Source of the DNA: a virus
IMG/VR virus record: IMGVR_UViG_3300005529_000024
Span: 62,001 to 126,000 of that record
Direction: 5' to 3' (one strand)
DNA: 64,000 bases
Part shown: piece after piece, positions 1 through 64,000 of the stretch
How positions within the stretch are numbered: position 1 is the first letter of the stretch
How the letters are laid out: the number at the start of each line of letters is the position of its first letter
Program-made: the position numbers and the translations under genes
Notes under the pieces: model-generated
Database searches by the model: none
The model's input: the letters and a program-made list of their open reading frames with translations, nothing else
Told to the model about the DNA's origin: nothing

Positions 1-2
1 AT

Positions 3-443
3 TGTAGATTCTCGTTTAATCATCAAGTCAATCTTACAGAGTTTACGATTAAGAACCTTGATGATACTGTTAAAGAACCTTTTGCTGTTAAGCTTCCAAA
101 AGCTAATGTGACCGTGGGATTGCGTTTACTTCGTGGTGGTGATGAGCGAGCGATCAAAGATTATGAGACTCAAAAGCTGAGACATAATCCAGATGGTGGT
201 GATGGGTATATTTATAGAATCGCTCGTAGTATTGTCTCCGTTGATAACACAGCAATCAGCATTCAGAATGCGCTTGCTTTTGTTGAAAGGCTTCATGGAT
301 TAGATTCATCGGTTATTCAGAATGAGCTTGAGAAATATGATTCTGGTATCGTTCCAGCAATCGAAGCTGACTGTCCGAGATGTAGTAATCATATGTCTAT
401 GTTGATGCCACTGACGCCCGAATTTTTTCGCGCAAGAAATTGA
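3..443 (+). CDS. Tail assembly chaperone, T4 gp26-like / lambda G-like (5' truncated)
   Basis: The frame is open from the window edge, so the N-terminus is missing. The visible 146 residues end in a cysteine pair (CPRC) followed by the segment MPLTPEFFRA, the typical ending of the T4 gp26-like tail/baseplate chaperone family, whose members end in a zinc knuckle and a P-L-T-P-x-F-F motif. Such proteins hold the tape measure during tail assembly and are not usually in the virion. The TTT TTT CGC run at 423-431, inside the last codons, overlaps the next frame, so a fraction of ribosomes probably makes a longer G-T fusion. The tape measure gene lies 1 kb downstream, as expected. An internal GTG at 108 is not the real start because coding-like sequence continues upstream. 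Family assignment is from memory of motif patterns; the chaperone role is inference. Confidence 0.7.
   Translation, partial: CRFSFNHQVNLTEFTIKNLDDTVKEPFAVKLPKANVTVGLRLLRGGDERAIKDYETQKLRHNPDGGDGYIYRIARSIVSVDNTAISIQNALAFVERLHGLDSSVIQNELEKYDSGIVPAIEADCPRCSNHMSMLMPLTPEFFRARN
423..431 (+). other. Candidate programmed frameshift site (TTTTTTCGC)
   Basis: Six T residues followed by CGC lie inside the only stretch (415-443) where the chaperone frame and the downstream frame are both open. Read as TTT TTT in the upstream frame, both codons re-pair perfectly after a -2 slip. A +1 slip from TTT to TTC leads to the same frame. The layout resembles the phage Mu G/GT site, where a six-base homopolymer precedes CGA. 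Supported by position and frame logic only. Confidence 0.55.
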
Positions 444-474
444 GAACATAGATGATATCAACTCTGAGATATTC

Positions 475-660
475 ATGCTTGTTTATCATACAAGTATGAC
501 TTACTCAGATGTACTCTCTATGACAGTAAACGAACGTCATGCGTTCATCAAGCAACTTAGAGAACAAAAAGAAGCAGAATCCAATGCAACAAAACCACAA
601 AAAGGAGAATCAGGTAATGGAAGAAAAGGTAGAGGCGCTTCAGCAACAAGAACTTTCTAA
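475..660 (+). CDS. Downstream tail chaperone ORF (T-like), probably a frameshift product
   Basis: The frame is open from 415, after a stop at 412-414, to 660. The first ATG is at 475 but has no recognisable ribosome binding site. The residues around IFMLVYHTSMTYSDVLSM and ERHAFIKQLREQKE match the pattern of gp51/T-type tail chaperone segments: a hydrophobic start, a Y-S-D-V-L-S motif and an E-R-x-x-F-I-x-x-L helix. The tail of the protein is lysine- and glycine-rich. The frame overlaps the upstream chaperone at 415-443, where a T6 run sits, so translation most likely enters by a -2 or +1 shift, as in the G/GT arrangement of other phages. The next gene starts inside this one at 617. Independent initiation at 475 remains possible. 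Confidence 0.6.
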   Translation: MLVYHTSMTYSDVLSMTVNERHAFIKQLREQKEAESNATKPQKGESGNGRKGRGASATRTF

Positions 661-982
661 TTCAGATCTTTTTCCTTCGTATTCAGAACCTATACAGGTC
701 GAAGTTGTCGAGGAGAAAAAAGAGGAACCTGTTAAACTCAAGAAGATTAGGCCAGCAGTTCATATTGTTCATTGTGTTGTATGCAAGAATCTAACAGGTT
801 GGCCGTTTACAAAAGCGGAATTAGATGATCCTGAGCGGAGAATTAGACGTACTGTTAAGCGTTATAAGGTACGCCAAACTGGACAGAAGGTATATATCTG
901 TACGCATTGTGAAAAACGACGAAGAGTAGATCCAGGTGTTTACGAACGGTATCCTAGAAAGCGAAAACATTCAGTAGCTTAG
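617..982 (+). CDS. Zinc-ribbon protein between chaperone and tape measure
   Basis: Encodes 121 residues from an ATG preceded by GGAG about 10 bases upstream; the start lies inside the downstream chaperone frame. The N-terminal 45 residues are acidic and glutamine-rich. Two cysteine pairs (C-V-V-C near residue 53 and C-T-H-C near residue 96) could bind one zinc ion, and the C-terminus is strongly basic. No family is recognised. Its place just before the tape measure suggests a tail-assembly or virion-associated role, but this is inference; a nucleic-acid-binding function is equally possible from the zinc ribbon and basic tail. Confidence 0.75.
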   Translation: MEEKVEALQQQELSNSDLFPSYSEPIQVEVVEEKKEEPVKLKKIRPAVHIVHCVVCKNLTGWPFTKAELDDPERRIRRTVKRYKVRQTGQKVYICTHCEKRRRVDPGVYERYPRKRKHSVA

Positions 983-985
983 CTG

Positions 986-1014
986 TTGACAAACAGCTTC
1001 TTTTATGCTATAGT
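986..1014 (+). promoter_or_regulatory. Consensus sigma-70 promoter
   Basis: TTGACA at 986-991 and TATAGT at 1009-1014 are separated by 17 bases. The site lies between two tail genes and points at the small membrane protein starting at 1035. Host polymerase should read it without phage factors. Confidence 0.8.
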
Positions 1015-1034
1015 ATCAGTAGGTGGAGAAGGAT

Positions 1035-1361
1035 ATGAAAAGCATAAAAGAAAACCTGGTTCTTAAAAATAGCTATCGGAAGGAAACAGTAGAAATATCA
1101 ACTGTTTCGGAAGATACTGCCTATCCTTGGTATAGCATCCGTCCTGGATTTTTTACCACTTTCTTGATTGGCTTTTTAGCTCTGTGCGGTTTCTTCTTTA
1201 CCGTATTGTACATGTATGTCTATTATCCAGTTGCCTTGTTTGTTACCATATTTTTTCTTGTGAACGGGTATCTGTATTATATCGTTAGCGAGGCAACAGG
1301 CATTCCTGTTGTGCCTTTAATTTTTCTGAAAGAGTTTATATCGTCAAGATTCAAGGATTGA
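1035..1361 (+). CDS. Small two-helix membrane protein, possible moron
   Basis: Encodes 108 residues from the ATG behind the ribosome binding site GGAGAAGGA; an upstream in-frame GTG at 1023 sits inside that site and is unlikely. The first 38 residues are polar, followed by two adjoining hydrophobic helices (about residues 39-62 and 64-84) and a short basic tail, so an inner-membrane protein with both ends on one side is likely. It has its own consensus promoter although it sits in the middle of the tail operon. An autonomously expressed membrane gene inserted in a structural region is typical of a moron, for example a superinfection-exclusion protein. No homologue is recognised. Confidence 0.75.
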   Translation: MKSIKENLVLKNSYRKETVEISTVSEDTAYPWYSIRPGFFTTFLIGFLALCGFFFTVLYMYVYYPVALFVTIFFLVNGYLYYIVSEATGIPVVPLIFLKEFISSRFKD

Positions 1362-1429
1362 GATCCACCCTCCTGATCCAAAGATTTTGTCTACGGTAAT
1401 TCCTTTCTACTTGGAATAACTTCACTACA

Positions 1430-3406
1430 ATGGGAAAACAAACGAACATCGCAATAAATTATTTATTGCAGGTGCGCGATTTAGCGTCAAAACATTTTAC
1501 CAATGTCTCTAAATCGCAAGAAAACCTATTAAAGCTAAGTAAGGCTGGTGTCGGCGTTAACTATCAATATAGTCGATCCTTTGCCACTTATGTTGACCCA
1601 CAGCTACAGTTAGCTGCTCATAATGCTGATGAGTTGTCCAATAAATTGAATAATGCTCAGAAGGGCATGGCAGATTTTGAAAGAAGCGGTAAGGGATTTA
1701 ATAGCATTCTAAAATTTGGAAAAGACGCTTTAGCTGCTAGTGCTATTGCTGCTGCACATTTGGGTGATGTTGTTGTACATACTGCTGCACAAACCCAATT
1801 GTCCACAAAAGAGCAATACGCTTTGAATAGATCTATCCTTGAATCGATGGGCAACTTTCATAAGATGCACATCTCAGCTAAGGATCTTGGTGAAGCTGTA
1901 AATTCCGCCCAGGTTACTTTTGGTCTTGGTGCTAAAAAATCTCTAGCTCTTGGTGATGCTGCTGTAATAGCTGGACGTAATCTTGGTGTTGGTGCTGAAT
2001 CCATTGTTAAGAATCTTGGCAATATTGCTGTCCAAGGCAATCTTAATGAAGCTCAGATTAAGCAATTAGGTTATGATTACACTACATTTGGGCGACTTCT
2101 AAGTAGGGATATTGCTGTTGGGCTGAATAATCTTTCAGAGTCAGAAAAAGCTCTTATTGAAAAGCATAAAGTTAGTGCTAGCTCTATTTTAGCTGTAAAG
2201 GGAGCGTTTGAAAAGTGGAATGTTCCCTCAGATGCTGCTGCCAAATTGACCGAGGCTATGACTGGTCATCTGGATTCATTTGTAGATATCCTAAAAAAGA
2301 GTGGTGTAACTCTTACTGATAATCAGCAAAAACTTTTAAGTCAGCAAGTTGCTCAGGGTAATCTGACTGGAGCTACTAAGCTTTTAGTTGAGAATACAGA
2401 TAAACTTGTTAAGTTCATGGACAGAGGTGGTCAAGCTGCAAGCGAAGTCGCTGCTGTTTTCGGTGACAACCTTGATGTATTACGTGATCAGAACTTACAT
2501 TCAAAGAAACTTGCTTCCACTCTTGGTGAGCTTGAAAAAGCATTAGGCAATCAGAGTAATGAAGCCAAGACTGCTATTGATCGTGCTAGAGATATGAGCG
2601 ATGCATGGGATCTTTTAGGAGAGTCACTTAAAACTACTCTCGGTCTTAAGCTTACTGACTGGACTGAGACGATTAATACATCTCTTCAGAGTGTGCGTGG
2701 TTTCCTTTATGAAGTTGTAAGCGGTGCTCAGGCTATACCTACTGCTTTCGTGGCTATGACTCCAGTTATTTTAGGTGTGCTAACTAGTTGGGGATCTAAG
2801 CTTAAGAATTTTGGTGGTGCTATCTGGTCTACTATAACAGGTGTCGGTAAGCAGGGTATAACAGCCGCTGCTGAACTTACACAACCTATTGTCAAAGGTC
2901 TTGAGAAAGCTGCTCCGAAATTATATGATGCATATGGTCGTGTGATTGAAGAAGCAACAACTAAAGTTGCTCCAAAGGTAGCATCTAAGATTCCAATGTT
3001 AGCACGAGCAGGTAAAGTGGCTAGTGCTGCCGGTGAAGCTGTTAACCCTGTCATGTGGGGATATCTTCTTGGAAGTGTGATCCAGCATGCTCAGAAACAG
3101 ACTGGTACGCTTCTTCCTCCTCAAACGATGATCGGGGATCTTCTTGCTGAGAAATATGAGCAAAGGTTAATAGCTCAACAGGAAGCTGCTCGTAAGCCAG
3201 GTAGTCGTATACTTCCGGCTGTCGCTGCACAAGAGAGTAATTTCTTGGTCTCTTTACTTGAGCGTATGCTTGCATCTGATGATCAATTTTATAGTGCGAT
3301 TAGCGACTCTTTAAATAAAGTCGTAAATCATACAAAAACAACTGCGGAGAATACAGGTGTTCAACCCGATCCAGGGCTTGCTGCTATGGGTGGAGGAGTT
3401 CGTTAA
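1430..3406 (+). CDS. Tape measure protein
   Basis: Encodes 658 residues, mostly long helices rich in alanine, lysine, leucine and glutamine, with a hydrophobic stretch around residues 430-455 (IPTAFVAMTPVILGVL) followed by glycine-rich sequence. Helical, alanine-rich sequence with an internal hydrophobic block, placed directly after the chaperone pair and before baseplate hub genes, is the usual signature of the tape measure, which sets tail length and enters the host envelope on injection. By the usual 0.15 nm per residue rule the tail would be about 100 nm. The ATG has no strong ribosome binding site; only a weak TTGGAA lies upstream. The next gene starts 3 bases after its stop. Confidence 0.75.
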   Translation: MGKQTNIAINYLLQVRDLASKHFTNVSKSQENLLKLSKAGVGVNYQYSRSFATYVDPQLQLAAHNADELSNKLNNAQKGMADFERSGKGFNSILKFGKDALAASAIAAAHLGDVVVHTAAQTQLSTKEQYALNRSILESMGNFHKMHISAKDLGEAVNSAQVTFGLGAKKSLALGDAAVIAGRNLGVGAESIVKNLGNIAVQGNLNEAQIKQLGYDYTTFGRLLSRDIAVGLNNLSESEKALIEKHKVSASSILAVKGAFEKWNVPSDAAAKLTEAMTGHLDSFVDILKKSGVTLTDNQQKLLSQQVAQGNLTGATKLLVENTDKLVKFMDRGGQAASEVAAVFGDNLDVLRDQNLHSKKLASTLGELEKALGNQSNEAKTAIDRARDMSDAWDLLGESLKTTLGLKLTDWTETINTSLQSVRGFLYEVVSGAQAIPTAFVAMTPVILGVLTSWGSKLKNFGGAIWSTITGVGKQGITAAAELTQPIVKGLEKAAPKLYDAYGRVIEEATTKVAPKVASKIPMLARAGKVASAAGEAVNPVMWGYLLGSVIQHAQKQTGTLLPPQTMIGDLLAEKYEQRLIAQQEAARKPGSRILPAVAAQESNFLVSLLERMLASDDQFYSAISDSLNKVVNHTKTTAENTGVQPDPGLAAMGGGVR

Positions 3407-3409
3407 TAA

Positions 3410-4180
3410 ATGGCTACAAATCCTAATCCTTTATCGGGTACACGCCTAAGTACTCCGTTGGCTGATATTGCGTATATCGCGTTGGTTGATCCTAACGCGA
3501 TGCCTGCTGTATTTCCAAGATTCATTAAATTTCAGTATATGCCAGAAAGTATTGGCGAGAATAAATCTGCAAATTGGCAGTATATTGATATACTCGGTAG
3601 ATCAGAACCTATTCGTTTTTATTCCAGCAGCGGTCCAAGAAGTATTAATCTTTGCCTAACGTTTCATGCTTTGTCTAGTCGTATTGATGATGTCGAGCTT
3701 AAGATCAGATTTCTAAGATCTCTTGTCTATCCTGATTATCAGGCGTCTAAGTCAACAAATACTCCGTTTCCTCCTCCGGTTATTCTACTCAAAATCGGTG
3801 AGTGGCTTAAGATGCGTTCCATCGTTACGAACATATCCGTGAACAGAAGCGGACCATGGGAGCCAGATACTCTATATCCAACCTGTGCTGAAGTGTCATT
3901 AGATATACAAGAACTTAACGTAGATCCTTTCGATGCAACAGATGTATTTTTCGGTGATGATATGACAAGCTTTCCTGTCGAAAAGCAGGTCACATCATCT
4001 GCAACACCCGCTGCATCAAATGGTGGTAATCTAGCTGCTCAACAAAGTGTTCTTGGGAATATCGTTAGTGTTTTGGGTGCTGGTGCTGCTGTGGCCGCTG
4101 GTGTAGTGGGCGCTGTTGGTACTGTCTCTGCTGCTACAAACGCAATCCAAAATGCTGCTAAAGCATTAAAGAGTAAATAG
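3410..4180 (+). CDS. Baseplate hub / tube-initiator protein (CIS_tube-like)
   Basis: Encodes 256 residues. The N-terminal 150 residues carry the pattern F-x-Y-M-P-E-S-I-x-E-N-K-S-A, then G-R-S-E-P-I and a later P-P-P-V segment. This pattern belongs to contractile-injection-system tube/hub proteins and XkdP-like proteins, which cap the tube at the baseplate. A P-rich stretch precedes a beta-strand-rich region ending near residue 175. The last 55 residues are alanine- and glycine-rich and look flexible or membrane-associated. The neighbours (tape measure before, gp53-like, hub and spike after) fit a hub role. Assignment rests on pattern recognition. Confidence 0.7.
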   Translation: MATNPNPLSGTRLSTPLADIAYIALVDPNAMPAVFPRFIKFQYMPESIGENKSANWQYIDILGRSEPIRFYSSSGPRSINLCLTFHALSSRIDDVELKIRFLRSLVYPDYQASKSTNTPFPPPVILLKIGEWLKMRSIVTNISVNRSGPWEPDTLYPTCAEVSLDIQELNVDPFDATDVFFGDDMTSFPVEKQVTSSATPAASNGGNLAAQQSVLGNIVSVLGAGAAVAAGVVGAVGTVSAATNAIQNAAKALKSK

Positions 4181-4188
4181 GATAAACT

Positions 4189-4545
4189 ATGTCTAATCCA
4201 AGCTTACCAGAACTAAAGCCAGTACAAACGTCTCCATTTGTATCACGCGATAGTATGTTCAATAACGCAAAGCTATACGTAGACGATGGTAGTAATCAGT
4301 TTTTCTCATTCACGAAGAACATATCTTTCCCTGAATCACAGACTGATAGCTTTCATGTTGTTCAAGCTGGAGAGGTTAATAGGTTAGATATTATCTCAAA
4401 TAATTTCTACCAGACACCTAATCTATGGTGGGTTATTGCTGTAGCAAATAATATTGTCAATCCATTTTCTGATGTGTATGTTGGCAAGCCTTTGAGAATT
4501 CCTGATATCGCAATTGTCCGAGCATCAACAGCAGTACAATCATAA
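4189..4545 (+). CDS. gp53-like baseplate wedge / LysM-like protein
   Basis: Encodes 118 residues. The C-terminal half (FHVVQAGEVNRLDIISNNFY, then LWWVIAVANN and GKPLRIP) is the LysM-like fold found in T4 gp53 and other small baseplate proteins: a V-x-x-G-E-x-x-x-L-D-x-I segment, a W-W-x-I segment and a terminal G-x-x-L-R-I-P strand. In contractile phages this domain sits at the end of the tail tube and links hub and wedges rather than binding peptidoglycan. The gene is 8 bases after the hub protein and 9 before the next hub gene, so it is probably co-translated with them. Confidence 0.72.
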   Translation: MSNPSLPELKPVQTSPFVSRDSMFNNAKLYVDDGSNQFFSFTKNISFPESQTDSFHVVQAGEVNRLDIISNNFYQTPNLWWVIAVANNIVNPFSDVYVGKPLRIPDIAIVRASTAVQS

Positions 4546-4554
4546 GAGTAAATT

Positions 4555-5946
4555 ATGCCATTATCCGTAGTTCAGTTTCCAAAGATTATCGGCAAGGTTT
4601 ATAAGCCGCCTCAACCAGCACTTCCTATTGCGAAGATTGAGTTTCCCAAAGGATCGTTACTGGCACCTACGAATAGCATTATTCTTCCTGGATTACCAAA
4701 TTCTTCTATATCTGGTTCTCCACAAGGATTGGTAGATTTCCGGTATGAGGATATCGTAAACGCTGTACATCGATGTAGTTTCACATTAGAGGATGTAGAC
4801 GGTACGCTTGAATCTCTTATCATAGCAAATAGAGAAAGTATATTCATTAGCTTTGGGTATTCCGGGTTTCCAACTGATTTTTCTACGGGGTTGGACTTTA
4901 CTATCGGTAATGTCGATTTTACTCCACGTAGGGAATTTCAGATCGTTAAGTTTCAACCTACGTTCACTGGATCAACAGTTACTCTTCAGATGGAGTGTTT
5001 GTCAAAGAAGCTTGTTCCTTCTCTATTGGAAGCTGTGACTAATGAATCCTATAAGGGTCTTGAAATTTCTACGATTGTTCATGCTTTGGCTGCAAAGAAT
5101 AATTGGTTAGGTCCTGATGGACTTCCATTGTATATCGAGCCTACTAAGACACCAGCAGATAAGGTAACTTCTCCTGATGGAAGTAATACCCTATATTTTA
5201 GGAATAATGGTCTTACTGATATCGCGTTTATTAAGCAGACGCTTTTGCCTATGGCATACTCGGCGGTTGCTCAAGAGAATGGGTATATCTTTTACTTAGA
5301 TCCTGATTATGGTGTTTATTTCGCTCCAGTAGGACGCATTGTAAATCCAACAACTCATCAAGCTGTTATATCTAAGGATGGTACTGCTCCTCCGGTTCGT
5401 GTTTACACAAACCGTGGTCCTGATGCTACCATAACGAGTTGGCAACCAGATATTCGCGGGGCTGTCGAATTATACAACGGCGCGGGGCAATTGAATCTGG
5501 TTAAAGTAGATCCTTACTCTGTTCTTCAGCACGAAACTATCTCATATATTAAGCAGAGTAATCAGGGTAAGCAATCTTCTCTCCCTGGTGGGCCTGGTAG
5601 TAAGACACAATCAGATGTTGACGCCAAACGTTTTCTGCATCATACGAAATCTACGAAAGAGCGTATAGAAATATACGGACAAGCAATCTGGAGATCGATG
5701 CACGATAAAATGTGGCAAGGTACTTTACGAACGGTTCTTGATCCGAGTATCAAAGCACGTGATACGATATTCCTAATTATACGAAGACCTAATGGGGATA
5801 TTCATTATACTTCCGGGCCATATTGGATTTCTAAGGTGACTCATAGTATTAGTTCTAACGAAGCTTACTCAATCTTTGATCTATACCGTCCCGGTCTTCC
5901 ATCTGACTTTCAAGGTCAAGGTACTGAGAATATACCAACAGGATAG
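4555..5946 (+). CDS. Baseplate hub protein (gp27 / late control protein D type)
   Basis: Encodes 463 residues. The size, the position immediately before the spike gene and the segments around SFTLEDVDGTLESLIIANRE, the middle FIKQTLLPMAYSAVAQENGY region and the terminal Y-W-I-S-K-V-T-H-S-I motif fit the gp27/D-family hub, whose tube-like domains hold the central spike trimer. The I-K-Q-T-L-L-P-x-A pattern followed by a glycine-tyrosine strand is typical of these hubs. The stop is 2 bases before the spike start, so translation is coupled. The family is inferred from gene order and strand pattern; no catalytic residues apply. Confidence 0.65.
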   Translation: MPLSVVQFPKIIGKVYKPPQPALPIAKIEFPKGSLLAPTNSIILPGLPNSSISGSPQGLVDFRYEDIVNAVHRCSFTLEDVDGTLESLIIANRESIFISFGYSGFPTDFSTGLDFTIGNVDFTPRREFQIVKFQPTFTGSTVTLQMECLSKKLVPSLLEAVTNESYKGLEISTIVHALAAKNNWLGPDGLPLYIEPTKTPADKVTSPDGSNTLYFRNNGLTDIAFIKQTLLPMAYSAVAQENGYIFYLDPDYGVYFAPVGRIVNPTTHQAVISKDGTAPPVRVYTNRGPDATITSWQPDIRGAVELYNGAGQLNLVKVDPYSVLQHETISYIKQSNQGKQSSLPGGPGSKTQSDVDAKRFLHHTKSTKERIEIYGQAIWRSMHDKMWQGTLRTVLDPSIKARDTIFLIIRRPNGDIHYTSGPYWISKVTHSISSNEAYSIFDLYRPGLPSDFQGQGTENIPTG

Positions 5947-5948
5947 CG

Positions 5949-6755
5949 ATGAATATTGAAGAAGATAACAAAGGGAATAAGCGGGTTTATCAACCTAACA
6001 AAGCTTATGGATTATACCTTGGATATTGCGAGCAAAATGATGATCCGCTTGTAATGGGTCGTATAAAGGTTCGTATACCTGAGTTTCATGGTCCACGTCT
6101 TAATAATCCTGATGCACAGGAGCAAGATTCTTTACCTGTTGATGCTATTCCTTGGGCGTTACCTTGTTTCAGAAATAAAGGTGAGTATGCTATCCCAGAG
6201 GTTGGTGATCCGGTGTGGGTAGCTCCAGAAGGTACGGATATCGATAGGTGGGTATGGCTTGGTGTTATACAACCACTCTTCAATAAAGATTCTATTTTTG
6301 GTGGTAATGGAGATCAATCTACTGTACCTATCGAGGCGAAGCAATCATTACGCGCTAGCAATAAGAAGCCTCAAGTAAGGGAATTCAAAACGACTGGAGG
6401 TCATTATGTTATCCTTGATGATGCTCCTGGTAAGCAACGAATAGAGATTCACACAGCGAATGGGCATATAATCAAGCTTGATGATAACAGCGGAAAAGTC
6501 ACCATACATTCTACTGGTGATGCTGATGTAACGGTTACTGGAAAGGCTACTGTTGATGTAGGGGATGAAGCTGATATCACAGTAGGCGGTGATGTAAAGT
6601 TAGTCGCATCAGGAAATGTCGAAGTCACATCTCCATTTGTAAAGCTGCATAACTCAGTAATATTCCCTGGCAACATAGTGACAGATAATCCTGTGAACAA
6701 CGATCCCATAACCGGGATTCCGTTACAAGGAAATACTCAGAATCCTGTGGATTAA
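5949..6755 (+). CDS. Central tail spike (gp5 / VgrG-like)
   Basis: Encodes 268 residues. Residues 20-110 have the OB-fold pattern of gp5/VgrG proteins (GLYLGYCEQN, then MGRIKVRIPEFHG, then VGDPVWVAPEGTDIDRWVWL). Residues 140-230 form repeated short beta strands rich in T, V, D and G (KVTIHSTGDADVTVTGKATV), the trimeric needle that pierces the outer envelope. No lysozyme domain is present, unlike T4 gp5. Start and stop are tightly packed with the neighbours. High confidence for a spike protein; the exact subtype is not decided. Confidence 0.85.
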   Translation: MNIEEDNKGNKRVYQPNKAYGLYLGYCEQNDDPLVMGRIKVRIPEFHGPRLNNPDAQEQDSLPVDAIPWALPCFRNKGEYAIPEVGDPVWVAPEGTDIDRWVWLGVIQPLFNKDSIFGGNGDQSTVPIEAKQSLRASNKKPQVREFKTTGGHYVILDDAPGKQRIEIHTANGHIIKLDDNSGKVTIHSTGDADVTVTGKATVDVGDEADITVGGDVKLVASGNVEVTSPFVKLHNSVIFPGNIVTDNPVNNDPITGIPLQGNTQNPVD

Positions 6756-6757
6756 AA

Positions 6758-7366
6758 ATGGCATTAAGTGTTAGTGTTCTAGACGGATTATTACAAACGA
6801 ATTTGCAATCACGCTTAGCTCCATATAATTTTGGGGTGCCCGGTATTAGTTTTACTGACTTTACACATGCTGTAGCTTTCGGTATCGTCACAAATATTGT
6901 TGGTTCGACTTTCATAACAGTGGATACAGGGTCTGTAGCTGGTAGTGGTGTTGGTGCTGGAGTTGGTATCGTAGGTCTTAACCAAGCTGCATTGAGTAGT
7001 TTGATTTATGCAAACTGTTCCAGTTTATGGGGAACAACAGGAGTAAGACTTCAAGATTTTACCGATGCGATTGCTCAATCTGTTGTCACGCACTTATTAG
7101 CAGCAACCCTTACAAGTACACATTCTCCTGTTTATGCCGGTACTGGAGTTGTCTCGTTTGCTCTAAGTTCTATGAATCAATCTGCTATGGCATCAAGTAT
7201 TCAGAATGCAAATACATTTAATGGACCACTTTGGTCCAGATGGTGTACAGCGATAGCTAATGGCGTAGTTAGTCATATTAAATCTGTGGGCACTGGTATT
7301 GTAACGATAACAGGCTCTGGCTCTGGTGGATCTGGTAGCGGTAGTGGTACTGGAGTTGTTTCATGA
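6758..7366 (+). CDS. Tail-region protein with three internal repeats and Gly-Ser tail
   Basis: Encodes 202 residues starting 3 bases after the spike stop. The motif F-T-D-F-T-H-A-V-A-F-G-I-V-T-N-I occurs again as L-Q-D-F-T-D-A-I-A-Q-S-V-V-T-H-L and W-S-R-W-C-T-A-I-A-N-G-V-V-S-H-I, so the protein is built from about three related segments of 60-75 residues, each ending in a glycine/threonine-rich strand. The last 20 residues are almost only Gly and Ser. No family is recognised. Because it lies between spike and gp25-like wedge genes it is probably a virion baseplate component. Confidence 0.7.
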   Translation: MALSVSVLDGLLQTNLQSRLAPYNFGVPGISFTDFTHAVAFGIVTNIVGSTFITVDTGSVAGSGVGAGVGIVGLNQAALSSLIYANCSSLWGTTGVRLQDFTDAIAQSVVTHLLAATLTSTHSPVYAGTGVVSFALSSMNQSAMASSIQNANTFNGPLWSRWCTAIANGVVSHIKSVGTGIVTITGSGSGGSGSGSGTGVVS

Positions 7367-7378
7367 GGAATTTGATTT

Positions 7379-7828
7379 ATGGCAATTCGATGCCTATCTG
7401 TACAATTAGCACAGCAAACTTTTCAGTTTACAAAACAATTGGGCACACCTCCCTTTATTTATAATGGGCCTGGTTTTCCTATCACAAATAATCCGCAAGG
7501 CTTCCTTCAGTTTAAAACAGATGTAGCTTTGGTTGTCGATAGTATCACACAGATTTTGGGTACGCGAAAAGGTGAACGTTTGCGTGTTCCTACTTTCGGT
7601 TCTGTTTTAAGTCAGCTTCAGTTTGAACCTGATGATCAGGTACTCGCTGATTTAGCTGCATCCAATATAGCTGACGCGCTGCATCAATGGGAACCAAGAC
7701 TTCGTTTGCAGCAAGTAACTGCTACTGTAGTACCTGGAGAGATGCCTACATTACAGATTGTTATTTCCGGTACTCTAACGAAGCTCGCATTACCAGTTAC
7801 TCTTAGATATGAGATGAATATATCCTAG
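7379..7828 (+). CDS. Baseplate wedge protein, gp25/GPW family
   Basis: Encodes 149 residues. The order of motifs (a central D-V-A-L-V-V-D-S-I-T-Q-I-L-G-T-R-K-G-E-R segment, then R-V-P-x-F-G-S and a D-x-x-x-A-x-x-x-I-x-D-A-L-x-x-W-E-P-R-L segment) is that of the gp25/gpW family, the conserved wedge protein that nucleates sheath contraction in myophages and related secretion systems. The length is normal for the family. It is followed at 10 bases by the Baseplate_J gene, the standard partner. This gene is the main evidence for a contractile tail. Confidence 0.88.
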   Translation: MAIRCLSVQLAQQTFQFTKQLGTPPFIYNGPGFPITNNPQGFLQFKTDVALVVDSITQILGTRKGERLRVPTFGSVLSQLQFEPDDQVLADLAASNIADALHQWEPRLRLQQVTATVVPGEMPTLQIVISGTLTKLALPVTLRYEMNIS

Positions 7829-7837
7829 GATTTAATA

Positions 7838-9652
7838 ATGGCTATCAACGATAAATTACTTTACACCAGCACAGATTTTTTGACTGCTAGAGCTAACATG
7901 ATCCAGATTGCTCAAGCAAACTTTCCACAATGGAATGATTTCTTTGAGAGCAATAATGGAGTTATGCTTATTGAGTTATTCGCTCACGTTCTAGATCTGT
8001 TGGCATTCTATCAGAATAGGCAGGCAAATGAAGCTTTCATTGATCGTGCTCAGATCCGGGAAAATATAGTCTCTTTAGCGGCAAACATCGGTTATCAGCT
8101 TTCTACTGCAACAGCCGCTATTGCTCTGGTTAATTTTACGCTAAACACTCCATCTCCTAATCCGATTGTTATACCTGGTAACAACCCGCTTACCAGAACC
8201 AGGATTCAAACAGCGAATGGTCTTGTATTTGAAGTTCTTGCAGATGCTACTATACCAGTTGGTAGCACGAGTATAAGTAATATACTCGTAAAACAGGTTG
8301 AGACAAACGATTTTGCTACTACGAGTGATGGATCTCCCAGACAGGCATTTACTCTACCTATCTCTCCATTTGTGAACGATGGTAGCGTAATAGTGTTGGT
8401 CAATAATGTGCCCTGGAGCCAAGTATCAAACTTTTTAAACAGCGCAAACACAAGCACTAATTTTACAGTTGAGATTGATAGTTTCAATCGCGGTATTATT
8501 GTATTCGGTGATGGTGTTAACGGATCTATACCTCCTACTGGTGCAACAATCGAAGTACAGTATCCTGTTGGCGGTGGTTCTGCTGGTAACGTCGCGCCAA
8601 ACACTATTACCCAGATTCAACAAACTATCACAGACACTCTAGGTAATCCAGTAAACATTCTTGTCACAAACCCTCTTCCTGCTGTCGGTGGTACTGATGA
8701 AGAGGATATAAATACAGCGAGGGTAAATGCTCCTGCATCTATTCGTGCGTTGTCAAGAAGCGTGACAAAGGATGACTTTAAGCTTAACTCGTTACATGTT
8801 TCTGATGTCGCAAGGGTGAATGTTCTATCCTTGGATGATATCACAGTTCAGTATAACATAGCTTTAGGAAATGGTGCTACAGTAACATTCTCCGGAACAT
8901 TACCTAATGCACCTATTCGAATTGGTACATTAACCATAGTCGCAGGGACCATATTTGCTGTAGACGCAAATGGTGATGGAATCTTCGATTCTACTACAGG
9001 TTTAATCGGTGGTACTATTAACTATAGTACCGGAGCATTTTCGATTACATATCTTGCTCCTCCGGTTACTGGTCAGCCTATCATTGCTGAATATGTAAAG
9101 CTTGTGACACCATTCATTCCAGAAGATACAGTGTTTCTTTATGTAGTGCCGATTGGAGGAGGTGAAGCTCCACAGTCTCTTCTTAATTCTGTATACAATG
9201 AAGTCACGAACGTATTTCCAAATACGATTACGCAAAGAATTATCGTTGCTACAGCGATATATAAATCTATAGATTTGGTAGGTCGTATTCATATTAGATC
9301 CGGGTTTGATTTATCGACTGTTCGCACTAATGTTGTCAATGCTCTTAACACATTCTTTAACCCGACAACATTAGACTCTTCTGGTAATTTTGTTCGTAAT
9401 TTCGGAGAGACTCTTTACCCTTCTGAGCTTATCGCTACGATTCAAGATGCTGGTGGTGTTTTAACTGTCGCATTGACTCAGATAGCTGGAGTATCCGTAA
9501 GTAGCCTAGATACACCCATTCAGTTAGATATAGATCAACTACCTATGCTTGGTAATCTTAATATAACATTCATTGATACAGCGGGTAATACTCTTGCCGT
9601 TATCGAGCCAGCTTTCAATTATGAAGCTGGTCGAGGTGGTTCTTTCGTATAA
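7838..9652 (+). CDS. Baseplate wedge protein, Baseplate_J / gp6-like
   Basis: Encodes 604 residues. The N-terminal segment (MIQIAQANFPQWNDF, LIELFAHVLDLLAFYQNRQA, EAFIDRAQIRENIVSLAANI) and the middle stretch of beta strands with a G-G-x-D-E-E-D-I-x-x-A-R motif followed by R-A-L-S-R-S-V-T-x-x-D-F are the signatures of Baseplate_J proteins (Mu gp47, P2 gpJ, T4 gp6). These form the ring of wedges around the hub and carry the tail fibres. The length is at the long end of the family, with an added strand-rich domain near residues 340-430 that contains a calcium-loop-like D-A-N-G-D-G-I-F-D. The gene sits directly after gp25. Confidence 0.88.
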   Translation: MAINDKLLYTSTDFLTARANMIQIAQANFPQWNDFFESNNGVMLIELFAHVLDLLAFYQNRQANEAFIDRAQIRENIVSLAANIGYQLSTATAAIALVNFTLNTPSPNPIVIPGNNPLTRTRIQTANGLVFEVLADATIPVGSTSISNILVKQVETNDFATTSDGSPRQAFTLPISPFVNDGSVIVLVNNVPWSQVSNFLNSANTSTNFTVEIDSFNRGIIVFGDGVNGSIPPTGATIEVQYPVGGGSAGNVAPNTITQIQQTITDTLGNPVNILVTNPLPAVGGTDEEDINTARVNAPASIRALSRSVTKDDFKLNSLHVSDVARVNVLSLDDITVQYNIALGNGATVTFSGTLPNAPIRIGTLTIVAGTIFAVDANGDGIFDSTTGLIGGTINYSTGAFSITYLAPPVTGQPIIAEYVKLVTPFIPEDTVFLYVVPIGGGEAPQSLLNSVYNEVTNVFPNTITQRIIVATAIYKSIDLVGRIHIRSGFDLSTVRTNVVNALNTFFNPTTLDSSGNFVRNFGETLYPSELIATIQDAGGVLTVALTQIAGVSVSSLDTPIQLDIDQLPMLGNLNITFIDTAGNTLAVIEPAFNYEAGRGGSFV

Positions 9653-9663
9653 GGAATTAATAA

Positions 9664-10479
9664 ATGGCTTTTGATTCGGTTGTAAACTTTGGGAAAGTAA
9701 CTGTTTCTATTGGTTACGATTCTTCTGCAATTTCTATCGTCTTGAACTCAGGGGATGGTGCTAAACTTCCGTCTACTACTCCATATAACATTATTTGGTG
9801 GAACTCTACTGACTATGTAGATCCTACAGATGATCCTAACGTTGAGATTGTCCGTGTTACTGCTAGATCAACCGATACATTGACTGTTACAAGAGCACAG
9901 GAAGGTACAAGCGCCTCTAATAAGAACACAGCAGGTAAGACATATAAAATGATCTTAGCTCTTACTGCTAAGATGATAACAGATATAGATGCAGGCAAAG
10001 TATCGAGTGTAGTAGCTGGCACAAACATAACTGTTGATAGTACTGATCCTAAGAATCCTATTGTTAAAGGCTTATTCTTGCCGGGAGCAAGAGTCTTCAA
10101 TAGCGTTGATCAGTCTGTCGCCAATACAACTATCGTCGCATTCGATAGTGAGCGTTGGGATACAGACAATATTCATGATAACGTCACCAACAACTCTAGG
10201 CTGACATGTAATACACCAGGTAAGTATCTGATTACATTCCATGGTAGGTTAACAGGTGCAGCATCTTCAATGGCTTTTCAGATATATTTAAATGGTGCTA
10301 CAATTATAGCTTATTCTACTTCTCTCAACGCATCTTCTGGCGATACAATGACTATCTCTACAATATATGATCTCGCAGCAAATGACTATGTACAGATTAG
10401 AGTAGTAGGAAATGCTACAGTGACATTATCACATGCTGCTAACTATTCAGCGGAATTCATGATGCAGAGAATTGGTTAA
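9664..10479 (+). CDS. Tail fibre/adhesin with attachment domain and C1q-like head
   Basis: Encodes 271 residues in two parts. Residues 1-105 (VVNFGKVTV, DDPNVEIVRVTAR, TRAQEGT) form a domain shared with the protein encoded at 13141-14172. Residues 140-271 have the spacing and hydrophobic pattern of a C1q/TNF-type jelly roll (R-V-F-N-S, F-D-S-E-R-W-D-T, P-G-K-Y-L-I-T-F-H-G). Jelly-roll heads of this kind are common receptor-binding modules, so the N-terminal domain is likely a baseplate attachment or collar domain. It follows the wedge genes by 11 bases. The receptor is unknown. Confidence 0.75.
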   Translation: MAFDSVVNFGKVTVSIGYDSSAISIVLNSGDGAKLPSTTPYNIIWWNSTDYVDPTDDPNVEIVRVTARSTDTLTVTRAQEGTSASNKNTAGKTYKMILALTAKMITDIDAGKVSSVVAGTNITVDSTDPKNPIVKGLFLPGARVFNSVDQSVANTTIVAFDSERWDTDNIHDNVTNNSRLTCNTPGKYLITFHGRLTGAASSMAFQIYLNGATIIAYSTSLNASSGDTMTISTIYDLAANDYVQIRVVGNATVTLSHAANYSAEFMMQRIG

Positions 10480-10553
10480 AAATAGATTTCTAATTTTTCT
10501 TCAGCATCAAAGTTTCTGGTATGTTACGTTAATAATTTTTTGATTGGTCTACT

Positions 10554-11369
10554 ATGTTAGCAACTTATGGTTCAGCCGAACTAGGCAATCCATTACCTGG
10601 AATGGGTCAAATATTAGTGACCCAGACAAGCTCATTTAATGACGAATTCTTTAAACAATTAACAAACTCTGGATCATTTTATTATGAATTCTTAAAGCAG
10701 TTAATAAACAATAGCTCTTTTAATGATGAGTCTCATGGAGTAATAATTAGGTCCCCAATTTTTGACTACGAGTATACTCGTTTAATTCCCAATAGTAGAC
10801 TATTCAATGATGAATATAATATTAAAATAATCTTGGTATCTACATTCAATGATGAAGCACATGGCGTAATTACTTCATCGAGGATATTAGATCATGAGTT
10901 TCTGATCAAAAGAGTTATCAATTTTAATCTGATTCGTGAGAATCTAATATCTTTAAGTAATTCTAGAACTTTTGTTTATGAATTGTTACAGCGTATATTT
11001 CAGCGGGAAACTTCTACCTATGATGTCTCTAAGCTTGTTGCTGGCTTATCACAAGATGCATATGAGCATTTAAGGGCCGTACCCACTAATCGGATTTTTA
11101 ATTATTCGTTTTCAAAGCAGATAACAAAAGATATAGTATCTAATAACGAGCATACGATTATGGTTTTAAGTGGTAGCAGAGCTTTTTACTATGCATACTT
11201 TGGATCAATATCACAGAGTAAAGTTTTCGATTACGAGTTTCAGTCTTATCTTTCAAAGAGCAGAATATTCGATTATGAGTTGGGTGGATTTCTCATATCA
11301 AATAATAGGACACTGAACAATGAATCTAATATACAATTGGTCATTAAACTACCAAAATTTACAAAATAG
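10554..11369 (+). CDS. 14-residue-repeat tail protein (about 17 units)
   Basis: Encodes 271 residues. After an N-terminal 28-residue segment the chain is almost entirely consecutive units of 14 residues with the consensus F-[ND]-[YD]-E-[FY]-x-x-x-[LI]-x-x-S-[RK]-x, for instance FNDEFFKQLTNSGS followed by FYYEFLKQLINNSS. I align about 17 units; glutamate at position 4 and an aromatic residue at position 1 or 3 are the most constant. The same unit occurs in the genes at 11428-13128, 20279-22765 and 22765-23286, so these genes form a repeat-protein family. No known repeat family is recognised. Position after the wedge and fibre genes suggests an external virion protein. The 74 bases before it hold no clear site. 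Confidence 0.75.
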   Translation: MLATYGSAELGNPLPGMGQILVTQTSSFNDEFFKQLTNSGSFYYEFLKQLINNSSFNDESHGVIIRSPIFDYEYTRLIPNSRLFNDEYNIKIILVSTFNDEAHGVITSSRILDHEFLIKRVINFNLIRENLISLSNSRTFVYELLQRIFQRETSTYDVSKLVAGLSQDAYEHLRAVPTNRIFNYSFSKQITKDIVSNNEHTIMVLSGSRAFYYAYFGSISQSKVFDYEFQSYLSKSRIFDYELGGFLISNNRTLNNESNIQLVIKLPKFTK

Positions 11370-11427
11370 TTGGGAATATTAAATGCCTATAGTTTCTCAG
11401 ATACTAGAATTTCCGGTGGAGTGTTAA

Positions 11428-13128
11428 ATGTATATTGCCGTAGGTTTTCCCGGATCAATCTATACAAGTAATGATGCTTCTTCTTGGACTGCACAAACTA
11501 GTGGTGTTAGTGTATCTCTTTCTAGGGTAGCGTTTGGGGCTGGATTAATCGTAGTAGTAGGTGACGTAGGCACGATTATAACATCGTCAGATGGAGGAGT
11601 AACTTGGACACCACGAACAAGTGGAACATCTGAATTCTTAAATGATGTTACTTGGACTGGATCAGTATTTATAGCAGTTGGGAATAATGGTACTGCCATT
11701 TATTCGCCTGATGGTATTACGTGGTCTGCTTTACCAATTGTTACTTCCAATAACCTTAATGGCGTTATATATGGCGCTGGAACTTATGTAATTGTAGGTC
11801 GTGTAAATAATATCACGGCTGCAATCTATACAAGCCCTGATTTAGTTACCTGGACATTTTCTGATGGCGGTATCGGAAGAGATTTAACTGCGATTACATA
11901 TGATGCAGGTTTAGGTCTGTTTGTTGTTTGTGGTAGGCTTGGTAAAATTGCTACATCTCCTGATGCCACTACATGGACAGTCAGAACTAGTGGGACATCA
12001 AATACTCTTTATGCTGCAACATCAGATGGTTCTGGTAATCTTGTAGTCGCTGGTGATGTTGGTACACTCTTAACGAGTTCAAATGGTACATCCTGGACAA
12101 CTCGTACTAGCTTAGCTCCAGATGTTATTCTGGGATTAGGGTATGGTAATGGCATATTCCTTGAGGCTGGTACTGTCAATTTTATCGGGACATCATCAGA
12201 TGGAGGAGCAACATGGACTGATCATTCCCAACCAGGTACTGATTTTGGTGGTGTAGCTTATGGTACAACAACAGTTACTGTTACTTCTCAGAGTATATTT
12301 GATTATGAGTTTTTAAGAACAGAGTCAACTAACTTTGAGTTTAAATCGTTTCCATCTCAGGATTCTACATTTGATTATGAATTTAATGCTGAGTTTGTTA
12401 ATTATCTTTCGTCATTTAACTATGAATATGGCGTAATCCTAGCTCAACAGAGAAATATAAATTACGAGTCTTACCAGAATATTGAATATACGTTTACTAT
12501 TCTGTATGAGACTGAGCTTTGTGTTCCAACAGTACCATCTGATTTTCTGTTCCAGCTTTTACCTGAGTTGTACAAAATAGTAGACGCGAGCCAAGGGCAG
12601 AATGTCTTATATACACTTCTTGTAAGTGTAATGGGATCATTTTTTGAAGATGCGATAAACAGTATCGAGAGCTTTGCAACAATCTTTAATTTCGAAAAAT
12701 GTGATCCTCGATATTTGGATCATCTTTTGTACCAGTTAGGAAACCCATTTGATATCTCTGGATTTTCTGATAATGATAAACGAAAGATTATCTCTTTGCT
12801 TGTACAAATCTACAAGCAAAAGGGAACAAAGCAAGGAATGATTAACGCTACCCGCGTGCTTACAAACCTTGATGTAGATATTAAAGAGGATTTGAAAGAG
12901 TATTATTGGAATATTGGAATTTCCTCTCTAGATCAACCTGCTAATCTATTTCCTGTTACATTTAATCGTGTCACAGTATTTAGACGTGCTACGATGAATT
13001 ACGAATATGGCCCTGGTATAAGCAGAGGTGCAATTGTTAACTATGAGGCTGACAGATTGACATCTGGATTCTCTGAAGAAACATTCGGTGATATGGTCTT
13101 TGCCAATGGTGGATTCGGCGGGTTATAA
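11428..13128 (+). CDS. Beta-propeller / 14-mer repeat / P2 gpI-like tail protein fusion
   Basis: Encodes 566 residues in three parts. Residues 1-290 hold about six repeats ending in T-S-x-D-G-x-x-W-T, the Asp-box pattern of sialidase-, YCF48- or BNR-like beta-propellers. Residues 290-365 hold five or six 14-residue units (IFDYEFLRTEST, FDYEFNAEF, FNYEYGVILAQQRN). Residues 375-510 (FLFQLLPELYKIVDASQG, RYLDHLLYQLGNPFD, IYKQKGTKQGMINATRVL) match phage tail protein I domains, which attach fibres to the baseplate. Two further repeat-like units follow (ATMNYEYGPGISRG, AIVNYEADRLTSGF). The frame is continuous. The propeller is a plausible glycan-binding module, the gpI-like part the baseplate anchor. 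A ribosome binding site-like GGTGGAG precedes the start. Confidence 0.78.
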   Translation: MYIAVGFPGSIYTSNDASSWTAQTSGVSVSLSRVAFGAGLIVVVGDVGTIITSSDGGVTWTPRTSGTSEFLNDVTWTGSVFIAVGNNGTAIYSPDGITWSALPIVTSNNLNGVIYGAGTYVIVGRVNNITAAIYTSPDLVTWTFSDGGIGRDLTAITYDAGLGLFVVCGRLGKIATSPDATTWTVRTSGTSNTLYAATSDGSGNLVVAGDVGTLLTSSNGTSWTTRTSLAPDVILGLGYGNGIFLEAGTVNFIGTSSDGGATWTDHSQPGTDFGGVAYGTTTVTVTSQSIFDYEFLRTESTNFEFKSFPSQDSTFDYEFNAEFVNYLSSFNYEYGVILAQQRNINYESYQNIEYTFTILYETELCVPTVPSDFLFQLLPELYKIVDASQGQNVLYTLLVSVMGSFFEDAINSIESFATIFNFEKCDPRYLDHLLYQLGNPFDISGFSDNDKRKIISLLVQIYKQKGTKQGMINATRVLTNLDVDIKEDLKEYYWNIGISSLDQPANLFPVTFNRVTVFRRATMNYEYGPGISRGAIVNYEADRLTSGFSEETFGDMVFANGGFGGL

Positions 13129-13140
13129 AAGGAGTTTTAA

Positions 13141-14172
13141 ATGTCTTTAGATCCAATTGTAAATTTCGGTGTAGTGACTACTGCTAATCTATATAACTCA
13201 GCAGCTACATCTATAGTCTTAGATGCTGGACAAGGTGCTAAGCTTCCAGCAGTAGATTCTGATAATCCAAATCCTATACCCGGATATGACCTTATTTGGT
13301 GGGATGGATTAACCTATTCTGCTCCTTCTGATGATCCTAATGTTGAGATCGTAAGAGTTACTGCTAAAGTTGGTGATACCCTTACGATTGCTCGCGCACA
13401 ACAGGGAACAGTAGCATCTAATAAAAACTCAGCGGGTAAGATCTATAAACTAGCACTTGGCCCCACGGCTAAGATGATGAGCGATATAAACAAATATATC
13501 GACTCGTTTGAGGATTGGTATACCGTTACTTGGGATTTTAATGGCGATACAACCAGCATGGATGCTAATGGTCTTCGTTTTTCTGCTGGTGGTTCTTATA
13601 CTATTACTGGTACCGGCATCAACGGGGAAATGACTATAGGTACGGATGCTAGTAGCCTTAGAGAGTGGGATATATACTCTAGGATTGTTGGCTATCCTGG
13701 TCCTGATCCCTATCCTTCTGTATTGGCATTTGGCTCTTCGCCTCATTATTGCAAGATGAGGATGACATCTGGTGATTCTACAAATACAAATAAAGTAATC
13801 GTGTTTGGGTTTTGTGGTTATCCCTATAATCTTAATCAGATGACTAATTTTACCCCTGGTGGATCTGCTAACGGTTGTTTCTTTAGGGTTAATGCTGCTG
13901 GTTCTGCTGCAAATATTTTTGCTGTTAATAAGAACGGTGTATCTGAGACTACATTTGATACTGGTATTCTAGACTCATCCTCTTATCATGTGTTTGAGAT
14001 TATAGCTACTTCATCTCAGGTGTTGTACTATATCGATGGATCATTGAGAACAACGCTCAGTACGAATATACCGACTGCTGCACAAGCTTTCCATATCGGG
14101 ATGCAGACAACCGATGCGGTAGGAAAGCTAGCTACGATTGATTGGATAAAATATACTAGACCGAGGACATAA
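13141..14172 (+). CDS. Tail fibre/adhesin, second copy of the attachment domain
   Basis: Encodes 343 residues. The first 115 residues repeat the N-terminal domain of the 9664-10479 product (VVNFG versus IVNFG, then DDPNVEIVRVTA, TIARAQQGTVASNKN), with a short proline/asparagine insert. The remaining 220 residues differ: strand-rich with aromatic residues and a terminal stretch (YYIDGSLRTTL, ATIDWIKYTR) resembling concanavalin/LamG-type carbohydrate-binding sandwiches. The same anchor with a different head indicates domain shuffling to change receptor specificity. A GGAG ribosome binding site precedes the start, and the stop overlaps the ATG of the next gene. Confidence 0.75.
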   Translation: MSLDPIVNFGVVTTANLYNSAATSIVLDAGQGAKLPAVDSDNPNPIPGYDLIWWDGLTYSAPSDDPNVEIVRVTAKVGDTLTIARAQQGTVASNKNSAGKIYKLALGPTAKMMSDINKYIDSFEDWYTVTWDFNGDTTSMDANGLRFSAGGSYTITGTGINGEMTIGTDASSLREWDIYSRIVGYPGPDPYPSVLAFGSSPHYCKMRMTSGDSTNTNKVIVFGFCGYPYNLNQMTNFTPGGSANGCFFRVNAAGSAANIFAVNKNGVSETTFDTGILDSSSYHVFEIIATSSQVLYYIDGSLRTTLSTNIPTAAQAFHIGMQTTDAVGKLATIDWIKYTRPRT

Positions 14173-14477
14173 TGCCTTCTGTATCGCAATTATCAGGATT
14201 CAACAGTGAGTTTAGACTTACTTCTCCGCTACCTCCAGCAATTGGTGTGGGTGGTAGTGCGTTATGGGAATATAACGCTAAACGTGTGATTTATTCGTTT
14301 ACCGTTGTTTTGCCTGTAGTTGTTGATTCTATAACATTAGAGAAGATTAAAGCAGTAATCGACTTTATGAAGCCTGCACATACGCATTATCGCATTGTAC
14401 AGCCGAATGAGGTTGGCGCACTAGATCATTGGCTTCTTGATATAAGTAGTTTAGATATCAATACACTATTGCATTAA
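14172..14477 (+). CDS. Small tail protein with KPAHT motif
   Basis: Encodes 101 residues, overlapping the previous stop by one base (ATAATG arrangement). The segment I-K-A-V-I-D-F-M-K-P-A-H-T-H-Y-R-I-V is a motif often seen at the C-terminus of phage tail proteins of the P2 gpI and DUF2313 type, where it packs on the fibre base. Here it is a separate small gene inside the fibre cluster. A chaperone or fibre-connector role is likely but not shown. No membrane segment or signal is present. Confidence 0.65.
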   Translation: MPSVSQLSGFNSEFRLTSPLPPAIGVGGSALWEYNAKRVIYSFTVVLPVVVDSITLEKIKAVIDFMKPAHTHYRIVQPNEVGALDHWLLDISSLDINTLLH

Positions 14478-14532
14478 AGAGGGTTAAATTGGATCAAGAC
14501 AAAAAGGTTTTGAAGCAACAGCTTTATGGAGG

Positions 14533-15189
14533 ATGACTACAATCGATCATAATAATTACTACTTCCAAGACATAGCAACAGCAAGCGATCTTAATCAGAA
14601 TGAAACTGATTTAGAGAATTTCTTCGCAAAGATGATTACTGAGATTATCGGATATGGTATTGTCACAAGTGTCACTATTACTCCTAATGGTACTCCTGAT
14701 AATACTATATTAATCCCGGTTCTTACTGCATATACAAATACAGGTAATCGAGTTTATACAGCAAATCAATCTCGTATTCTTGTCTACGGTACGTTTGGTC
14801 CAGAACAAGCTCTTGATGGGTTCACTCTTACTGGTAAAAATCTTACACCTATTACGAATAATCCTCTGATTGGGAATAATACTCCTATCAATCTCCCGTC
14901 AGCAGGAAATGAGATGTGGGTTTCTTTATTCCTTTATTTTGATCGGTTAGGTTCTGATCCTCGTGTTGATGGATTCGGTAATCCAATATTCTTCAGGATA
15001 TCAGATTCTTTTAAGTTTTATCTTGTTCAGGGTACACCAGCAGCAATAGGCTTAGCGATAAAGCCTACATTGCCTGGAGATAATTCGCTTCTCTTGGGTG
15101 ATATATATCTTAGAGATACCACAACTGATATTAGCGGTCCTAATCTAGATTTTTCACGTAAACAAGGTTTCACACGTATACCTTTTTAA
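14533..15189 (+). CDS. Tail protein, short paralogue of the 15386 product
   Basis: Encodes 218 residues. Nearly the whole length aligns with the first 210 residues of the gene at 15386-17050: a Y-Y-F-Q-D-I start, D-L-N-Q-N-E-T-D, then D-P-R-V-D-G-F-G-N-P, then K-P-T-L-P-G-D-N-S-L-L-L. This shared region is probably the virion-attachment module; here it stands alone, without a distal domain. A GGAGG lies directly against the ATG, which is unusually close; a 15-codon TTG-initiated reading frame (14489-14536) with AGAGGG upstream ends over this start and might couple translation. Function is inferred from location in the fibre cluster. Confidence 0.7.
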   Translation: MTTIDHNNYYFQDIATASDLNQNETDLENFFAKMITEIIGYGIVTSVTITPNGTPDNTILIPVLTAYTNTGNRVYTANQSRILVYGTFGPEQALDGFTLTGKNLTPITNNPLIGNNTPINLPSAGNEMWVSLFLYFDRLGSDPRVDGFGNPIFFRISDSFKFYLVQGTPAAIGLAIKPTLPGDNSLLLGDIYLRDTTTDISGPNLDFSRKQGFTRIPF

Positions 15190-15201
15190 GCTGGTTGACA
15201 A

Positions 15202-15384
15202 ATGGAAAAAGAAGAGCTTGATGCTCGTTGCTTTGCTTTATTCAGACGCATACAAGATTCAATGCAATCGATTAAAACAGAATCTATTAGCTCATTGTTA
15301 AATCCTAATTTAGAAACTCTTAACTCTATTTTATCCTCATTAGACTCTCTAAATAGATCTCTTAAAAAGAAGAAGGAGAAGTAA
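15202..15384 (+). CDS. Small helical protein between two fibre paralogues
   Basis: Encodes 60 residues, largely helical, with a middle rich in serine, asparagine and leucine (SLLNPNLETLNSILSSLDSL) and a lysine-rich C-terminus; a short coiled coil is likely. It ends one base before the GTG start of the next gene, and its last codons supply that gene's ribosome binding site (AAGGAG). No family is recognised. Position suggests a fibre chaperone or spacer subunit, without direct support. Confidence 0.6.
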   Translation: MEKEELDARCFALFRRIQDSMQSIKTESISSLLNPNLETLNSILSSLDSLNRSLKKKKEK

Positions 15385-15385
15385 G

Positions 15386-17050
15386 GTGAACGGTTACAAT
15401 TTTTATTTCAAGCAATTAGTCGCTCATGGTGATTTAAATCAACTTGAGACTGATATCGATAGCCAGATTAGTTCCGTTATCGCTCAACTATTCGGCGCTG
15501 GTTGGTTGAATACTCCGGTTATTACGCAGACATTAGTTCCTAGTCTAGCTGTTCTTTTACCCACATTGTTAGGATATGATGGGTCCGGAGAGCGTGTACA
15601 GACAACAGTTGGCGTAACCCTTAATCTGACTAATGATGGATTTACTCCTATTGGGGCGACTGGAACAGTCACTGGAAATGGATCTGTTATAAGCGTTCCA
15701 GGTGGTGGATTTGAGCGTTGGTTATCTATATTCGGTTATCATTCTGTTTTGCAAACAGATCCTCGTGTGGACGGCGCTGGTAATCCTCTTTTTTATCGTT
15801 TGCTTGATAGTTTCCAATTTAGAGTTATCGCTGGAACGATTGCTGCAACTGGAACAGCGGTTAAACCTACGCTTCCAGGTGATAATGGGATTTTGCTTAC
15901 TGATGTCCTACTGACTCCTACAGGCATAATTGTTAATTCTAACATAGATCAAGTACGTAGACAAGATTTGCTTACTATCGCACAAGGCGTTGCTGAAACT
16001 ATTACTGCTCGTAACTCCACGCCTAAATTGACAATCTTTCCTAATTTGAAAGCTCGTCTTGATGCCGGTGAAACAGATTTAGTTGATCATAAACAGCCTA
16101 CTCAGGATGACCATTCTAATTATCTTCTTGCTGACGCTTCTCGTGCTTTAAGTAGTGGACCATTTCTCTATGGCGCTGCTAGCCGAGAGTTTAATAAGAA
16201 ATCAACCACAGATGGTGGATTTATCCGTCAGTATACTATTGATGAGGGCGGTGGGAATAAATGGTATGAAGAGACATGGAATGCTGGACGTGTTCTAGCT
16301 AGCGGTACTCCAACATCATCTTGGAATGGCAGAGACATAGCTGCTCCATGTTATCTAGAGCGTATTGGTATTGGTTTATCAAATTATGGTTTTAAAGAGG
16401 TATGGGTAGCTGCTACTGGTATTGCTGGCTCTGTTCCATCTTTTTCTCTAGTATTAAGATTAGACGGACTGAATAGTGCGACTACAATTAACGGCTCATC
16501 ACCATCTATCGGTTTGGTTGATAGTTCTGATACTATTGCTAGCATTGTTGGTAAGAATCATGCTGGTAGCCCTAGAGTACAAGCTTCTTTCCGTAATCTC
16601 TCTGCATTATTGGGAAGGTTTACTATCGATGATGCTAGCGGTACTCCAATTTTTGGATTCGATACAGCATCAAAGAAAATGGATCTCGGTAACGTACCTA
16701 ATCCAAGAATCATTACGTTAGCATCAGGTAATGGTGGCGGTACATGTTCTTTTTCCTCTGTTGCTACTGGTGATATTATTCTAGTAGTTGGTCAAGTAAA
16801 TTTTACCACTGTAGGTTCACTCGGTACTGTTACTATCAGTCTAGTACCTGTTGGTACTGCTGGTGTAACTAATCTTGGTGGTGGTTTAAAAACTATGTAT
16901 TGCGCTGCATCATCAAGTAACATCAGTGATATGTTTGCTCTGTATTTAGTTACTTCCCCAGGAACCATGTCATTTCATAATACTGCTTCTGGTGGTAATT
17001 TTAACACTCTTTCATCTGAAACAGTATCAGCTTTAAAATTTAACGCTTAA
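15386..17050 (+). CDS. Large tail fibre protein with distal strand-rich head
   Basis: Encodes 554 residues from a GTG placed 5 bases after AAGGAG. Residues 1-210 form the module shared with the 14533 gene (D-P-R-V-D-G-A-G-N-P, K-P-T-L-P-G-D-N). Residues 215-270 resemble a linker (ARLDAGETDLVDHKQPTQDD). The distal 280 residues are strand-rich with many G, S and T residues and a terminal domain with regularly spaced short strands, typical of a receptor-binding fibre tip. The protein is probably a homotrimer. The next gene starts 14 bases later behind AAAGGAG. Confidence 0.7.
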   Translation: MNGYNFYFKQLVAHGDLNQLETDIDSQISSVIAQLFGAGWLNTPVITQTLVPSLAVLLPTLLGYDGSGERVQTTVGVTLNLTNDGFTPIGATGTVTGNGSVISVPGGGFERWLSIFGYHSVLQTDPRVDGAGNPLFYRLLDSFQFRVIAGTIAATGTAVKPTLPGDNGILLTDVLLTPTGIIVNSNIDQVRRQDLLTIAQGVAETITARNSTPKLTIFPNLKARLDAGETDLVDHKQPTQDDHSNYLLADASRALSSGPFLYGAASREFNKKSTTDGGFIRQYTIDEGGGNKWYEETWNAGRVLASGTPTSSWNGRDIAAPCYLERIGIGLSNYGFKEVWVAATGIAGSVPSFSLVLRLDGLNSATTINGSSPSIGLVDSSDTIASIVGKNHAGSPRVQASFRNLSALLGRFTIDDASGTPIFGFDTASKKMDLGNVPNPRIITLASGNGGGTCSFSSVATGDIILVVGQVNFTTVGSLGTVTISLVPVGTAGVTNLGGGLKTMYCAASSSNISDMFALYLVTSPGTMSFHNTASGGNFNTLSSETVSALKFNA

Positions 17051-17064
17051 TAAAGGAGCGAGAC

Positions 17065-17817
17065 ATGCCTATTAGTTCTAGTGATTTGCAACTTTATGGT
17101 TCTGCTCATATGCCAGAGGATGATCTTGTCTCTACTGTTGTAGGCGGTGCTATAAGCACAACTACGAAGTTGGAGTTCACTGATGTATCTACTCCTACGA
17201 CTGTATCAGTTTTTTCAAGCAATCCTGTGGATACGACACAGACTTTAACTATCACTGGTAGAGATACTTCAGGGAATATAGTCTCACAGATTCTGAGTTT
17301 ATCCGGTACTACGATTATAAATAGTACGCAGGTATTCGAGCGTATCCTCAAAATTGTTCTATCTGCTCCTGCTACTGGCACAGTATCTGTTGTTAGAAAC
17401 AATCCTCCTACTTATACTCCAATTGTTTCTATGCTTCCAGGAATACTCCAGGTTAGGCGTACATTTTATGCAGCTAGTTCTGGAGTATTACCAGCTACGC
17501 GATATGAGAAAGTATTTTTAAAGAATACTAATGGATCTTTTGTTCTTCAGAATGCAAAGGTTACTCTTACAGCAGATCCTTCTTCTAAGCTGTTGCTTGG
17601 TCTTGCTGCTGCTAAAAACGATTCTACATCCATTACGGGGAGACTTAATAATCCTCCTCCAGGAGTCACATTCGTTGGTCTTGGCGTTGATCAATTCTGT
17701 CCCGGTAATACTCTTGAGAATTCAGCTTATATAGGAGTGTGGATCAGTCAGACTTTACAGGCTAATGACCCTCCTGTTAAGAGTAGTGGAAATGTACGGA
17801 TTTTGGGAACGAGCTAA
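17065..17817 (+). CDS. Tail/decoration protein, paralogue of the 19057 product
   Basis: Encodes 250 residues. It aligns along its full length with the gene at 19057-19809: Y-G-S-A-H-M-P-E-D-D near the start, T-I-T-G-R-D-T-S-G, F-E-R-I-L-K-I-V, and near the C-terminus a block ending in S-S-K-L-L-L-G-L-A-A-A-K-N-D-S. The fold is predicted all-beta. The two copies flank the macro-domain, holin and endolysin genes. A role as a virion surface or fibre-associated protein is likely, but no family is recognised. It starts behind AAAGGAG. Confidence 0.7.
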   Translation: MPISSSDLQLYGSAHMPEDDLVSTVVGGAISTTTKLEFTDVSTPTTVSVFSSNPVDTTQTLTITGRDTSGNIVSQILSLSGTTIINSTQVFERILKIVLSAPATGTVSVVRNNPPTYTPIVSMLPGILQVRRTFYAASSGVLPATRYEKVFLKNTNGSFVLQNAKVTLTADPSSKLLLGLAAAKNDSTSITGRLNNPPPGVTFVGLGVDQFCPGNTLENSAYIGVWISQTLQANDPPVKSSGNVRILGTS

Positions 17818-17819
17818 AT

Positions 17820-18269
17820 ATGATAGTAGAGAAGCGCGGAGATATTTTTGATGTGGAGGTTGACGCATTAGTTAATCCTGTTAATTGCGTCGGTGTGATG
17901 GGTAAGGGATTAGCTTTAGAATTCAAAAAGCGATTTCCAGGAAATTACCAATCTTACAAAGCAGCATGTTCTTCTGGATATTTAAAGCCCGGTGACATGC
18001 ATATAGCTATTACAGATTGTCCTTATCCAAAGTACATAATAAATTTTCCAACAAAAGATGACTGGCGTAATCCATCAAAGCTTGAGTATATACAGACTGG
18101 ATTGACTTCTCTGATCGATTGTATAGGAAGGTTGGATATTAGATCAATCTCGCTACCGGCGCTTGGTTGTGGTAATGGTAATCTTAGTTGGGATAGTGTT
18201 CGTCCTTTATTATATAACGCTTTCTCGCAACTATCTAATGTTAATGTATACATCTACACCCCATTATAA
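17820..18269 (+). CDS. Macro-domain ADP-ribose hydrolase, DarG-like
   Basis: Encodes 149 residues, a single macro domain. The features are E-K-R-G-D-I-F-D, V-D-A-L-V-N-P-V-N-C near residue 20, the loop G-V-M-G-K-G-L-A-L-E-F, F-P-T-K-D-D-W-R-N-P-S near residue 80 and L-P-A-L-G-C-G-N-G near residue 118. The K-G-L-A loop lysine and the F-P-T-K-x-x-W-R segment are typical of the TARG1/DarG branch, which removes ADP-ribose from DNA or acidic residues; no DarT toxin gene lies beside it. In a phage this suggests reversal of host DarT-type DNA ADP-ribosylation. ADP-ribose-1''-phosphate processing during RNA repair is an alternative. The ATG is 2 bases after the preceding stop codon, so it is translated with the tail genes. 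Confidence 0.85.
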   Translation: MIVEKRGDIFDVEVDALVNPVNCVGVMGKGLALEFKKRFPGNYQSYKAACSSGYLKPGDMHIAITDCPYPKYIINFPTKDDWRNPSKLEYIQTGLTSLIDCIGRLDIRSISLPALGCGNGNLSWDSVRPLLYNAFSQLSNVNVYIYTPL

Positions 18270-18281
18270 AGGAAACATAAT

Positions 18282-18548
18282 ATGGATGAAGTAACTGTCA
18301 AATTGATTTATCAGTTAGGCGCTTGGGCTGTTATCGGCGCTGCTTTTATCGTACTGATAAAATGGCTTCTTGGGCATGTTTCTAAATTAGTTGATACTAA
18401 CCGTGAATCATCCCAACATTTCGCTGAAGTAGCTCAGGGGTTTAAGGCGACTGTTGATAATCATATGCGAGACTGTACGGAGACACAACAGAAATTAGTA
18501 TCCGCTATAGAAAATATGAGCAAGCCGAAATCTAATAGGAGAAGATAA
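18282..18548 (+). CDS. Holin-like small membrane protein
   Basis: Encodes 88 residues with one strong hydrophobic helix (about residues 8-28, LIYQLGAWAVIGAAFIVLIK) followed by an amphipathic, charged cytoplasmic part and a basic tail (KPKSNRRR). One N-terminal membrane helix with a charged coiled-coil-like tail directly before an endolysin gene, with which it shares a TAATG overlap, is the usual context for a holin or holin-like accessory protein. The single helix would place it among class III or BhlA-like holins. Pore formation cannot be shown from sequence. Confidence 0.6.
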   Translation: MDEVTVKLIYQLGAWAVIGAAFIVLIKWLLGHVSKLVDTNRESSQHFAEVAQGFKATVDNHMRDCTETQQKLVSAIENMSKPKSNRRR

Positions 18549-18967
18549 TGATTTCGTTAAACGAGATCTTAAAGGGTGTGGATTTTGATTCACTACCTGA
18601 TGAACACAAAGCAAATCTAAATATTTTACTTCCAAGATTAAATCAAGTTAGAACAGCTTGGGGGCATCCGATGATCGTAGATTCCGGCTATCGGACCATG
18701 GCTGATCATCTTCGGATTTATGCAGCAAAAGGTATTACGGATCAATCAAAGATACCCATGAAATCAAAACATCTTTCAGGTGCTGCCGCTGATATCTCAG
18801 ACCCACATGATCTACTACAGGCTTGGGTTAAGGCTAATGAAGATTGGCTTGTCTCTACTGTTGGTTTATGGTGTGAGAGATTTGATTTCACAAAGAATTG
18901 GGTACATTTCCAATGTATTCCCTATGGTTCTTGGAAACCAGGTGGGAGTATATTTTTTATACCATAG
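18548..18967 (+). CDS. Endolysin, M15-family L,D-/D,D-peptidase
   Basis: Encodes 139 residues. The zinc-binding pattern of the M15 peptidase family is complete: S-G-Y-R near residue 46, S-K-H-L-S-G-A-A-A-D with the H and D ligands near residues 77-84, a glutamate around residue 114 (W-C-E-R-F-D) and the final W-V-H-F-Q histidine near residue 121. M15A phage endolysins cut the peptide stem of peptidoglycan. No signal peptide is present, consistent with release through the holin encoded just upstream. The gene starts one base into the holin stop. Confidence 0.88.
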   Translation: MISLNEILKGVDFDSLPDEHKANLNILLPRLNQVRTAWGHPMIVDSGYRTMADHLRIYAAKGITDQSKIPMKSKHLSGAAADISDPHDLLQAWVKANEDWLVSTVGLWCERFDFTKNWVHFQCIPYGSWKPGGSIFFIP

Positions 18968-19056
18968 CTTAGTTGTAATCTAGAGAAAAGTATTATAGTA
19001 CTGTAATACTTATCAGTATGTAACATGCATGTTAAAAATAAATTAAAGGAGATTTT
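18968..19056 (+). promoter_or_regulatory. Intergenic hairpin plus 14-bp perfect palindrome
   Basis: AAGTATTA (18988-18995) and TAATACTT (19004-19011) form an 8-bp stem around an 8-base loop. Immediately after, TAACATGCATGTTA (19021-19034) is a perfect 14-bp palindrome. A strong AAAGGAG precedes the gene at 19057. The pair could be a terminator-like or mRNA-stabilising hairpin followed by an operator; no sigma-70 promoter is visible. Confidence 0.45.
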
Positions 19057-19809
19057 ATGTCAATTACTGCCGCAGAACTTAAAACTTACGGTTCAGCTAA
19101 TATGCCTGAAGATGATACTTCTACCTCTGGTGGTGCTATCGACACGGCAACCAAAGTTGAATTTACCGACATCTCAGCACCAGATACAGTTAATCTTGTT
19201 TCTAGTGCAGCAGGCGATACCACACAGCTTGTGACTATCACTGGTCGTGATAATACCGGCGCTATCGTTAGTGGTAGTGCTACTCTTAATGGAACTACTC
19301 CTGTTACTGTTACTCCAGGTGGTGCTGGAACCTTTGAACGTATCCTCAAGATCGTCATGGGAGCAACAGCAGTAGGTACAGTTACTGCTACCAAAACAAC
19401 TGGTGGTGCAACAATCGCAACCCTCGAACCTGGAATCACTAAAGTTCGGCGTTTGTTCTATGATTCTTTCTCTACCGCTTCACCTACTACACGGTATGAG
19501 AAGATTTTCTGGAAGAACACTGACGGTTCGTTAACACTCACAAACGCAGTTATTCAGCTTTTCGCTGATCCTTCTTCTAAGCTGTTGCTTGGTCTTGCTA
19601 CAGCAAAGAACGATTCCGGATCTGTCGCTAACCGCTTGACTGCTCCAGGTGGGGTTACATTCGTTGGGGTTGGTGTAAACCAATCTGTTCCTGGAACTAC
19701 TCTCGAAGCTGGTGCTGTAATCGGGACTTGGATTGAGCTTTCGTTGCTTGCTAACGATAGTCCTTTGAAGTCTACCGGAACAACTCAGCTACAGGGTAAC
19801 AGCGTGTAA
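19057..19809 (+). CDS. Tail/decoration protein, paralogue of the 17065 product
   Basis: Encodes 250 residues, all-beta by composition, alanine- and threonine-rich, without signal or membrane segments. It aligns end to end with the 17065 product (Y-G-S-A-N-M-P-E-D-D, T-I-T-G-R-D-N-T-G, F-E-R-I-L-K-I-V-M, S-S-K-L-L-L-G-L). A 33-base stretch (19567-19599) is identical to 17575-17607, so the copies are recent or undergo gene conversion. It has its own leader with hairpin and palindrome and its own strong terminator, so it may be expressed at high level as a separate unit. Major virion surface protein is a guess. Confidence 0.7.
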   Translation: MSITAAELKTYGSANMPEDDTSTSGGAIDTATKVEFTDISAPDTVNLVSSAAGDTTQLVTITGRDNTGAIVSGSATLNGTTPVTVTPGGAGTFERILKIVMGATAVGTVTATKTTGGATIATLEPGITKVRRLFYDSFSTASPTTRYEKIFWKNTDGSLTLTNAVIQLFADPSSKLLLGLATAKNDSGSVANRLTAPGGVTFVGVGVNQSVPGTTLEAGAVIGTWIELSLLANDSPLKSTGTTQLQGNSV

Positions 19810-19828
19810 TTGTTTTGTATTGAGATTT

Positions 19829-19878
19829 GGCGGTATGGTGCTTAATTGCATCATACCGCCTTATTTCCTTTTTTATTT
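19829..19878 (+). terminator. Strong rho-independent terminator
   Basis: A 13-bp stem, 19829-19841 with 19848-19860 (GGCGGTATGGTGC pairing with GCATCATACCGCC, one G-T pair), encloses the loop TTAATT and is followed by TTATTTCCTTTTTTATTT. It ends the transcript of the 19057 gene. Confidence 0.88.
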
Positions 19879-19907
19879 ACCCTACCTTTTGCTTTTTCGC
19901 GTCTTGC
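19879..19907 (+). repeat. Recurrent 27-30 nt intergenic motif, copy 1
   Basis: The sequence CCTACCTTTTGCTTTTTCGC followed by GTCTTGC recurs at 58461-58487 and, with changes, at 29711-29741 and 41555-41584. All copies are on the plus strand a short way upstream of a gene start. This copy directly follows a terminator and precedes a 90-base leader to the gene at 19999. It may be a phage-specific promoter; see findings. Confidence 0.6.
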
Positions 19908-19998
19908 AGTTAATAAGTACTCATATGTTTTATGTTGAGCATTGTTTTGTCATACAAACATATAAGTATTTGTATTTGTTAATATAAAGGAGAATAGA

Positions 19999-20256
19999 AT
20001 GTCAGATAAGAGTTCACGTCAGATTCAGTGGGAAGATCAAGTTATTGAAACGAGAAAGCAGATTAAGTACGTGTGTAACGGTCATCCACATCCAAGTAAC
20101 CCTATACTCAGGACTGGATGCGGCGAAGATCTCTCTGGATTTTTTCATAGCTTACCATTAGACGGTAAAGAAGGTGAATATAGATGCCCTAAATGTGGCG
20201 AAGTTCATATTTACCGAAGCCCTATTTATCCTGGTGATGATGTTTCGCTGGATTAA
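19999..20256 (+). CDS. Small zinc-ribbon protein
   Basis: Encodes 85 residues. Cysteines at C-N-G-H, C-G-E-D and the pair C-P-K-C-G near residue 63 suggest a zinc ribbon with an unusual first half (C-x2-H or C-x-x-C-like with a long spacer). The charged N-terminus has a Q-W-E-D-Q segment. It starts behind AAAGGAG and follows the recurrent motif at 19879, so it is probably the first gene of a transcript continuing into the repeat protein at 20279. No family is recognised. Confidence 0.65.
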   Translation: MSDKSSRQIQWEDQVIETRKQIKYVCNGHPHPSNPILRTGCGEDLSGFFHSLPLDGKEGEYRCPKCGEVHIYRSPIYPGDDVSLD

Positions 20257-20278
20257 TTTAAGGATTAGGAATTCATAA

Positions 20279-22765
20279 ATGTTCTCATCAATTGTATTTG
20301 GAGCATCTGGTTATGGCATAATTCCAAGTACAAGCGTGATCTTTTTAAGTGCCACACGCTCATTTAACGATGAATTCCTATTACAGCTTTCTAGAACTCG
20401 TTCGTTTAATTATGAGTTTCTTAAGCAATTAACTTCGAGTAAGGTTCATAACTATGAGTTTTTGAAGCAACTTGTAAGTGATCGTATCTTTGATTATGAG
20501 TATTTACTCCAATTAACGAGCGATAGATCCTTTTATTACGAGCTTCTTAAGCAATTAACTACTAGTAAGACGTTTAATGACGAATTCCTTAAACAGTTGA
20601 CGGCAAGTGGAATAGATAATTATGAGTTTCTTAAGCAATTAACAAATGATCGGATTTCTAATTACGAATTTTTAAAGCAGCTAACGACAAGCAAGATTTT
20701 TTATTACGAGTTTCTTTTACAGTCTACTGCTAGCAATATCCTCAGAGATGAATGGACGCTTCAGCTTAACAAATCCAAATCTTTTAATGACGAATGGACG
20801 AAGCTTATATATGATGACCGGGATGTTTTATATGAATTAACTCTTTTAATTAGCTCAGATAGAGCAACCAATAATGAAGCCGCTGGTGTCTCAACAAGCA
20901 ATAAGTCTTTTAGCGATGAGTGGTTACTCAGCATATCAGAAGACAGATCATTTTCAGATGAGTTCGGCATCCTTTTGTCTAATTCAGAGTCTTCTCGTTA
21001 TGAGAGTCTTGCTCAATTAACACAAGATCGTAATATCCTATATGAGTTATTAAACCTCGTAATTGATGATCGTATTTTTGATTACGAGATCAGCATACGC
21101 TCAGTATCTACTCAGCGTGATGTTGAGTATGAGTTTTTACAGCGTTTAACATCTAATAGATTATTCGACTATGAGTCTAGCGTATTCCTATCACAGGTTG
21201 AATTATCAAGTTATGAGTTTCTAAAGCAAATTGATGGTCTAGAAGTATTTAATAGCGAGTACAAAGGTTATTTCAATATATCAAGGTTATTTAACTATTC
21301 AACCTCTAGAGTATTAATACGGTCTAGATCTTTCAATGATGAATACAATGTTCTCCGGCTTCTTTCCAGACGTTTTAATGATGAGTATCTTGCCTCAATT
21401 ATTAATGGCGAGTTTCGTGGTATAGCTTGGGAACATCTTAAGCAACTCACTGTTGACTCGATATCACAATATTCTTTTGGAGCTAGCAGTTTATCGTTAA
21501 AGACATTTAATGATGAGGCTTATGGACTAATTACCTCAGACAGATTGGTTCGTTATGAGTTTCTAAAGAGATTCTTTACGAGATCATCCAGTAATCTTGA
21601 GTATAATATATTACTCAATTCATCTAAGCTATATAATGCTGAGTTTTTGCAGAGGCTTACTAATAGTCGATTGTTCAACGATGAAGCTCATGGAGTAATC
21701 CTAAGATCCAGGTCTTTAAACACAGAATGGTTAAGACTATTATCAAACAGCCGTTTATCTTCATATGAGTTCCTAAAGCAGTTTTCGAATGGCAGGAGTT
21801 TTAACCAGGAATATTCTAATAGGCTTGCGAAGAATCTGTCTAATCCCTATGAATATCTGAGGAAGCTTCGCTTAGCAAGATCATTTAGATATGAGTATTC
21901 TTCTCGTGTTCTTTATAACTCAATTAGCTCCTATGAGTATCTAGCTAGCATAATTGAGAAGAGGCTCTTCCTTGACGAATTTATAAGTAGTGATAAAAAG
22001 CTTGGCACGTTCTTTACTGAGTTTTACGGTCCAGCTATTAGCTCCAGGACATTCAATGATGAATATCTTATGTCTCTTTCACGTCAGAGAGCTATCGATT
22101 ATGAGCTAACAAGATCCATAATCGAGCGTAGGGTGTTTATTTACGAATCATTGCAGCGTATATCAAGATACGCCATTTCTACTGTTGAGGCTTTACGCAG
22201 GCTCAACGTTAATAGAACCGTGAATGATGAGATTCTATCCAGCGTTGTTAATGAGTCTATCTTTCGATATGAGCTACTATTAAGATTATTGAATAACAGA
22301 GTATTCAATGATGAGGCGTATGGATTTTTCTTCGAGAGATCCATAACCAATTATGAGAGTAAGAACACAGTACATAGCAATCGTATAAGTAATGTTGAAA
22401 GTCTTGCGTCAATCAATAACCGTGAGCAGATTGTATACGAAACGTTAGAACGTCTCTATGAGACATTAAAGCTTAACAATGAGCACATCCAGCGTTTGTA
22501 TTCAAGTAGTATTTCTCGATATGAATTTTCCGGATCTCTAACAGAAATCTCCCAGAACCTATATGAGATAATCCGGACTATTCTACAGCAATCTACTGTA
22601 CATGATGAAGGAAAGGGTATTATCACAAAGCAGAGAATCGCTAACTACGAAGAGGCTAAGACATTTCCTAGCTACGCTTTGGGTCTGAGTATATTCTCTG
22701 TGCCTGCTATCTCTATCAAGGTTTCTGCATCTGTGAAAGTAACAGATGAGGAGGTTAATCCATAA
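20279..22765 (+). CDS. Giant 14-residue-repeat tail protein (55 units)
   Basis: Encodes 828 residues. After a 28-residue N-terminal segment related to that of the 10554 product, the chain consists of about 55 consecutive units counted by hand, nearly all exactly 14 residues (one of 15, one of 16). Early units such as FNYEFLKQLTSSKV and FDYEYLLQLTSDRS give the consensus F-N-[YD]-E-F-L-K-Q-L-T-S-[DS]-[RK]-[IS]; later units diverge but keep Glu at position 4 in all but two. The last 40 residues are different (hydrophobic, valine-rich). Regular length with a fixed charged residue suggests a solenoid or fibrous rod, one coil per unit. The stop overlaps the next gene. No known repeat family is recognised. 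Confidence 0.8.
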   Translation: MFSSIVFGASGYGIIPSTSVIFLSATRSFNDEFLLQLSRTRSFNYEFLKQLTSSKVHNYEFLKQLVSDRIFDYEYLLQLTSDRSFYYELLKQLTTSKTFNDEFLKQLTASGIDNYEFLKQLTNDRISNYEFLKQLTTSKIFYYEFLLQSTASNILRDEWTLQLNKSKSFNDEWTKLIYDDRDVLYELTLLISSDRATNNEAAGVSTSNKSFSDEWLLSISEDRSFSDEFGILLSNSESSRYESLAQLTQDRNILYELLNLVIDDRIFDYEISIRSVSTQRDVEYEFLQRLTSNRLFDYESSVFLSQVELSSYEFLKQIDGLEVFNSEYKGYFNISRLFNYSTSRVLIRSRSFNDEYNVLRLLSRRFNDEYLASIINGEFRGIAWEHLKQLTVDSISQYSFGASSLSLKTFNDEAYGLITSDRLVRYEFLKRFFTRSSSNLEYNILLNSSKLYNAEFLQRLTNSRLFNDEAHGVILRSRSLNTEWLRLLSNSRLSSYEFLKQFSNGRSFNQEYSNRLAKNLSNPYEYLRKLRLARSFRYEYSSRVLYNSISSYEYLASIIEKRLFLDEFISSDKKLGTFFTEFYGPAISSRTFNDEYLMSLSRQRAIDYELTRSIIERRVFIYESLQRISRYAISTVEALRRLNVNRTVNDEILSSVVNESIFRYELLLRLLNNRVFNDEAYGFFFERSITNYESKNTVHSNRISNVESLASINNREQIVYETLERLYETLKLNNEHIQRLYSSSISRYEFSGSLTEISQNLYEIIRTILQQSTVHDEGKGIITKQRIANYEEAKTFPSYALGLSIFSVPAISIKVSASVKVTDEEVNP

Positions 22766-23286
22766 TGGCTAATGTTTTACAGCAATCAACATTCGGGAAT
22801 GAGGCACGTGGCTTCTCATCCCAACAGAAGTCTGCCAATTATGAATTTGCTCCAATCCTTGGTGGTTATAGTCTTTCATTGATTGTTTTTTCTAAGGATG
22901 TTCTATCAATAGAACTTTTTTCAAACAGATTCGGAGGATACACAATGCTTCCCGCTCAGTATGATATGGGGGCTACAATTCCAATTTTAGCTTCCTTTTC
23001 TTTGACACCACCCTTTGGTGAGGCTATACCATCGGATATGGATCAAGCATTAATTACTATCGTTGATCCAAACGGTACTCTTGTTATCAATGCAGCTAGC
23101 ATGACACGAGTTCCGGATGTGGCCCCAACAGACATAAATCCGAGTGGCGTTAATAATGCGGGGAATTATTTTTACGATTATAACTCCGTGATAAATCCTG
23201 TGCTTGGTGTGTACCAAGTTAAGGTGCAGGGCATTAGGGCATTAACAACAGGCATAATAAAAGAATTTCTATTCCAGCTATCTTAG
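22765..23286 (+). CDS. Short protein with repeat-family N-terminus and beta head
   Basis: Encodes 173 residues. Its first 45 residues (QQSTFGNEARGF, SANYEFAPILGGYSLSL) align with the last 65 residues of the preceding repeat protein (QQSTVHDEGKGI, ANYEEAKTFPSYALGLSIF), so it looks like a duplication of the preceding C-terminus attached to a new domain. Residues 65-173 are strand-rich, with an immunoglobulin-like pattern (ALITIVDPNGTLV, NPVLGVYQVKVQG). It overlaps the upstream stop by one base, so the pair is probably made together and may assemble together as shaft and tip. Confidence 0.7.
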   Translation: MANVLQQSTFGNEARGFSSQQKSANYEFAPILGGYSLSLIVFSKDVLSIELFSNRFGGYTMLPAQYDMGATIPILASFSLTPPFGEAIPSDMDQALITIVDPNGTLVINAASMTRVPDVAPTDINPSGVNNAGNYFYDYNSVINPVLGVYQVKVQGIRALTTGIIKEFLFQLS

Positions 23287-23297
23287 AGAGGAACAAT

Positions 23298-24608
23298 ATG
23301 TCAAATAGCAAGATTGCGTCAGATGTCGCTACCAGACGTGCGGTACGTAAGATTTTTGAGCAAAGTCGATCTGATCAGACGGATCAACTTATTATCGAGC
23401 AAAACACTAAAGTACACCAGGATAAGTTCCTTGTAATCACGGATACTGGATCTGTTCTGCACATCGCTAAGAATCTCCTTGACGAAGGTGCCAGTGTTAT
23501 AGCTTGTATTCTTGATCCGGCCTATAAAGATGTCTATGAGGATATTGTTCCTAAGATACAGAATTATAATATCGCATTGGCTGATGGTGACAGGATTATA
23601 ATCTTCGATAGCAAGAATATCGAGTTAGCGGAAAGACTTCGGAGAGAAGATTACGCTGTTATCGGCGGTGGGTCTTTTAGTACAATGGATACCGTTAACC
23701 TGTATTCTATCTTAGAATCTGAAGGTCTCTCTCATCCAGAGATCTCCCGTTATAGCGGTTCTGATCTTCTTAAGCTTGAGAATGCATCCTTCCCTTATTC
23801 ATTTAGATCTACTGTAGACGGTCAGTCTTATTTTCTTAAAGATCGTGGCGACATATTGGAGAATGTAGCGCGGTTTGGTGAGGAGACTATCCTCAATCTC
23901 CGTAAGCATGTGGATGGTCCTGAATTAAAGATAGAGGCATGGTATGACGGCGAGAAATTCTGCTCTGATAGTGTCTCTATATTTGAAGGTCATAATTTCC
24001 TCCCTGGTGATTTGGGCGTAAATGTTGACTGTGCTTATAGCCTTACTGTGCCGGGAATATGTGATTCCTTATTCGAGAGTACTCTTAAGAAACTGGAAAA
24101 GCATCTTGGTTATGGATATGCTGGACCCGTTCAATTAACTCTTGCGATTTCGAGGGAGAATAAGACACCATATGTTATCGAGGCTTCTACCGATTGGTTG
24201 ACCTCTGGTATGCTGAGCCTTGTAAATACCTCCTTAATTAAGTTCTTTAAGTCTCTATGCGAGGGTACTCTTGACGTGCAGTTAGGTCATGCTTCACGTG
24301 CTGGAGTTCGAGTATCTATCCCTCCTTATCCGATCTTAACCGAGGGTATAGAGAATATTCCTGTTCGAGTCCCAGAAGAATCGTTTATTAACCTTAGCTT
24401 AAAGCTTCAGAATGACGTTCTTTGTACAACAGGCTCAACTGGTCTGTTAGGGGAAGTTTTTGCTGTTGATAAACAACCTTATACCGCTGTTAAGAAGATG
24501 CATGAGATTGCCAAGAACATAAAGTTGTCTCAGAAGCAGTATCGTTCTGATGCATGTGAGTCTGCACTCCGTAGGCTTACAGAGATCAAAAACATGAAAG
24601 TATTGTGA
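23298..24608 (+). CDS. PurD-like ATP-grasp ligase
   Basis: Encodes 436 residues. Residues 45-130 look like the Rossmann-type N-domain of phosphoribosylamine-glycine ligase (KFLVITDTGSVLHIAK, then AVIGGGSFSTMDT). Residues 140-330 have the ATP-grasp layout: a phosphate-binding lysine segment (YFLKDRG), a G-P-E-L-K-I-E-A-W-Y-D-G strand as in PurD, G-Y-A-G-P-V-Q-L-T-L and the metal-binding V-I-E-A-S. The purine pathway is not otherwise present, and the gene lies at the end of the tail cluster, so a new substrate, such as ligation of an amino acid to a sugar or virion component, is more likely than purine synthesis. It begins 11 bases after the preceding gene with GAGAGGA. Confidence 0.75.
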   Translation: MSNSKIASDVATRRAVRKIFEQSRSDQTDQLIIEQNTKVHQDKFLVITDTGSVLHIAKNLLDEGASVIACILDPAYKDVYEDIVPKIQNYNIALADGDRIIIFDSKNIELAERLRREDYAVIGGGSFSTMDTVNLYSILESEGLSHPEISRYSGSDLLKLENASFPYSFRSTVDGQSYFLKDRGDILENVARFGEETILNLRKHVDGPELKIEAWYDGEKFCSDSVSIFEGHNFLPGDLGVNVDCAYSLTVPGICDSLFESTLKKLEKHLGYGYAGPVQLTLAISRENKTPYVIEASTDWLTSGMLSLVNTSLIKFFKSLCEGTLDVQLGHASRAGVRVSIPPYPILTEGIENIPVRVPEESFINLSLKLQNDVLCTTGSTGLLGEVFAVDKQPYTAVKKMHEIAKNIKLSQKQYRSDACESALRRLTEIKNMKVL

Positions 24609-24616
24609 GGGAGAGT

Positions 24617-24943
24617 ATGAATACACTAAAAATGGCTTTTCTTTTCTTGAAGAAACATTGGTATCTTGCGATAGCTGCGTTAGTCTTTGTGGCTGGTTGG
24701 GTTCTACGAGGTAAGGATTCCGCTTCAAATAATGACTTGTACGGTAAGATCCAAGCACGTCATGATGAAGTTGACAAGAATATCCTGGTCGCACAAATTA
24801 AGAAGGATAGTCAAGTCAATGACCTTATTCAACAGAAGAACATTAAGCTTGAGGAATTAGAAAGAGAAAAGGTTCAGAAGTTAGCTGAAGTAAAATCTGA
24901 TCCGGACAAGCTTGCAGACGCATTGAATAAGCTAACAAACTAA
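24617..24943 (+). CDS. N-anchored membrane protein with coiled coil
   Basis: Encodes 108 residues from the ATG behind GAGGGAGAG, 8 bases after the ATP-grasp gene. Residues 14-31 form one transmembrane helix (HWYLAIAALVFVAGWVL) with positive flanks, followed by about 75 residues of charged helix with heptad spacing (QIKKDSQVNDLIQQKNIKL, EELEREKVQKLAEV). Such a protein would stand in the periplasm or cytoplasm as a rod. The form resembles an inner-membrane spanin subunit; the partner would be the next gene, but that one has no lipobox. Lysis role uncertain. Confidence 0.65.
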   Translation: MNTLKMAFLFLKKHWYLAIAALVFVAGWVLRGKDSASNNDLYGKIQARHDEVDKNILVAQIKKDSQVNDLIQQKNIKLEELEREKVQKLAEVKSDPDKLADALNKLTN

Positions 24944-24957
24944 ATAGGAGAATAACA

Positions 24958-25407
24958 TTGAAGAGATTAATTATACTTGTGTTGGTTCTTCTTATGGCTT
25001 TTCCTCCTCTCTTACTCGCTCAAGCCAAAGCTCAAGAAGTAACGCCATTTCAGAAGGATATCTACTACGGTCATAAAGGTGATGTCCTCAAATATGATTC
25101 CTATGTTGTACCTCCAGATCGGGCTGAGAAGCTCTTTGAATTGGCTAACGAGGCTGGTATTCTTGAGAGACGATACAATCTAGAGCTTGACACAGAGAAG
25201 CAGATCAATAAGATTAATACTGATTTTCTTACTCAATCTTATGAGGCTAAGCTTGCTGCTCGTAATGCGGACATTGCTGATTTGAAAAAGGCACTCAATA
25301 AAAAAGATCGGTTTTATGAGAAGAGGGAGTTTGGGTTTATTGTTGGTGTGGCTGTTACGGTGTTGTCATTCTTTCTTGCTTCATCTGCAATTAAAAGTGC
25401 TCGTTAA
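24958..25407 (+). CDS. Exported protein with C-terminal membrane helix
   Basis: Encodes 149 residues from a TTG with AGGAGA 7 bases upstream; TTG is the only start that keeps the full signal peptide. Residues 1-25 form a clear signal peptide (MKRLIILVLVLLMAFPPLLL) with a likely cut after A-K-A. The middle is a charged helix with coiled-coil spacing, and residues 125-143 (FGFIVGVAVTVLSFFLASS) are a transmembrane helix. It overlaps no neighbour and ends just before a bidirectional terminator. Together with the preceding coiled-coil membrane protein it could form an envelope-spanning pair late in infection. No family is recognised. Confidence 0.65.
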   Translation: MKRLIILVLVLLMAFPPLLLAQAKAQEVTPFQKDIYYGHKGDVLKYDSYVVPPDRAEKLFELANEAGILERRYNLELDTEKQINKINTDFLTQSYEAKLAARNADIADLKKALNKKDRFYEKREFGFIVGVAVTVLSFFLASSAIKSAR

Positions 25408-25413
25408 AAACTT

Positions 25414-25461
25414 AATCTACACTTTATCGCTAGTCGGTAAGGTGTAGATTTTCTTTTTTAA
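25414..25461. terminator. Bidirectional terminator between convergent units
   Basis: AATCTACAC (25414-25422) pairs with GTGTAGATT (25442-25450). The plus side is followed by TTCTTTTTT, the minus side by AAGTTTTTAACG. It separates the late rightward operon from the leftward cluster; the last leftward gene (stop at 25430) ends inside the hairpin. Confidence 0.8.
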
Positions 25462-25597
25462 GTGTATCGATAAGCTCATCAGCAGTTCGTTTGATCTCAT
25501 AGGCCGCTACCTTTCCAACATCTCCATCAGTAAGATGTATATGCCTTGAGATTGTTTCTAACTGTTCGATCATCCATTTTTTATTGACTTCTTCCAT
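25430..25597 (-). CDS. Small helical protein
   Basis: Encodes 55 residues, too short for a usual gene-finding cut-off. The start is an ATG that overlaps the end of the upstream leftward gene (25570-25740), as expected for translational coupling. The chain is charged and helical (KKWMIEQLETISRHIHL, ELIDTLKKENLHL). The stop lies in the loop of the terminator hairpin. It is the last gene of the leftward cluster. No function can be inferred. Confidence 0.6.
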   Translation of the reverse strand: MEEVNKKWMIEQLETISRHIHLTDGDVGKVAAYEIKRTADELIDTLKKENLHLTD

Positions 25598-25740
25598 CGG
25601 TTGACCTCAGCTATGAGTTTTTTGGTCGCCTTGATCTCTAAGCCACAATTATTACAAATCTGTGTTTTAATGTCTAAGATCCAATCGTGCCCGGATTTGA
25701 TCGGATTGCCATATTGGTCTTCACATCGTTTAATATTCAT
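25570..25740 (-). CDS. Small Cys-pair protein
   Basis: Encodes 56 residues. Cysteines at residue 6 and in the pair C-N-N-C (residues 29-32) could form a partial zinc knuckle; the C-terminus is lysine-rich. The last 28 bases overlap the start of the next leftward gene. Found by reading the minus strand between two larger frames; coding is supported by tight packing with both neighbours rather than by homology. Confidence 0.55.
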   Translation of the reverse strand: MNIKRCEDQYGNPIKSGHDWILDIKTQICNNCGLEIKATKKLIAEVNRWKKSIKNG

Positions 25741-25751
25741 TTTGGCTCCAG

Positions 25752-26042
25752 CTAGAACGTAAGCACGAAGTAGAATCCTTCCCCTACTTCTCCTGGTCTA
25801 AATGGGTGTACACTTTCAGTAGTCTGATCATCCATGAGGATATTAAATCTCTTCTTCCCAATGGATAAAACCTCCATACTGCTTGCGAATATCATGTCCC
25901 CTTTCTTGTCTATCAGTGTACCACAGACAAGGATTTTCGGTGGATCATCGAAGAGGGTATGATATGCTTTAATCTTCTTTTTAAGAAGAGACAAATCGCT
26001 TGAGAAAAGTAATACTGTCGTCTTCGTAGGTTTGTAGGCCAT
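25752..26042 (-). CDS. Hypothetical protein of the leftward cluster
   Basis: Encodes 96 residues from the ATG behind GGGGAACAAC; an ATG 12 bases upstream lies before that site and is less likely. The predicted structure is mixed alpha/beta: KTTVLLFSSDLSLLKKKIK near the start, VCGTLIDKKGDMIFASSM in the middle and a C-terminal GFYFVLTF strand. No cysteine pair, membrane helix or known motif is seen. It is separated from the neighbouring leftward genes by about 10-20 bases. Confidence 0.65.
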   Translation of the reverse strand: MAYKPTKTTVLLFSSDLSLLKKKIKAYHTLFDDPPKILVCGTLIDKKGDMIFASSMEVLSIGKKRFNILMDDQTTESVHPFRPGEVGEGFYFVLTF

Positions 26043-26064
26043 GTTGTTCCCCATTTTTATGTTG

Positions 26065-26259
26065 CTAAAGTAGTGGACCTTGAGTTTGTCTTGAAACGTA
26101 GAGTTCCAATCGCTTGATCTCTTGTATCAAAGCATGGATTACTTCAGAAGCGGTAAAGAGATCAAAGACATCATCCTCAACTAAAATATCCGTGACTTTC
26201 GAGACGGTTGTTCCTTCCTTAATTAATTTTCTGAGGGAATTGGAGAATTTCTCGCTCAT
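26065..26259 (-). CDS. Small helical hypothetical protein
   Basis: Encodes 64 residues. The ATG chosen has a perfect AAAGGAGG 7 bases upstream; a longer reading frame to 26331 would run into the preceding gene and lacks such a site. The sequence is almost all helical and charged (LRKLIKEGTTVSKVTDIL, IHALIQEIKRLELYV), suggesting a small dimeric helical protein or a protein-protein adaptor. It is one base away from the end of the upstream gene. No function can be named. Confidence 0.68.
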   Translation of the reverse strand: MSEKFSNSLRKLIKEGTTVSKVTDILVEDDVFDLFTASEVIHALIQEIKRLELYVSRQTQGPLL

Positions 26260-26260
26260 A

Positions 26261-26557
26261 TTAATCCTCCTTTGTTTTAACATCTCTTGCACTGATAATA
26301 TCCGCTGCCATCCAGATAATTCGCATTTCATTTAATTCTCTATCCGCTAACTTTATTAACTTTTCTGAGTAATAATCGCTCTCGATTAATTCACTGTTTA
26401 AATCTTGATCGGTAATGAGATCTAACTGTCTTCGGATGTGTTGATTTTTCAATACAGCTTTCATCGCACCACTGATATGTTTGGCACCTTTGGCTTGTTC
26501 CAGTGTCATATCAATTGTGAACCTACCGAAGAATGCTGTCTTGGTTAATCCGCTCAT
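26261..26557 (-). CDS. Tandem paralogue A (FFGRFTIDMT family)
   Basis: Encodes 98 residues from an ATG preceded by GGGGAC. It is a paralogue of the next gene upstream (26559-26879): AFF-x-RFTI-[DE]-MT-x-EQAK near the start, then LKN-x-x-IR-[RK]-QLDLI-x-D-x-DL, then a matching E-[LI]-NEMRI-[IV]-W-[MI]-AA ending. The pair arose by tandem duplication. No membrane or signal segment. No known family is recognised; the conserved QLDLI and NEMRIVW blocks would be the place to start a profile search. Confidence 0.7.
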   Translation of the reverse strand: MSGLTKTAFFGRFTIDMTLEQAKGAKHISGAMKAVLKNQHIRRQLDLITDQDLNSELIESDYYSEKLIKLADRELNEMRIIWMAADIISARDVKTKED

Positions 26558-26558
26558 C

Positions 26559-26879
26559 TTAGTCCCCATCAGGTGACAATACTGCTTGCTGTGATGTAGG
26601 TTGCCAAAACTTAAAATTAATATTGCCTGCCGCAATCCAGACGATACGCATTTCGTTGATCTCCCTATCAGTCAACTCTTCAGGAGAATAACCGCCATCT
26701 CTTAATTCGTTAATCAGATCGTCATCGTTGATGAGATCCAGTTGCTTTCGAATAGCGGGATTTTTCAACAGAGCTTTCGCGTCTTCGTCACAACGGCCAG
26801 TATGGTATGTATCTTTAGCCTGCTCTTTTGTCATCTCAATTGTGAATCTATTAAAGAATGCTGCCTCTATTTTATGCAT
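26559..26879 (-). CDS. Tandem paralogue B (FFNRFTIEMT family)
   Basis: Encodes 106 residues; the ATG has GGGAG about 11 bases upstream, and a TTG 9 bases earlier (frame limit 26888) is an alternative. It aligns with the neighbour at 26261-26557 (FFNRFTIEMTKEQAKD, IRKQLDLINDDDLINEL, EINEMRIVWIAAG) but carries an extra 18-residue C-terminal tail rich in Q, S and P. The gene pair, separated by one base, suggests coupled translation and possibly a heterodimer. Confidence 0.7.
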   Translation of the reverse strand: MHKIEAAFFNRFTIEMTKEQAKDTYHTGRCDEDAKALLKNPAIRKQLDLINDDDLINELRDGGYSPEELTDREINEMRIVWIAAGNINFKFWQPTSQQAVLSPDGD

Positions 26880-26897
26880 TTTTCCCAACTCCCGTTA

Positions 26898-27191
26898 CTA
26901 TCTGATTTTATCGATCTCCTTCTGGATCTCTGCCAACTCGGATGCATATTTCAAGATTAAATCTTCTGACTCAGAACGAAACCCACTACATGCTTCACTG
27001 TTAATACTTTTGAATTGTTTGTGCTCTTTTTCTGGAATGCAGCTATTCCTCATCCAGTGACAACAATTACCACAGCGTCTTGCTGTAACAGATGATAATT
27101 GCTGTTTTACTTGTCGCTTCTTATCTTCGAGACAAACTAACTTTGAGACTTCCATGAAGCTATCGAATATCCTATCAGTTAGGCTACTCAA
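26898..27191 (-). CDS. Zinc-knuckle protein, TTG start
   Basis: Encodes 97 residues. A TTG start is chosen because it follows GGAGGATAAA, in which the upstream gene's stop is embedded; a longer frame to 27236 has no ribosome binding site and overlaps the upstream gene. Cysteines are grouped as C-G-N-C-C-H-W near residue 40, then C-I-P and C-S-G-F, a plausible single zinc site. Helices flank it, and the C-terminus (ELAEIQKEIDKI) looks like a coiled coil. No family is recognised; nucleic-acid or protein binding is possible. Confidence 0.65.
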   Translation of the reverse strand: MSSLTDRIFDSFMEVSKLVCLEDKKRQVKQQLSSVTARRCGNCCHWMRNSCIPEKEHKQFKSINSEACSGFRSESEDLILKYASELAEIQKEIDKIR

Positions 27192-27192
27192 T

Positions 27193-27393
27193 TTATCCTC
27201 CTTTGGCTTTTTGAAGAGCAGCTTCAGTTTTTTCAATTGTTCTGATCAGGTTGCAGCAGCAGATATTGACAGAATGGTCACAGGGTCCGATTTCTTTCAG
27301 GGTAATTTTCAATTCCTCCAGGGCCATCGTCAGTGCGTCAAAAAGATCTTGTGCAGCATCAGTTAAACTATTATTTGGTTTTGGATTTTTCAT
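27193..27393 (-). CDS. Small cysteine-containing helical protein
   Basis: Encodes 66 residues. Two ATGs lie behind GGGGAGG; the second (27393) has the better spacing of 6 bases. The N-terminus is polar, the middle is helical (AQDLFDALTMALEELKITL) and the segment GPCDHSVNICCCNLI holds four cysteines and a histidine, a possible metal site. It overlaps the upstream gene (27371-27532) by 23 bases in another frame and is followed directly by the next leftward gene. Function unknown. Confidence 0.62.
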   Translation of the reverse strand: MKNPKPNNSLTDAAQDLFDALTMALEELKITLKEIGPCDHSVNICCCNLIRTIEKTEAALQKAKGG

Positions 27394-27532
27394 TTTCATC
27401 CTCCCCTAGATCTACTGGTTGCCGACAGGTTAAGCAGTAATGTTTCCCGCTCACTAAGCGTTTGACGCCTGCCAGCAGCATAAATTTATCTTTTACTATT
27501 TTGTGCCCCAGATGCGGATTCTCTGTATCCAT
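27371..27532 (-). CDS. Small protein with C-x-x-C knuckle
   Basis: Encodes 53 residues, read by eye on the minus strand because it is below the usual length cut-off. AAGGGAAG precedes the ATG. The sequence has a lysine-rich middle and the knuckle H-Y-C-L-T-C-R near residue 31, followed by an acidic C-terminus. The C-terminal codons overlap the next gene's start and supply its ribosome binding site, the usual arrangement in this cluster. No family recognised. Confidence 0.55.
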   Translation of the reverse strand: MDTENPHLGHKIVKDKFMLLAGVKRLVSGKHYCLTCRQPVDLGEDENEKSKTK

Positions 27533-27544
27533 GAGCTTCCCTTC

Positions 27545-27841
27545 TTATTTCTTGACCGCAATGCTGAATGAGCCACAGCTATTATACACATGGAAACCGG
27601 ATAACTCATCATTTTCAAAAGCTGTAATATAATCGCGGGATCTACCGACAACCCATGCTCCAGTGATTCCGAGTGAGTGTTCCATATGCTTTTCTGTCTC
27701 AACAACTGGTTTAAATGATCTATCCTGGCTAAACACAATGCCATCTGTCATTCCATCGAACTCACTTTCATGGGCTATCAGGAGTTTGCCCTTATTCTTT
27801 TTGACAAAGCTTTTGAGTGTCGCCATCGTAGGTTTTGCCAT
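27545..27841 (-). CDS. First gene of the leftward sub-cluster, hypothetical
   Basis: Encodes 98 residues from the ATG behind GGAGGGAGAG; an ATG 12 bases upstream overlaps that site and is unlikely. The sequence reads as one mixed alpha/beta domain: a helical, lysine-rich start (LKSFVKKNKGKLLIAHESEF), strands around GIVFSQDRSFKPV and ITGAWVVGRSRDYITAF, and a C-terminal HVYNSCGSFSIAV. It is the first gene downstream of the minus-strand promoter at 27871-27898, so it is probably made early. No family recognised. Confidence 0.7.
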   Translation of the reverse strand: MAKPTMATLKSFVKKNKGKLLIAHESEFDGMTDGIVFSQDRSFKPVVETEKHMEHSLGITGAWVVGRSRDYITAFENDELSGFHVYNSCGSFSIAVKK

Positions 27842-27870
27842 CTCTCCCTCCATTGTTTGTTTAGTTGACT

Positions 27871-27898
27871 ATAGTATATCAGCATTATTTGTTTTGTC
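27871..27898 (-). promoter_or_regulatory. Leftward sigma-70 promoter
   Basis: On the minus strand TTGACA (27898-27893) and TATACT (27876-27871) are separated by 16 bases, about 30 bases upstream of the gene starting at 27841. It forms a divergent pair with the rightward promoter at 27930-27958. Confidence 0.7.
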
Positions 27899-27929
27899 AA
27901 GAGCATTGCACAGATTATTATAATGTATC

Positions 27930-27958
27930 TTGACAAAGTTTCTAAAATGTGGTATAAT
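27930..27958 (+). promoter_or_regulatory. Rightward consensus sigma-70 promoter
   Basis: TTGACA (27930-27935) and TATAAT (27953-27958) with a 17-base spacer: a full consensus match. The start codon of the small gene at 27985 follows 26 bases later, behind CTGGAG. Confidence 0.88.
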
Positions 27959-27984
27959 TCATACAAATAAAACTGGAGTATACT

Positions 27985-28194
27985 ATGGCCGCTGCTGAGA
28001 TTTATAAATCTAAAACTGAGTCGTTTTTTGTCAAGGTCACAAGTAGGTATGATGGGAAAGTTACTGTTATTTATTCACACTTTTCTAAAGACGGTACTTT
28101 CGATGGTGGTACTAAGTTTACGAGCGTTCTGGACGAAAAGAAGTTTGACGAATCTATCCAAAACGGAAAATACGCACGTGTAACGGGTGAATAA
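27985..28194 (+). CDS. Small basic beta-rich protein under a consensus promoter
   Basis: Encodes 69 residues, rich in K, S, T and aromatic residues with alternating strands (SFFVKVTSRYDGKVTVIYSH, GTKFTSVLDEKKF). No cysteines, signal or membrane helix. It lies alone, with one tiny downstream gene, on the plus strand inside an otherwise leftward cluster and is driven by a full-consensus promoter. This is the pattern of an early, highly expressed host-interaction gene. No family is recognised. Confidence 0.7.
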   Translation: MAAAEIYKSKTESFFVKVTSRYDGKVTVIYSHFSKDGTFDGGTKFTSVLDEKKFDESIQNGKYARVTGE

Positions 28195-28197
28195 AAG

Positions 28198-28296
28198 ATG
28201 ATTGTCCTTACTTATTTACAACTTTTTCTTACTATTTTCACGTCTATATTCCTGGCGCTTATAGCTGCTCCGTTTATCTGGAGATTAGTCAGGTAG
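28198..28296 (+). CDS. 32-residue membrane peptide
   Basis: Encodes 32 residues, three bases after the preceding stop. Almost the whole chain is hydrophobic (LTYLQLFLTIFTSIFLALIA), with one arginine pair near the C-terminus, so it is a single-pass membrane peptide. The ribosome binding site is weak (GGGTGAAT). The stop overlaps the end of the convergent gene at 28289. Co-transcription with the preceding gene from the promoter at 27930 is likely. Coding status rests on composition and packing only. Confidence 0.5.
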   Translation: MIVLTYLQLFLTIFTSIFLALIAAPFIWRLVR

Positions 28297-28498
28297 GATC
28301 TTTATTATCATGCAGGCATTCAGATACTAGGCGTATTGCTCTATTTGTTGCCTCATTGAATATTGAATCTTCTGGTGTTTTCGGCCTTTGTATTTTTCCT
28401 GCTTCCAGAATGATTTTTAATCTAGACAGGGACTCTTTGCATTCATCACAGAATTTGAGATTCATCTTTTCCCCATTGGCTGAGTGTGGGTAGTTCAT
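28289..28498 (-). CDS. Small Cys-pair helical protein
   Basis: Encodes 69 residues from the ATG behind AGGGACAAA; an internal ATG 33 bases later behind GGGGAAAAG is an alternative start. The sequence contains F-C-D-E-C-K near residue 17 and one later cysteine, with amphipathic helices (SLSRLKIILEAGKI, NRAIRLVSECLHD). It converges with the 28198 peptide and overlaps it by 8 bases. No family is recognised; its neighbours in the cluster also carry single C-x2-C knuckles. Confidence 0.62.
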   Translation of the reverse strand: MNYPHSANGEKMNLKFCDECKESLSRLKIILEAGKIQRPKTPEDSIFNEATNRAIRLVSECLHDNKDPT

Positions 28499-28505
28499 TT
28501 TGTCC

Positions 28506-28688
28506 CTATTTATTTAATTCTATTTCGAGTTGGGCGATTAATAGGTTGGGTACTTCACAATAAGCAGTATTGCCATTGCAGAGTACATATTTTGGTTTGT
28601 AGTAGTGGGGTTGTATATCGATCTTCATAGAGCATAGGTTACAATGCTCTCCTCCAGATTTATCTTTCTCCCAATAATCACAGAGCAT
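28506..28688 (-). CDS. Small zinc-finger-like protein
   Basis: Encodes 60 residues. Cysteines lie at residue 3, in the pair C-N-L-C near residue 16, and at C-N-G and Y-C-E near residues 37 and 44, with histidines at 15 and 28: enough ligands for one or two zinc ions. The C-terminus is a short helix (LLIAQLEIELNK). The start overlaps the end of the upstream leftward gene by 11 bases. No family recognised. Confidence 0.65.
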   Translation of the reverse strand: MLCDYWEKDKSGGEHCNLCSMKIDIQPHYYKPKYVLCNGNTAYCEVPNLLIAQLEIELNK

Positions 28689-28875
28689 ATTTTTTCCTAT
28701 CGAGTAACTTAGATAATGCTTTCATTTTTACGTAGATCTTGGCGATGATATCTGGATCTTCGATACAATCTATGCAGCGAAATCTATTATGCATTACTTC
28801 AAATAGGATCTGATCGTGCCTATGGCATCCTTGACAAAACTTATTTCTTAATATCAGCAATCTTGAATTCTCCAT
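28678..28875 (-). CDS. Four-cysteine zinc-ribbon protein
   Basis: Encodes 65 residues from the first ATG after the hairpin at 28903-28922; the reading frame is open further upstream to 28956, but that part runs through the hairpin and the upstream gene. No good ribosome binding site is seen for this ATG, so the start is uncertain. The zinc ribbon is clear: C-Q-G-C at residues 15-18 and C-I-D-C near residues 37-40, spaced as in many treble-clef or ribbon domains. A lysine-rich helix follows. Nucleic acid binding is the common role of such folds. Confidence 0.6.
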   Translation of the reverse strand: MENSRLLILRNKFCQGCHRHDQILFEVMHNRFRCIDCIEDPDIIAKIYVKMKALSKLLDRKKYAL

Positions 28876-28902
28876 TAAAGTAGGTAAAGATGTACGTACT
28901 AA

Positions 28903-28922
28903 GGGGGGTCTAAAGACCCCCC
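28903..28922 (-). terminator. GC-rich hairpin at a stop codon
   Basis: GGGGGGTC (28903-28910) pairs with GACCCCCC (28915-28922) around the loop TAAA, a perfect 8-bp GC-rich stem. On the minus strand the stop codon of the upstream gene lies in the loop. There is no long T run after it, so it may be an attenuator or processing signal rather than a full terminator. Confidence 0.6.
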
Positions 28923-29125
28923 TCAAGCATAGCTTCATCTGTATTATTAAAGTCAAGGAATTTAGGACGTTTCTCTTCTATTTCCTCAACCTCATAATGG
29001 TAGTGAGCATTCGCTGGCACATTGTCAACAATTTTCTGAAGCAGTCCTGCGTTCTCACATACTGCCATGACTGTAGTGTTACCTTCTGAATCATAACGGA
29101 TGATACCATGCTTTTGCTTGTACAT
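28910..29125 (-). CDS. Hypothetical protein ending in a hairpin
   Basis: Encodes 71 residues from an ATG behind GTGGAGGTC. The sequence is a mix of strands (HGIIRYDSEGNTTVMAVCEN) and a helix (AGLLQKIVDNVP) with an acidic C-terminal half. Its final codons (Gly-Gly-Leu-stop) form one arm of the hairpin at 28903-28922. The start overlaps the stop of the preceding leftward gene by one base. No family is recognised. Confidence 0.68.
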   Translation of the reverse strand: MYKQKHGIIRYDSEGNTTVMAVCENAGLLQKIVDNVPANAHYHYEVEEIEEKRPKFLDFNNTDEAMLEGGL

Positions 29126-29412
29126 TATTTGGAGACCTCCACGTTCCCCTTATAGATATAGATGACAGTGGAATCTCCAGAGACCCTTTCAGCCACTTTG
29201 TACGGAGTGCCTTTCCATGCGCGGCGCAATCCGTAGACAACCGTGGAGGGCTTATACTTCTCAGGATCAATCTCCACAATTTTAGCTCTAAAGTCCGTGG
29301 CATCCTTAAGCTCCTCACGAAGCTCAGTAGCCAATTGCTTAATAAAGCTCTTACGGTTCTTTTTGACGGTTCGGATATCGCAATCTGCTTCCTTCACTTT
29401 GATTCCTTCCAT
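29125..29412 (-). CDS. First gene of the leftward cluster, hypothetical
   Basis: Encodes 95 residues from an ATG behind AAGGAGGAAGC. A charged helical first half (SFIKQLATELREELKD) is followed by strands (STVVYGLRRAWKGTPYKV, STVIYIYKG). It is the promoter-proximal gene of the 25.4-29.4 kb leftward cluster and reads away from the control region at 29413-29768. No clear sigma-70 promoter is visible upstream on the minus strand; a weak TTGCAC with an 18-base spacer to TACAAA is the nearest. No family is recognised. Confidence 0.68.
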   Translation of the reverse strand: MEGIKVKEADCDIRTVKKNRKSFIKQLATELREELKDATDFRAKIVEIDPEKYKPSTVVYGLRRAWKGTPYKVAERVSGDSTVIYIYKGNVEVSK

Positions 29413-29588
29413 GGCTGCTTCCTCCTTGTTGGGTTTAAGTTACTTTTTGTTTTTCTTTGTTTTGTACTTTCGGTTTTGTTCTTAGTGCAATCACTATGCC
29501 CACATTTAATCTGGGCATTTCGAGCAATCTAGGGTAGGGTTATATACCCAATTGACAATATATCATACTTGTATGATGTTTCTCATTA

Positions 29589-29647
29589 CGACACAACACG
29601 ACAAAATTGTCGCAAAACCGACAAAAACGATACAATCTTGTCGTGTT
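29589..29647. repeat. CGACA / TGTCG iteron-like cluster
   Basis: The words CGACA and TGTCG occur six times in 59 bases. The outer copies form a perfect 10-bp inverted repeat (AACACGACAA at 29595-29604 and TTGTCGTGTT at 29638-29647) and an inner pair forms CGACAA-AA-TTGTCG at 29599-29612. The location just upstream of helicase and primase genes fits an origin or a multi-site operator. Confidence 0.6.
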
Positions 29648-29710
29648 CTTGGTGATTGTCATTTGTTGCGTATCGATTAATCGGTTGATCCAGGTCAATT
29701 TCAATTTTCT

Positions 29711-29741
29711 TTACCCTACCTTTTTCTTTTTTGCGTCTTGC
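29711..29741 (+). repeat. Recurrent 27-30 nt intergenic motif, copy 2
   Basis: CCTACCTTTTTCTTTTTTGC followed by GTCTTGC matches the copies at 19879 and 58461 apart from small changes in the T-rich centre. It ends 27 bases before the ATG of the gene at 29769, with AAAGGAG in between, so a transcript starting within or just after it would have a very short leader. Confidence 0.6.
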
Positions 29742-29768
29742 ATATTAAAATTTCAAAAAAGGAGATGA

Positions 29769-30053
29769 ATGGTTACAACAGTTAAATGCGCCGGTTTCGA
29801 AGGTGAGTTCGACAGTCACCTTGTTATTCATGGTCCAGATCATGACGGAGATTTCACTATATCGCAAAGTCTCTCTAAAGAAGAATCGAAGAACGACATT
29901 AAATTTAGTGTCAAAGCTTGCATTGGCATTTCAGAAGCTGCCAGATTATATGAAGCTCTAGGTAAATATCTTGTGTCAAGACGAAAGCTTGATCCACACA
30001 CAGAGCAATCGAATAAGAAAAAACTCGATCTCAAAAAATACGTTGGGCTGTAA
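29769..30053 (+). CDS. First gene of the replication operon, hypothetical
   Basis: Encodes 94 residues from an ATG behind AAAGGAG. The first half is strand-like (VTTVKCAGFEGEF, HLVIHGPDHDGDFTI), the second a helix (ISEAARLYEALGKYLVSRR) and a basic tail. The shape fits a small single-domain nucleic-acid or protein binder. It directly follows the recurrent motif and precedes the helicase genes, so it is probably expressed at the start of the replication phase. No family recognised. Confidence 0.68.
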   Translation: MVTTVKCAGFEGEFDSHLVIHGPDHDGDFTISQSLSKEESKNDIKFSVKACIGISEAARLYEALGKYLVSRRKLDPHTEQSNKKKLDLKKYVGL

Positions 30054-30062
30054 AGGATCTAT

Positions 30063-30602
30063 ATGGGCGAATTACCTATCGAAGAATTACAGAAACTTTC
30101 TGCTATTAAGAATAAACTCCTCAATCCTGTTGTTGATGAACCTGATAATAACCTACCAGAAATTGTTTGTCAAGAGGAAAATAAGGATGAATGCGAAAAA
30201 GCTATATCTGAATATAAAGCCATAGCTGACACGCATAGATTTCGGTTTGCTCCAGATGGTTACGATGAAGGTATCGTGCATAATTTTGTGTTCGTAAAAT
30301 ATTATCCTCCATTTCGCAACAAAAGCATAATAAAGCTGTTGAGAGATTACTCTATATCGATTTGGCCCTGTGTTAATGTCCATATAGTCTCTGCTCCATT
30401 TTATTTTCGGTCGTATAATTCCTCATTTAAAAATTTCTACTCTGAGGATAGTAGGCTTGCTGAACTTTTTAAACAGGATCGTTTATTACCTGGTTCAAAT
30501 AGGATCATCCATAAAGGCATCTCATATTATTTATTGCTTCCAAAAGTACTGGTTTTAGGCATTCAATTTAAAGAAGTTCAGTGGCTCTTCATAAACGAGT
30601 GA
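30063..30602 (+). CDS. Hypothetical protein upstream of the SF2 helicase
   Basis: Encodes 179 residues. The N-terminal 55 residues are acidic and probably disordered (PDNNLPEIVCQEENKDECE). The C-terminal part has hydrophobic strands and many aromatic residues (HNFVFVKYYPPFRNK, GISYYLLLPKVLVLGIQF). No cysteine cluster or known motif is seen. It is 7 bases from the helicase gene and presumably in the same transcript; a helicase accessory role is possible but only by position. Confidence 0.62.
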   Translation: MGELPIEELQKLSAIKNKLLNPVVDEPDNNLPEIVCQEENKDECEKAISEYKAIADTHRFRFAPDGYDEGIVHNFVFVKYYPPFRNKSIIKLLRDYSISIWPCVNVHIVSAPFYFRSYNSSFKNFYSEDSRLAELFKQDRLLPGSNRIIHKGISYYLLLPKVLVLGIQFKEVQWLFINE

Positions 30603-30609
30603 GAAAATC

Positions 30610-32097
30610 GTGCTAAAGATTGAAAAGCAAACAGTGTTTTGTTTTGTCAGCGGTGAGTTTAATCTAATAAAGTCGCTAGACAAGAAACTTACGCTACCTC
30701 TCAAACCTGAAGAGGTTAGCAACTTACGCTCTTCTCCAGCTTATGATCTGAGAGGAAACAGCGTATCCCTTCTAATCAGTCCAGATAATAGATTTTTAAC
30801 TGGATTGCTTCCCCATGTTGAGAAGATCTTAAAAGGTTTGGAAATCGATTATCAAGTAGTCGATTCATCCGAGCTTAAAAAAGAAACGTCATTCTCTATT
30901 GACTATATTCAAGGTCTCAGCAACAATATACTCCCTGGAATAACTCTTTATGACTATCAACTTTCTACAATAGTAAAATCTCTAATCAAGCTACGTGGTG
31001 TTGTATCTTCTCCTACTGGATCTGGTAAGACAGAAATTTTAGCCGCATTGTGTAAGCTCTTAACAGATCTTGGTAAACGTATTCTTATTGTTGTGAATAA
31101 GAAAGCTTTGATGACTCAGACTGTAAAGCGATTTAGATCTTACGGTCTTGATGCTGGATCAGTTGGGGATAACACTAAAGATGTTGATCATTCCATTGTT
31201 GTTGGTATTTCTAATTCTCTTTATAATGCTATCGCTAAAAAAGATAAAGCAGTATTCCCTGTAATCAGAGATTTTGATGTTCTACTCCTTGATGAGTGCC
31301 ATCATTCGCCTTGTGAAACTTGGTCGATAATCGGCATAAACAGTAATGCCAGTATTAAGATTGGGGTATCAGCTACACCTTTTTCTGATTTGAATAATCC
31401 TGATTTGAATGATCTCGTTCTTATGGGTTTAACCGGCGACATAATCTGTGATATCCCTATTCGTTATCTTTATGAGCATGGATATTTAGTTAAGCCTTAT
31501 ATTTATTTCCATAATATAAATAAGCCTAATCTATGGATGAGTAAAAATTCTCAATGGACTTATGTTTATAAAAAGGCTGTTACAGACAACGACTATCGTA
31601 ACACTGAGATTGTACGTTTAGCCGAAGAGTTATTTAATCATGATAGAAAAGTTTTAATCATGACTCGACAGGTTCAGCATGGTGAGTTGTTATTAGAAAA
31701 ATTAAAAGCTAAAAATTTATCTTGTGCTTTTTATCACGGTACAGGCACAGATGGTGATGAAGATGTAGAAGCAAAGTTATCCCATGCTTTTGATAATGGG
31801 AAGAACAATATCGTGATTGCAACGACAGGAATTGGTGCAGAGGGCGTTGACATACCAGTCATTGACGCTATGATCAATGCTGCGGGAGGCGCATCAAGGA
31901 AGATTGCTATACAGATGCTTGGCCGCTCGCTTCGTTTATACAAGGGGAAGAAGAATGCAGTATTTATAGATTTTTTTGACTTGACGCATTTTTATTTGAA
32001 AAACCATTCTAGACTCAGGCATGATCTATATTCAAGTGAAGGTCATCAAATCATAGGTTCATTATCTGAGTTTTGGAACAATTGGAACCAGTTATAA
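30610..32097 (+). CDS. SF2 DNA/RNA helicase, UvsW/RadD-like
   Basis: Encodes 495 residues from a GTG. Superfamily 2 motifs are in order: Walker A S-P-T-G-S-G-K-T near residue 137, motif Ia V-V-N-K-K-A-L, motif II D-E-C-H-H near residue 236, motif III S-A-T-P-F, motif V A-T-T-G-I-G-A-E-G-V-D and motif VI Q-M-L-G-R-S-L-R. The D-E-C-H box and one-domain N-extension resemble T4 UvsW and RadD-type helicases, which remodel branched DNA and help recombination-dependent replication. The upstream 120 residues may be a DNA-binding domain, as in UvsW. Confidence 0.88.
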   Translation: MLKIEKQTVFCFVSGEFNLIKSLDKKLTLPLKPEEVSNLRSSPAYDLRGNSVSLLISPDNRFLTGLLPHVEKILKGLEIDYQVVDSSELKKETSFSIDYIQGLSNNILPGITLYDYQLSTIVKSLIKLRGVVSSPTGSGKTEILAALCKLLTDLGKRILIVVNKKALMTQTVKRFRSYGLDAGSVGDNTKDVDHSIVVGISNSLYNAIAKKDKAVFPVIRDFDVLLLDECHHSPCETWSIIGINSNASIKIGVSATPFSDLNNPDLNDLVLMGLTGDIICDIPIRYLYEHGYLVKPYIYFHNINKPNLWMSKNSQWTYVYKKAVTDNDYRNTEIVRLAEELFNHDRKVLIMTRQVQHGELLLEKLKAKNLSCAFYHGTGTDGDEDVEAKLSHAFDNGKNNIVIATTGIGAEGVDIPVIDAMINAAGGASRKIAIQMLGRSLRLYKGKKNAVFIDFFDLTHFYLKNHSRLRHDLYSSEGHQIIGSLSEFWNNWNQL

Positions 32098-32111
32098 AAA
32101 GGAAGGTATAA

Positions 32112-33437
32112 ATGCCGGATACATATTCTTATAGCGATACATTTCAGCTACAGCTTTTAGCGTGTATGGCTAAAGAGCCAACTTTTATCATGACACATAA
32201 GTCTTGTCTCTCACCATATTATTTTGAGAAAGACTATTTTATCACAGTGGCTAAGATCCTCACTGAGTATTATGAGAAGTATAAAAAGATTCCTACATTG
32301 GATACCGCTCGTGAGTATCTTAATACACAATTTCCAGCCACTCATTTCCCTGAAGCTGTATTAAACAAAACGCTGGAAACACTTGATATCGTCTATAAGA
32401 CGAACACAGATGAGTTGAAATATATCTCGGATGAGGTGTTAAAGTTTGGACAGCGCCAAGCTATTAAAATGGCGATGAGCAAATCTGTTGATCTGCTTCG
32501 TTCGAGTAATGATAGATTCAATCCAGAGAATCTAGAAAAGATTAAAGCTGAGTTTGAAAAGGCTCTACGTGTAGGCAGAACATTTTCTGAGATGGTGGAG
32601 TTCTCATCTATTGCTGATGCTCTACATCTCCACATTAAAGACTTTTTCCCTGATGCGACTAGAAGAACAGTGCCCACTCCATTCCCTTCTTTAAATGATG
32701 CAATGACCTTTAAAGGAATGAGGGCTGGTGAGCTAATCGAGATCATGGGTCATCCTGGATTTGGTAAGAGTACCTTTGCAACGAATTTCGGTGTTGCAGC
32801 AGCAATGGCAGGGTTTGAGGTTGATCTTATCTCTACAGAGTTGAACGTTAGTTCATATCTATTAAAGATTGCAGCTAGACTAACAGGCATGTCTCCTTCT
32901 GAGGTTCAGGGTAAATATCCTGCTTATCAGGAGCTTATTCAACGTTACCTGCAAGAGAACAAGATGAAGTTCCGCATCATGAAAGTTCCCATGTATCAGG
33001 CTACTGTTGATGAGATTAGATCTTATTTAGCTGCTCAGAGGTCTTTGTCAAACGCAAATACTGGCCTTCTAATTGTTGATTCTCCGGATCATATCCTGCC
33101 GCGTACCATGGCTACAGAGAAATCGAGAATGGATTTTGGACTTGTGTATGGGGATCTGAAGACTCTTGGTGAAGATTATAATTGTCCAATTGTGTTGACA
33201 ACGCAAGCAAATCGTTCTAGTATGGATAAAGAAACATTCGGTATTGAGGCTGATAGCGAGAGTTGGTATAAGCCAGCAATTTGCGACGTTGTGTTGACAA
33301 TCAATCGTTCAATCGAGGAAGATAAGCAGCAACGTGCTCGTTTATTCGTTGGTAAACTGCGTGAAGGTAAGGATAAGTTTACAATCCGATTGATGCTTAG
33401 AACTGACATTGCTACAGCGAAAGAGGCAACTGATTAG
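32112..33437 (+). CDS. Replicative DnaB-type helicase
   Basis: Encodes 441 residues. An N-terminal helical domain (residues 1-175) resembles the DnaB N-domain that contacts primase. The RecA-like motor starts with A-G-E-L-I-E-I-M-G and Walker A G-H-P-G-F-G-K-S-T near residue 215, continues with S-T-E-L-N-V (motif H1a position), Walker B L-L-I-V-D-S-P-D and T-T-Q-A-N-R-S. These are the marks of hexameric replicative helicases such as T4 gp41. It precedes the primase gene by 9 bases, the usual helicase-primase pairing. Ribosome binding site AAAAAGGAAGG. Confidence 0.9.
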   Translation: MPDTYSYSDTFQLQLLACMAKEPTFIMTHKSCLSPYYFEKDYFITVAKILTEYYEKYKKIPTLDTAREYLNTQFPATHFPEAVLNKTLETLDIVYKTNTDELKYISDEVLKFGQRQAIKMAMSKSVDLLRSSNDRFNPENLEKIKAEFEKALRVGRTFSEMVEFSSIADALHLHIKDFFPDATRRTVPTPFPSLNDAMTFKGMRAGELIEIMGHPGFGKSTFATNFGVAAAMAGFEVDLISTELNVSSYLLKIAARLTGMSPSEVQGKYPAYQELIQRYLQENKMKFRIMKVPMYQATVDEIRSYLAAQRSLSNANTGLLIVDSPDHILPRTMATEKSRMDFGLVYGDLKTLGEDYNCPIVLTTQANRSSMDKETFGIEADSESWYKPAICDVVLTINRSIEEDKQQRARLFVGKLREGKDKFTIRLMLRTDIATAKEATD

Positions 33438-33446
33438 GAGGTTGGT

Positions 33447-34379
33447 TTGAGTTGTTCTGACTCCATTGTTTTATCGTCAGTGCTGGAGTATGTCAACTCC
33501 TCGCATCATAATGAAGAGCACATTTATAAATGCCCTTTTTGCGTAACAAAGATCGGTGAGGCCGATAGTAAGGGTAAGCTCTATGTAAACTTTGTCAAAA
33601 GTAAATTCCATTGTTTCAAGTGTAGTGAATCTGGTGAACTATCTAAACTCTATGCCCTTCTTGGGTTGAGTATAGATAATTCACCAGTTTCTGTTTTTAC
33701 GCAAAAGATTGATGAGTTCTTTCATCCTGTTTCCCAACATGAAGATATAATAGAATATGACATAAATCTGGATTTCGAGCATTTCGTTCCAATTGATCCT
33801 AGCGAAGATACCTTAGCCATGCGTTATTTAAGGGAGCGTGGCATCAGTGATCTGGATGTAGAGTTATACAGCATGTATTGGGGAAAGGGTCCTTATGCTG
33901 GTCGTATCATCATCCCAATTCTTGAGGATGGTGAGCCGGTTTATTTTGTCGCTAGGACCTATACTGATCGAACTCCTCGATATAGAAATCCTAAGATCCC
34001 TAAACCATTTGTCTTCAATCTGGATGCTGCCAAGAATTATAAGCACGTTATCTTGACTGAGGGTGTTATATCATCGATAGTCACTGGTCCTGATGCAGTC
34101 GCTATCCTTGGTAAAGAAATATTACCAGAGCAGGTTGATAAAATTTTAGCTTGCAATTTTGAGGAGATTACTGTAGCATTAGATCCAGATGCGACTAAGT
34201 ATGCTGACAAGATTGCTGATTTATTCTATAATACTGGTAAAAAAGTATCACGTATCATCTACCCAGATAAAAAGCGAGATCCAGCAGAATTGGGGCGTGA
34301 GTATATGCGTCAACTTATTAATAACCGTTTGGGGCATAAATCCTATGAATATATGGCCGCAATAATAAGCCGCCTTTAA
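33447..34379 (+). CDS. DnaG-type primase
   Basis: Encodes 310 residues from a TTG with AGGAGG 5 bases upstream. An N-terminal zinc finger (C-P-F-C at residue 28, then C-F-K-C near residue 56) is followed by a short linker and a Toprim domain (residues 190-290) with V-I-L-T-E-G, the central A-L-D-P-D-A motif and a P-D-K-K-R-D-P segment. Compared with DnaG of about 580 residues it is compact, as phage primases are, and lacks a helicase-binding C-terminal domain. It directly follows the helicase gene. Confidence 0.87.
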   Translation: MSCSDSIVLSSVLEYVNSSHHNEEHIYKCPFCVTKIGEADSKGKLYVNFVKSKFHCFKCSESGELSKLYALLGLSIDNSPVSVFTQKIDEFFHPVSQHEDIIEYDINLDFEHFVPIDPSEDTLAMRYLRERGISDLDVELYSMYWGKGPYAGRIIIPILEDGEPVYFVARTYTDRTPRYRNPKIPKPFVFNLDAAKNYKHVILTEGVISSIVTGPDAVAILGKEILPEQVDKILACNFEEITVALDPDATKYADKIADLFYNTGKKVSRIIYPDKKRDPAELGREYMRQLINNRLGHKSYEYMAAIISRL

Positions 34380-34386
34380 AAAGTTC

Positions 34387-34415
34387 TTGACAAATTGCAA
34401 TGTTAGTTGTATAAT
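34387..34415 (+). promoter_or_regulatory. Consensus sigma-70 promoter
   Basis: TTGACA (34387-34392) and TATAAT (34410-34415), 17-base spacer, directly after the primase stop. Drives the small gene at 34444 and probably the sigma-like gene behind it. Confidence 0.88.
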
Positions 34416-34443
34416 TTAGTCAACACTAAAGGGAGAAACGCTT

Positions 34444-34725
34444 ATGATTAAGCGTCAGCAGTATTTCAGAATCGGCAAGTATGCAGAACATATTCACAAG
34501 GGGTTTCTTACCGTGCCGGATCTTTTGACCGATGTTGACTTTATTGCTCTTGATAACGTAACAAAAGCTCAATTGCTCTCCATTTGGATGCTTTTATCCA
34601 GCAAAAATAATGACTTCGAGAAACTTCCTTACGACAGTATCACGGTCAAAAAGCTTATCTCTTCTAACCGAAAGGTTAATTTGAGAAAGCTTCTTGATCG
34701 TGGTTTTATTTCTCTAATTAAGTAG
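34444..34725 (+). CDS. Small winged-helix-like protein
   Basis: Encodes 93 residues behind AAAGGGAGAAACGC. Segments F-L-T-V-P-D-L-L, K-A-Q-L-L-S-I-W-M-L-L-S and V-K-K-L-I-S-S-N-R-K-V-N-L-R-K-L-L-D-R-G-F-I-S suggest a small winged-helix or DnaD/replisome-organiser-like N-domain, in which the final strand is the wing. It is first behind a consensus promoter and precedes the sigma-like gene by 17 bases, so a transcription or replication regulator is plausible. Domain call is from the helix pattern only. Confidence 0.55.
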   Translation: MIKRQQYFRIGKYAEHIHKGFLTVPDLLTDVDFIALDNVTKAQLLSIWMLLSSKNNDFEKLPYDSITVKKLISSNRKVNLRKLLDRGFISLIK

Positions 34726-34742
34726 ATTGGCTTAGGAATAGA

Positions 34743-35474
34743 ATGGATCAGCAAGAGGTTCGATTTAACGAAGCTTTGAATAAGTTTCGTGGCTTTTTTC
34801 GGTTTCTTGGTCGTAAATATGAAATTATTCCTGCACTTGAACGTGAAGATATTGAGCAAATTTGTGCAGAGAAGTTATTCAAGATTGTATCTGAGTGCGA
34901 TTGGGATATAAACTCCATTGCATTTACAGCTTACGTTAAAGACTCAGCTAAAAATGTGGTTTTCAGTGCGATGAGATATCACTCTTCATATAAGCGGTCA
35001 CACAATAAAGAGGTACATGATATCACAGAATCGCGTGGTAATAATGACGAGCCGAGTACTATATCTGTGTTCGACATTCTGTCAGATAAGGCTCAAGAGA
35101 ATCCTGAAAATATAACCACATATGAGGATTTAAAAGAGAAGATCTGTTCTGTGTTAACAGAGGAAGAGAGATCATTATTTTATGAGATCGATCAATCAGA
35201 TACTTCTCGTGCTTGGTCATTGCTGAGTACTAAATATGCCAATAGCTGGCCCCGTCCTACTAACGCTATTTATGCTGAAGCTCTTGGAATTACACTTGGT
35301 CATTTAAAGTCAATTAAAAAGTCAATGAGAAACAAAATTATGGCGTTGTTTTTATCCTGTCCTTATTGTGGCTCTAATAATATCGCTAAATATAAACGAC
35401 AGGATGATAAATGGTTATATGCCTGTGCTAACAAATCTTGTGAAGATAAAGTTTTTACCCCATTATTTTTATAG
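34743..35474 (+). CDS. Sigma-factor-like protein with C-terminal zinc ribbon
   Basis: Encodes 243 residues. Residues 25-85 resemble sigma region 2 (REDIEQICAEKLFKI, then NSIAFTAYVKDSAKNVVFSA), and residues 120-200 resemble a region 4-like helix-turn-helix (LTEEERSLFYEIDQS, then IYAEALGITLGHLKSIKKSM). The C-terminal 40 residues are a zinc ribbon with C-P-Y-C and C-A-N-K-S-C. A region 2/region 4 protein with an attached ribbon would suit a phage transcription factor that redirects host polymerase. Key sigma residues are too diverged for certainty. It follows a consensus promoter. Confidence 0.55.
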   Translation: MDQQEVRFNEALNKFRGFFRFLGRKYEIIPALEREDIEQICAEKLFKIVSECDWDINSIAFTAYVKDSAKNVVFSAMRYHSSYKRSHNKEVHDITESRGNNDEPSTISVFDILSDKAQENPENITTYEDLKEKICSVLTEEERSLFYEIDQSDTSRAWSLLSTKYANSWPRPTNAIYAEALGITLGHLKSIKKSMRNKIMALFLSCPYCGSNNIAKYKRQDDKWLYACANKSCEDKVFTPLFL

Positions 35475-35482
35475 GAGTATTG

Positions 35483-35887
35483 ATGTATTATCGTAAGGCT
35501 CATAAGGATAAGAAAACCAACAAATGGCTTTATTGTGAAACATACCGTGAACCAGGTGCTACCAAATCGCGTTACCCAATAGGCTATTGTGCGGATCATT
35601 CTAATGATGGGCACGATACAAAATTAGATGCAGAGAAGTGCTGGCATAACTATCTTGTAGATCTGTATACTATTAACTCGTTTCCTTCTTTGAAAGATTG
35701 TTTAATTTGCAAGGAAATTTATTCAATAAAAAGAGTGGCTGAACGTGCAATATCTTTCGCAGGTTATGTTTTTCCAATCTGCGCCGAGCACATGACAAAG
35801 GAGTATGTTTCCAAGCACATAATCCTATTCTGTCCTAATATTATTGAATTGTCTTATTTATCTAGGAGTCCACAGGCTATTAAATAG
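35483..35887 (+). CDS. Cysteine/histidine-rich hypothetical protein
   Basis: Encodes 134 residues from the ATG behind TAGGAG; an in-frame TTG 3 bases upstream is the alternative. The basic, aromatic N-terminal part (YYRKAHKDKKTNKWLYCETY, YPIGYCADH) looks like a small zinc-binding unit. A second group, C-L-I-C-K near residue 73 and C-A-E-H near residue 99, completes a treble-clef-like pattern. It follows the sigma-like gene by 8 bases. No family recognised; RNA or DNA binding is possible. Confidence 0.6.
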   Translation: MYYRKAHKDKKTNKWLYCETYREPGATKSRYPIGYCADHSNDGHDTKLDAEKCWHNYLVDLYTINSFPSLKDCLICKEIYSIKRVAERAISFAGYVFPICAEHMTKEYVSKHIILFCPNIIELSYLSRSPQAIK

Positions 35888-35898
35888 CAGGAGGCAAA

Positions 35899-36063
35899 AT
35901 GACACAGGAAGAGAAAGATTTTTTGACAAGGCTTGCTACTGTTATAGAGAATGTAGAGAGCTTAAAGCTGCGTGTCAGCAATATTCGCTCAGAATTGGAC
36001 GAACTCAAGGTCTTTTTTGAGACGGCAAAACAAAGGCTAGGAGTTGACAATGAAGATAAATGA
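35899..36063 (+). CDS. 54-residue coiled-coil protein
   Basis: Encodes 54 residues, below the usual length cut-off, behind a strong CAGGAGGC. The sequence is one amphipathic helix with leucine/isoleucine/valine heptads (LATVIENVESLKLRVSNI, then ELDELKVFFETAKQRL), a short dimeric or trimeric coiled coil. The stop overlaps the next gene's start by 14 bases in another frame, which supports coding. No function can be named. Confidence 0.6.
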   Translation: MTQEEKDFLTRLATVIENVESLKLRVSNIRSELDELKVFFETAKQRLGVDNEDK

Positions 36064-36646
36064 GTATCTCAAAGAAAAGGAAAAAAACTTTGTAAACGTA
36101 TTGCCGAAGACTTTTACTCGTGACTTAGAGGGTAATGATGTTGTGCAGAGTGGATATTTGATTCCTTTCGATGATTATTTTGTCATTGTAAAGCTACCTG
36201 AGTTTGAAACTGATGAATCAATCACAGAGTTTGCTTTCCCCTATAGTAACATCTGTAATCTATCTATTGCTCCCGATTGTCCCTGTCCTAATTGTATACG
36301 CGATGATGCGGAGTTCGAAGAATTCTACTTGACATATAATAAGTCTAGGCGCACATTCAAACAATATTGTGAATCTCTTCAGACTTCTTATGTTGGGTTG
36401 ATGACTACTGATCTTCATGTTAGTACTGAAGGTAAGCCATATGTCTATATTGGTACTCTAATCGTTCATGAAGATTTTGTGGTTTTCAGAAATATCGCTG
36501 GCGAGGAAAAGTTGTATCCATTCGAATCTATTTTGTCGATTACCCCGATTAAATATGATTTAATTCGTGACAGGATTGAGTTTTTTGAGAAGCGATCAGC
36601 TACACAACCCGATATACAATCATATGGAGAGAACAATGCCGATTAA
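36050..36646 (+). CDS. Hypothetical protein, paralogue of the 61019 product
   Basis: Encodes 198 residues. The middle and C-terminal segments (TFKQYCESLQTSYVGLM, TLIVHEDFVVFRNIAGEE) align with the small protein at 61019-61267 (TFHEYLKNLETCYALLF, TIIVHDDFVLIRDVDNKE). A C-P-C-P-N-C cluster near residue 82 may bind a metal. The repeated fold, a helix and a small beta barrel, occurs once here after a 100-residue N-domain. It overlaps the upstream coiled-coil gene and the RtcB gene, so translation is probably coupled. Confidence 0.65.
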   Translation: MKINEYLKEKEKNFVNVLPKTFTRDLEGNDVVQSGYLIPFDDYFVIVKLPEFETDESITEFAFPYSNICNLSIAPDCPCPNCIRDDAEFEEFYLTYNKSRRTFKQYCESLQTSYVGLMTTDLHVSTEGKPYVYIGTLIVHEDFVVFRNIAGEEKLYPFESILSITPIKYDLIRDRIEFFEKRSATQPDIQSYGENNAD

Positions 36647-37820
36647 ACAAGAAATCACAAGTGGTAGAGTTCCCGTAAAAATATGGACAGATGCTGTTGA
36701 ATCTGAGGCTTACGGACAGCTTAAGAATGTGGCTAATCTACCGTTCGTCTTCCATCACGTGGCTGTGATGCCAGATTGCCATGTTGGGAAGGGCGCTGTA
36801 GTTGGATCTGTTGTCCCTACGGAAAATGCTATCTGTCCGGCTACTGTTGGTGTCGATATCGGTTGCGGGATGATTGCAGCGAAACTTGTTGGATTGTCAG
36901 CTAAAGATTTCTCTGATGATAAAGTTCTGCGTGAGATTCGTTTAGAGATTGAGAAGAATGTTCCTGTAGGATTTGACCGTCATGATAAGGCGAGCCAAGC
37001 TGCATGGAATTGGGATGGATGGAGAACTTTTTCTACCCTCACTGAAGGTGTTCAAGATCTTAAAGATAAAGCTATGAAGCAGTTAGGGACTCTTGGTGGA
37101 GGAAACCATTTTATTGAACTGTGCCTTGATCGTAATAATGATGCATGGGTTGTTCTCCATTCTGGATCTCGCAATATCGGTAAATCAGTTACTGAGGTGC
37201 ATATCAATAAGGCAAAGGGACTTATACAGGAGTTAGCAATCCATCTTCCTGATAAAGATCTTGCTTATTTTACAAGTGGTACGCCCGAATTTTCTGCCTA
37301 TTTGAACGATCTGTTTTGGGCACAGAATTATGCGCTGATGAACCGTGAGCTTATGCTGAAGAGCGTTTTATCATCGTTGGTTTCTGCGTTGCATCTTCCT
37401 TATCTCTATTTGGAGAACCGCATCAATTGTCACCATAATTATGTGGCTACGGAAGAGCATTTCGGTAAGTCTATCCTAATTACACGCAAAGGAGCTATTC
37501 GGGCTAAAGCTGGAGATCTGGGAGTTATTCCTGGATCGATGGGCACTAAATCTTATATCGTTAAGGGATTAGGTAATCCTGAATCGTTCGATTCTTGTTC
37601 CCATGGTGCTGGTCGTAGGATGAGCCGTGGCGCTGCAAAGAAAGTGTTTACTGTTCAAGACTTGGAAGCACAGACGGCTGGTGTCGAATGCCGAAAGGAT
37701 TCTGGAGTGATCGATGAGATTCCTGGTGCTTACAAGGATATCGATGAGGTCATGACTAATCAAGCTGATCTTGTTGAGGTTTGTTACGAGTTGAAGCAGT
37801 TTCTGTGCGTAAAGGGTTAA
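36636..37820 (+). CDS. rtcB: RtcB-type 3'-phosphate RNA ligase
   Basis: Encodes 394 residues from an ATG behind GGAGAGAAC; a longer frame to 36567 lies inside the preceding gene. All family motifs are visible: M-P-D-C-H-V-G-K-G, V-G-V-D-I-G-C-G-M near residue 72, L-G-G-G-N-H-F-I-E-L, H-S-G-S-R-N-I-G near residue 180, N-C-H-H-N-Y and the nucleophile-containing S-H-G-A-G-R-R near residue 330. RtcB joins a 2',3'-cyclic phosphate or 3'-phosphate to a 5'-OH with GTP and Mn2+. In a phage it would repair tRNA cut by host anticodon nucleases. The RlaP-like gene at 53473 is a likely partner. Confidence 0.93.
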   Translation: MPIKQEITSGRVPVKIWTDAVESEAYGQLKNVANLPFVFHHVAVMPDCHVGKGAVVGSVVPTENAICPATVGVDIGCGMIAAKLVGLSAKDFSDDKVLREIRLEIEKNVPVGFDRHDKASQAAWNWDGWRTFSTLTEGVQDLKDKAMKQLGTLGGGNHFIELCLDRNNDAWVVLHSGSRNIGKSVTEVHINKAKGLIQELAIHLPDKDLAYFTSGTPEFSAYLNDLFWAQNYALMNRELMLKSVLSSLVSALHLPYLYLENRINCHHNYVATEEHFGKSILITRKGAIRAKAGDLGVIPGSMGTKSYIVKGLGNPESFDSCSHGAGRRMSRGAAKKVFTVQDLEAQTAGVECRKDSGVIDEIPGAYKDIDEVMTNQADLVEVCYELKQFLCVKG

Positions 37821-37822
37821 TT

Positions 37823-38017
37823 GTGCGTTGCGATGGTAGAAATCATAATCTGACTGCCATATACCATGACTCTGTTGGATATGACTGTGTTCATGTTGTG
37901 CGCTGGTGTACTAGATGTGGCGCTGTAGTTATCGATCTTGATACAGATGGTAGGGTTGATCCTGGCGCTATTGCAAAGATGTTATTCCCTTCGGATATTT
38001 ATGGAGGTGAAAAATGA
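37823..38017 (+). CDS. Small Cys-rich protein, GTG start
   Basis: Encodes 64 residues from a GTG 3 bases after the RtcB stop, with AAAGGG upstream. The segment V-R-W-C-T-R-C-G-A-V near residue 30 is a single zinc knuckle, and D-G-R-N-H near residue 4 with C2 supplies further ligands. The protein may fold as one small treble-clef. It overlaps the next gene by 4 bases (ATGA). No known family; such knuckle proteins are frequent in this window. Confidence 0.62.
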   Translation: MRCDGRNHNLTAIYHDSVGYDCVHVVRWCTRCGAVVIDLDTDGRVDPGAIAKMLFPSDIYGGEK

Positions 38018-38220
38018 GCCTTAAAGATCTTATTACTTCCCTCGAAATTCTCTCGAAGTATATGATAGATGAGCTTGAATCAAAAAAGTCTGTCTATCCT
38101 GTGGAGGGCATTATATACGTTTTTATTAACACTCCTATTGATAAAAACGATGATTATTACAAGCTTGTAAACTCAGAATGGGCTAACGTTGACACGTTCT
38201 GTTGGATGATTGAGCTATGA
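38014..38220 (+). CDS. Small hypothetical protein
   Basis: Encodes 68 residues from an ATG behind GGAGGTGAAAA. The first half is helical (LITSLEILSKYMIDELES) and the second has strands (EGIIYVFINTPIDK) ending in a tryptophan-rich tail (FCWMIEL). No cysteine pair or known motif. It overlaps both neighbours by four bases, so it is part of a tightly translated string running from RtcB to the DNA polymerase. Function unknown. Confidence 0.65.
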   Translation: MSLKDLITSLEILSKYMIDELESKKSVYPVEGIIYVFINTPIDKNDDYYKLVNSEWANVDTFCWMIEL

Positions 38221-38510
38221 AGACACATTGGTTATATGGTTTCGGGCCAAACAAGGAAGTCAAACTCAACGTTGAGATTGATGAAGAAACAAAATGTTCA
38301 GACTGCATTCACGTTCAAGTTTGTGATTTTAATATGCGCTGGCGTTGTTCTAACTATACGTTTGGTACTTCCGAGTATTCCCTCAGTAGTTGCCAATCCT
38401 GCATAAATAGATTTACCAGGTTTGATAAGGATAAGGTCCCTTGCTTTGTCTGTCCATTTTTTGTTAAGCGGCCAGATGATTTTAAGCTAATAGAGATTAA
38501 AAGAGATTAA
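38217..38510 (+). CDS. Eight-cysteine protein
   Basis: Encodes 97 residues. Cysteines come in C-S-D-C, V-C-D-F, R-C-S-N, C-Q-S-C and C-F-V-C groups between residues 27 and 82, sufficient for two zinc ions or an iron-sulphur site. The surrounding sequence is basic and aromatic. The start overlaps the previous stop by four bases. It lies two genes before the glycosylase-polymerase fusion, but no link can be shown. No family recognised. Confidence 0.63.
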   Translation: MKTHWLYGFGPNKEVKLNVEIDEETKCSDCIHVQVCDFNMRWRCSNYTFGTSEYSLSSCQSCINRFTRFDKDKVPCFVCPFFVKRPDDFKLIEIKRD

Positions 38511-38529
38511 GTAATAAGAAAGGATTTGT

Positions 38530-38751
38530 ATGGAAACAGATGGTTTTACATTCCAGAATTTAAGAACAAAAGAAACTCTTCCTTTGGATAAATTTGGTCC
38601 AATGAAGGAAGAATTCTGGAACAAGCTCGTTACAGCTATGAAAATGATGTATGCGCTTAATGTGCCTTTTAAGGTTGAGTTTCAAGGCACGAAAGATCCA
38701 GATTTTGATTCAAGTGATTTCGATCCATATTCCGAGATAGAGGAATTTTAA
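38530..38751 (+). CDS. Small acidic-tailed protein before DNA polymerase
   Basis: Encodes 73 residues behind AAAGGATTT. A basic/hydrophobic first part (FTFQNLRTKETLPLDKFG) and a methionine-rich helix (LVTAMKMMYALNVPFKV) are followed by a strongly acidic tail (DPDFDSSDFDPYSEIEEF). The ATG of the polymerase gene overlaps the final base. An acidic tail next to a polymerase suggests a DNA-mimic or accessory subunit, but this is a guess. Confidence 0.62.
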   Translation: METDGFTFQNLRTKETLPLDKFGPMKEEFWNKLVTAMKMMYALNVPFKVEFQGTKDPDFDSSDFDPYSEIEEF

Positions 38752-41561
38752 TGAGTTCTGGTGATTTTGATCTCTTATCCAAAATATCGGATAGGGATGA
38801 TTTTGCTAAGTATAAGCATGATCAGTTTAACAAGGGTCGTGACTTTAGCGATATCCTACGAACGTATACAAGTAAATGTCATTCTTGTGATCTATGCTTT
38901 GGCGCAAAGAATATCAAACTAGATTATCGTGGCGCATCAAACCCGAAAATTCTGATAGTGGGTGACGCTCCAGGTGCTACCGAGAACGAGCGTGGTGTTT
39001 CCTTCGTTGGTACAACAAGTGATCTCCTCGTTCGTTCATTGGGTGAAGCCGGGATAGCTTCTGCTGAGGTTGCTTTTACCAATTTGGTTCGTTGTATCCC
39101 TTGGGCACAGGATCATAAGAGCAACAGACAACCAACAGAATCTGAAATAAATGCTTGCATCGGATATCTCTATGAGGAGATAAAACTTTTAGATCCTAAA
39201 GTCATAGTCACGTTAGGCAATACCGCATATACAGCATTAACAAAAGATGCTTCCCCACTTATAATTGTTAGAGGGAATAAGCGAGAGATAACCGTAGACG
39301 GAAGAGCATATCCTCTGATACCGACTTATCATCCATCGTATATCTTTCGTGGTGGTGCTAAGGTAGCCGATCTTATTGCTGATCTTCGCATTGTGGCGAA
39401 TATGTTTGATCAGCGAACCAAAGACTATGCTTTCTTTAATACGGTCGAAGAACTGGAATCCTATGTAGATCTTGTAATAGAGGAACATAAGCAGAATAAG
39501 CTCTACGCTGGTTTTATTTCGTGCGACCTTGAATGGAAGGGAGCGAAAGATGATAGCTTCAATGCCTTTAAGAAAGAATGCATCATATCATCTATCCAGC
39601 TTTGCCATGCTCCTTATTTTGGCCGCGTCATTCTCTGGGATCATGAGCAGTCTAACTTTAAGGATGAGTTAAGTAAATCCCGTATTCGCGCTGCTTTACA
39701 GAGATTATTCGATACTGTTCCAGTAGGGAACCACAACATAAAAGCTGATTATAAGATGATGAAGTATCGCGTTGGTGTGGAAATGCGTCATGTTGTATTC
39801 TGCACCATGCTTTCACATCATTATCTTGTAGTAGACTCGGAACCTAACGATATCGAATATGTCGCTGGTAAGTATGCTGGTATGCCGAAGTGGGATCATC
39901 AGTCTGCTGGCTGGAAGAGCAAGATGGATCAATGCCCACTCGATATTCTCTTGGATTACGGCTGTTGCGACGTTGACGCAGTAATACGTGTTGCCCCCCT
40001 CATCAAAAAAGAACTTATCGATAAGGGCATGTACGATTCTTATATGCGCTTGAGTAATCGAGCGATTGTTCCTGTGGCCGATCTTGAAAGCAATGGTCTC
40101 CCTGTGGATTACCAGAAGCATAGAGAGTTGGTAGAAAAATATGAGAAAAAGTTTAATGAGTTCCTGGCTCAGATGCAGGAGTATGCTGAGGTTAAACAGA
40201 CAAGCGAATTATACGGCAAGTTTATGCCTAACTATTATCAGTGGCTTCATATTCTCTATTTTGATGTTCTAAAGTTACCTGGCTTCGAATGGAATAAGTC
40301 TAAGACTCTGTATTCCACAGATGTTGATACAAGAGAGAAATTACTTGAATATTGCAAGTCTAAAGGCGTTCTAGGCAAGGAGATGGTCATTGATAAGAAA
40401 GCTCTTGATCGTGTAGTTGATTTTGATCGTGCATTTGAGATTGTGAATCTAACACACGAATATAAGAAAATGCATGGGCTTCTTACAAAGTTTCTATATC
40501 CCTTATCGCTATATTTTTCTGATGACGGGAGTGTCCATCCAGGGTATAAAATCGCTGCTGCTCGAACCGCTAGAACTCTATCGGAAGATCCATCTGCACA
40601 TACGCTACCACCTCGAACGGATATTAAGGATATGTTTGTCTCCAGGTGGGCGACTTCTGGTGGTGTCATATTAAAGGGTGACGAATCACAGCTAGAGCTT
40701 AGAATTTTGGCTGTCTTGTCTAAAGATCCTGGTCTGAATGAAGCATTCAACGCTGGTAAAGACGTTCATAGATATGTGGCGTCTCGTGTCTTTAAATGTA
40801 AAGAAGCTGAAGTTACTAAGGATCAACGGCGTCTTTCTAAGGCAATCAGTTTTGGTATCGTCTTCCAGGGTGGTCCTGGTCTCATTGCGCTGACAACTGG
40901 ATTGACATTTGATGAAGCTAAAAAGCTGATTGATGACTTTTTCACGATGTTCCCTGCCGTTCAAGCCTTTATGCATGGATGTATCGAAACAGCACGAGAA
41001 ACAGGTATCGTAAAAATACCTATGGGTCGTTTCCGTCCTATTGATAATATGAACTCTCCGGATAATGCGAAACGAACTTATGCGGAACGTCAGTGTGGCA
41101 ATACTCCTATTCAGGGAGGTGCAGCTTTACTTGTTCTTGATTGTGCTCTGAACCTATATGAGGATGTTAAAAAATCGAATTTAAAGAGTAGATGGATTGA
41201 ATATACTCATGATTCTTCTGGCTATGATGTCTATCCAGGAGAACTTTTCCCGATCATGAAGAAGATTAAATTTCACATGCAGGAGAATGTTTCTCTGACT
41301 AATCCTTGGGTTACAGTCCCAATTTTAACAGATTTTGAACTTGGTGCCGATTGTGGGTTTATGCCTGGAATTGATAAGTTCCATATCGAAAATGATTACA
41401 ATGGCATCTTAGAGATCAAAGGCTTCCCAGAAAAAGTTCATAAGTTATTGGGAGAATTGGATGTTGTCTACAATTTAGATTATAAATTTAGTGAAAAAGA
41501 TAAAGAAGGTAACATAAAGGGTGAAGTAAAAATGGAAATGCGCGAAGAATGGATATCCTAA
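38751..41561 (+). CDS. Uracil-DNA glycosylase (family 4) / family A DNA polymerase fusion
   Basis: Encodes 936 residues. Residues 35-220 are a family 4 uracil-DNA glycosylase: iron-sulphur cysteines C-H-S-C-D-L-C and R-C-I-P...A-C-I-G, motif V-G-D-A-P-G, G-V-S-F-V-G and Y-H-P-S. Residues 245-425 are a 3'-5' exonuclease with C-D-L-E, N-H-N-I-K-A-D and Y-G-C-C-D. The polymerase domain has motif A K-G-D-E-S-Q-L-E-L-R, motif B R-R-L-S-K-A-I-S-F-G and motif C T-H-D-S, where the usual Glu after Asp is Ser. SPO1 polymerase is known to carry a UDG-like N-terminus, so the fold order is not new. The fusion would remove uracil close to the fork. Confidence 0.92.
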   Translation: MSSGDFDLLSKISDRDDFAKYKHDQFNKGRDFSDILRTYTSKCHSCDLCFGAKNIKLDYRGASNPKILIVGDAPGATENERGVSFVGTTSDLLVRSLGEAGIASAEVAFTNLVRCIPWAQDHKSNRQPTESEINACIGYLYEEIKLLDPKVIVTLGNTAYTALTKDASPLIIVRGNKREITVDGRAYPLIPTYHPSYIFRGGAKVADLIADLRIVANMFDQRTKDYAFFNTVEELESYVDLVIEEHKQNKLYAGFISCDLEWKGAKDDSFNAFKKECIISSIQLCHAPYFGRVILWDHEQSNFKDELSKSRIRAALQRLFDTVPVGNHNIKADYKMMKYRVGVEMRHVVFCTMLSHHYLVVDSEPNDIEYVAGKYAGMPKWDHQSAGWKSKMDQCPLDILLDYGCCDVDAVIRVAPLIKKELIDKGMYDSYMRLSNRAIVPVADLESNGLPVDYQKHRELVEKYEKKFNEFLAQMQEYAEVKQTSELYGKFMPNYYQWLHILYFDVLKLPGFEWNKSKTLYSTDVDTREKLLEYCKSKGVLGKEMVIDKKALDRVVDFDRAFEIVNLTHEYKKMHGLLTKFLYPLSLYFSDDGSVHPGYKIAAARTARTLSEDPSAHTLPPRTDIKDMFVSRWATSGGVILKGDESQLELRILAVLSKDPGLNEAFNAGKDVHRYVASRVFKCKEAEVTKDQRRLSKAISFGIVFQGGPGLIALTTGLTFDEAKKLIDDFFTMFPAVQAFMHGCIETARETGIVKIPMGRFRPIDNMNSPDNAKRTYAERQCGNTPIQGGAALLVLDCALNLYEDVKKSNLKSRWIEYTHDSSGYDVYPGELFPIMKKIKFHMQENVSLTNPWVTVPILTDFELGADCGFMPGIDKFHIENDYNGILEIKGFPEKVHKLLGELDVVYNLDYKFSEKDKEGNIKGEVKMEMREEWIS

Positions 41562-41584
41562 CTTCTAACTTTTCGCGTCTTGGA
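41555..41584 (+). repeat. Recurrent 27-30 nt intergenic motif, diverged copy
   Basis: TCCTAACTTCTAACTTTTCG followed by CGTCTTGG shares the 5' TCCTA and the 3' TTTTCGCGTCTTG of the other copies, with a diverged middle. It overlaps the last codons of the polymerase gene and ends 22 bases before the ATG at 41607, with AGGAG in between. Confidence 0.5.
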
Positions 41585-41606
41585 AGATAAACTAGGAGTG
41601 TGTAGA

Positions 41607-42056
41607 ATGCTTAATGATATTTTAGATTTTGTTAGACATGAGGTTGTTTCCAACCCAAGTATCTCAGATGTCTCTTCAAAGAATCTGCTGAGCTTTCTTG
41701 AGTTAATTAAGATCAACGAGTTTACCAAAGATAGCTTGAATGATGTTTTGCGGACACATTCTGAATTAGTCGTTGCCACTGGATGGATTTATGATCAATG
41801 GGTTGCACGAAGAGAGAAACTTCATGCTGATCTGTATAAGAGATTTAATGTTGAACTGAGGAATAGTAACTCAGGCAGAGTTACAGAAGCAGCTATCGAA
41901 GCTGAGATCATGTCAGAAACTTCTTACGTTGAGGCGTTTTTATTGTCGCGTTTATATGATCGTTTAAAAGATGCAGTCACTGTGCGTGGAAAAATGCTCG
42001 AACAGTTGTCTAATAATACTAGACAGGAAAATAGGGACTTAGAGAAAAATGCTTGA
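41607..42056 (+). CDS. Helical hypothetical protein downstream of polymerase
   Basis: Encodes 149 residues from the ATG behind CTAGGAG; the open frame to 41580 precedes this site. The chain is almost entirely helical (LNDILDFVRHEVVSN, LLSFLELIKINEF, AAIEAEIMSETSYVEAFL) and may form a helical bundle. No known family. The end overlaps the HD-domain gene by 8 bases. Being first after the recurrent motif at 41555, it probably opens a new transcript for the recombination genes. Confidence 0.65.
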   Translation: MLNDILDFVRHEVVSNPSISDVSSKNLLSFLELIKINEFTKDSLNDVLRTHSELVVATGWIYDQWVARREKLHADLYKRFNVELRNSNSGRVTEAAIEAEIMSETSYVEAFLLSRLYDRLKDAVTVRGKMLEQLSNNTRQENRDLEKNA

Positions 42057-42603
42057 TATCTTAACACTTTTAAATTGTATTAGCGATGCTGACTTAAGGT
42101 CAAAGTATGTCAAGCTTTATATGGAGAATAAGCATTTATTCACAGAGTATCCGGCATCAACCAAATATCATCATAGCTGGAAATGTGGGCTGGATGAGCA
42201 TACAAAAGAGGTAATGAACCTTTGTGTTCAGTTTTTCAAGGTGTTCAATGCTGATATGCAGTCTAAAGGCATCACAGCCGATGACGCAATTATTTGTGGA
42301 TTCATTCATGATTTGGATAAGCTAGGTAAATATGCACCTAACAGTGTCCCTCCTGAATCCGCAAAGCAAGAGTTTGTATACAACAATAATAGATTGGATG
42401 CAAGCTCAGTAGGTAGGACAGTTAATATCTTGTCAAAATATGGCATTACTCTAACTGATGCCCAATTGAATGCGTTGACTTTTACTGAGGGTGGATGGAG
42501 TGTTGAATCTAAAGCAAGATCAAACTCAAAACCCGAACCACTGGCTGTCTTAGTACACATGGCCGATTTATATTCAACTTATTTTTGGGGCTATAAAAAA
42601 TAA
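42049..42603 (+). CDS. HD-domain phosphohydrolase
   Basis: Encodes 184 residues. The metal-binding histidines and aspartates of the HD superfamily are visible: Y-H-H-S-W-K-C-G-L-D-E-H-T near residue 39, then G-F-I-H-D-L-D-K-L-G-K near residue 84 and a C-terminal V-H-M-A-D-L-Y. The pattern is close to small YhaM/YqeK-type and phage HD proteins that hydrolyse nucleotides or nucleic acid ends. Its place between replication genes suggests nucleotide metabolism or RNA end trimming. The ribosome binding site is weak; the start overlaps the previous gene. Confidence 0.72.
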   Translation: MLDILTLLNCISDADLRSKYVKLYMENKHLFTEYPASTKYHHSWKCGLDEHTKEVMNLCVQFFKVFNADMQSKGITADDAIICGFIHDLDKLGKYAPNSVPPESAKQEFVYNNNRLDASSVGRTVNILSKYGITLTDAQLNALTFTEGGWSVESKARSNSKPEPLAVLVHMADLYSTYFWGYKK

Positions 42604-42614
42604 CGGAGGAAATA

Positions 42615-43619
42615 ATGGAAGAATTTACTATCGATATGAACAAAGCGAAGGCGAATGCTCAGGAAATTAAAAAGAGTGAAGAGGAGCGTTCACAAGGTAA
42701 GTCTGATACTCGTTGGTATTCCTTGACACAAGGCATGCACATTCTGAGGTTTATGCCGCCTTGGTCTCGTGAGATGGCCGCTGAAGCAAAATTTGATATC
42801 CCGGTTTATCAACATGGGAATATTCCAAATCATGACGATAAGTCAACATATAAATCCTGGACCTATACCTGTCCTACTTGGACATTCCCTGATCTTCGTG
42901 TTGAGTGTCCTATTTGTAAAATTATCGAGCAATTAAAACAGCAGTCTCCAGCGGATTTTAAGCGATTTGAGGCAAGGCCAAAATATCTCGCTAATGTTTT
43001 CCCGCGTCAAGCTGAAACAAAGACTGATCTAGCAAAAAAGGGATTCGCTCTTAATTCCGGATGGTGGTATCCAGTTAATTCCCTTATTTATGTTGTCGGT
43101 TATCCTCCTACTATTCATAATGCTCTGGCGAAACTATTGGATAATCCTGCCGTAGGTAATTTCCTATCGGCTAACGAGGGTGTTGATATTGTAATCACAC
43201 GTGGCCCTGAAGGATCTAATCCTCTGTATACAGTCACCAATGCTGCTCAAAGAAGCAAACTCCATGATGACCCTGTTACCGCTTCTGCGCTGTTAAATGG
43301 CATGTATGATATTAATAAGCTCAGCATTTTGAAGAAGCCGGATGATGCTTATCTTGAAAATCTTAAGAAGGCCGCTATTAAGCTTGCAGCTATCTATTCT
43401 CTTCCTGTAGCTAATCCTCCTGGTGGTCAGCATTCTGGTACTCAGCAACCTTCTACTCAACAGGCACCTCCACCTTTGTTTCCTCCAGCTTCAGCTACCA
43501 ATACAAAGAAGTGTCCTGATGGTCAAGACAGTTTCGGCAAGTACCGTAGTGCGGGTGTTTGTATGCCTTGCCCTTGGGAAATGGAATGCAAATCTATAAC
43601 TAACGCTAATAGGAAATAA
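42615..43619 (+). CDS. Single-stranded DNA-binding protein, gp32-like
   Basis: Encodes 334 residues behind GGAGGAAATA. Residues 30-60 (WYSLTQGMHILRFMPPWSRE) and the zinc site with C-P-I-C-K at residue 97, after C-P-T-W near residue 86, are typical of T4 gp32-like SSBs, with an OB core between. After a proline- and glutamine-rich linker (QHSGTQQPSTQQAPPP) a second cysteine-rich patch (C-P-D-G, C-M-P-C, M-E-C) ends the protein; gp32 normally ends in an acidic tail, so this ending is unusual. It precedes the RecA-like gene. Confidence 0.78.
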   Translation: MEEFTIDMNKAKANAQEIKKSEEERSQGKSDTRWYSLTQGMHILRFMPPWSREMAAEAKFDIPVYQHGNIPNHDDKSTYKSWTYTCPTWTFPDLRVECPICKIIEQLKQQSPADFKRFEARPKYLANVFPRQAETKTDLAKKGFALNSGWWYPVNSLIYVVGYPPTIHNALAKLLDNPAVGNFLSANEGVDIVITRGPEGSNPLYTVTNAAQRSKLHDDPVTASALLNGMYDINKLSILKKPDDAYLENLKKAAIKLAAIYSLPVANPPGGQHSGTQQPSTQQAPPPLFPPASATNTKKCPDGQDSFGKYRSAGVCMPCPWEMECKSITNANRK

Positions 43620-43629
43620 AGGGGCGACA

Positions 43630-44673
43630 ATGGCTTTAACACCTAAAGAAGTTATTGAAGCAATTAACAAGGCAATGAAGACTGAGGTAACTCAGATCGG
43701 TACGGAGCATCTGCTTTCAGATGTTCCGTATTTTATTTCTACTAGTTCTACCCTTCTTGATCTCGCATTGGGAGGAGGTATTGCTGGTAGACGTATCGTA
43801 GAACTTTATGCGTCCGAGTCAGAAGGTAAATCCACAATAGCCACACATATTCTTGCCAATGTGCAGAAGGCCGGTGGGCTGGCTATGTTGATCGATTCCG
43901 AAACTACAATCGAGCGTAGTAGATCAGAACGTATTGGTCTGGATATGTCTCAGGTCATCATGAACTATGCTTCTACTGTGGAAGATGGTTTTGATTCAAT
44001 CCGTGTTCTTCTGGAGAAGATTGCAGCGTCACCTAAACGTGCAGAAGATCCGACACAGCCTGTTGTAATCGTGTGGGATACTATTGCTGCCGTTCCAACA
44101 ATCGCTGAAAAGGAAAAAGGTAAGTTCGGTGGTGGGCAAGCGGAACGTCCCCGTATTATTCGTGGTGGACTGCGCTTAATCAGTATGCCGTTAGCAAAAG
44201 CTAATGCTGTTCTGATCCTTAATAACCATCTGATCTCTTCTCTCAATCCTTATTCTCCGGTTACTACTCCAGGAGGTACTGGTCCTAAACTCTTTGCGAC
44301 TCATCGAATCTGGTTAAAGAGATCTGGACTATGGAAAGACCCTGTTACTGATGTTGAGAAGGGTATTATTGTCCGGGCTAAGATTATGAAAAACAAACTT
44401 GGTCCCCCGTTAAAAGAACCTGAGATCGTCATCATGTTCGAGAACGGTATTGATGATAACTGGAGTCTTTTCACTTATGCCTCTGATGATGAAGTAAAGA
44501 TCATTGAGCGTGGTGGGGCTTGGTATTCATTTAACTTCCCAGATGAGAAGGGGAACATTATTACCAAGAAGTTCCATCAAAAAGACTTTCCTAAGCTTTG
44601 TATTGATCATCCAGGATTGATTCCTCAGTTGAAGAAGAGAGTGACGGATTATTGGAATGGCAATGGAGTTTGA
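43630..44673 (+). CDS. RecA/UvsX-like recombinase
   Basis: Encodes 347 residues. The RecA core has Walker A S-E-S-E-G-K-S-T near residue 65, Walker B V-V-I-V-W-D-T near residue 155, a flexible L1-like region (KGKFGGGQAERPRII) and an L2-like loop starting with I-L-N-N-H-L. The aspartate-threonine after Walker B and a G-G-T-G-P-K-L loop are typical of UvsX-type proteins rather than bacterial RecA. It loads on ssDNA coated with the SSB encoded just upstream, for strand invasion and recombination-dependent replication. The stop overlaps the FEN gene start. Confidence 0.87.
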   Translation: MALTPKEVIEAINKAMKTEVTQIGTEHLLSDVPYFISTSSTLLDLALGGGIAGRRIVELYASESEGKSTIATHILANVQKAGGLAMLIDSETTIERSRSERIGLDMSQVIMNYASTVEDGFDSIRVLLEKIAASPKRAEDPTQPVVIVWDTIAAVPTIAEKEKGKFGGGQAERPRIIRGGLRLISMPLAKANAVLILNNHLISSLNPYSPVTTPGGTGPKLFATHRIWLKRSGLWKDPVTDVEKGIIVRAKIMKNKLGPPLKEPEIVIMFENGIDDNWSLFTYASDDEVKIIERGGAWYSFNFPDEKGNIITKKFHQKDFPKLCIDHPGLIPQLKKRVTDYWNGNGV

Positions 44674-45715
44674 TAAGGTAGTATCTGCTTTCAGTAGTGA
44701 GCCTGCAAAGCTTCTAATATTCGACGGAAACGCTGCGTTACATCGTGTCCTGCATATTCCAGCGTTATTGGGTATGCGTGTTGAGGATGTCCCTACAGGC
44801 GGTATCAATGGCATGATGAAGGTCATAAGAAAGGAGTTATCCCTCTTTGATCCTCATCATGCCATATTCGTTTGGGATTCCAGTAGCCTGAGTAAGCGTC
44901 GTTTATCTCTTTATCCAGACTACAAAGCAACACGTCCTGGTAGGAGTGAGCCAAAGACATTAGAGGAAGCAGAAAAGCGAGCAGAATATTCAGCTTTATT
45001 TTCATGCCAGAAATCCAGGATTGATTGTATGTTAAACGATCTTGGCATTTACAGCGTATCTTTAGATGGGTACGAGGCTGACGATATAATTGCTTTTTTG
45101 GCACGTGAGTTCTCTGCCAGTATGCAGGTATGCATTGTAAGCGATGACTTTGACATGTGTATGCTGATCGATAAGAATATTTCTGTGCATAGGCCGATTA
45201 ATGAGGAGCTTATTTCTATCGATAACGCTAAGGAGAAGTTAACTGTAACCCCAGAGATGTACATGTTTATAAAGGTACTGTGTGGGGATAAATCCGATAA
45301 TCTTGATGGAGTGCCGAAGGTTGGACCAAGTACGGCTGAATATATAGTCTCAAAAATGACAGCACCTACTATTGAGAATCTTGTGTCTACTTGTAACGAT
45401 ATCATAAGCTCTTCTGTCGAGGCTACATCCCAGGTTAAAAAACGTGTCCACTCAGTTTTAGGTAATCTGGATATAGTTAAACGCAATGTTGATATGATTG
45501 ATCTATCGAAGGAGTATTTCAGCGAAGCAGATATTAATAAGATCGGATCTATACTGAGTTTTCCTGTTAAAGCAAATGAGCGCAATATAGAGATGATTTT
45601 TAATAAATATCAGTTTAATGCGCTGACACAGTTTTTCCGAAATTGGTTTACTCCTTTTCTACGTTTGAAGCCACTTGAGGTAGGGTTGATGCATGGAAGA
45701 ACATTTATCAGATAG
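44657..45715 (+). CDS. 5'-3' exonuclease / flap endonuclease (FEN)
   Basis: Encodes 352 residues. PIN/FEN motifs: L-I-F-D-G-N-A near residue 18, F-V-W-D-S with Y-P-D-Y-K-A-T-R around residues 70-95, Y-E-A-D-D-I-I-A-F near residue 138, S-D-D-F-D near residue 157 and the helix-hairpin-helix G-D-K-S-D-N-L-D-G-V-P-K-V-G near residue 212. All acidic metal ligands are present. The enzyme removes RNA primers and flaps, as T4 RNase H does. A second ATG 6 bases downstream is possible as start. Confidence 0.9.
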   Translation: MAMEFDKVVSAFSSEPAKLLIFDGNAALHRVLHIPALLGMRVEDVPTGGINGMMKVIRKELSLFDPHHAIFVWDSSSLSKRRLSLYPDYKATRPGRSEPKTLEEAEKRAEYSALFSCQKSRIDCMLNDLGIYSVSLDGYEADDIIAFLAREFSASMQVCIVSDDFDMCMLIDKNISVHRPINEELISIDNAKEKLTVTPEMYMFIKVLCGDKSDNLDGVPKVGPSTAEYIVSKMTAPTIENLVSTCNDIISSSVEATSQVKKRVHSVLGNLDIVKRNVDMIDLSKEYFSEADINKIGSILSFPVKANERNIEMIFNKYQFNALTQFFRNWFTPFLRLKPLEVGLMHGRTFIR

Positions 45716-46397
45716 TTGTATAAATTGGGATAACGTGAACGTTCTTGTTTTCTCGGAATGTAACAATATCGATCTCTATTTTTCAAATGCTAGAAAATTT
45801 GTTGAGAATAATTATCTTGATCAATTAAATTATTTTAGGGGATTGCGCCCTGAGCATATTACAGAGAATAAATTCATAGACGAATATGTGTGGGTTGTAT
45901 ATGCAAGCGGGTTTAACGCATCTGTATTAAGTAAGAAATGGGACAAACTAAAGTCGATATATTCACAGATATACATAGATCTAGGATTTACATCGCTTTT
46001 TTCATATGATATCGAGAAATCATTAAAAGAGGCTTGCGAATTAATCAATAGGAGGGATAAGGCTGGTTCTATTGTTCGCGTTTTAACCGAGCTAGATAGT
46101 ATTGGATATGCCGCGTTTAGAAATAAATATCTCTCTAATCTTGATTCTATGATGGACTTACCATTTATTGGTCCTACTACTAAATATCATCTTGGGCGTA
46201 ATCTTGGTATAGATTGTGTGAAGCCCGATGTGCATCTAGTTAGAATGGCAGAATATTTTGGATTTTCTACACCCTTGGCAATGTGTGAATATCTAGGTAC
46301 GAATTATAATGAGCGTATTGGAGTTGTGGACTTGATCCTCTGGTATGCTGCTTCAACATTCGGTACACAGCATATGAGGAGTATGCAGTTAAAATGA
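45693..46397 (+). CDS. Helix-hairpin-helix DNA glycosylase-like protein
   Basis: Encodes 234 residues. The C-terminal half has the helix-hairpin-helix L-P-F-I-G-P-T-T-K-Y-H-L-G near residue 150 followed by K-P-D-V-H-L-V-R, where the aspartate occupies the catalytic position of HhH-GPD glycosylases such as endonuclease III and OGG1; no iron-sulphur cysteines follow. The N-terminal half is helical with a Y-V-W-V-V-Y-A-S-G strand. Base repair next to the FEN gene is plausible. The gene overlaps FEN by 23 bases and the SbcD gene by 4. Confidence 0.7.
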   Translation: MEEHLSDSCINWDNVNVLVFSECNNIDLYFSNARKFVENNYLDQLNYFRGLRPEHITENKFIDEYVWVVYASGFNASVLSKKWDKLKSIYSQIYIDLGFTSLFSYDIEKSLKEACELINRRDKAGSIVRVLTELDSIGYAAFRNKYLSNLDSMMDLPFIGPTTKYHLGRNLGIDCVKPDVHLVRMAEYFGFSTPLAMCEYLGTNYNERIGVVDLILWYAASTFGTQHMRSMQLK

Positions 46398-47428
46398 AGC
46401 TTTTAATTTATTCTGATGTGCATGTCAGTCCATATGGGGAGTTCTCAAAACCGTCTCCTAACTATTACACTCCACGGATGGGGCATCTTTTAAATACAGC
46501 ATCTTGGATTGCTGAGCGCATTATCAGTGAGAAGCCAGATTTCGTTATCAATGCTGGAGACTTCTTTAATTCAGCGCATCAACTTGATCCGCTTAGTATC
46601 TACACTGGTTGTGAGTTTATATCTCGTGTATCGGATGCTTGCTCTTCTGTAAAGGCACAGCACATAATAATATATGGGAACCATGACTCGATAGCTGATT
46701 CTGTTCACTGTCTCCATCCTTTCAAGATTCAAGCTACTGTTGTAGAGGATGCTAAACAGATAGATGACATCTTGTTTATATCAAACACACGTAATCTTGA
46801 TAATGTCCGAGAAGTTTTTAAGAAACATGGAACAGCTAGATATGCTGTAGTACACCAGGATATAAAAAATGGGTGGATGAATGCTGGCATAAAGTCATCT
46901 GGTGGATTGGATGAGTCTTATTTCGGGGATAATATAGAGCGTGTCTATTCAGGACATTATCATCATCCACAGCAGGTAGGTCGTATAACAGTAGTCGGAA
47001 GTGTAATGCATCATAACTTCAATGATGATTTCAAGATTGATCGTGGTATTGTCGTAGCTGATGATACAAAATATGAGCTTATAAAAAATCCTTGCTCTCC
47101 TTTGTATAGAAAAGTTGATATCGATGATCTATATAAACTTCAGTCATGCATTACATCTGAAAAAGCTGATGAAGAGGTTTACTATTGGATAAGGTGTTCC
47201 TCCAGCATAAAGAGAGATGTGATGGATAAACTCTCCGGTGAGGGCAACATAAGAATTACAGAGATACCAGAAGATTCTACTGTTAAGGTCATAGAGTCAG
47301 ATCATAGAACAGATCCGTATGAAGCTCTTAGGGAGAAGGTTGATCGTGACATAAACATAATCCAGGATCTAGATAAAGAAAAAGTATTATCAATAGGAAA
47401 GAGTATTATAAACTCAAGTGGGAATTAG
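46394..47428 (+). CDS. SbcD / gp47-like nuclease subunit
   Basis: Encodes 344 residues. Mre11-type phosphoesterase motifs: S-D-V-H-V near residue 7, N-A-G-D-F near residue 52, Y-G-N-H-D-S near residue 94 and a G-H-Y-H-H-P near residue 195, with a V-V-H-Q-D strand between them. The C-terminal 100 residues would contact the ATPase partner encoded 160 bases downstream. In T4, gp46/gp47 process DNA ends for recombination-dependent replication. Overlaps the HhH gene (ATGA). Confidence 0.88.
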   Translation: MKLLIYSDVHVSPYGEFSKPSPNYYTPRMGHLLNTASWIAERIISEKPDFVINAGDFFNSAHQLDPLSIYTGCEFISRVSDACSSVKAQHIIIYGNHDSIADSVHCLHPFKIQATVVEDAKQIDDILFISNTRNLDNVREVFKKHGTARYAVVHQDIKNGWMNAGIKSSGGLDESYFGDNIERVYSGHYHHPQQVGRITVVGSVMHHNFNDDFKIDRGIVVADDTKYELIKNPCSPLYRKVDIDDLYKLQSCITSEKADEEVYYWIRCSSSIKRDVMDKLSGEGNIRITEIPEDSTVKVIESDHRTDPYEALREKVDRDINIIQDLDKEKVLSIGKSIINSSGN

Positions 47429-47429
47429 A

Positions 47430-47579
47430 ATGTTTTTACCTAAAAACTGGTTCATATTTTTTGGTTCTCTTTCTATGTTTAGCGGATCTATTTTTGAGTT
47501 TTATCGCGGTAATTATAGACTATCCACTGTTTATTTGTGTTATTCAACAGCTAACGCAATATTATCTTATATGGATTAG
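47430..47579 (+). CDS. 49-residue membrane protein between SbcD and SbcC genes
   Basis: Encodes 49 residues starting two bases after the SbcD-like stop, with AGTGGGAAT before the ATG. The first half is strongly hydrophobic (NWFIFFGSLSMFSGSIF), followed by a polar bend and a less hydrophobic second segment (LSTVYLCYSTANAILSYM), so it may be a one- or two-pass membrane peptide. The neighbours are soluble DNA enzymes, so its presence is unexpected. Coding support: exact fit between the two genes and absence of overlap. Confidence 0.55.
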   Translation: MFLPKNWFIFFGSLSMFSGSIFEFYRGNYRLSTVYLCYSTANAILSYMD

Positions 47580-47588
47580 GATCAGGCA

Positions 47589-49325
47589 ATGTATTGTAAG
47601 ACTCTTAATGTCAAGAACTTCTTATCCATCTCTGAAGCGTCTCTTAATCTGGAAAACAGGAAGCTTGTTCTAATCGAGGGAGTGATAGAGGGTAGTAGCT
47701 CCATTGTTAGTAATGGTGCAGGGAAATCTTCTTTATTCGAAGCCATTTATTGGGTATTATTCGATACAACAAGTCGTGGCGTTAGTAAGGATCATGTTGT
47801 GAACAACGTGATCGGTAAGGATTGCGAAGTTGAACTTGTGTTCGATGAAGGGGGTAGCGAATATAAAGTAACCCGCACAAGAAAGCATGGTACAAAAGGC
47901 AATACGCTGGAGATTTATTGCGACGGTAAAAATATTTCCGGGTCTACATCATCCAATTCCCAGAAAGTTTTAAACTCTATTTTGCCATTCGACATGCTGC
48001 TTTTTGATAGTATAGTTTATCTATCACAAGGTATGCACAGTAAATTTATGTCGCGTAGTGACCTAGAAAAGAAGTCTATCATAGAGCAGATTCTTAATTC
48101 TCTTGTGTATGAAAAGTGTATAGCGATAACAAAGGAAAAGCTTTCTGCGTTCAAAAAATTTATCGATTCAAAGACGCAGGAACTTTCCAACGCGAAGAGA
48201 ACTCTGGAGCTTCGTAAGAATAACTATAACGCCAAGCTGACTGAGATTACCACAATCGAGAAGGATACACTTGAGAAAATCAAAGATGTTGAGTCTAGAA
48301 CTGTAGAACTGAATGGGCATCTCTTACAGCAAGAGGAGAAGGTTAAAAGTCTTTCCAATTCATATCAGGAGCAGTCAACCAAGCTGTCAGTAGCCAAAGA
48401 GGAATGTAAGAAAGCTTTAATTGCCTTGAAGGAATTAGAGTCTCTGGTGAAGCAGCATGAAAATAAGAAGTGTTCCGTGCATTGTCCTGAGTGTGGTGTT
48501 CATGTCTATGGTCAAAACACAGGGAGTGAAAAAGAGAATTATTGGAAGGTACAAAAGGAATATAATTTATTACGGGATAAGGAGGTCGAAGAGGATAAAT
48601 TATTTAATACAATTAGCTCTGAAATCAAACATACAAATTCACAAATAGATGCAATCAAGCGTAAGATCGTGTATCAGGATGAAATCATTGCTGGTCATAA
48701 AAAGTACATAGCACAGAGTTCAAGTATTTTAAAAGAAGCTGAGGAGGAACTGCGGTTATCAGATAACCTTTATAACTCGATTGATCAAGAGATTAGATCT
48801 TGTGAAGAGAATACAAAGTATTTCGAGTACCTAAATAAGGCATTCTTCGATATCAGGTCATTGGTATTAACTGATGCGCTTGATTGTGTGAACCAATCCT
48901 TGCAGGGTTATGTAGATGAATTATTTGGTTCTGGACTGAAGATTAAGGTACAGCCTATCAAGGAGAGCTTGACCGGCGAGATAACATCTAAGTTTTCTAT
49001 TCTCCTTATCGACAATGAGAACCGTACACGTGATTATGCATCTTTCAGCGAGGGAGAGCGGCGTAGAATAGATTTAGCTTTGCACATATCGCTGATAGAT
49101 CTATCCAGGAAATATAGTTCTTTCCGATGCAATATCCTCCTATTAGATGAAGTTTGCGAGAACTTGGACACCCAAGGAATGCTCAGTTTGGTCAATATCT
49201 TGAAACGTAAGCTTGAGCATACAGATACTATAATGCTGATAACTCATATACCATATTTAAAATCATTGATTCAAAATTCAATCACGATTGTAAAGAAAAA
49301 CGATTTATCTTATCTTAAAAATTAA
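47589..49325 (+). CDS. SbcC / gp46-like ATPase subunit
   Basis: Encodes 578 residues. Walker A S-N-G-A-G-K-S-S lies near residue 40, the ABC signature S-F-S-E-G-E-R-R near residue 475 and Walker B I-L-L-L-D-E-V near residue 505. The middle is two coiled coils (about residues 170-290 and 310-420) meeting at a zinc hook C-P-E-C-G near residue 300. The length is at the short end for SbcC, normal for phage gp46. It pairs with the SbcD-like subunit to form a DNA-end-processing nuclease. Confidence 0.9.
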   Translation: MYCKTLNVKNFLSISEASLNLENRKLVLIEGVIEGSSSIVSNGAGKSSLFEAIYWVLFDTTSRGVSKDHVVNNVIGKDCEVELVFDEGGSEYKVTRTRKHGTKGNTLEIYCDGKNISGSTSSNSQKVLNSILPFDMLLFDSIVYLSQGMHSKFMSRSDLEKKSIIEQILNSLVYEKCIAITKEKLSAFKKFIDSKTQELSNAKRTLELRKNNYNAKLTEITTIEKDTLEKIKDVESRTVELNGHLLQQEEKVKSLSNSYQEQSTKLSVAKEECKKALIALKELESLVKQHENKKCSVHCPECGVHVYGQNTGSEKENYWKVQKEYNLLRDKEVEEDKLFNTISSEIKHTNSQIDAIKRKIVYQDEIIAGHKKYIAQSSSILKEAEEELRLSDNLYNSIDQEIRSCEENTKYFEYLNKAFFDIRSLVLTDALDCVNQSLQGYVDELFGSGLKIKVQPIKESLTGEITSKFSILLIDNENRTRDYASFSEGERRRIDLALHISLIDLSRKYSSFRCNILLLDEVCENLDTQGMLSLVNILKRKLEHTDTIMLITHIPYLKSLIQNSITIVKKNDLSYLKN

Positions 49326-49336
49326 TGGGGAAAGTA

Positions 49337-51568
49337 ATGAAAGTACAGTCAGTTAGAAAACGTGATGGGAGAACAATCCCGTTCGATAAAAATAGGATTG
49401 TCAAGGCTATTACAAAATGTCTAGCAGCTACTAAAGAAGGCAATTCTGATGATGCGCTTAAATTAGCGAATAAGGTAGTGCGCGAGATCAATCAGAAGGA
49501 AGCGGAAGTTATAACCGTGGAAGAGATACAGGACATTGTAGAGAATACTCTGATCTTGTCTGATTTTGTTGTCACAGCTAAAGCCTATATCCTATACAGG
49601 CAGAAACGCGCTATCGTTCGAAAGAAGTCTAAGGATATACCTCAAAATGTCAAAGATCTTGTAAACGAAAGCAAGAAATATTTCAAGTCTCCATATTCAG
49701 AGTTTATTTATTATCGCTCTTATTCTAGGTGGATTCCCTCTGAGAACAGAAGAGAGACATGGATTGAGACGGTTGATCGGTATGTAAATTTTATGCGTCA
49801 GAATCTTGCGGATAAACTGACTGAGCAAGAGTATACCGATATCAGAAATGCAATCTTGAACCAGGAAGTAATGCCGTCTATGCGTCTTTTCTGGAGTGCT
49901 GGTGAAGCTGCTTCGAAGACTAATACTACTGTGTTCAATTGTAGTTTTACGACAGTATCCAGTATTCGAGATTTTTGCGACATCCTCTATATTCTTATGT
50001 GCGGTTGCGGAGTAGGATTTAGCGTAGAACAGCAGCATATTCACAAACTACCTCAAATTGAGTGGCAGAAGAATGGCGAGGTACAGACTCATGTGGTTGA
50101 TGATAGTAAAGAGGGATGGGCTAATGCATTTGAGGTTGGCCTAAAATGTTGGTTCTCTGGTGAGGATGTGGAATTTGATTTCTCTCAGGTAAGGCCAAAT
50201 GGGACTCGTTTGAAGACCATGGGAGGTAAGGCTTCTGGTCCTGCACCATTGAAGTCTCTATTCTCTTTCACACGTAGTAAAATCCTTTCTAAACAGGGTC
50301 GTAGATTATCGTCTCTTGATGTGCATGACATTGTGTGTAAGATTGGGGAGATTGTTGTTACTGGAGGTGTACGAAGATCTGCGCTTCTATCCCTCTCTGA
50401 TTTAGATGATCAGGAAATGCGTGTGGCGAAATCTGGTCAGTTTTATCTGACGGCGAGCCATAGATCATTTGCCAATAACTCTGTCGCATATAATTATAAA
50501 CCCTCGACTACAGAGTTCATGGATGAATGGATCGCACTTGCTAAAAGCGGTACTGGAGAGCGCGGTATTTTCAATCGTGGTAGTCTTCAAAAGCAAATGC
50601 CACAGCGTAGATGGAAGGGATTTAAAAAGGGTCTCTATAGTTCTGGTGTCAATCCTTGTGGTGAGATCATCCTAAAGTCAAAGGAAATGTGCAATCTCTC
50701 TGAGGTTGTAGCCAAGCCAGATGATACTTTTGATAGCTTACTTTATAAGATTCGCTTGGCTACCATTGTCGGTACTTATCAGAGTACTTTAACAGACTTC
50801 AAATATATCTCTCCAGAGTGGAAGAAGAACTGTGATGAAGAGCGTCTGTTGGGTGTTTCAATAACCGGACAATTCGATTGTGCTGTTCTTCGTGATGCTG
50901 AGGTTCTGAAGAATCTTCGTGAGACTGCTATTGAGGTGAACAAAGAATATGCAAAGCGTTTTGGTATTAACGAATCTGTTGCGATTACAGCCATAAAACC
51001 ATCTGGTAGCGTTAGTAGTCTTGTCGATGCGTCTTCAGGAATGCATCCACGTTACGCTAAATATTATATCCGGCGAGTTCGTATTGCTTCTACTGACAGC
51101 TTGCTTAAGATGCTCCAGGATCAGGGATTCCCTGTCTTCCCGGATGTCGGCCAGAATCCAGAGACTTGTACTACCTATGTTCTTGAGTTTCCGATGAAGG
51201 CACCAGAAGGATCTGTTACTCGTAACGATCTTACTGCTATCCAGCAGCTTGAATATTGGAAAATGCTGAAGGTTAACTATACAGAACATAATCCTAGCGT
51301 TACGATTCTCGTTTCTTCTAACGAGTGGATTGAGGTTGCTAATTGGGTGTATAATAATTGGGATATTATTGGTGGGGTGTCTTTCCTACCACGAGAGGAG
51401 CATAACTATATCCTTGCTCCCTATGAGGAAATTACAGAGGAGAAGTATAATGAGATGCTTCAGACTCTTCCTCAAGTAGATTTTTCCCAGATTCTGTTAT
51501 ATGAACAGGAAGATGAGACAGAAGGTCATAGAGAATTAGCCTGTGTCTCCGGTGTTTGTGAACTTTAA
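49337..51568 (+). CDS. nrdJ: Class II (B12-dependent) ribonucleotide reductase
   Basis: Encodes 743 residues from the ATG behind GGGGAAAG (an in-frame ATG at 49325 overlaps the SbcC-like stop). An ATP-cone (KVQSVRKRDGRTIPFDKNRI) is followed by the catalytic barrel: the N-terminal redox cysteine in V-F-N-C-S-F, the radical region N-P-C-G-E-I-I-L with later M-C-N-L-S, and the substrate loop P-S-G-S-V-S. The C-terminal redox pair is C-V-S-G-V-C-E-L. There is no R2-type diiron partner gene nearby. The pattern matches monomeric adenosylcobalamin-dependent RTPR (Lactobacillus type). It supplies dNTPs without oxygen and needs host cobalamin. Confidence 0.88.
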   Translation: MKVQSVRKRDGRTIPFDKNRIVKAITKCLAATKEGNSDDALKLANKVVREINQKEAEVITVEEIQDIVENTLILSDFVVTAKAYILYRQKRAIVRKKSKDIPQNVKDLVNESKKYFKSPYSEFIYYRSYSRWIPSENRRETWIETVDRYVNFMRQNLADKLTEQEYTDIRNAILNQEVMPSMRLFWSAGEAASKTNTTVFNCSFTTVSSIRDFCDILYILMCGCGVGFSVEQQHIHKLPQIEWQKNGEVQTHVVDDSKEGWANAFEVGLKCWFSGEDVEFDFSQVRPNGTRLKTMGGKASGPAPLKSLFSFTRSKILSKQGRRLSSLDVHDIVCKIGEIVVTGGVRRSALLSLSDLDDQEMRVAKSGQFYLTASHRSFANNSVAYNYKPSTTEFMDEWIALAKSGTGERGIFNRGSLQKQMPQRRWKGFKKGLYSSGVNPCGEIILKSKEMCNLSEVVAKPDDTFDSLLYKIRLATIVGTYQSTLTDFKYISPEWKKNCDEERLLGVSITGQFDCAVLRDAEVLKNLRETAIEVNKEYAKRFGINESVAITAIKPSGSVSSLVDASSGMHPRYAKYYIRRVRIASTDSLLKMLQDQGFPVFPDVGQNPETCTTYVLEFPMKAPEGSVTRNDLTAIQQLEYWKMLKVNYTEHNPSVTILVSSNEWIEVANWVYNNWDIIGGVSFLPREEHNYILAPYEEITEEKYNEMLQTLPQVDFSQILLYEQEDETEGHRELACVSGVCEL

Positions 51569-51580
51569 AACGAGGCAGAT

Positions 51581-52456
51581 ATGTACAGTGTGAAGATTTT
51601 AGCAGACAGTATAGCACCAAACGGTCAACGTCTTACAACTTGGGAACTTACTTATCCTAGATTTGTTCATTCAGAGCTTATGACGCATAGGCTATTTAGT
51701 CGTAATTCGGCAAGTAGTCGTGCGATTCCTACTGCTAAGCTCATCAATCGTGTAATGACTGATCCTGCATTGCCGGTTTGGTGGGGCAAGAATCAGACGG
51801 GTATGCAAGCCCTTGAGGAATTAGATCCTGATGCAAAGGAGAAGGCTATTGAGGTCTGGCTCAAGGCAAGAGATACAATGGTAGGAGTTGCTGAGGAGCT
51901 AAACAAGATCGGGCTTCATAAGCAGATTGCTAATCGTGTGATCGAACCTTGGATGTTCATTACCGTCATCGTATCAGCTACATGTTATGAAAATTTCTTC
52001 CATTTAAGATGTCATCCTGACGCTCAGCCTGAAATTGGTAAAATTGCTAAAATGATGTTCGAAACATACATCTCGCATGTACCAACACCTTTAGCTTCTG
52101 GAGAATGGCATGTGCCTCTAATTGACAACGAGGATATCGTTAGATGTTTCGTCAAGGCAAATGGTATCTCTCCTGATGGGATGTCCACAAAAGAGGAATG
52201 GGCTAATGCAACATATCTAATCAGGAAGGTTTCTGTAGGTCGTTGTGCTCGTGTATCTTATTTGACACATGATGGTATTCGTGATATCAATCAAGATATT
52301 GAGTTGCATGATAAGCTTAAAAACAGCGGTCACTGGTCTCCATTTGAGCATGTTGCTATGGCTTTGGATCAACCAGACCGGATTGGAAACTTCATTGGAT
52401 GGCTTCAATATCGCAAGTGTTTTGAGAATGAGCATTACGGCGGGTTAATGCCATAA
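51581..52456 (+). CDS. thyX: FAD-dependent thymidylate synthase
   Basis: Encodes 291 residues. The ThyX signature is clear near residue 30: T-H-R-L-F-S-R-N-S-A-S-S-R, followed by A-I-P-T-A-K. Further segments H-L-R-C-H-P-D-A-Q-P-E-I and the C-terminal S-P-F-E-H-V-A-M-A match the family. The length exceeds the compact bacterial ThyX of about 220-250 residues, as in several phages. It makes dTMP from dUMP and sits behind the ribonucleotide reductase with 12 bases between. A strong terminator follows. Confidence 0.9.
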   Translation: MYSVKILADSIAPNGQRLTTWELTYPRFVHSELMTHRLFSRNSASSRAIPTAKLINRVMTDPALPVWWGKNQTGMQALEELDPDAKEKAIEVWLKARDTMVGVAEELNKIGLHKQIANRVIEPWMFITVIVSATCYENFFHLRCHPDAQPEIGKIAKMMFETYISHVPTPLASGEWHVPLIDNEDIVRCFVKANGISPDGMSTKEEWANATYLIRKVSVGRCARVSYLTHDGIRDINQDIELHDKLKNSGHWSPFEHVAMALDQPDRIGNFIGWLQYRKCFENEHYGGLMP

Positions 52457-52465
52457 TCTATTAAG

Positions 52466-52508
52466 ATAGCCAATAATTTGTCTTAAATGACGATTATTGG
52501 CTATTTTT
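52466..52508 (+). terminator. Rho-independent terminator
   Basis: ATAGCCAATAAT (52466-52477) and ATTATTGGCTAT (52493-52504) form a perfect 12-bp stem with a 15-base loop, followed by a short T run. It closes the replication/nucleotide operon. Confidence 0.85.
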
Positions 52509-52524
52509 ATGCCTACATTTGATC

Positions 52525-52553
52525 TTGACAAATATACTGTTAAAAGGTATAAT
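52525..52553 (+). promoter_or_regulatory. Consensus sigma-70 promoter for the tRNA
   Basis: TTGACA (52525-52530) and TATAAT (52548-52553), 17-base spacer, 6 bases before the tRNA 5' end. The transcript would start close to or within the first tRNA bases. Confidence 0.87.
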
Positions 52554-52559
52554 ACTTAT

Positions 52560-52651
52560 AGGCCCTTAGTTTAACGGCAAAATCCTGGACTTATAATCCA
52601 GAAGCTCTAGATTGGAGCGCGATACGGGTTCGAATCCCGTAGGGCCTACCA
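52560..52651 (+). tRNA. tRNA with UAU anticodon (Ile) and long variable arm
   Basis: The sequence folds as a tRNA of 92 bases with the CCA encoded. The acceptor stem AGGCCCT pairs with AGGGCCT, the T arm is ACGGG-TTCGAAT-CCCGT, and the anticodon stem CTGGA/TCCAG holds the loop CTTATAA, giving UAU, which reads AUA (Ile). Between anticodon and T stems lie 22 bases containing GCTCT-AGATT-GGAGC, a 5-bp variable-arm helix typical of class II tRNAs (Leu, Ser, Tyr) and not of Ile. The D arm is short (GTTT/AAAT). The identity is therefore uncertain; see findings. Confidence 0.88.
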
Positions 52652-52673
52652 ATTTTAAACACAAGGATCTAAA

Positions 52674-52835
52674 ATGACTAAAGAGGAATACGAGAAAAGC
52701 GTTAAGGAAACTATGATCCGTGACATGCTTTGTATGTATCAAAATGAGAAACTTGGTTATACTCCAGCTTGGATCTCTATGCTTGTTGATCGTCTCTATA
52801 ATGAAGGGTGGAGAAAGACTAACGAACGACCATAG
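52674..52835 (+). CDS. Small helical protein after the tRNA
   Basis: Encodes 53 residues behind AAGGATC, starting 22 bases after the tRNA. The sequence is helical with charged and aromatic residues (EEYEKSVKETMIRDML, then PAWISMLVDRLYNEGW). Below the usual length limit but well packed: its stop is 9 bases before the next ATG and overlaps the region of that gene's AGGAGG. Probably transcribed from the tRNA promoter. No family recognised. Confidence 0.6.
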   Translation: MTKEEYEKSVKETMIRDMLCMYQNEKLGYTPAWISMLVDRLYNEGWRKTNERP

Positions 52836-52844
52836 GAGGTGGAT

Positions 52845-53210
52845 ATGGAGTTTTCAGTCGGTGATTTCGTAAAAGTGAAAGAGATCAGCTATCTTAAGAA
52901 GGATCTCCATGGGAAGATCGGTAAAGTTGTTGGATCTCATGAAAACGATATTTATAGTGTTGAAATCGATGGTATACAGTATGGCTTGCTGGTAGACATG
53001 ATCGAGCTTGCCAATGTGAGCACAATGAAGTTAGAGGTTCTTCCTCCTATTCCAGCAGGAGAGAGTCCATTTATTCATGATGCGTATCACATGGGAGCAC
53101 AGGTCGCTTCCAATGTGTATATCATGCATGAGACGCATAAAACCCAGAAAGCGAAATATATCATCGTTGTGAATACAGAGACAGGTGAGCGTTCAAGAAT
53201 CTGGCTCTAA
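52845..53210 (+). CDS. Hypothetical protein with KOW/SH3-like N-terminus
   Basis: Encodes 121 residues from the ATG behind AGGAGGTGG; a GTG at 52839 overlaps that site. The first 55 residues (FSVGDFVKVKEISYLKKD, LHGKIGKVVGSHENDIYSVE) have the V-G-D-x-V...G-x-x-G-x-V pattern of small SH3-like or KOW barrels that bind RNA or ribosomal partners. The C-terminal half has a Y-I-I-V-V-N strand. The stop precedes the next gene by 16 bases with AGGAGAGGAGG between. Function is unknown. Confidence 0.65.
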   Translation: MEFSVGDFVKVKEISYLKKDLHGKIGKVVGSHENDIYSVEIDGIQYGLLVDMIELANVSTMKLEVLPPIPAGESPFIHDAYHMGAQVASNVYIMHETHKTQKAKYIIVVNTETGERSRIWL

Positions 53211-53226
53211 AGGAGAGGAGGTTGAT

Positions 53227-53463
53227 ATGAATGCAATCAAAGGTGATGTTCTCTTGACAAGGGAATTGATCGATGTTCTGACTCCTGAGCATGATCGTAC
53301 AAGCTGTGATGATACCGATCTTGCCAATGCATATGTGGTCTCAAATTCATACGTCCGATGTGTACGTTGCCATCTGCTGGATAATGTCGGGATGTATGTT
53401 CGTGATCTCGGTATCCAACTTGTTGTTTCACAAGAAGCTAAACCAGACACCCCGACTCCATAA
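53227..53463 (+). CDS. Small Cys-pair protein before RlaP-like gene
   Basis: Encodes 78 residues from an ATG behind GGAGAGGAGG. It has helices at the N-terminus and a knuckle V-R-C-V-R-C-H near residue 40, with another cysteine at residue 27. The tail is proline-rich. It ends 9 bases before the nucleotidyltransferase gene and may be its partner, but this is only by position. No known family. Confidence 0.62.
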   Translation: MNAIKGDVLLTRELIDVLTPEHDRTSCDDTDLANAYVVSNSYVRCVRCHLLDNVGMYVRDLGIQLVVSQEAKPDTPTP

Positions 53464-53472
53464 GGAGATAGA

Positions 53473-54417
53473 ATGAACATTTTGATTAAAATGATTTTTG
53501 GTAGTTACCTTTATGGAACTGCAATTGAGGGCGTGAGCGATAAAGACTTCAAGGGCGTGTTCATGCCAGAGTTCTCTGATATCCTGCTGGCTAGGGTTAG
53601 CAAATCATATCAGACTTCTACCAAGAATGGCGACGGCAAGAATACTACCTCAGATGTCGATTCTGAGTTTTATTCCTTGCATTATTTTATCGAACTGGCT
53701 TGTCAAGGGCAGACTGTTGCCTTGGATATGCTTCACGCTCCAGAGTCCATGTGTTTAATATCGAGCCATATCTGGAGGGATATCGTTGCCCAAAGACATC
53801 TGTTTTATACTCGTAATCTGGACTCTTTTATCGGATATGCGCGTAGGCAAGCATCTAAGTATGGCATTAAGGGTAGCCGTCTTTCCGCTGCCAGTAGCGT
53901 TATCGATTTCCTTAAGAGGTGCTCTCCCTTTGAAACATTGGGCTACTATTGGGAGGAGCTTCCTCTTAGTGAGCATATCTTTAAGCATCCAGGGCAGGCT
54001 ACCAATAACAATCTGAGGGAGTATGAAGTCTGCGGTAGAAAGTTCCAGGAAACCGCTTCTATTTCCTATGTCTTGCCGATCATCGAAAAGTTTTATGCCA
54101 ATTATGGGGATAGGGCAAGACAAGCAGCGGAAAATAAAAATATTGACTGGAAAGCGATTAGCCATGCATACAGAGCAGCATTGCAGGTTAAGCAAATTCT
54201 GACTGAAAAGACGATTACTTTCCCCTTGCCACAGGCCGCTTATCTGAGGGATATCAAGACCGGAAAGCTGGATTATTCTACTGTGGTTGCCCCTGAGCTT
54301 GAAAAATTAATGGCTGAGGTAGAGGCGTTATCATTGAAAAGTGATTTGCCGGAAAGAGTTGATCGGGCTTATTGGGATTATTTTATCAAGGAAGCTATCA
54401 GGCGTTATTACTGGTAG
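53473..54417 (+). CDS. RlaP-type (COG3541) nucleotidyltransferase
   Basis: Encodes 314 residues. The N-terminal motif G-S-Y-L-Y-G-T-A-I-E-G-V-S-D-K-D-F-K-G-V-F is the G-S...S-D-x-D signature of a polymerase-beta-type nucleotidyltransferase, in the form typical of the COG3541/RlaP family (PF10127). A conserved helix with Y-A-R-R-Q-A and a later H-A-Y-R-A-A segment follow. RlaP genes are often linked to RtcB and other RNA ligases and are thought to add nucleotides or AMP during RNA repair. RtcB is encoded in this window at 36636. Ribosome binding site AAGGAGATAG. Confidence 0.8.
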   Translation: MNILIKMIFGSYLYGTAIEGVSDKDFKGVFMPEFSDILLARVSKSYQTSTKNGDGKNTTSDVDSEFYSLHYFIELACQGQTVALDMLHAPESMCLISSHIWRDIVAQRHLFYTRNLDSFIGYARRQASKYGIKGSRLSAASSVIDFLKRCSPFETLGYYWEELPLSEHIFKHPGQATNNNLREYEVCGRKFQETASISYVLPIIEKFYANYGDRARQAAENKNIDWKAISHAYRAALQVKQILTEKTITFPLPQAAYLRDIKTGKLDYSTVVAPELEKLMAEVEALSLKSDLPERVDRAYWDYFIKEAIRRYYW

Positions 54418-54426
54418 AATCAATCC

Positions 54427-54455
54427 TTGACATGAGTATTAAATAATGGTATACT
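54427..54455 (+). promoter_or_regulatory. Consensus sigma-70 promoter
   Basis: TTGACA (54427-54432) and TATACT (54450-54455), 17-base spacer, starting 9 bases after the RlaP-like stop and 22 bases before the DUF262 gene start. GTAGGGAGGA is its ribosome binding site. Confidence 0.85.
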
Positions 54456-54476
54456 CATATGTAGGGAGGATCTCAA

Positions 54477-54992
54477 ATGGCTAAATATGAAGACATACGG
54501 CAAATCTCCAATGCGAATTATGTTGTTAATATACCTTGGGATTATTTAGAAGAATGGCTTGATACCAATGAGCATAGATCTTATGGTATCGAGGTTGAGC
54601 CTGATTTTCAGAGAGCGCATGTCTGGGATGATGCCAAGCGTATCAAATATGTTGAGTTTTGTCTTCGTGGTGGAAGATCCAGCCTGAATATCTATTGGAA
54701 TTGTCCAGGTTGGATGATCGACTTTAAAGGCCCTTTGCAATTGGTTGATGGGCTGCAAAGGTTGACCGCTGTGAGGAAATTTTTGAGCAATGAAATTCCT
54801 GCATTCGGACATTTTCATGATGAGTATACAGATAAGCTGAGTATGACTCGTTGTTATTTCCTTTTTTATATAAACGATCTTGCTTCACGAAAAGATATCC
54901 TTCAGTGGTACTTAGATCTTAATGATGGTGGTGTTGTCCACACCACGGAGGAGCTTGAAAGGGTTAAGAAGCTATTGAGTGAAGCAAAGTAA
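54477..54992 (+). CDS. DUF262/ParB-like protein
   Basis: Encodes 171 residues. The pattern P-D-F-Q-R-x-H-V-W-D near residue 42, a conserved R-I-K-Y-V-E-F, and L-V-D-G-L-Q-R-L-T near residue 83 are the marks of the DUF262 (GmrSD N-domain-like) fold; the canonical D-G-Q-Q-R-L-T here reads D-G-L-Q-R-L-T. In GmrSD and related systems this domain binds or hydrolyses nucleotides and regulates a partner nuclease. Here it stands alone without an HNH partner, behind its own consensus promoter, so it may act on host nucleotides or as a decoy. Function in phage is not established. Confidence 0.75.
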   Translation: MAKYEDIRQISNANYVVNIPWDYLEEWLDTNEHRSYGIEVEPDFQRAHVWDDAKRIKYVEFCLRGGRSSLNIYWNCPGWMIDFKGPLQLVDGLQRLTAVRKFLSNEIPAFGHFHDEYTDKLSMTRCYFLFYINDLASRKDILQWYLDLNDGGVVHTTEELERVKKLLSEAK

Positions 54993-55006
54993 CAAAAGGA
55001 GGCTTT

Positions 55007-55600
55007 ATGAAGAAGCTTTTACTTCTTTTTGTTTTATTTATTGCTCTTGGTCAGTCTCTTATGTTTTTAAAGCAGCAATGGATGGACAGGATTATCGCTG
55101 AGTGTGAAGTTCGGGAAGCAGCATTGCGTTCTGAATATAACTCTCGAATTGAGAATTTGACTCGTGTTCACAAACTGTCTAATAAGATCAAGACTGTTAA
55201 TGCTGAATTGAGCGATGAGTATGCCTTGTATCTCGCTTCCATTATCAATAATCGGGCTAAAGATCCAGAGCTTATTGTCGCTTTGACGACAGTTGAGAGC
55301 CGGTTCGTTTCTGATCTTGTTGGGCGACATCAGGATACGGGGTATATGCAGATTCTTCCCTCAACAGCCAAAGCATTGGGCTATGAGGATGCTGATTTGC
55401 GTGATCCAGAAGATAATTTCTCAATCGGTATCCCGTACCTTGAATCGTTAATTGCTAAATATGGTCTGGAAGAAGGTGTTTCACGTTACCGCTGCGGTCA
55501 GAAGAAAGATTGTGTTAAAACCAAGCTTTCTAAGACTTATGTACAGCGTGTTATGAGTCTTTATTCTAAGCTGCAAGAAAACAAAAACAGTAAAATGTAA
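55007..55600 (+). CDS. Membrane-anchored lytic transglycosylase
   Basis: Encodes 197 residues. Residues 2-20 form a signal-anchor (LLLLFVLFIALGQSLMFL), followed by a helix and an SLT-type lysozyme domain: L-T-T-V-E-S-R-F near residue 92 with the catalytic Glu, then G-Y-M-Q-I-L-P-S-T near residue 108 and a repeat Y-L-E-S-L-I-x-K-Y. Such proteins cut peptidoglycan glycan strands. It is far from the endolysin gene at 18.5 kb and shares an accessory operon, so it may remodel the wall or aid release rather than serve as the main lysin. Ribosome binding site AAAAGGAGG. Confidence 0.82.
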   Translation: MKKLLLLFVLFIALGQSLMFLKQQWMDRIIAECEVREAALRSEYNSRIENLTRVHKLSNKIKTVNAELSDEYALYLASIINNRAKDPELIVALTTVESRFVSDLVGRHQDTGYMQILPSTAKALGYEDADLRDPEDNFSIGIPYLESLIAKYGLEEGVSRYRCGQKKDCVKTKLSKTYVQRVMSLYSKLQENKNSKM

Positions 55601-55609
55601 GGAGAAAGA

Positions 55610-56212
55610 ATGGAAAAGATTGTGTTGGAAAGTATCCGGCGTGTTGATGCTGCAATAAACACTCATTATGAGGAAGACTTTAAGCAGCGTATAATAGCTT
55701 ATGCTACTCCGAAAGGATATCATTTAATCGAGCCGTTAATTGATATATTTAATAATGACGGTGTTGACGCACTTCTGGAGGCAGTTAAACCTTTACAGAG
55801 GGATCGATCTTTTGCTCCAGGTATTTATCGTGAACTGCTTGTGTTAGAGTCTCGCGTTCATGCTGATTATAAAAATCAATTTCTGACTGAGAAGAAGGAG
55901 CCTAAAAAGCGAAAGAAGAAACGTGCTCCAGAAGGTCAAGAGCGGGAGCCGTTATCCCAGAAGAATCCTTTCGCCTCACATACACAGGGGCACGTGTTTC
56001 ACGCAATTTTTGAGAAGGGACCGTATTCTGTCGAGGAAGCTGTAAAGATAGCAGCAGAGTCTGGTCTCAAGCTTACTTTTGCTCGTGCGAAGCAATTACC
56101 GTATGAATATCAACGTGGTGATATCGCCGGATTTACAATTGAACAGTCTTATGATGGCGACGTACTGAAATGGAAAGTTGTGCCTGCTCAATCTACAGTG
56201 GGTGTGTCTTAA
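55610..56212 (+). CDS. Hypothetical protein with basic linker
   Basis: Encodes 200 residues. An N-terminal helical domain (residues 1-95, VLESIRRVDAAINTHY, then EPLIDIFNNDGVDALLEAV) is joined by a lysine/arginine-rich stretch (KKEPKKRKKKRAPEG) to a C-terminal alpha/beta domain of about 75 residues (PYSVEEAVKIAAESGLKLTF). The basic linker suggests nucleic-acid contact. Ribosome binding site AAGGAG. No family is recognised. Confidence 0.65.
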   Translation: MEKIVLESIRRVDAAINTHYEEDFKQRIIAYATPKGYHLIEPLIDIFNNDGVDALLEAVKPLQRDRSFAPGIYRELLVLESRVHADYKNQFLTEKKEPKKRKKKRAPEGQEREPLSQKNPFASHTQGHVFHAIFEKGPYSVEEAVKIAAESGLKLTFARAKQLPYEYQRGDIAGFTIEQSYDGDVLKWKVVPAQSTVGVS

Positions 56213-56213
56213 G

Positions 56214-56450
56214 ATGGAATCAAAACGTGGTTTAGAATCCATTCCAGAGCTACAGTTTATTACGAACTGTGATAAGGATCATGAGATGCCACATGTAGCA
56301 ATCTGGACTAAGGAAGGTCCATTGCACTTCTTCTGGTGTCATAAATGTAAGCAGGCAAAATTTGTTATTGAACCAGACAGAGTGAAATGGGAAAAGCATA
56401 AATCCAGACTTATCGTAAGATTCTTTGATTGGCTTTTTAATGTCTGGTGA
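56214..56450 (+). CDS. Small Cys/His protein
   Basis: Encodes 78 residues from the ATG one base after the preceding stop; an upstream in-frame extension overlaps the preceding gene and is less likely. Ligands include C near residue 18, a C-H-K-C knuckle near residue 43 and several histidines. The C-terminus has tryptophan and phenylalanine residues (VRFFDWLFNVW) that may form a short membrane-associated helix. The ribosome binding site is weak (GGGTG). No family is recognised. Confidence 0.58.
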   Translation: MESKRGLESIPELQFITNCDKDHEMPHVAIWTKEGPLHFFWCHKCKQAKFVIEPDRVKWEKHKSRLIVRFFDWLFNVW

Positions 56451-56459
56451 GGAGGAAGT

Positions 56460-56666
56460 ATGAGAGGATACAGCACGAGCGAGACAAAAAGGATGGTAAG
56501 AAAGATATTCTTTGGTCGTGCTACCAAAGAGGAAGTATATAAGTTCAAATCTTTCTGTCTCTGCATGGTCAAAAAGGAGTTTCATCCAGTTAAGAGGGAT
56601 TTGTATAATCAGGTTGTCTCAGATAACCTTGAGGTCGCTTATTCCCTTCAGAAGGAACTGCGATGA
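56460..56666 (+). CDS. Small basic helical protein
   Basis: Encodes 68 residues behind GAGGAGGAAGT. It is lysine/arginine-rich with helical segments (TSETKRMVRKIFFG, EEVYKFKSFCLCMVKK, DNLEVAYSLQKELR). Two cysteines lie close together (C-L-C). It ends four bases into the metallophosphoesterase gene. A small DNA- or RNA-binding helper is possible from the charge, with no direct evidence. Confidence 0.62.
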   Translation: MRGYSTSETKRMVRKIFFGRATKEEVYKFKSFCLCMVKKEFHPVKRDLYNQVVSDNLEVAYSLQKELR

Positions 56667-57193
56667 TATTCTTTACGAGCGATACACATTTTTATCATAA
56701 GAATGTAATCAGATACTCTAATCGTCCGTTTTCCTCAGTAGAAGAGATGAATGAGGCACTGATCGAAAAGTGGAACTCTACTGTATCTGTTAAGGATGAA
56801 GTGTATCACCTTGGCGATGTGTCTTTCTCCAGTCTAGGTAATACTCTTTCTATCTTGGATAGATTGAATGGTAGAAAGAAACTGATCCTGGGCAACCATG
56901 ATAGAACTCTTTCAAAGAAATCTGATTTCAAGTCGAGGTTCGAGTGGATCAAAGATTATTATCTTCTTAAAGTCAATGATCCGGATGCGCCTGATGGCGT
57001 TCAGCAAATAGTTCTTTTCCACTATGCGCTTAGGACTTGGGAAAAGATACACTATGGATCTTGGAATCTTTTTGGTCATAGCCATGGTACTCTACCCGAT
57101 AATATATACCTTAAGGCTATGGATGTTGGCGTAGATTGTAATAATTATAAACCTATAAGCTATGAGAGAGTAAAAGATATTATGCGTGTGTGA
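56663..57193 (+). CDS. Calcineurin-like metallophosphoesterase
   Basis: Encodes 176 residues. The complete set of metal ligands is present: S-D-T-H-F near residue 6, L-G-D-V near residue 51, L-G-N-H-D near residue 74, F-H-Y-A near residue 118 and G-H-S-H-G near residue 134. The short form resembles YfcE- or MJ0936-like phosphodiesterases. Substrates could be cyclic nucleotides or nucleic acid 2',3'-cyclic phosphates; the nearby RNA repair genes make the latter tempting, but the sequence does not decide. It overlaps the upstream gene and ends within the structured region at 57188. Confidence 0.8.
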   Translation: MIFFTSDTHFYHKNVIRYSNRPFSSVEEMNEALIEKWNSTVSVKDEVYHLGDVSFSSLGNTLSILDRLNGRKKLILGNHDRTLSKKSDFKSRFEWIKDYYLLKVNDPDAPDGVQQIVLFHYALRTWEKIHYGSWNLFGHSHGTLPDNIYLKAMDVGVDCNNYKPISYERVKDIMRV

Positions 57194-57339
57194 GTCTCCT
57201 GGGCTACAGGACAGTGCATTACGAAATAGAAGTAATGAGCACACTAGTCCAAAGTAAGGATAAAGACAAGAGGCGTTATTGTTGGCCTAGCTACGGCAGA
57301 GCGTAAGAGGCCCTTGAGGGTAGCGCGTCCCTCTCACAC
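57188..57339 (+). ncRNA. Unidentified structured RNA candidate
   Basis: A 150-base stretch without a gene has nested pairing: a closing helix GTGTGAG (57188-57194) with CTCACAC (57333-57339); hairpin TCCTG-GGCTA-CAGGA (57197-57211); a bulged stem GTGCATTAC (57214-57222) with GTAAT and GCAC (57232-57242); GGCCT (57284-57288) with AGGCC (57308-57312); and GAGGG (57316-57320) with CCCTC (57329-57333). The last helix competes with the closing one at C57333. It may be a free small RNA or the leader of the gene at 57369. It does not match a riboswitch I recognise. Confidence 0.5.
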
Positions 57340-57368
57340 TTATATATAAGCAAAATAGGAGATTAAAG

Positions 57369-57611
57369 ATGAAATTTATTCTTGAGGAAGATAAAGAAGA
57401 TCAGATTCTTTTAAAGCTTGTGAGGTATGGTGATAGTATTGGACTTGTAGCTTCTAGAAAGGGTGATTTGGACTGGTATATCCTTTTCATCAGTAATGAT
57501 GGTACTCTATTTCTTCCTAAAGAGCTTGATGAGGGTTTAGGATTCCGGCTTGACGAAAAAGGCCGTATTAAGGTAGTTGATAAGTGGAGTGAGACGAAAA
57601 CTAATCCTTGA
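57369..57611 (+). CDS. Small protein downstream of the structured region
   Basis: Encodes 80 residues behind TAGGAGATTAAAG. It looks like a small beta-sandwich or antiparallel sheet: DQILLKLVRYGDSIGLVASR, then DWYILFISNDGTLFLP, and a basic tail (GRIKVVDKW). Its leader is the folded 57188-57339 sequence, so expression may be controlled there. The stop overlaps the -35 box of the next promoter. No known family. Confidence 0.65.
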   Translation: MKFILEEDKEDQILLKLVRYGDSIGLVASRKGDLDWYILFISNDGTLFLPKELDEGLGFRLDEKGRIKVVDKWSETKTNP

Positions 57612-57635
57612 CAAAATAAATAATACTGCTATAAT
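57608..57635 (+). promoter_or_regulatory. Sigma-70 promoter
   Basis: TTGACA (57608-57613) and TATAAT (57630-57635) with a 16-base spacer, overlapping the preceding stop codon. A 50-base leader separates it from the gene at 57685. Confidence 0.83.
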
Positions 57636-57684
57636 TATCTATGAATAGGGTGAACAGGTTTAAACTCTAAACATGGAGGTTAAA

Positions 57685-58083
57685 ATGCTGGTATCTTATA
57701 CGATTAAACTCAATAGAGATGGTCTCAGCAAAGACGATTTTATTCTAGCTATCAAACATTTACGTAACTATATTACTGGTCTGTCTCTTGCGGTTTCTAA
57801 ACAGGCTGTTGAAGAGGTTCTTCAGAATGGTCAAACTGTTATCACCAATGAAGAATCTCCGGTTCTCTTCGACAATACCGATTATGGCAAGAGGAATCGT
57901 GATACTCTGCGTGGTTCTGCGCTTGCTGCTCTGGAACTTATGGGCTTTTCAATCGCATCCCATAATCCGAAGCTTACCGATACTATTGATTCTCTTAAGC
58001 GCACTGTCCATACAGCGATTGAAAATGGAGAATATTCATTGGCGATTTCATTAATCAACGTTCTTATCGAGAATTCCAAATGA
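57685..58083 (+). CDS. Hypothetical protein under its own promoter
   Basis: Encodes 132 residues from the ATG behind ATGGAGG; the open frame to 57673 precedes that site. A helical protein with a basic-hydrophobic start (DFILAIKHLRNYITGLSLAV), a variable middle and a regular C-terminal helix (SLKRTVHTAIENGEYSLAI). No cysteine cluster or membrane segment. It overlaps the next gene by four bases. A consensus-type promoter 50 bases upstream suggests early expression. No family recognised. Confidence 0.66.
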   Translation: MLVSYTIKLNRDGLSKDDFILAIKHLRNYITGLSLAVSKQAVEEVLQNGQTVITNEESPVLFDNTDYGKRNRDTLRGSALAALELMGFSIASHNPKLTDTIDSLKRTVHTAIENGEYSLAISLINVLIENSK

Positions 58084-58451
58084 TTACAAGGGTTTCTATA
58101 CCTGTAACTGGCTGTTACGATGACGAATTAGTGTTTTTTAGCTTATATTTTGAGGGTCATCGATCCCCTTGTAAAAAGGATGTCTTGGATGTCCTCAAAG
58201 ATACCATTGATACTTATTCAGATCTTCCAGAAGCTGTTGTTTCTTTCGAGATGAGTAAGGAAGCTTATGAAATCACACAGTCTGTACATGACTGGCAATA
58301 TGTCAACGATCATTCCATTGTTGAGACAAACACATTTGTAGAACATCCTAAATGGGGTCGTCAACCCTATTCCTGGCGTATTCTCGATATCCATAATCTA
58401 GACAGGCTCACAATTCGTCGTCTCAACAAGGAGTTGGGCCGGGAAGATTAG
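58080..58451 (+). CDS. Hypothetical alpha/beta protein
   Basis: Encodes 123 residues. It begins within the previous stop (ATGA) and so is co-translated. The sequence has strands (ITRVSIPVTGCYDDELVFF, VVSFEMSKEAYEI) and a W-R-I-L-D-I-H-N-L-D-R-L ending. A single histidine-rich patch (H-N-L, H-S-I) is seen but no complete metal site. No family recognised. The recurrent motif follows 10 bases after its stop. Confidence 0.62.
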   Translation: MITRVSIPVTGCYDDELVFFSLYFEGHRSPCKKDVLDVLKDTIDTYSDLPEAVVSFEMSKEAYEITQSVHDWQYVNDHSIVETNTFVEHPKWGRQPYSWRILDIHNLDRLTIRRLNKELGRED

Positions 58452-58460
58452 AAATCCTTA

Positions 58461-58487
58461 TCCTACCTTTTGCTTTTTCGCGTCTTG
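58461..58487 (+). repeat. Recurrent 27-30 nt intergenic motif, copy 3
   Basis: TCCTACCTTTTGCTTTTTCG followed by CGTCTTGC: identical to the copy at 19881-19907 over 26 consecutive bases. It ends about 40 bases before the ATG at 58529. Identity over that length in non-coding DNA is unlikely by chance. Confidence 0.65.
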
Positions 58488-58528
58488 CCTACTAAAGATC
58501 CAAATTAATAAAAACTAAGGAAAATAAT

Positions 58529-58885
58529 ATGAAATCCTGCATCTTTACTGATAATGATGCTGTTAACTCTCTGTTTTCATTAGAGAATCAGAAATTGTGC
58601 CCATGTGATGGTATGATTATGTTCCGAAGGCGTAATTATCTGGCTACCCGTCCGGATGTACGAGCTAAGTATGGGTTTGATTTACTGGTCTGTAACGCAC
58701 ATTCTAACCTTCTCAAGGAAATTGAGCCACAGCTTACTCTTGAGCAGTTTATACGACAAATTGGGCCAAATTACGAGGCTTTATGCCCATCCTGCAATAT
58801 GTGGGTGGTTCTGGACCATTTTAAGTTTAATACCCATGGTACAGGTCGTAGTGGTATTTGTCGATTGAGCGACAACGATGTTTAA
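58529..58885 (+). CDS. Zinc-binding hypothetical protein
   Basis: Encodes 118 residues. Cysteines C-P-C-D-G near residue 23, V-C-N-A-H near residue 53 and C-P-S-C near residue 94 could hold one zinc ion. Between them lies a basic strand-helix stretch (MFRRRNYLATRPDVRAKY). It is the first gene after the recurrent motif copy at 58461. Its ribosome binding site is moderate (AAGGAAAATA). No family is recognised. Confidence 0.63.
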   Translation: MKSCIFTDNDAVNSLFSLENQKLCPCDGMIMFRRRNYLATRPDVRAKYGFDLLVCNAHSNLLKEIEPQLTLEQFIRQIGPNYEALCPSCNMWVVLDHFKFNTHGTGRSGICRLSDNDV

Positions 58886-58917
58886 TCCTGCCTTTATTCC
58901 TGTTTTTATCGGTGAGT

Positions 58918-60519
58918 ATGAAAAATAAATTAACAAAGTCTCAGAAAAGAATTTTATCCATATACATAAAGCTTTCTAAAAAGAATGGCGTCTATCCATC
59001 CAGATCTGAACTTCTGCGCGAGGGTGTGAGCCGTGATCAAGTACGTTCTGCATTCGGGTCTTTGTCTCAATTAAAGAACGTGGCGTTTACTACATATCCG
59101 GATGTCTTTAAGGGCATTATCGATGAAACCTTGGTATCAGATGATGCGATCCAAAATTTAAAACAAGAAGTAAGGGGTTATAATAAATTTGTTATAACCA
59201 CAGCAATTGGTGGTGGTAAAGTTCATTCCAAGTTTCATTCGAGTCTGAAAAAGTATTGCGAGTTAAACAATGCAAAGCTCTTGATTCTGATGGCTGAAGA
59301 TCCGGCATCGATCAGGAAATTTAAGATTCCAAATGGTCTTGAAGAAGAGCAGTTTGTTTTCTCTGATATCAAATTAAATTCAAATATCTTCATCTCTACA
59401 ATTAAATTATCTGCTAAGCAAATCGATCCTATGACTGGATTGTCCAGGTTAGGAAAGCGCGAGGGATCGTTTATTTATGCATCTCCGAAGCAACGATTAG
59501 TCTTCGTCCCGATAGGCTCTACTCTTCCTCACGCGATCATGACTACAGGAGCTATCACTCTCCCTGATTATCAGACTGAGCATTACATGAGCGAGCGTAC
59601 AGCTTGGATTGCAAAACAAGACCATGTAATGGGCGCTGTAATTGTCGAGGTCGAGGATGAGGAGATCTACCACTTTAGACAGATTCAAGCAGAAAAGAAT
59701 GGATCTTTTATAGATCTTGGGAAACAATACACAGAGAATGGCGTTATTGATGTAAGACCATCTGCGTTCATTCTTGGTGATTGGCATTCTGGTGAAACCG
59801 ATCCAACAGCGAAAACTTCTTGGAAAGAAGTTGTTGATGCTGTAAAACCCAGAATCCTCGTTCTTCATGATGCTTTCAATGGTAAATCAATAAATCATCA
59901 TGAGAAGGGTCGTAAGATCAAGCGAGCGAAATTTTATCGTGATAATTTACTGTCGCTTAAAGATGAACTTAAAAAGTTTGCTGAAGATTTAAACGAACTG
60001 TCAACATGGGCTGATCAGGTAGTGATAGTTAAATCAAATCATGATGAGTTCTTAGAAGAGATTCTAGAAGATGGTCGGTATATAAACGATCCGATAAACT
60101 TCGAAATTTGTACGAAACTAGCTTTAGCTATGCTGAATGGTTCATCACCATTACGAATTGGTGCTGAGATATCAGGCTTGTCAGCGACTAATATAGTGTG
60201 GCTCAAAAGGGATGATGATTTTGAAATCGCTCGTATCCAGTTAGGGGCACATGGAGATAAGGGGCCAAATGGAGCGAGAGGGAGTATAAAGAATCTTGAG
60301 TCATCCTATGGTAATTGTGTAATTGGTCACTCACATTCTCCTGGTATTCTAAGAGGATGCTGGCAAGTTGGAACAAGTAGTCTTTTTAATTTGGGATATA
60401 ACGTTGGTCCGTCATCCTGGTTGCATACAAGCTGTCTGTTGTACCATACAGGAGCACGTCAGTTAATACATTCTATTGAAGGTAGATGGAGATCTAAAAA
60501 TGGAAATAAAGCTAGTTAA
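58918..60519 (+). CDS. Large metallophosphoesterase with N-terminal helical DNA-binding-like domain
   Basis: Encodes 533 residues from the ATG behind CGGTGAGT; a longer frame to 58858 overlaps the upstream gene. The first 70 residues have a helix-turn-helix-like pattern (PSRSELLREGVSRDQVRSAF). Residues 300-490 carry the phosphoesterase ligands: L-G-D-W-H-S-G, V-L-H-D-A-F, V-K-S-N-H-D-E-F near residue 375, L-G-A-H-G-D-K-G near residue 442 and I-G-H-S-H-S-P near residue 473. Phage T5 protein A1, a DNA-degradation protein, is of similar length and fold type, so a nuclease is a reasonable idea. The assignment to A1 is from memory and not tested. Confidence 0.72.
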   Translation: MKNKLTKSQKRILSIYIKLSKKNGVYPSRSELLREGVSRDQVRSAFGSLSQLKNVAFTTYPDVFKGIIDETLVSDDAIQNLKQEVRGYNKFVITTAIGGGKVHSKFHSSLKKYCELNNAKLLILMAEDPASIRKFKIPNGLEEEQFVFSDIKLNSNIFISTIKLSAKQIDPMTGLSRLGKREGSFIYASPKQRLVFVPIGSTLPHAIMTTGAITLPDYQTEHYMSERTAWIAKQDHVMGAVIVEVEDEEIYHFRQIQAEKNGSFIDLGKQYTENGVIDVRPSAFILGDWHSGETDPTAKTSWKEVVDAVKPRILVLHDAFNGKSINHHEKGRKIKRAKFYRDNLLSLKDELKKFAEDLNELSTWADQVVIVKSNHDEFLEEILEDGRYINDPINFEICTKLALAMLNGSSPLRIGAEISGLSATNIVWLKRDDDFEIARIQLGAHGDKGPNGARGSIKNLESSYGNCVIGHSHSPGILRGCWQVGTSSLFNLGYNVGPSSWLHTSCLLYHTGARQLIHSIEGRWRSKNGNKAS

Positions 60520-60820
60520 GCAGTTTAAGCGAGGTCCGTATATCATAAAGCACGAAATCTGGAGCTTAGATGGTAATCCGGATACATTTATGAAGGCCGC
60601 GTATTCAGTTGATGGCGTATATATTGGTCTTACAAAAGATGCACATCATCTTTATAAAACTTTTGGCATAGAAGAGTTTTATGGGCGCACACCTCAATCT
60701 GTAGTATGTACCATCGGCTATTCACCTAAAAATAAGAAATGGTATGGGTGGAGCCATAGAGCTATTCATGGATTCAAGACAAAACGTGCGGCTATAAATT
60801 TTGCAGAGAAGGTATCTTAG
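60500..60820 (+). CDS. Hypothetical protein with strand-rich core
   Basis: Encodes 106 residues from an ATG inside the end of the metallophosphoesterase gene, with TGGAGATC upstream. Aromatic and basic residues alternate in strands (YIIKHEIWSLDGNPDTF, VVCTIGYSPKNKKWYGWSHR), ending in a helix (TKRAAINFAEKVS). Nothing like a metal site or signal is seen. Overlap with both neighbours suggests coupled translation with the nuclease-like protein. Confidence 0.62.
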   Translation: MEIKLVKQFKRGPYIIKHEIWSLDGNPDTFMKAAYSVDGVYIGLTKDAHHLYKTFGIEEFYGRTPQSVVCTIGYSPKNKKWYGWSHRAIHGFKTKRAAINFAEKVS

Positions 60821-60830
60821 GAGAATACGG

Positions 60831-61022
60831 ATGTTAGATGATAGCGAGGGCGAGTATCCTCCAGGACATCCTAAAGCTCAAGTTTTGGGGTGTATGTGTG
60901 ATCCAATAAAGAATCGTTGTGGCGTTGGAAGTAGATTATTTCCAGGAGCATTTTTTCGGGTCACAACATGGATAATATCAAAAGATTGTCCAATTCATCG
61001 TTTAAGTAAGGAAGAAGTATGA
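60831..61022 (+). CDS. Small cysteine-containing protein
   Basis: Encodes 63 residues behind TAGGAG. The C-terminal half holds C-M-C near residue 22, R-C-G-V near residue 30 and a final D-C-P-I-H near residue 53, a plausible single zinc site, with G-S-R-L-F-P-G-A-F-F in between. The start is acidic and proline-rich. It overlaps the next gene by four bases. No family recognised. Confidence 0.6.
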   Translation: MLDDSEGEYPPGHPKAQVLGCMCDPIKNRCGVGSRLFPGAFFRVTTWIISKDCPIHRLSKEEV

Positions 61023-61267
61023 CGTTTCATGAATATCTGAAAAATCTAGAAACATGCTATGCTCTTTTATTTTTGCGCCGATCTGGTCCTGAAGAAGCTC
61101 CTCTTTGTGTGCTTGGTACAATCATAGTACACGATGACTTCGTTTTAATTCGGGATGTGGACAACAAAGAGTGTGCATATCTATGTACAGAGATTGTCGG
61201 TGTCGCTCGAATGAGTGCGGAAGAATATGAATTAGCTAAAGCAGAAACAGAGGCTTTAGAAGAGTGA
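61019..61267 (+). CDS. Hypothetical protein, paralogue of the 36050 product
   Basis: Encodes 82 residues, aligning with the C-terminal half of the 36050-36646 product (TFHEYLKNLETCYALLF against TFKQYCESLQTSYVGLM, then TIIVHDDFVLIRDVDNKE against TLIVHEDFVVFRNIAGEE). The strand-rich segment has a small-barrel look. The two copies lie about 25 kb apart, one in the replication operon and one before packaging, so they may be related binding domains. It overlaps the next gene by four bases. Confidence 0.65.
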   Translation: MTFHEYLKNLETCYALLFLRRSGPEEAPLCVLGTIIVHDDFVLIRDVDNKECAYLCTEIVGVARMSAEEYELAKAETEALEE

Positions 61268-61860
61268 AGAAATCATCTCGTTCCGGCAAACGTAAATGTA
61301 AGCGATGTAAGGAGCTTTTTCTCAGGAAGAAGGGTGATCCATTACTCTGTGAGAGATGTAGATTCCATTGCTCCAGATGTGATTCCTTATTAACGCTGGA
61401 TGAGATAAAAGATAAACAGACTCATTGTAATAACTGTTCTCAAGAAGTCGCCATAAACAAAGAGAACAATGTCCACAATAAGGATTACGCCTTATTAAGA
61501 ACATACGGCATTACATACAATGAATACCTAAAGTTACTCGAAGATCAAAATGGCCTTTGCTGGATATGCCGAAAACCTCCAATGAATATCTCATTGAGTG
61601 TTGACCATAAGCATGAAGCAGGGGAGAACAAGAAGAATCCTAGAAGAAAGAGACATCGCGTAAGGGGTCTTTTATGCTGGCTGTGCAATACAGCGTTAAG
61701 ACATTATTTCGATGATCCAATTCTCCTAAGAAGAGCAGCAGAATATTTGGAAGTTCTACCAGCACAAAAAGTCTTATATCCGGAACACAGAATATTAGTA
61801 GACAATGGTGGATCTATTCTGCCGAATATTAACCAGAAGGAAAACAGGGATTGTACTTAA
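61264..61860 (+). CDS. Endonuclease VII-like HNH protein
   Basis: Encodes 198 residues from a GTG at the previous gene's stop (GTGA). An N-terminal zinc unit (C-K-R-C-K near residue 12, C-E-R-C, C-S-R-C and C-N-N-C up to residue 60) is joined to the endonuclease VII fold: Y-G-I-T-Y-N-E-Y-L-K-L-L, C-W-I-C-R near residue 100, S-V-D-H-K-H near residue 115 and R-G-L-L-C-W-L-C-N near residue 140. Phage endonuclease VII resolves branched DNA before packaging, and the gene lies just before the packaging genes. A homing or free-standing HNH role is the alternative. Confidence 0.8.
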   Translation: MKKSSRSGKRKCKRCKELFLRKKGDPLLCERCRFHCSRCDSLLTLDEIKDKQTHCNNCSQEVAINKENNVHNKDYALLRTYGITYNEYLKLLEDQNGLCWICRKPPMNISLSVDHKHEAGENKKNPRRKRHRVRGLLCWLCNTALRHYFDDPILLRRAAEYLEVLPAQKVLYPEHRILVDNGGSILPNINQKENRDCT

Positions 61861-61866
61861 CTTAAG

Positions 61867-62592
61867 ATGTCGAAGAACGTGAAAGAAAAAATTATACCTA
61901 TTGACTCGCATACCCAAGAAAGTTTTAATGCTCGCGTATTACCGTTGTATTTAGCGCGGCGTTCAGGTGTTGATAACTCTATCGAGCTATTTGATTTACT
62001 AAGTCATATCGTTAATATCGTAGCTCCCAGATCGTTTCCATCTGTATCAGAATTTGATGCAGACGATTTGAAATCAAGAGGTAGAGAGTACCTGTGGAAG
62101 AAGATTAAGAATAATGATCTTCCAGATATAGAATCAGGGTTCTTCAATTATTTCTATGAATGTATTAAGAATGAAATGCTTCGTGAGTTAAAGGGTATCA
62201 ATCAGCAGATATTCGAGTCTGGTAACGCTTCTGTTGAATGCCCGTCTATGTCAAAGCTATACACGGTTGATAATGTCGAGAATTACATTACAGCTTACGA
62301 GGTATTGCAGAACCTGTATATGGAGATCGTTGCTGAGATTAGATTCGGGGATAATGAGTTCCTTCTTTGCAAATATATTCTATCTCGCATATTGATTTCT
62401 GAGGTCATCTCTCCACGTCATATAAAACGTGCTTATGGTATACAAAATTACAAATTCTACGTGGATTATATCCAAGTAAAAATAAAGTCTAAGCTTTATA
62501 AATATAGAGACATATTAACCAAGATGGGTTGCAACATAGCAGAGATCTCCCAACAATATTTATTGGAGCCAGAAAATAATGCGGATCTATGA
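61867..62592 (+). CDS. Sigma-factor-like protein
   Basis: Encodes 241 residues. The central segment A-D-D-L-K-S-R-G-R-E-Y-L-W-K-K-I near residue 65, then F-N-Y-F-Y-E-C-I-K-N-E-M-L-R-E-L, has the layout of sigma region 2 (a D-L-x-x-x-G-x-x-x-L-W helix followed by Y-x-x-x-x-I-R-x-x-M-x-x-x-L). The C-terminal part is helical and could be a region 4-like domain, but no clear DNA-recognition motif is visible. A late sigma factor before the terminase genes would agree with a phage-specific late programme. Confidence 0.55.
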   Translation: MSKNVKEKIIPIDSHTQESFNARVLPLYLARRSGVDNSIELFDLLSHIVNIVAPRSFPSVSEFDADDLKSRGREYLWKKIKNNDLPDIESGFFNYFYECIKNEMLRELKGINQQIFESGNASVECPSMSKLYTVDNVENYITAYEVLQNLYMEIVAEIRFGDNEFLLCKYILSRILISEVISPRHIKRAYGIQNYKFYVDYIQVKIKSKLYKYRDILTKMGCNIAEISQQYLLEPENNADL

Positions 62593-62950
62593 TGACGTAA
62601 AGATATTCGAAAAATATTCTGGTGGAATTATTGATCCTGTTGAGCTTCTATTGCTGTATTCTTCCCGGATGACTTTACTACCTGAGCTATATGATGCTTT
62701 GGGTAGAGAGTATGCACTTAGATTCCTGGACATATTCTCTGGTCGTACTATCAGTATCCCGTCTCAGGAAGCGATGAATCGTGATTTACGCGATGTTGCT
62801 ATCTTTCTGAGAATTCATAAGAACGATACGCCAGAGCGTAGAAAAGAGATTGCTCAGAAATATGACATCACGTTAGAGAACCTTGATCGTATTTACAAGG
62901 CAGTAAATGATGTTGTTTCTAATGTTGCTAAATTCAAGTTTAATGGTTAG
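62579..62950 (+). CDS. Mor-like DNA-binding protein
   Basis: Encodes 123 residues. The pattern L-P-E-L-Y-D-A-L-G-R-E-Y-A-L-R-F-L, then G-R-T-I-S-I-P-S, then R-D-V-A-I-F, ending in a helix-turn-helix (IAQKYDITLENLDRIYKAV), resembles Mor/C-type middle activators. In Mor the first segment is the dimerisation domain and the last is the DNA-binding helix-turn-helix. The start overlaps the sigma-like gene by 14 bases. A small terminase subunit with HTH is another possibility. Confidence 0.6.
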   Translation: MRIYDDVKIFEKYSGGIIDPVELLLLYSSRMTLLPELYDALGREYALRFLDIFSGRTISIPSQEAMNRDLRDVAIFLRIHKNDTPERRKEIAQKYDITLENLDRIYKAVNDVVSNVAKFKFNG

Positions 62951-62956
62951 AGGTTT

Positions 62957-63457
62957 ATGGAAGACGATACTACGCGAGATCTAGATAAAGCTTTAGATAC
63001 GATACGAGCTATATGTACAACGAAAGCGACAGAAGCATTAGCCAAAGAAGAAGTTGAGAAGATCCTATCTGACCATCAACTAAAGTTAAAGTTATTCATG
63101 GCTGCGTTTTCTCTTAAGCGCGTTAATAGTATTATCCGTGTCGCTAAGATGCAGGATTTCATCGAAGAGAAGCTACTTGATCCTGAACGTTGGAAAAATG
63201 CCAGTAATAAAGATTTGCTCAAGCTTCTTGTTAAGCTTAATGACATTGTTGCTCAGAATATGGATTACTTCAGTCAGATTCTTGGCGGTGACACACAGTT
63301 TGATCCGAATCTATTAGTTGTTCTTCTCGGTGACAAATCCAAAGCAGAGGATAAGGAAAAGACAGTCAAGAGGTTGGAAGATCTTTCTCCTGAATCACGA
63401 GAGAAGATTCGATCTAAATTTTCTGATTTGCTTGGCTCATTAAAGAATGATGGATGA
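62957..63457 (+). CDS. Possible small terminase subunit
   Basis: Encodes 166 helical, charged residues without known motif. It lies directly before the large terminase, overlapping it by about 10 bases, which is the usual position of the small subunit that recognises packaging sites. The N-terminal part (ALDTIRAICTTKATEAL) could be a helix bundle, and the C-terminal part is rich in lysine and glutamate (SKAEDKEKTVKRLEDL). The role is inferred from position only. Confidence 0.5.
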   Translation: MEDDTTRDLDKALDTIRAICTTKATEALAKEEVEKILSDHQLKLKLFMAAFSLKRVNSIIRVAKMQDFIEEKLLDPERWKNASNKDLLKLLVKLNDIVAQNMDYFSQILGGDTQFDPNLLVVLLGDKSKAEDKEKTVKRLEDLSPESREKIRSKFSDLLGSLKNDG

Positions 63458-64000
63458 TAAAAAACTAACGAAAGAAGAAGAGAACTTACTTAAAAAATTA
63501 AGCGATGACTCTAATAATGACACGAGAGAATTTTTCGATTCGTTATCTCTTCATGAACGTGAAGTTGCCTTACAGATTATCAAAGAGATGGAGAGTACTG
63601 GAAAGTCTGATACCTATGACCTTCTTTGGGAAACAGACTTTGTGCGGAAACCAGCTACTCCAAAAGAGTTTTTAGAAGATCATGCTTATCTAGGTAAGGA
63701 TATCACGAGCAAGCTCTATGATCCTTGGAAGGAAGTCTTATGCACAGCGTTGGATGCCAAGAATGAGATCAATGAGTTAGTGTTATCTGGGGCTATCGGT
63801 ATCGGTAAGTCTACTGTGGCGAATGTGGCTATGATGTATAAGCTATATTCGTTGTCTTGTCTTAAAAACCCACAGAAGTACTACCATAAGATGGAGCACA
63901 TAACAATCACCTTTGCCTTGTTCAGTGCCACATTGCAGGTGATCTCCAATACAACATTCTCCGATCTTCTCGGTATGTTCAATGCAAGTCCATATTTTAA
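63447..64000 (+). CDS. terL: Large terminase subunit (3' truncated by window)
   Basis: The frame opens at ATG-ATG (63447/63450) and is open to the window end, so only the N-terminal 184 residues are seen. The ATPase Walker A is near residue 119 in L-V-L-S-G-A-I-G-I-G-K-S-T, preceded by a helical region with a Y-D-P-W-K-E segment typical of terminase adenine-binding motifs, and followed by a strand (ITITFALFSATLQV) at the usual distance. The nuclease half should lie beyond the window. It powers DNA packaging into the head. Confidence 0.82.
   Translation, partial: MMDDKKLTKEEENLLKKLSDDSNNDTREFFDSLSLHEREVALQIIKEMESTGKSDTYDLLWETDFVRKPATPKEFLEDHAYLGKDITSKLYDPWKEVLCTALDAKNEINELVLSGAIGIGKSTVANVAMMYKLYSLSCLKNPQKYYHKMEHITITFALFSATLQVISNTTFSDLLGMFNASPYF

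What the first reader, a model, noticed from the sequence alone, without database searches (positions are those of the whole stretch)
20279..22765. A virion protein built of 55 near-perfect 14-residue units
Hand alignment shows about 55 consecutive units, almost all exactly 14 residues, with Glu at position 4 in all but two and consensus F-N-[YD]-E-F-L-K-Q-L-T-S-[DS]-[RK]-[IS]. Such strict periodicity suggests one solenoid coil or fibre turn per unit. Related units occur in the genes at 10554, 11428 and 22765. I do not recognise the unit as a known repeat family. The DNA repeats (42 bp) have diverged while the protein pattern is kept, so selection acts on the protein.
Basis: partly seen in the sequence, partly recalled or inferred. 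Interest (0 to 1): 0.85.

Follow-up and report, generated by a model that had tools for sequence, protein, structure and literature searches.

The report
Undescribed 14-residue phage tail repeat
A large tailed phage carries a protein built of 55 short, equally long units, each with a fixed glutamate, and the same kind of unit turns up in structural-protein clusters of other, unrelated phages although no protein-family library names it, so it is probably an overlooked building block of phage tails whose shape and job are still unknown.

Summary
ORF 20279-22765 (828 aa) contains 55 consecutive units from residue 29 to about 801. Nearly all are exactly 14 residues, and Glu sits at position 4 in 53 of 55. 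Identity between units averages only 26%, so the regularity lies in length and pattern, not sequence.

No significant Pfam, PHROGs, NCBIfam or PDB match exists. Pattern scans of IMG/VR found the same kind of unit (hydrophobic, Pro/Asn, hydrophobic, Glu, aromatic, x3, hydrophobic, x2, often Asp, x2) in about 14 other phage contigs; where surroundings could be read, most lie in head-tail structural modules. The relatives clearly form one family; the window's membership is probable, not proven.

Best reading: a tail- or baseplate-associated rod or spacer made of one beta-strand plus turn per unit. Virion location is inferred from context. AlphaFold2 gives beta structure at low confidence (pLDDT 62 and 45), and AF2 over-predicts beta-solenoids for repeats, so the fold is unresolved. 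Novelty: an unnamed repeat family within a known kind (repeat-built phage structural proteins).

The parts
20279..22765 (+). Array protein W1, 828 aa, 55 units of 14 residues (residues 29 to about 801) plus a short N-terminal lead and a C-terminal cap
   Evidence: ORF, profile segmentation and shuffles
20363..22681 (+). The 55-unit array itself; consensus F-N-[YD]-E-[FY]-L-x-x-[LI]-[TS]-x-[SD]-[RK]-[IS]
10554..11369 (+). Second array protein W2, 271 aa, about 16 units of the same kind
   Evidence: tblastn within the genome, profile hits
11428..13128 (+). gpI-like baseplate protein: N-terminal Ycf48-like beta-propeller (about residues 1-285), 5-6 units (about 288-375), Tail_P2_I domain (416-494), 2 more units (about 520-548)
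   Evidence: Pfam Tail_P2_I 21.6 bits against cut-off 20.6; Ycf48 chains in PDB E 1e-6 to 1e-5; units
7838..9652 (+). gpJ / gp6-like baseplate wedge protein whose last 12 residues (FNYEAGRGGSFV, nt about 9614-9649) are one truncated unit beyond the conserved domain
   Evidence: phrog_219 E 7e-41, phrog_6 E 8e-35; unit
22765..23286 (+). 173-aa protein starting with two units and a cap that resembles the C-terminus of W1, followed by an Ig-like-looking beta domain (reading by eye)
   Evidence: tblastn hit to W1 residues 763-815; sequences

Best explanation
The gene encodes a structural protein of the tail/baseplate of a contractile-tailed phage. Shown: 55 units of 14 residues, the same unit inside or at the ends of two recognisable baseplate proteins (gpJ- and gpI-like) and two further neighbours, and the same general kind of unit in structural-module genes of other phages. 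Inferred: each unit is one beta-strand (about positions 1-9, alternating hydrophobic residues around the fixed Glu) plus a turn (about positions 10-13); successive units stack into an elongated rod or arm whose length is set by the unit count, acting as spacer or fibre between the baseplate and a host-contact part. If each unit were one solenoid coil at about 0.48 nm rise, the array would be about 26 nm long. The few units inside gpI separate its beta-propeller from its baseplate domain, which fits a spacer role.
For: Baseplate and tail neighbours: gp25-like 7379, gpJ 7838, hub/lysozyme 5949, tail-fibre-like 9664 and 13141. Units embedded in gpJ and gpI. No other ORF in the 174-kb record carries an array. 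Relatives in structural modules: L021 near tape-measure and minor tail genes; L050 with terminase, portal and major head; L052 and L204 with portal; L211 with major head. L052's N-terminal part matches a virion structural family (phrog_2804, E 2e-5); L223's N-terminal domain matches Streptomyces phage minor tail / virion structural proteins (E 8e-6). Beta preference at positions 1, 3, 5, 9 and turn preference at 2 and 11-13 by propensity, independent of AlphaFold; one strand per unit in AF2.
Against: No virion proteomics. AF2 confidence is low in both models and their secondary structures differ in detail (one 9-residue strand against three short bridges per unit). Foldseek finds no reliable match (PDB best E about 0.05, TM mostly 0.15-0.4). 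AF2 is biased toward beta-solenoids for repeats (PMC11795689). A ladder of 55 stacked glutamates would need compensation; Arg/Lys at position 13 (34 of 52 units in W1) could provide it in the window but not in the relatives, where position 13 varies. Insertions of 1-3 residues between units are tolerated in relatives.
Confidence: 0.5

Rival explanations
1. Docking-strand model: each unit is a short linear beta motif that pairs with equivalent units of other proteins. The single or few units on gpJ and gpI are docking strands for the array proteins, so the arrays are multivalent connectors rather than free rods.
For: The same unit at the very C-terminus of gpJ beyond its conserved domain, inside and at the end of gpI, and at the N-terminus of the 22765 product; strand-like pattern.
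Against: Relatives have a single array gene per record and no units found in the neighbouring structural proteins. No structural evidence. One truncated unit on gpJ could be a remnant.
Confidence: 0.2
2. Adhesin model: the array is a flexible or extended string of short motifs that binds a repetitive host-surface polymer multivalently.
For: Several relatives join the array to an N-terminal domain resembling those of Streptomyces phage minor tail and carbohydrate-binding-domain proteins. Unit sequences outside the Glu/aromatic core diverge strongly.
Against: No binding data. The fixed 14-residue spacing and strand-turn pattern argue for an ordered structure rather than a flexible string. W1 itself has no recognisable binding domain.
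Confidence: 0.15
3. On relatedness rather than function: the window's repeat and the Pro-Val-Glu-Trp-type repeats of other phages are convergent, not homologous; any 14-residue strand-turn array in a virion may end up with an acidic-aromatic core.
For: With the search-selected positions masked, the window profile matches the others only modestly (permutation fractions 0.008 to 0.18 per group); positions 2 and 3 differ (Asn-Tyr against Pro-Val).
Against: The window profile aligns in register with L022 at 90% HHalign probability and with L052 at 76%, while other 14-residue repeats score near zero. The relatives among themselves are clearly related even at masked positions (mostly below 0.03). 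L021 (I-N-I-E-F-L-Q-x-I-S-N-D) is intermediate.
Confidence: 0.3
4. Neutral DNA repeat expansion with no protein function.
For: 42-bp unit length.
Against: DNA has diverged to 40% identity while Glu4 is kept in 53 of 55 units; the reading frame is open for 828 codons in a tight operon; adjacent units are no more alike than distant ones.
Confidence: 0.02

Closest known systems
Unnamed phage array proteins with I-P-[VI]-E-W units (IMG/VR contigs behind L022, L042, L050, L052, L204, L211, L223, L277-L281)
   Same: 14-residue unit, near-invariant acidic residue followed by an aromatic, hydrophobic 1, 3 and 9, turn near 11-13, location in structural modules
   Different: Pro at position 2, often Gly at 8 and Asp at 12; several have an N-terminal domain; from phages without a detectable Baseplate_J gene in the eight records tested
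L021 array protein (843 aa, I-N-I-E-F-L-Q-x-I-S-N-D-N-T)
   Same: Closest to the window unit: Asn2, Glu4, Phe5, Leu6; about 50 units
   Different: Mixed 14/15/16-residue steps; next to tape-measure and minor tail genes
YadA-type head repeats (Hep_Hag)
   Same: 14-residue repeat in an elongated surface structure (from general knowledge)
   Different: No Pfam match; Glu-aromatic core instead of the YadA core
Triple beta-spiral shafts (adenovirus fibre type)
   Same: Short strand-turn repeats building a long shaft (from general knowledge)
   Different: About 15 residues with a conserved Gly/Pro turn (general knowledge); the window unit has 14 residues and almost no Pro or Gly (0.3% and 2.2%)
Ycf48-like beta-propeller fused to Tail_P2_I (gene 11428)
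   Same: Carries the same units as linker and tail
   Different: A baseplate protein with few units, not an array

Membership tests
Undescribed 14-residue Glu-aromatic phage repeat family (this study) | In-register match of unit profiles | tested here: met
   HHalign window vs L022 90%, L052 76%, L021 58%, L042 46%, L050 19%, L204/L211/L223 6%; controls near 0. Caveat: positions 4-6 and 9 were used in the DNA search patterns
Undescribed 14-residue Glu-aromatic phage repeat family (this study) | Match at positions not used for finding the relatives | tested here: inconclusive
   Window vs each relative group: permutation fractions 0.008-0.18
Undescribed 14-residue Glu-aromatic phage repeat family (this study) | Gene in a phage structural module | tested here: met
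   Window; relatives (not informative for L042 and L022)
Any Pfam, NCBIfam or PHROGs repeat family | Profile match to the array | tested here: not met
   best E for W1 0.025 and far below cut-off. Relatives:
Repeat family with solved structure | Sequence or profile match in PDB | tested here: not met
   phmmer none at E 10; profile best E 0.58
Parallel beta-solenoid | Parallel strands stacking coil on coil | tested here: inconclusive
   AF2 low confidence; weak Foldseek neighbours are mostly parallel beta-helices; known AF2 bias
YadA head repeats | Hep_Hag sequence profile | tested here: not met
   No Pfam match
Triple beta-spiral | Conserved Gly/Pro turn in each repeat | tested here: not met
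   Pro 0.3%, Gly 2.2% in W1 units
Triple beta-spiral | Trimeric assembly | not testable with these tools
   Only single-chain prediction was available
Virion protein | Presence in purified particles | not testable with these tools
   Needs mass spectrometry

The most novel reading that the evidence does not exclude
A widespread, unnamed 14-residue repeat is a modular connector of phage tails: the same unit is used as long arrays and as single docking strands on baseplate proteins, so tail parts are joined by pairing of identical units from different proteins.
Probability: 0.15. Interest if true: 0.75.

Novelty: new variant of a known kind. Interest (0 to 1): 0.5.

Why it matters
Phage tails use a limited number of described repeat architectures. 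A unit found in phages with and without a detectable gpJ gene, yet absent from Pfam, PHROGs, NCBIfam and PDB, would fill a gap in annotation: large structural proteins now called hypothetical could be recognised from a 14-column pattern. The window case adds something the relatives do not show, the unit inside two identifiable baseplate proteins, which ties the repeat to the baseplate and gives a direct way to test its role. A regular unit with a fixed Glu is also an attractive target for structure determination.

Tried and rejected
tblastn of W1 against 50,697 phage records gave only Microcystis phage Ma-LMM01, where an intergenic, perfect 42-bp DNA repeat reads PSAGEWLVQLECHK in one frame; no start codon and no divergence, so judged coincidence. 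tblastn with relatives led to Aeromonas 'putative tail protein' YGLRPGVIADLTAP repeats and to huge-phage gp21-like proteins with YSEYIAENLDKNIA repeats; both 14 residues long but unrelated by HHalign. Close relatives of W1 or gpJ in IMG/VR: none. One stricter IMG/VR pattern for Asn-x-Glu-[FY]-Leu found nothing. Super-periods of 2 or 3 units: no consistent signal. Alpha-helical or coiled-coil reading: disfavoured by Pro2 in most relatives, turn formers at 11-13 and AF2. Literature searches for such a repeat found nothing relevant.

Full report
1. What is there. The window is bases 62001-126000 of a 174,395-base IMG/VR virus record. ORF 20279-22765 (+) encodes 828 residues. An iterated 14-column profile with a dynamic-programming segmentation recovers 52 to 53 units; adding the degenerate units read by eye gives 55 from residue 29 to about 801. 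Spacing is 14 except for two breaks (15 and 16). Glu is at position 4 in all but two units. The score is 1152 against 36 +/- 12 for shuffled sequence. DNA identity between units averages 40%; identity at codon positions 1 and 2 exceeds composition expectation more than at position 3; neighbouring units are no more alike than distant ones. This fits old duplication followed by selection on the protein.

2. Surroundings. Upstream genes include a PmgG-like head morphogenesis match (3410), a baseplate wedge/sheath match (4189), hub/tail lysozyme (5949), gp25-like wedge (7379) and a gpJ/gp6-like wedge (7838); 9664 and 13141 match tail-fibre families. An endolysin match (18548) and a weak Rz-like spanin match (24605) bracket the array gene. 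The array gene therefore lies in the late tail-lysis region of a contractile-tailed phage. It is followed at once by 22765, which begins with two more units and a cap resembling the end of the array protein.

3. Units elsewhere in the genome. Besides 10554 (about 16 units), 11428 and 22765, one truncated unit (FNYEAGRGGSFV) forms the last residues of the gpJ-like protein, beyond the part matched by known families. Gene 11428 is a Ycf48-like beta-propeller (PDB Ycf48 chains, E 1e-6 to 1e-5) joined by 5-6 units to a Tail_P2_I domain, with two more units near the C-terminus. A profile scan of the whole record finds no other array.

4. Known families. W1 and its neighbours have no significant match for the repeat in Pfam, PHROGs or NCBIfam. 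W1 has no PDB match at E 10, and the family profile has none better than E 0.58.

5. Relatives. Close relatives are absent from IMG/VR by protein search. Scans for codon patterns of Glu-aromatic units spaced 42 bases found more distant ones: L021, L022, L042/L046, L050, L052, L204, L211, L223, and L275/L284, L277-L282, L286. The many low-complexity hits were discarded by reading the frames. Per-protein consensus: window FNYEFLKQLTSSRI; L021 INIEFLQPISNDNT; L022 TPLEYLRGLSATGA; L042 IPIEFGKGIAQDIS; L050 TPVEWLGLLEVGLQ; L052 IPLEWLQGIAADAA; L204 IPVEWRGELADDDV; L211 IPIEWTGELLLDHE; L223 IPIEWGAGIASDHQ.

6. Are they one family? HHalign puts the window profile in register with L022 (90%), L052 (76%) and L021 (58%), more weakly with L042 (46%) and L050 (19%), and only at 6% with the L204/L211/L223 group; unrelated 14-residue repeats score near zero. 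These values are inflated because positions 4-6 and 9 were used to find the relatives. With those positions masked, the relatives remain clearly similar to each other, but the window reaches only permutation fractions of 0.008-0.18. Homology of the window unit is therefore probable, not proven.

7. Relatives' setting. L021 lies a few genes before tape-measure, minor tail and tail assembly genes. L050's record has terminase, portal and major head matches nearby; L052 and L204 have portal, L211 major head; L204, L211 and L223 directly follow a phrog_2448 gene that also occurs in Chi-like phages. L052 and L223 carry N-terminal domains similar to virion structural or minor tail proteins. For L042 and L022 the neighbours were not informative (endonucleases; a methyltransferase/protease protein). 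None of the eight relatives' records shows a Baseplate_J match; several are fragments.

8. Fold. Chou-Fasman averages show strand preference at positions 1, 3, 5 and 9 and turn preference at 2 and 11-13 in the window and, broadly, in relatives (standard table entered from memory). AlphaFold2 on nine window units with a 17-row alignment gives one strand per unit (pLDDT 62, pTM 0.48); on 14 L050 units it gives short strands at Val-Glu-Trp with two further bridges per unit (pLDDT 45, pTM 0.34). Weak Foldseek neighbours in PDB are mostly parallel beta-helices, none reliable. Because AF2 tends to produce unrealistic beta-solenoids for repeat sequences (PMC11795689), I treat 'beta-rich' as likely and 'solenoid' as open.

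9. Mechanism. The most economical reading is a tail/baseplate rod or spacer of stacked strand-turn units. Shown: sequence architecture, genomic setting, reuse in baseplate proteins. Inferred: virion location, fold, length and role. The docking-strand and adhesin readings remain open.

10. Verdict. The 'unknown repeat' claim stands against the libraries tested. The virion and solenoid claims are plausible but unproven. The main addition is that the unit belongs, probably, to an unnamed repeat family spread over several kinds of phage.

Noticed in passing
window 11428-13128: A gpI-like (Tail_P2_I) baseplate protein with an N-terminal Ycf48-like beta-propeller, an unusual fusion.
   Followed up: partly
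L198, L199, L202, L043, L224: gp21-like prohead-protease-looking proteins of huge phages carry their own 14-residue repeats (YSEYIAENLDKNIA type), unrelated to the window unit by HHalign (tested for L198).
   Followed up: partly
L196, L197 (Aeromonas phages BUCT551, AVP3): C-terminal 14-residue YGLRPGVIADLTAP repeats in an annotated putative tail protein; unrelated by HHalign (tested for L197).
   Followed up: partly
L001 11989-12269 (Microcystis phage Ma-LMM01): Annotated perfect 42-bp intergenic repeat, six copies plus a part; one frame reads PSAGEWLVQLECHK. Probably coincidence.
   Followed up: partly
L204, L211, L223, L277, L278, L280, L284: Besides the Glu-Trp array several of these proteins carry other short tandem motifs (RLTAAYAAVLY-type before, Trp-x-Ala-type after the array).
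   Followed up: no
L281, L282: Almost identical array copies (QIPVEWLKLISQSG alternating with a longer unit), suggesting recent expansion.
   Followed up: no
window 23298-24605: Gene with weak GARS_C (PurD-like ATP-grasp) similarity between the array genes and the spanin-like gene.
   Followed up: no
window 25407-29769: About 4.3 kb without a long plus-strand ORF; no Rfam match in 25000-30200.
   Followed up: partly
window 17065-17817 and 19057-19809: Two similar paralogous genes (YGSAxMPEDD near the start) of unknown function near the array gene.
   Followed up: no

What the first reader, a model, noticed from the sequence alone, without database searches (positions are those of the whole stretch)
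34743..35474. Two diverged sigma-like proteins, one with a zinc ribbon
The 34743 product has region 2- and region 4-like segments plus a C-terminal four-cysteine ribbon; the 61867 product has a region 2-like segment just before the packaging genes. Together with the recurrent motif they suggest a two-step phage transcription switch using host polymerase. The ribbon fused to a sigma-like fold is unusual.
Basis: partly seen in the sequence, partly recalled or inferred. Interest (0 to 1): 0.62.

Follow-up and report, generated by a model that had tools for sequence, protein, structure and literature searches.

The report
Two diverged phage sigma factors
This uncultured virus of bacteria carries two very diverged relatives of the protein (sigma factor) that tells the bacterial transcription machine where to start, one with a zinc-binding tail and one sitting with a partner protein beside the DNA-packaging genes, together with a virus-specific start signal that one or both of them could read.

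Summary
Confirmed in the main, with one claim unproven. Both proteins are real and are the two most sigma-like ORFs of a 174-kb virus record. HMMs of other phages' sigma factors rank the 34743 product 1st and the 61867 product 2nd of 199 own ORFs. Support is for region 2 (E 2e-5 for P0001, 0 of 2000 shuffles); a region 4-only profile does not support P0001. The four-cysteine ribbon is there by inspection; no relative found has it. The 61867 product has relatives in other uncultured phages: one matches Pfam Sigma70_r2 (E 6e-5), and a model of the window protein best matches T4 gp55 (Z 11). New here: 61867 is followed by a Mor-like gene (62579) near the terminase, and the two are fused in two other phages, one of them cultured Maribacter phage Colly_1. 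The recurrent motif is real: 11 intergenic + strand copies of TTAnCCTAaC-N12-GCGTCTTG before replication, packaging and tail operons. P0001 follows a perfect host-type promoter. Best reading: early P0001 directs host polymerase to the motif; 61867+62579 act later. Which protein reads which promoter, and what the ribbon does, are inference. New variant of a known kind.

The parts
34743..35474 (+). P0001, 243 aa: diverged sigma-like protein. Region 2 about residues 8-89, probable C-terminal helix-turn-helix about 120-204 (not supported statistically), zinc ribbon 206-233
35358..35441 (+). DNA coding the four-cysteine ribbon C206-x2-C209-x18-C228-x4-C233
   Evidence: sequence; weak ribbon profile hits
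34387..34415 (+). perfect host sigma-70 type promoter TTGACA-N17-TATAAT in front of 34444 and P0001
   Evidence: (12 of 12 matches)
34444..34725 (+). 93-aa ORF of unknown function between this promoter and P0001, probably on the same transcript
   Evidence: no family
61867..62592 (+). second sigma-like protein, 241 aa: region 2 domain (residues 14-111) and a second helical domain (134-219)
62579..62950 (+). Mor-family DNA-binding protein, 123 aa; conserved partner of 61867 and fused to its counterpart in Maribacter phage Colly_1 and contig L220
62957..63457 (+). 166-aa ORF conserved between the pair and the terminase large subunit (possibly small terminase)
   Evidence: synteny
63447..64000 (+). 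start of the terminase large subunit (continues beyond the window), next to the pair
29711..29742 (+). recurrent motif copy upstream of the replication operon (29769, 30063, helicases, primase)
41553..41584 (+). recurrent motif copy upstream of 41580 (HD, SSB, UvsX, exonuclease, SbcDC, ribonucleotide reductase)
58458..58489 (+). recurrent motif copy upstream of 58529 and the operon with 61867, 62579, terminase and portal
19877..19908 (+). recurrent motif copy upstream of 19999 and the large ORF 20279

Best explanation
The virus uses host RNA polymerase with two phage sigma-like factors. Shown: P0001 and the 61867 product both carry a sigma region 2 like segment, and the 61867 product is predicted to have the fold of T4 gp55 / sigma region 2. 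Inferred: P0001 is made early from a host sigma-70 promoter, replaces the host sigma on core polymerase and directs it to the recurrent motif TTAnCCTAaC-N12-GCGTCTTG in front of the replication, packaging and some tail operons. One of these operons makes the 61867 product and its partner 62579, which together form a second, two-piece specificity factor: 61867 binds the beta-prime clamp and melts the -10 region, while the Mor-like protein gives upstream DNA or polymerase contacts, for later transcription. The zinc ribbon of P0001 probably adds a contact to polymerase or upstream DNA. Separate confidences: P0001 is sigma-like 0.9; 61867 is sigma-like 0.93; 61867 and 62579 work as one unit 0.8; P0001 reads the motif 0.5; the full early-to-late order 0.45.
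For: HMMs built without the two proteins rank them 1st and 2nd of 199 own ORFs; the most independent one (six phage sigmas found with PHROG_1740) gives E 5.3e-4 and 0.014, with 0 and 1 of 2000 shuffles as good. The HMM of the 61867 family finds P0001 as the next-best own ORF, E 0.0029. A 61867 relative (L134) hits Pfam Sigma70_r2 at E 6.1e-5. AlphaFold with 9 sequences (pLDDT 72): all 50 VIA rows are RNA polymerase sigma factors or models of them, led by T4 gp55 (7d7c_F, Z 11.0, rmsd 3.1 over 100 residues); Foldseek's first PDB hits are sigma-E. The 61867/Mor/62957/terminase order recurs in L121, L130, L131, L133, L134, L239 and L240; the pair is fused in Colly_1 (Mor part E 4e-11) and L220 (E 3e-6). 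P0001-type sigma-like genes lie in or next to the replication block of SPO1 (gp28), Psa3, Colly_1, G041, G040, G023 and G021. Motif: 11 intergenic + strand sites scoring 25-51 against 16 on the other strand and about 10 in shuffles. The promoter of P0001 is 12 of 12; 17 such promoters against 0-3 in shuffled genomes. No RpoB found, with controls ringing.
Against: Region 4 of P0001 has no statistical support. Pfam Sigma70_r2 does not hit either window protein. P0001 itself has no good structure model (pLDDT 39) and no close relative. Several seeds of the broader HMMs were chosen by eye and position, which inflates the 1.7e-7 value. Foldseek E-values are not significant on their own (0.28; 0.016 in the viral set), and Z 11 is only moderate for a helical model. 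The motif may be read by an alternative sigma of the host or by 61867+62579 instead. No third, late-only promoter class was found, so a strict middle/late split is not shown.
Confidence: 0.55

Rival explanations
1. P0001 is a sigma-derived protein that no longer initiates: it keeps region 2 to occupy the beta-prime clamp and acts as an inhibitor or co-regulator of host polymerase, while the ribbon binds DNA or polymerase.
For: Only region 2 is statistically supported; region 4 is not. The ribbon fusion is atypical. An early promoter suits a host take-over protein.
Against: Proven phage sigmas such as SPO1 gp28 and gp34 are just as diverged and are missed or barely found by the same phage sigma model. 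A C-terminal helical segment with an HTH-like stretch follows in the right place.
Confidence: 0.17
2. The motif is read by the 61867+62579 pair rather than by P0001; P0001 reads other, unrecognised promoters.
For: The motif has two boxes, and the pair offers a region 2 domain, a second helical domain and a Mor-like DNA-binding domain. It stands before packaging and tail genes as well as replication genes.
Against: The pair lies in an operon that itself starts with the motif, so something earlier must start it; the motif also precedes the replication operon, while P0001 has a host-type promoter.
Confidence: 0.25
3. P0001 is not a sigma at all but a helical DNA-binding protein with a zinc ribbon (for example a recombination or transposase-derived factor) whose similarity to region 2 is chance.
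For: No Pfam sigma hit; the ribbon resembles those of topoisomerases and transposases by eye; the single-sequence model is unusable.
Against: Rank 1 of 199 ORFs in four of the six HMMs tested and rank 2 in the 61867-family one (the exception is the SPO1 gp28-only HMM, rank 11); 0 of 2000 shuffles with the six-sigma and region 2 HMMs; same gene neighbourhood as SPO1 gp28 and other sigma-like genes.
Confidence: 0.07

Closest known systems
SPO1 gp28 (middle sigma factor) and counterparts in herelleviruses
   Same: size, diverged region 2, place between primase and DNA polymerase in a related replication module
   Different: no zinc ribbon in gp28; similarity too low for BLAST or for a gp28-only HMM; SPO1 middle promoter differs from the motif here (own knowledge)
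T4 gp55 with co-activator gp33
   Same: 61867 model matches gp55 best; a short sigma plus a small partner protein, as described in PMC7892883
   Different: the partner here is Mor-like, and its homology to gp33 was not tested; T4 late promoters have a -10 box only (own knowledge); no sliding clamp was sought here; 61867 has a second helical domain
SPO1 gp34 and gp33
   Same: late sigma plus small accessory protein in adjacent genes
   Different: gp33 is annotated as sigma accessory, not Mor, and was not compared with 62579 in detail; gp34 is not next to the terminase in the stretch read
CorE-type ECF sigma factors (ECF238, former ECF44)
   Same: cysteine-rich C-terminal domain on a sigma factor (PMC8999054)
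   Different: CorE is a metal-sensing cellular regulator with a CxC in the linker; P0001 has a classical-looking four-cysteine ribbon and no CxC
Mu Mor / C activator family (PF08765)
   Same: 62579 passes the Pfam cut-off (29 bits against 24.9)
   Different: Mu Mor is a stand-alone activator of the Mu middle promoter (PMC4287176); here it is paired or fused with a sigma-like protein

Membership tests
Sigma-70 family (P0001) | region 2 sequence signature | tested here: met
   phage sigma HMMs E 2e-5 to 5e-4, 0 of 2000 shuffles; Pfam PF04542 itself does not hit
Sigma-70 family (P0001) | region 4 helix-turn-helix | tested here: inconclusive
   region 4-only profile: rank 7, E 1.6; HTH-like by eye
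Sigma-70 family (P0001) | binds core RNA polymerase and gives promoter-specific initiation | not testable with these tools
   needs biochemistry
Sigma-70 family (61867 product) | region 2 signature and fold | tested here: met
   relative L134 hits PF04542 E 6.1e-5, 0.8 bits under the cut-off; fold match to gp55 and other sigmas
Sigma-70 family (61867 product) | region 4 fold | tested here: inconclusive
   well-predicted second helical domain 134-219; matches spanning both domains have large rmsd; region 4 profile gives no support
T4 gp55 | sigma region 2 homology domain | tested here: met
   Z 11.0, rmsd 3.1 over 100 residues to 7d7c_F
T4 gp55 | works with gp33 and a sliding clamp on a -10-only late promoter | not tested
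   no clamp gene was searched for; homology of 62579 to gp33 not tested
Mor family (62579) | PF08765 match over the curated cut-off | tested here: met
   29 bits against 24.9, E 1.1e-6
SPO1 gp28 family (P0001) | sequence similarity to gp28 | tested here: inconclusive
   gp28-only HMM gives no support (rank 11); position and layout agree
[quoted passage not shown]
   cysteines only at 41, 52, 135, 206, 209, 228, 233; PMC8999054 says CxC is kept only in the former ECF44 members

The most novel reading that the evidence does not exclude
A new phage transcription system: an early sigma whose C-terminal zinc ribbon helps it dock on polymerase or DNA (a bacterial parallel to TFIIB, which also pairs a ribbon with helical domains), followed by a two-piece sigma in which a Mor-type activator has become a fixed specificity subunit, in place of region 4 or gp33, in a cassette tied to the terminase across a large group of uncultured phages.
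Probability: 0.25. Interest if true: 0.8.

Novelty: new variant of a known kind. Interest (0 to 1): 0.6.

Why it matters
Phage sigma factors that standard models miss are probably common in uncultured phages. This case shows how they can be found (weak profile hit, fixed gene neighbourhood, fusion in a relative, promoter motif) and gives a ready target: a named promoter motif and two candidate factors. The 61867-62579 pair, whose fused form is annotated only as a hypothetical protein in the cultured Maribacter phages, suggests that activator and sigma can merge into one specificity unit, which bears on how two-part sigma systems such as T4 gp55/gp33 arise.

Tried and rejected
BLAST-type searches for relatives of P0001 and 61867 in phages, viral contigs and (P0001) genomes found none. 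phmmer against the solved structures gave nothing useful for either protein, nor did the profile of the 61867 family. Single-sequence AlphaFold of P0001 was unusable. A primase profile had no stretch conserved enough to scan with. An hhalign test with small families was weak: P0001 led the own ORFs only with the pooled profile. A search for a third, late-only promoter motif found nothing convincing. A cysteine-rich ORF next to the sigma-like gene of G041 looked like a stand-alone ribbon but does not resemble the P0001 tail. The T7-type polymerase search was uninformative, controls silent.

Full report
What was checked. The window is bases 62001-126000 of a 174,395-base virus record. The finding's main ORF, 34743-35474, is intact and codes 243 aa. 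The second, 61867-62592, codes 241 aa.

Is P0001 sigma-like beyond chance? Standard Pfam models do not hit it. PHROG_1740, a phage sigma family, gives E 0.049 over residues 33-198 in the full library scan, and P0001 is its only match in this genome, E 0.0078. As a yardstick the same model finds SPO1 gp34, a proven sigma factor (PMC9429907), at E 0.00165 and does not list SPO1 gp28. So weak scores are usual for phage sigmas. I then built HMMs from other phages' sigma proteins, leaving out both window proteins, and scored all 199 own ORFs of at least 100 aa plus shuffled copies. The most independent set (six proteins) ranks P0001 first (E 5.3e-4) and 61867 second (E 0.014); with 2000 shuffles 0 and 1 reach the score. 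A larger set gives P0001 E 1.7e-7, but some of its seeds were chosen by eye and position, so that figure is inflated. A gp28-only HMM gives no support. Split by region, region 2 alone gives E 2.1e-5 for P0001 (0 of 2000 shuffles), while region 4 alone gives no support. The claim of region 4 in P0001 therefore rests on helix order and on the eye only.

The ribbon. Cysteines 206, 209, 228 and 233 form CPYC-x18-C-x4-C at the C-terminus. Profile hits are weak. None of the P0001-type proteins in other phages that I found has it. Its function is unknown; a contact to polymerase or DNA is a guess from ribbons in general.

The 61867 product. Scanning viral contigs with a terminase alignment brought in relatives whose gene order next to the terminase is the same: 61867-like, Mor-like, 62957-like, terminase. 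One relative hits Pfam Sigma70_r2 at E 6.1e-5. An AlphaFold model from nine sequences (pLDDT 72) finds sigma factors as its first PDB matches. In the VIA list all 50 rows are RNA polymerase sigma factors or models of them, led by T4 gp55 with Z 11.0 and rmsd 3.1 over 100 residues. The tool warns that such a Z is moderate for helical models; the uniformity of the list and the Pfam hit make chance unlikely. The HMM of this family finds P0001 as its next-best own ORF, E 0.0029, in region 2.

A pair that is one protein elsewhere. 62579 belongs to the Mor family. In contig L220 and in Maribacter phage Colly_1 the sigma-like and Mor-like parts are one ORF (354 and 337 aa; Mor part E 3e-6 and 4e-11). 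In Colly_1 the sigma-like half was recognised by eye and by its position, not by the family HMM, which lists only the L220 fusion (E 1e-5). The Colly_1 ORF is annotated as a single hypothetical protein in a cultured phage and is found only in the Maribacter phages of the collection. I infer that 61867 and 62579 work together.

A second sigma-like gene in relatives. Genes of P0001 type lie in or beside the replication block in SPO1 (gp28), Pseudomonas phage QdP_Psa3, Colly_1 and the uncultured viruses G041, G040, G023 and G021. For G023 and G021 the HMM support is weak (E 0.03 and 0.09 with P0001 among the seeds). Two sigma-like genes per virus are seen in Colly_1, G023 and G021 besides this record.

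Promoters. Seventeen perfect host-type promoters (TTGACA-N16-18-TATAAT/TATACT) occur in the record, against 0 to 3 in shuffled genomes. One is at window 34387-34415, in front of 34444 and P0001. The recurrent motif, TTAnCCTAaC-N12-GCGTCTTG, has 11 copies, all intergenic and on the + strand; the best reverse-strand score is far lower. Window copies stand before the replication operon, the UvsX-SbcCD-reductase operon, a tail ORF and the operon with 61867, 62579, terminase and portal. Searched in the window alone with two mismatches allowed, a shorter pattern is not significant; the significance comes from the whole record and the full motif.

Reading. P0001 is probably made early by host polymerase with host sigma and then directs it to the motif; 61867 with 62579 follows from a motif-driven operon. 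The order and the assignments are inferred from layout only. The main rivals are that the pair reads the motif, or that P0001 is a sigma-derived regulator that no longer initiates.

Known and new. Phage sigma factors, middle/late switches and sigma plus small partner are known (SPO1 gp28, gp34/gp33; T4 gp55/gp33, PMC7892883; PMC9429907). A cysteine-rich tail on a sigma is known in CorE (PMC8999054). A survey of jumbo phages describes sigma factors and gp33 orthologues, and the passages I read mention no sigma fused to a ribbon (PMC7824862); that is not a proof of absence. I also did not find a Mor-type protein described as fused to or paired with a sigma-like protein, though my literature search was small. 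I file this as a new variant of a known kind.

Noticed in passing
window 29711-29742, 41553-41584, 58458-58489, 19877-19908 and seven further sites in the record: Two-box motif TTAnCCTAaC-N12-GCGTCTTG, 11 intergenic copies, + strand only; probable phage promoter.
   Followed up: yes
window 57608-57636, 54418-54480, 52525, 27930 and genome 130-155 kb: Many perfect or near-perfect host sigma-70 type promoters, mostly in front of small ORFs outside the structural block; probably the early genes.
   Followed up: partly
window 36567-37820; genome 141126-143826 and 11177-12202: RtcB RNA ligase, an RNA-binding protein (PHROG_850) with an RNA ligase beside it, and another RNA ligase (PHROG_24030): several RNA repair genes in one virus.
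   Followed up: no
window 17065-17817 and 19057-19809: Two 250-aa ORFs with stretches of DNA up to 91% alike: probably a gene duplication in the tail region.
   Followed up: no
window 10637-10746, 20365-20684, 21718-21785: 42-base repeats shared by ORFs 10554 and 20279, coding a repeated 14-residue unit; possible fibre repeats.
   Followed up: no
window 25752-29412: A block of small ORFs on the minus strand inside an otherwise mostly plus-strand genome, between tail and replication genes.
   Followed up: no
window 45693-46397: 234-aa ORF without family hit whose sequence (FIGPTTKYHLGRNLG...KPDVHLVR) looks like a helix-hairpin-helix DNA glycosylase.
   Followed up: no
window 57194-57368: Intergenic stretch with short complementary segments just before ORF 57369; no Rfam match.
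   Followed up: partly
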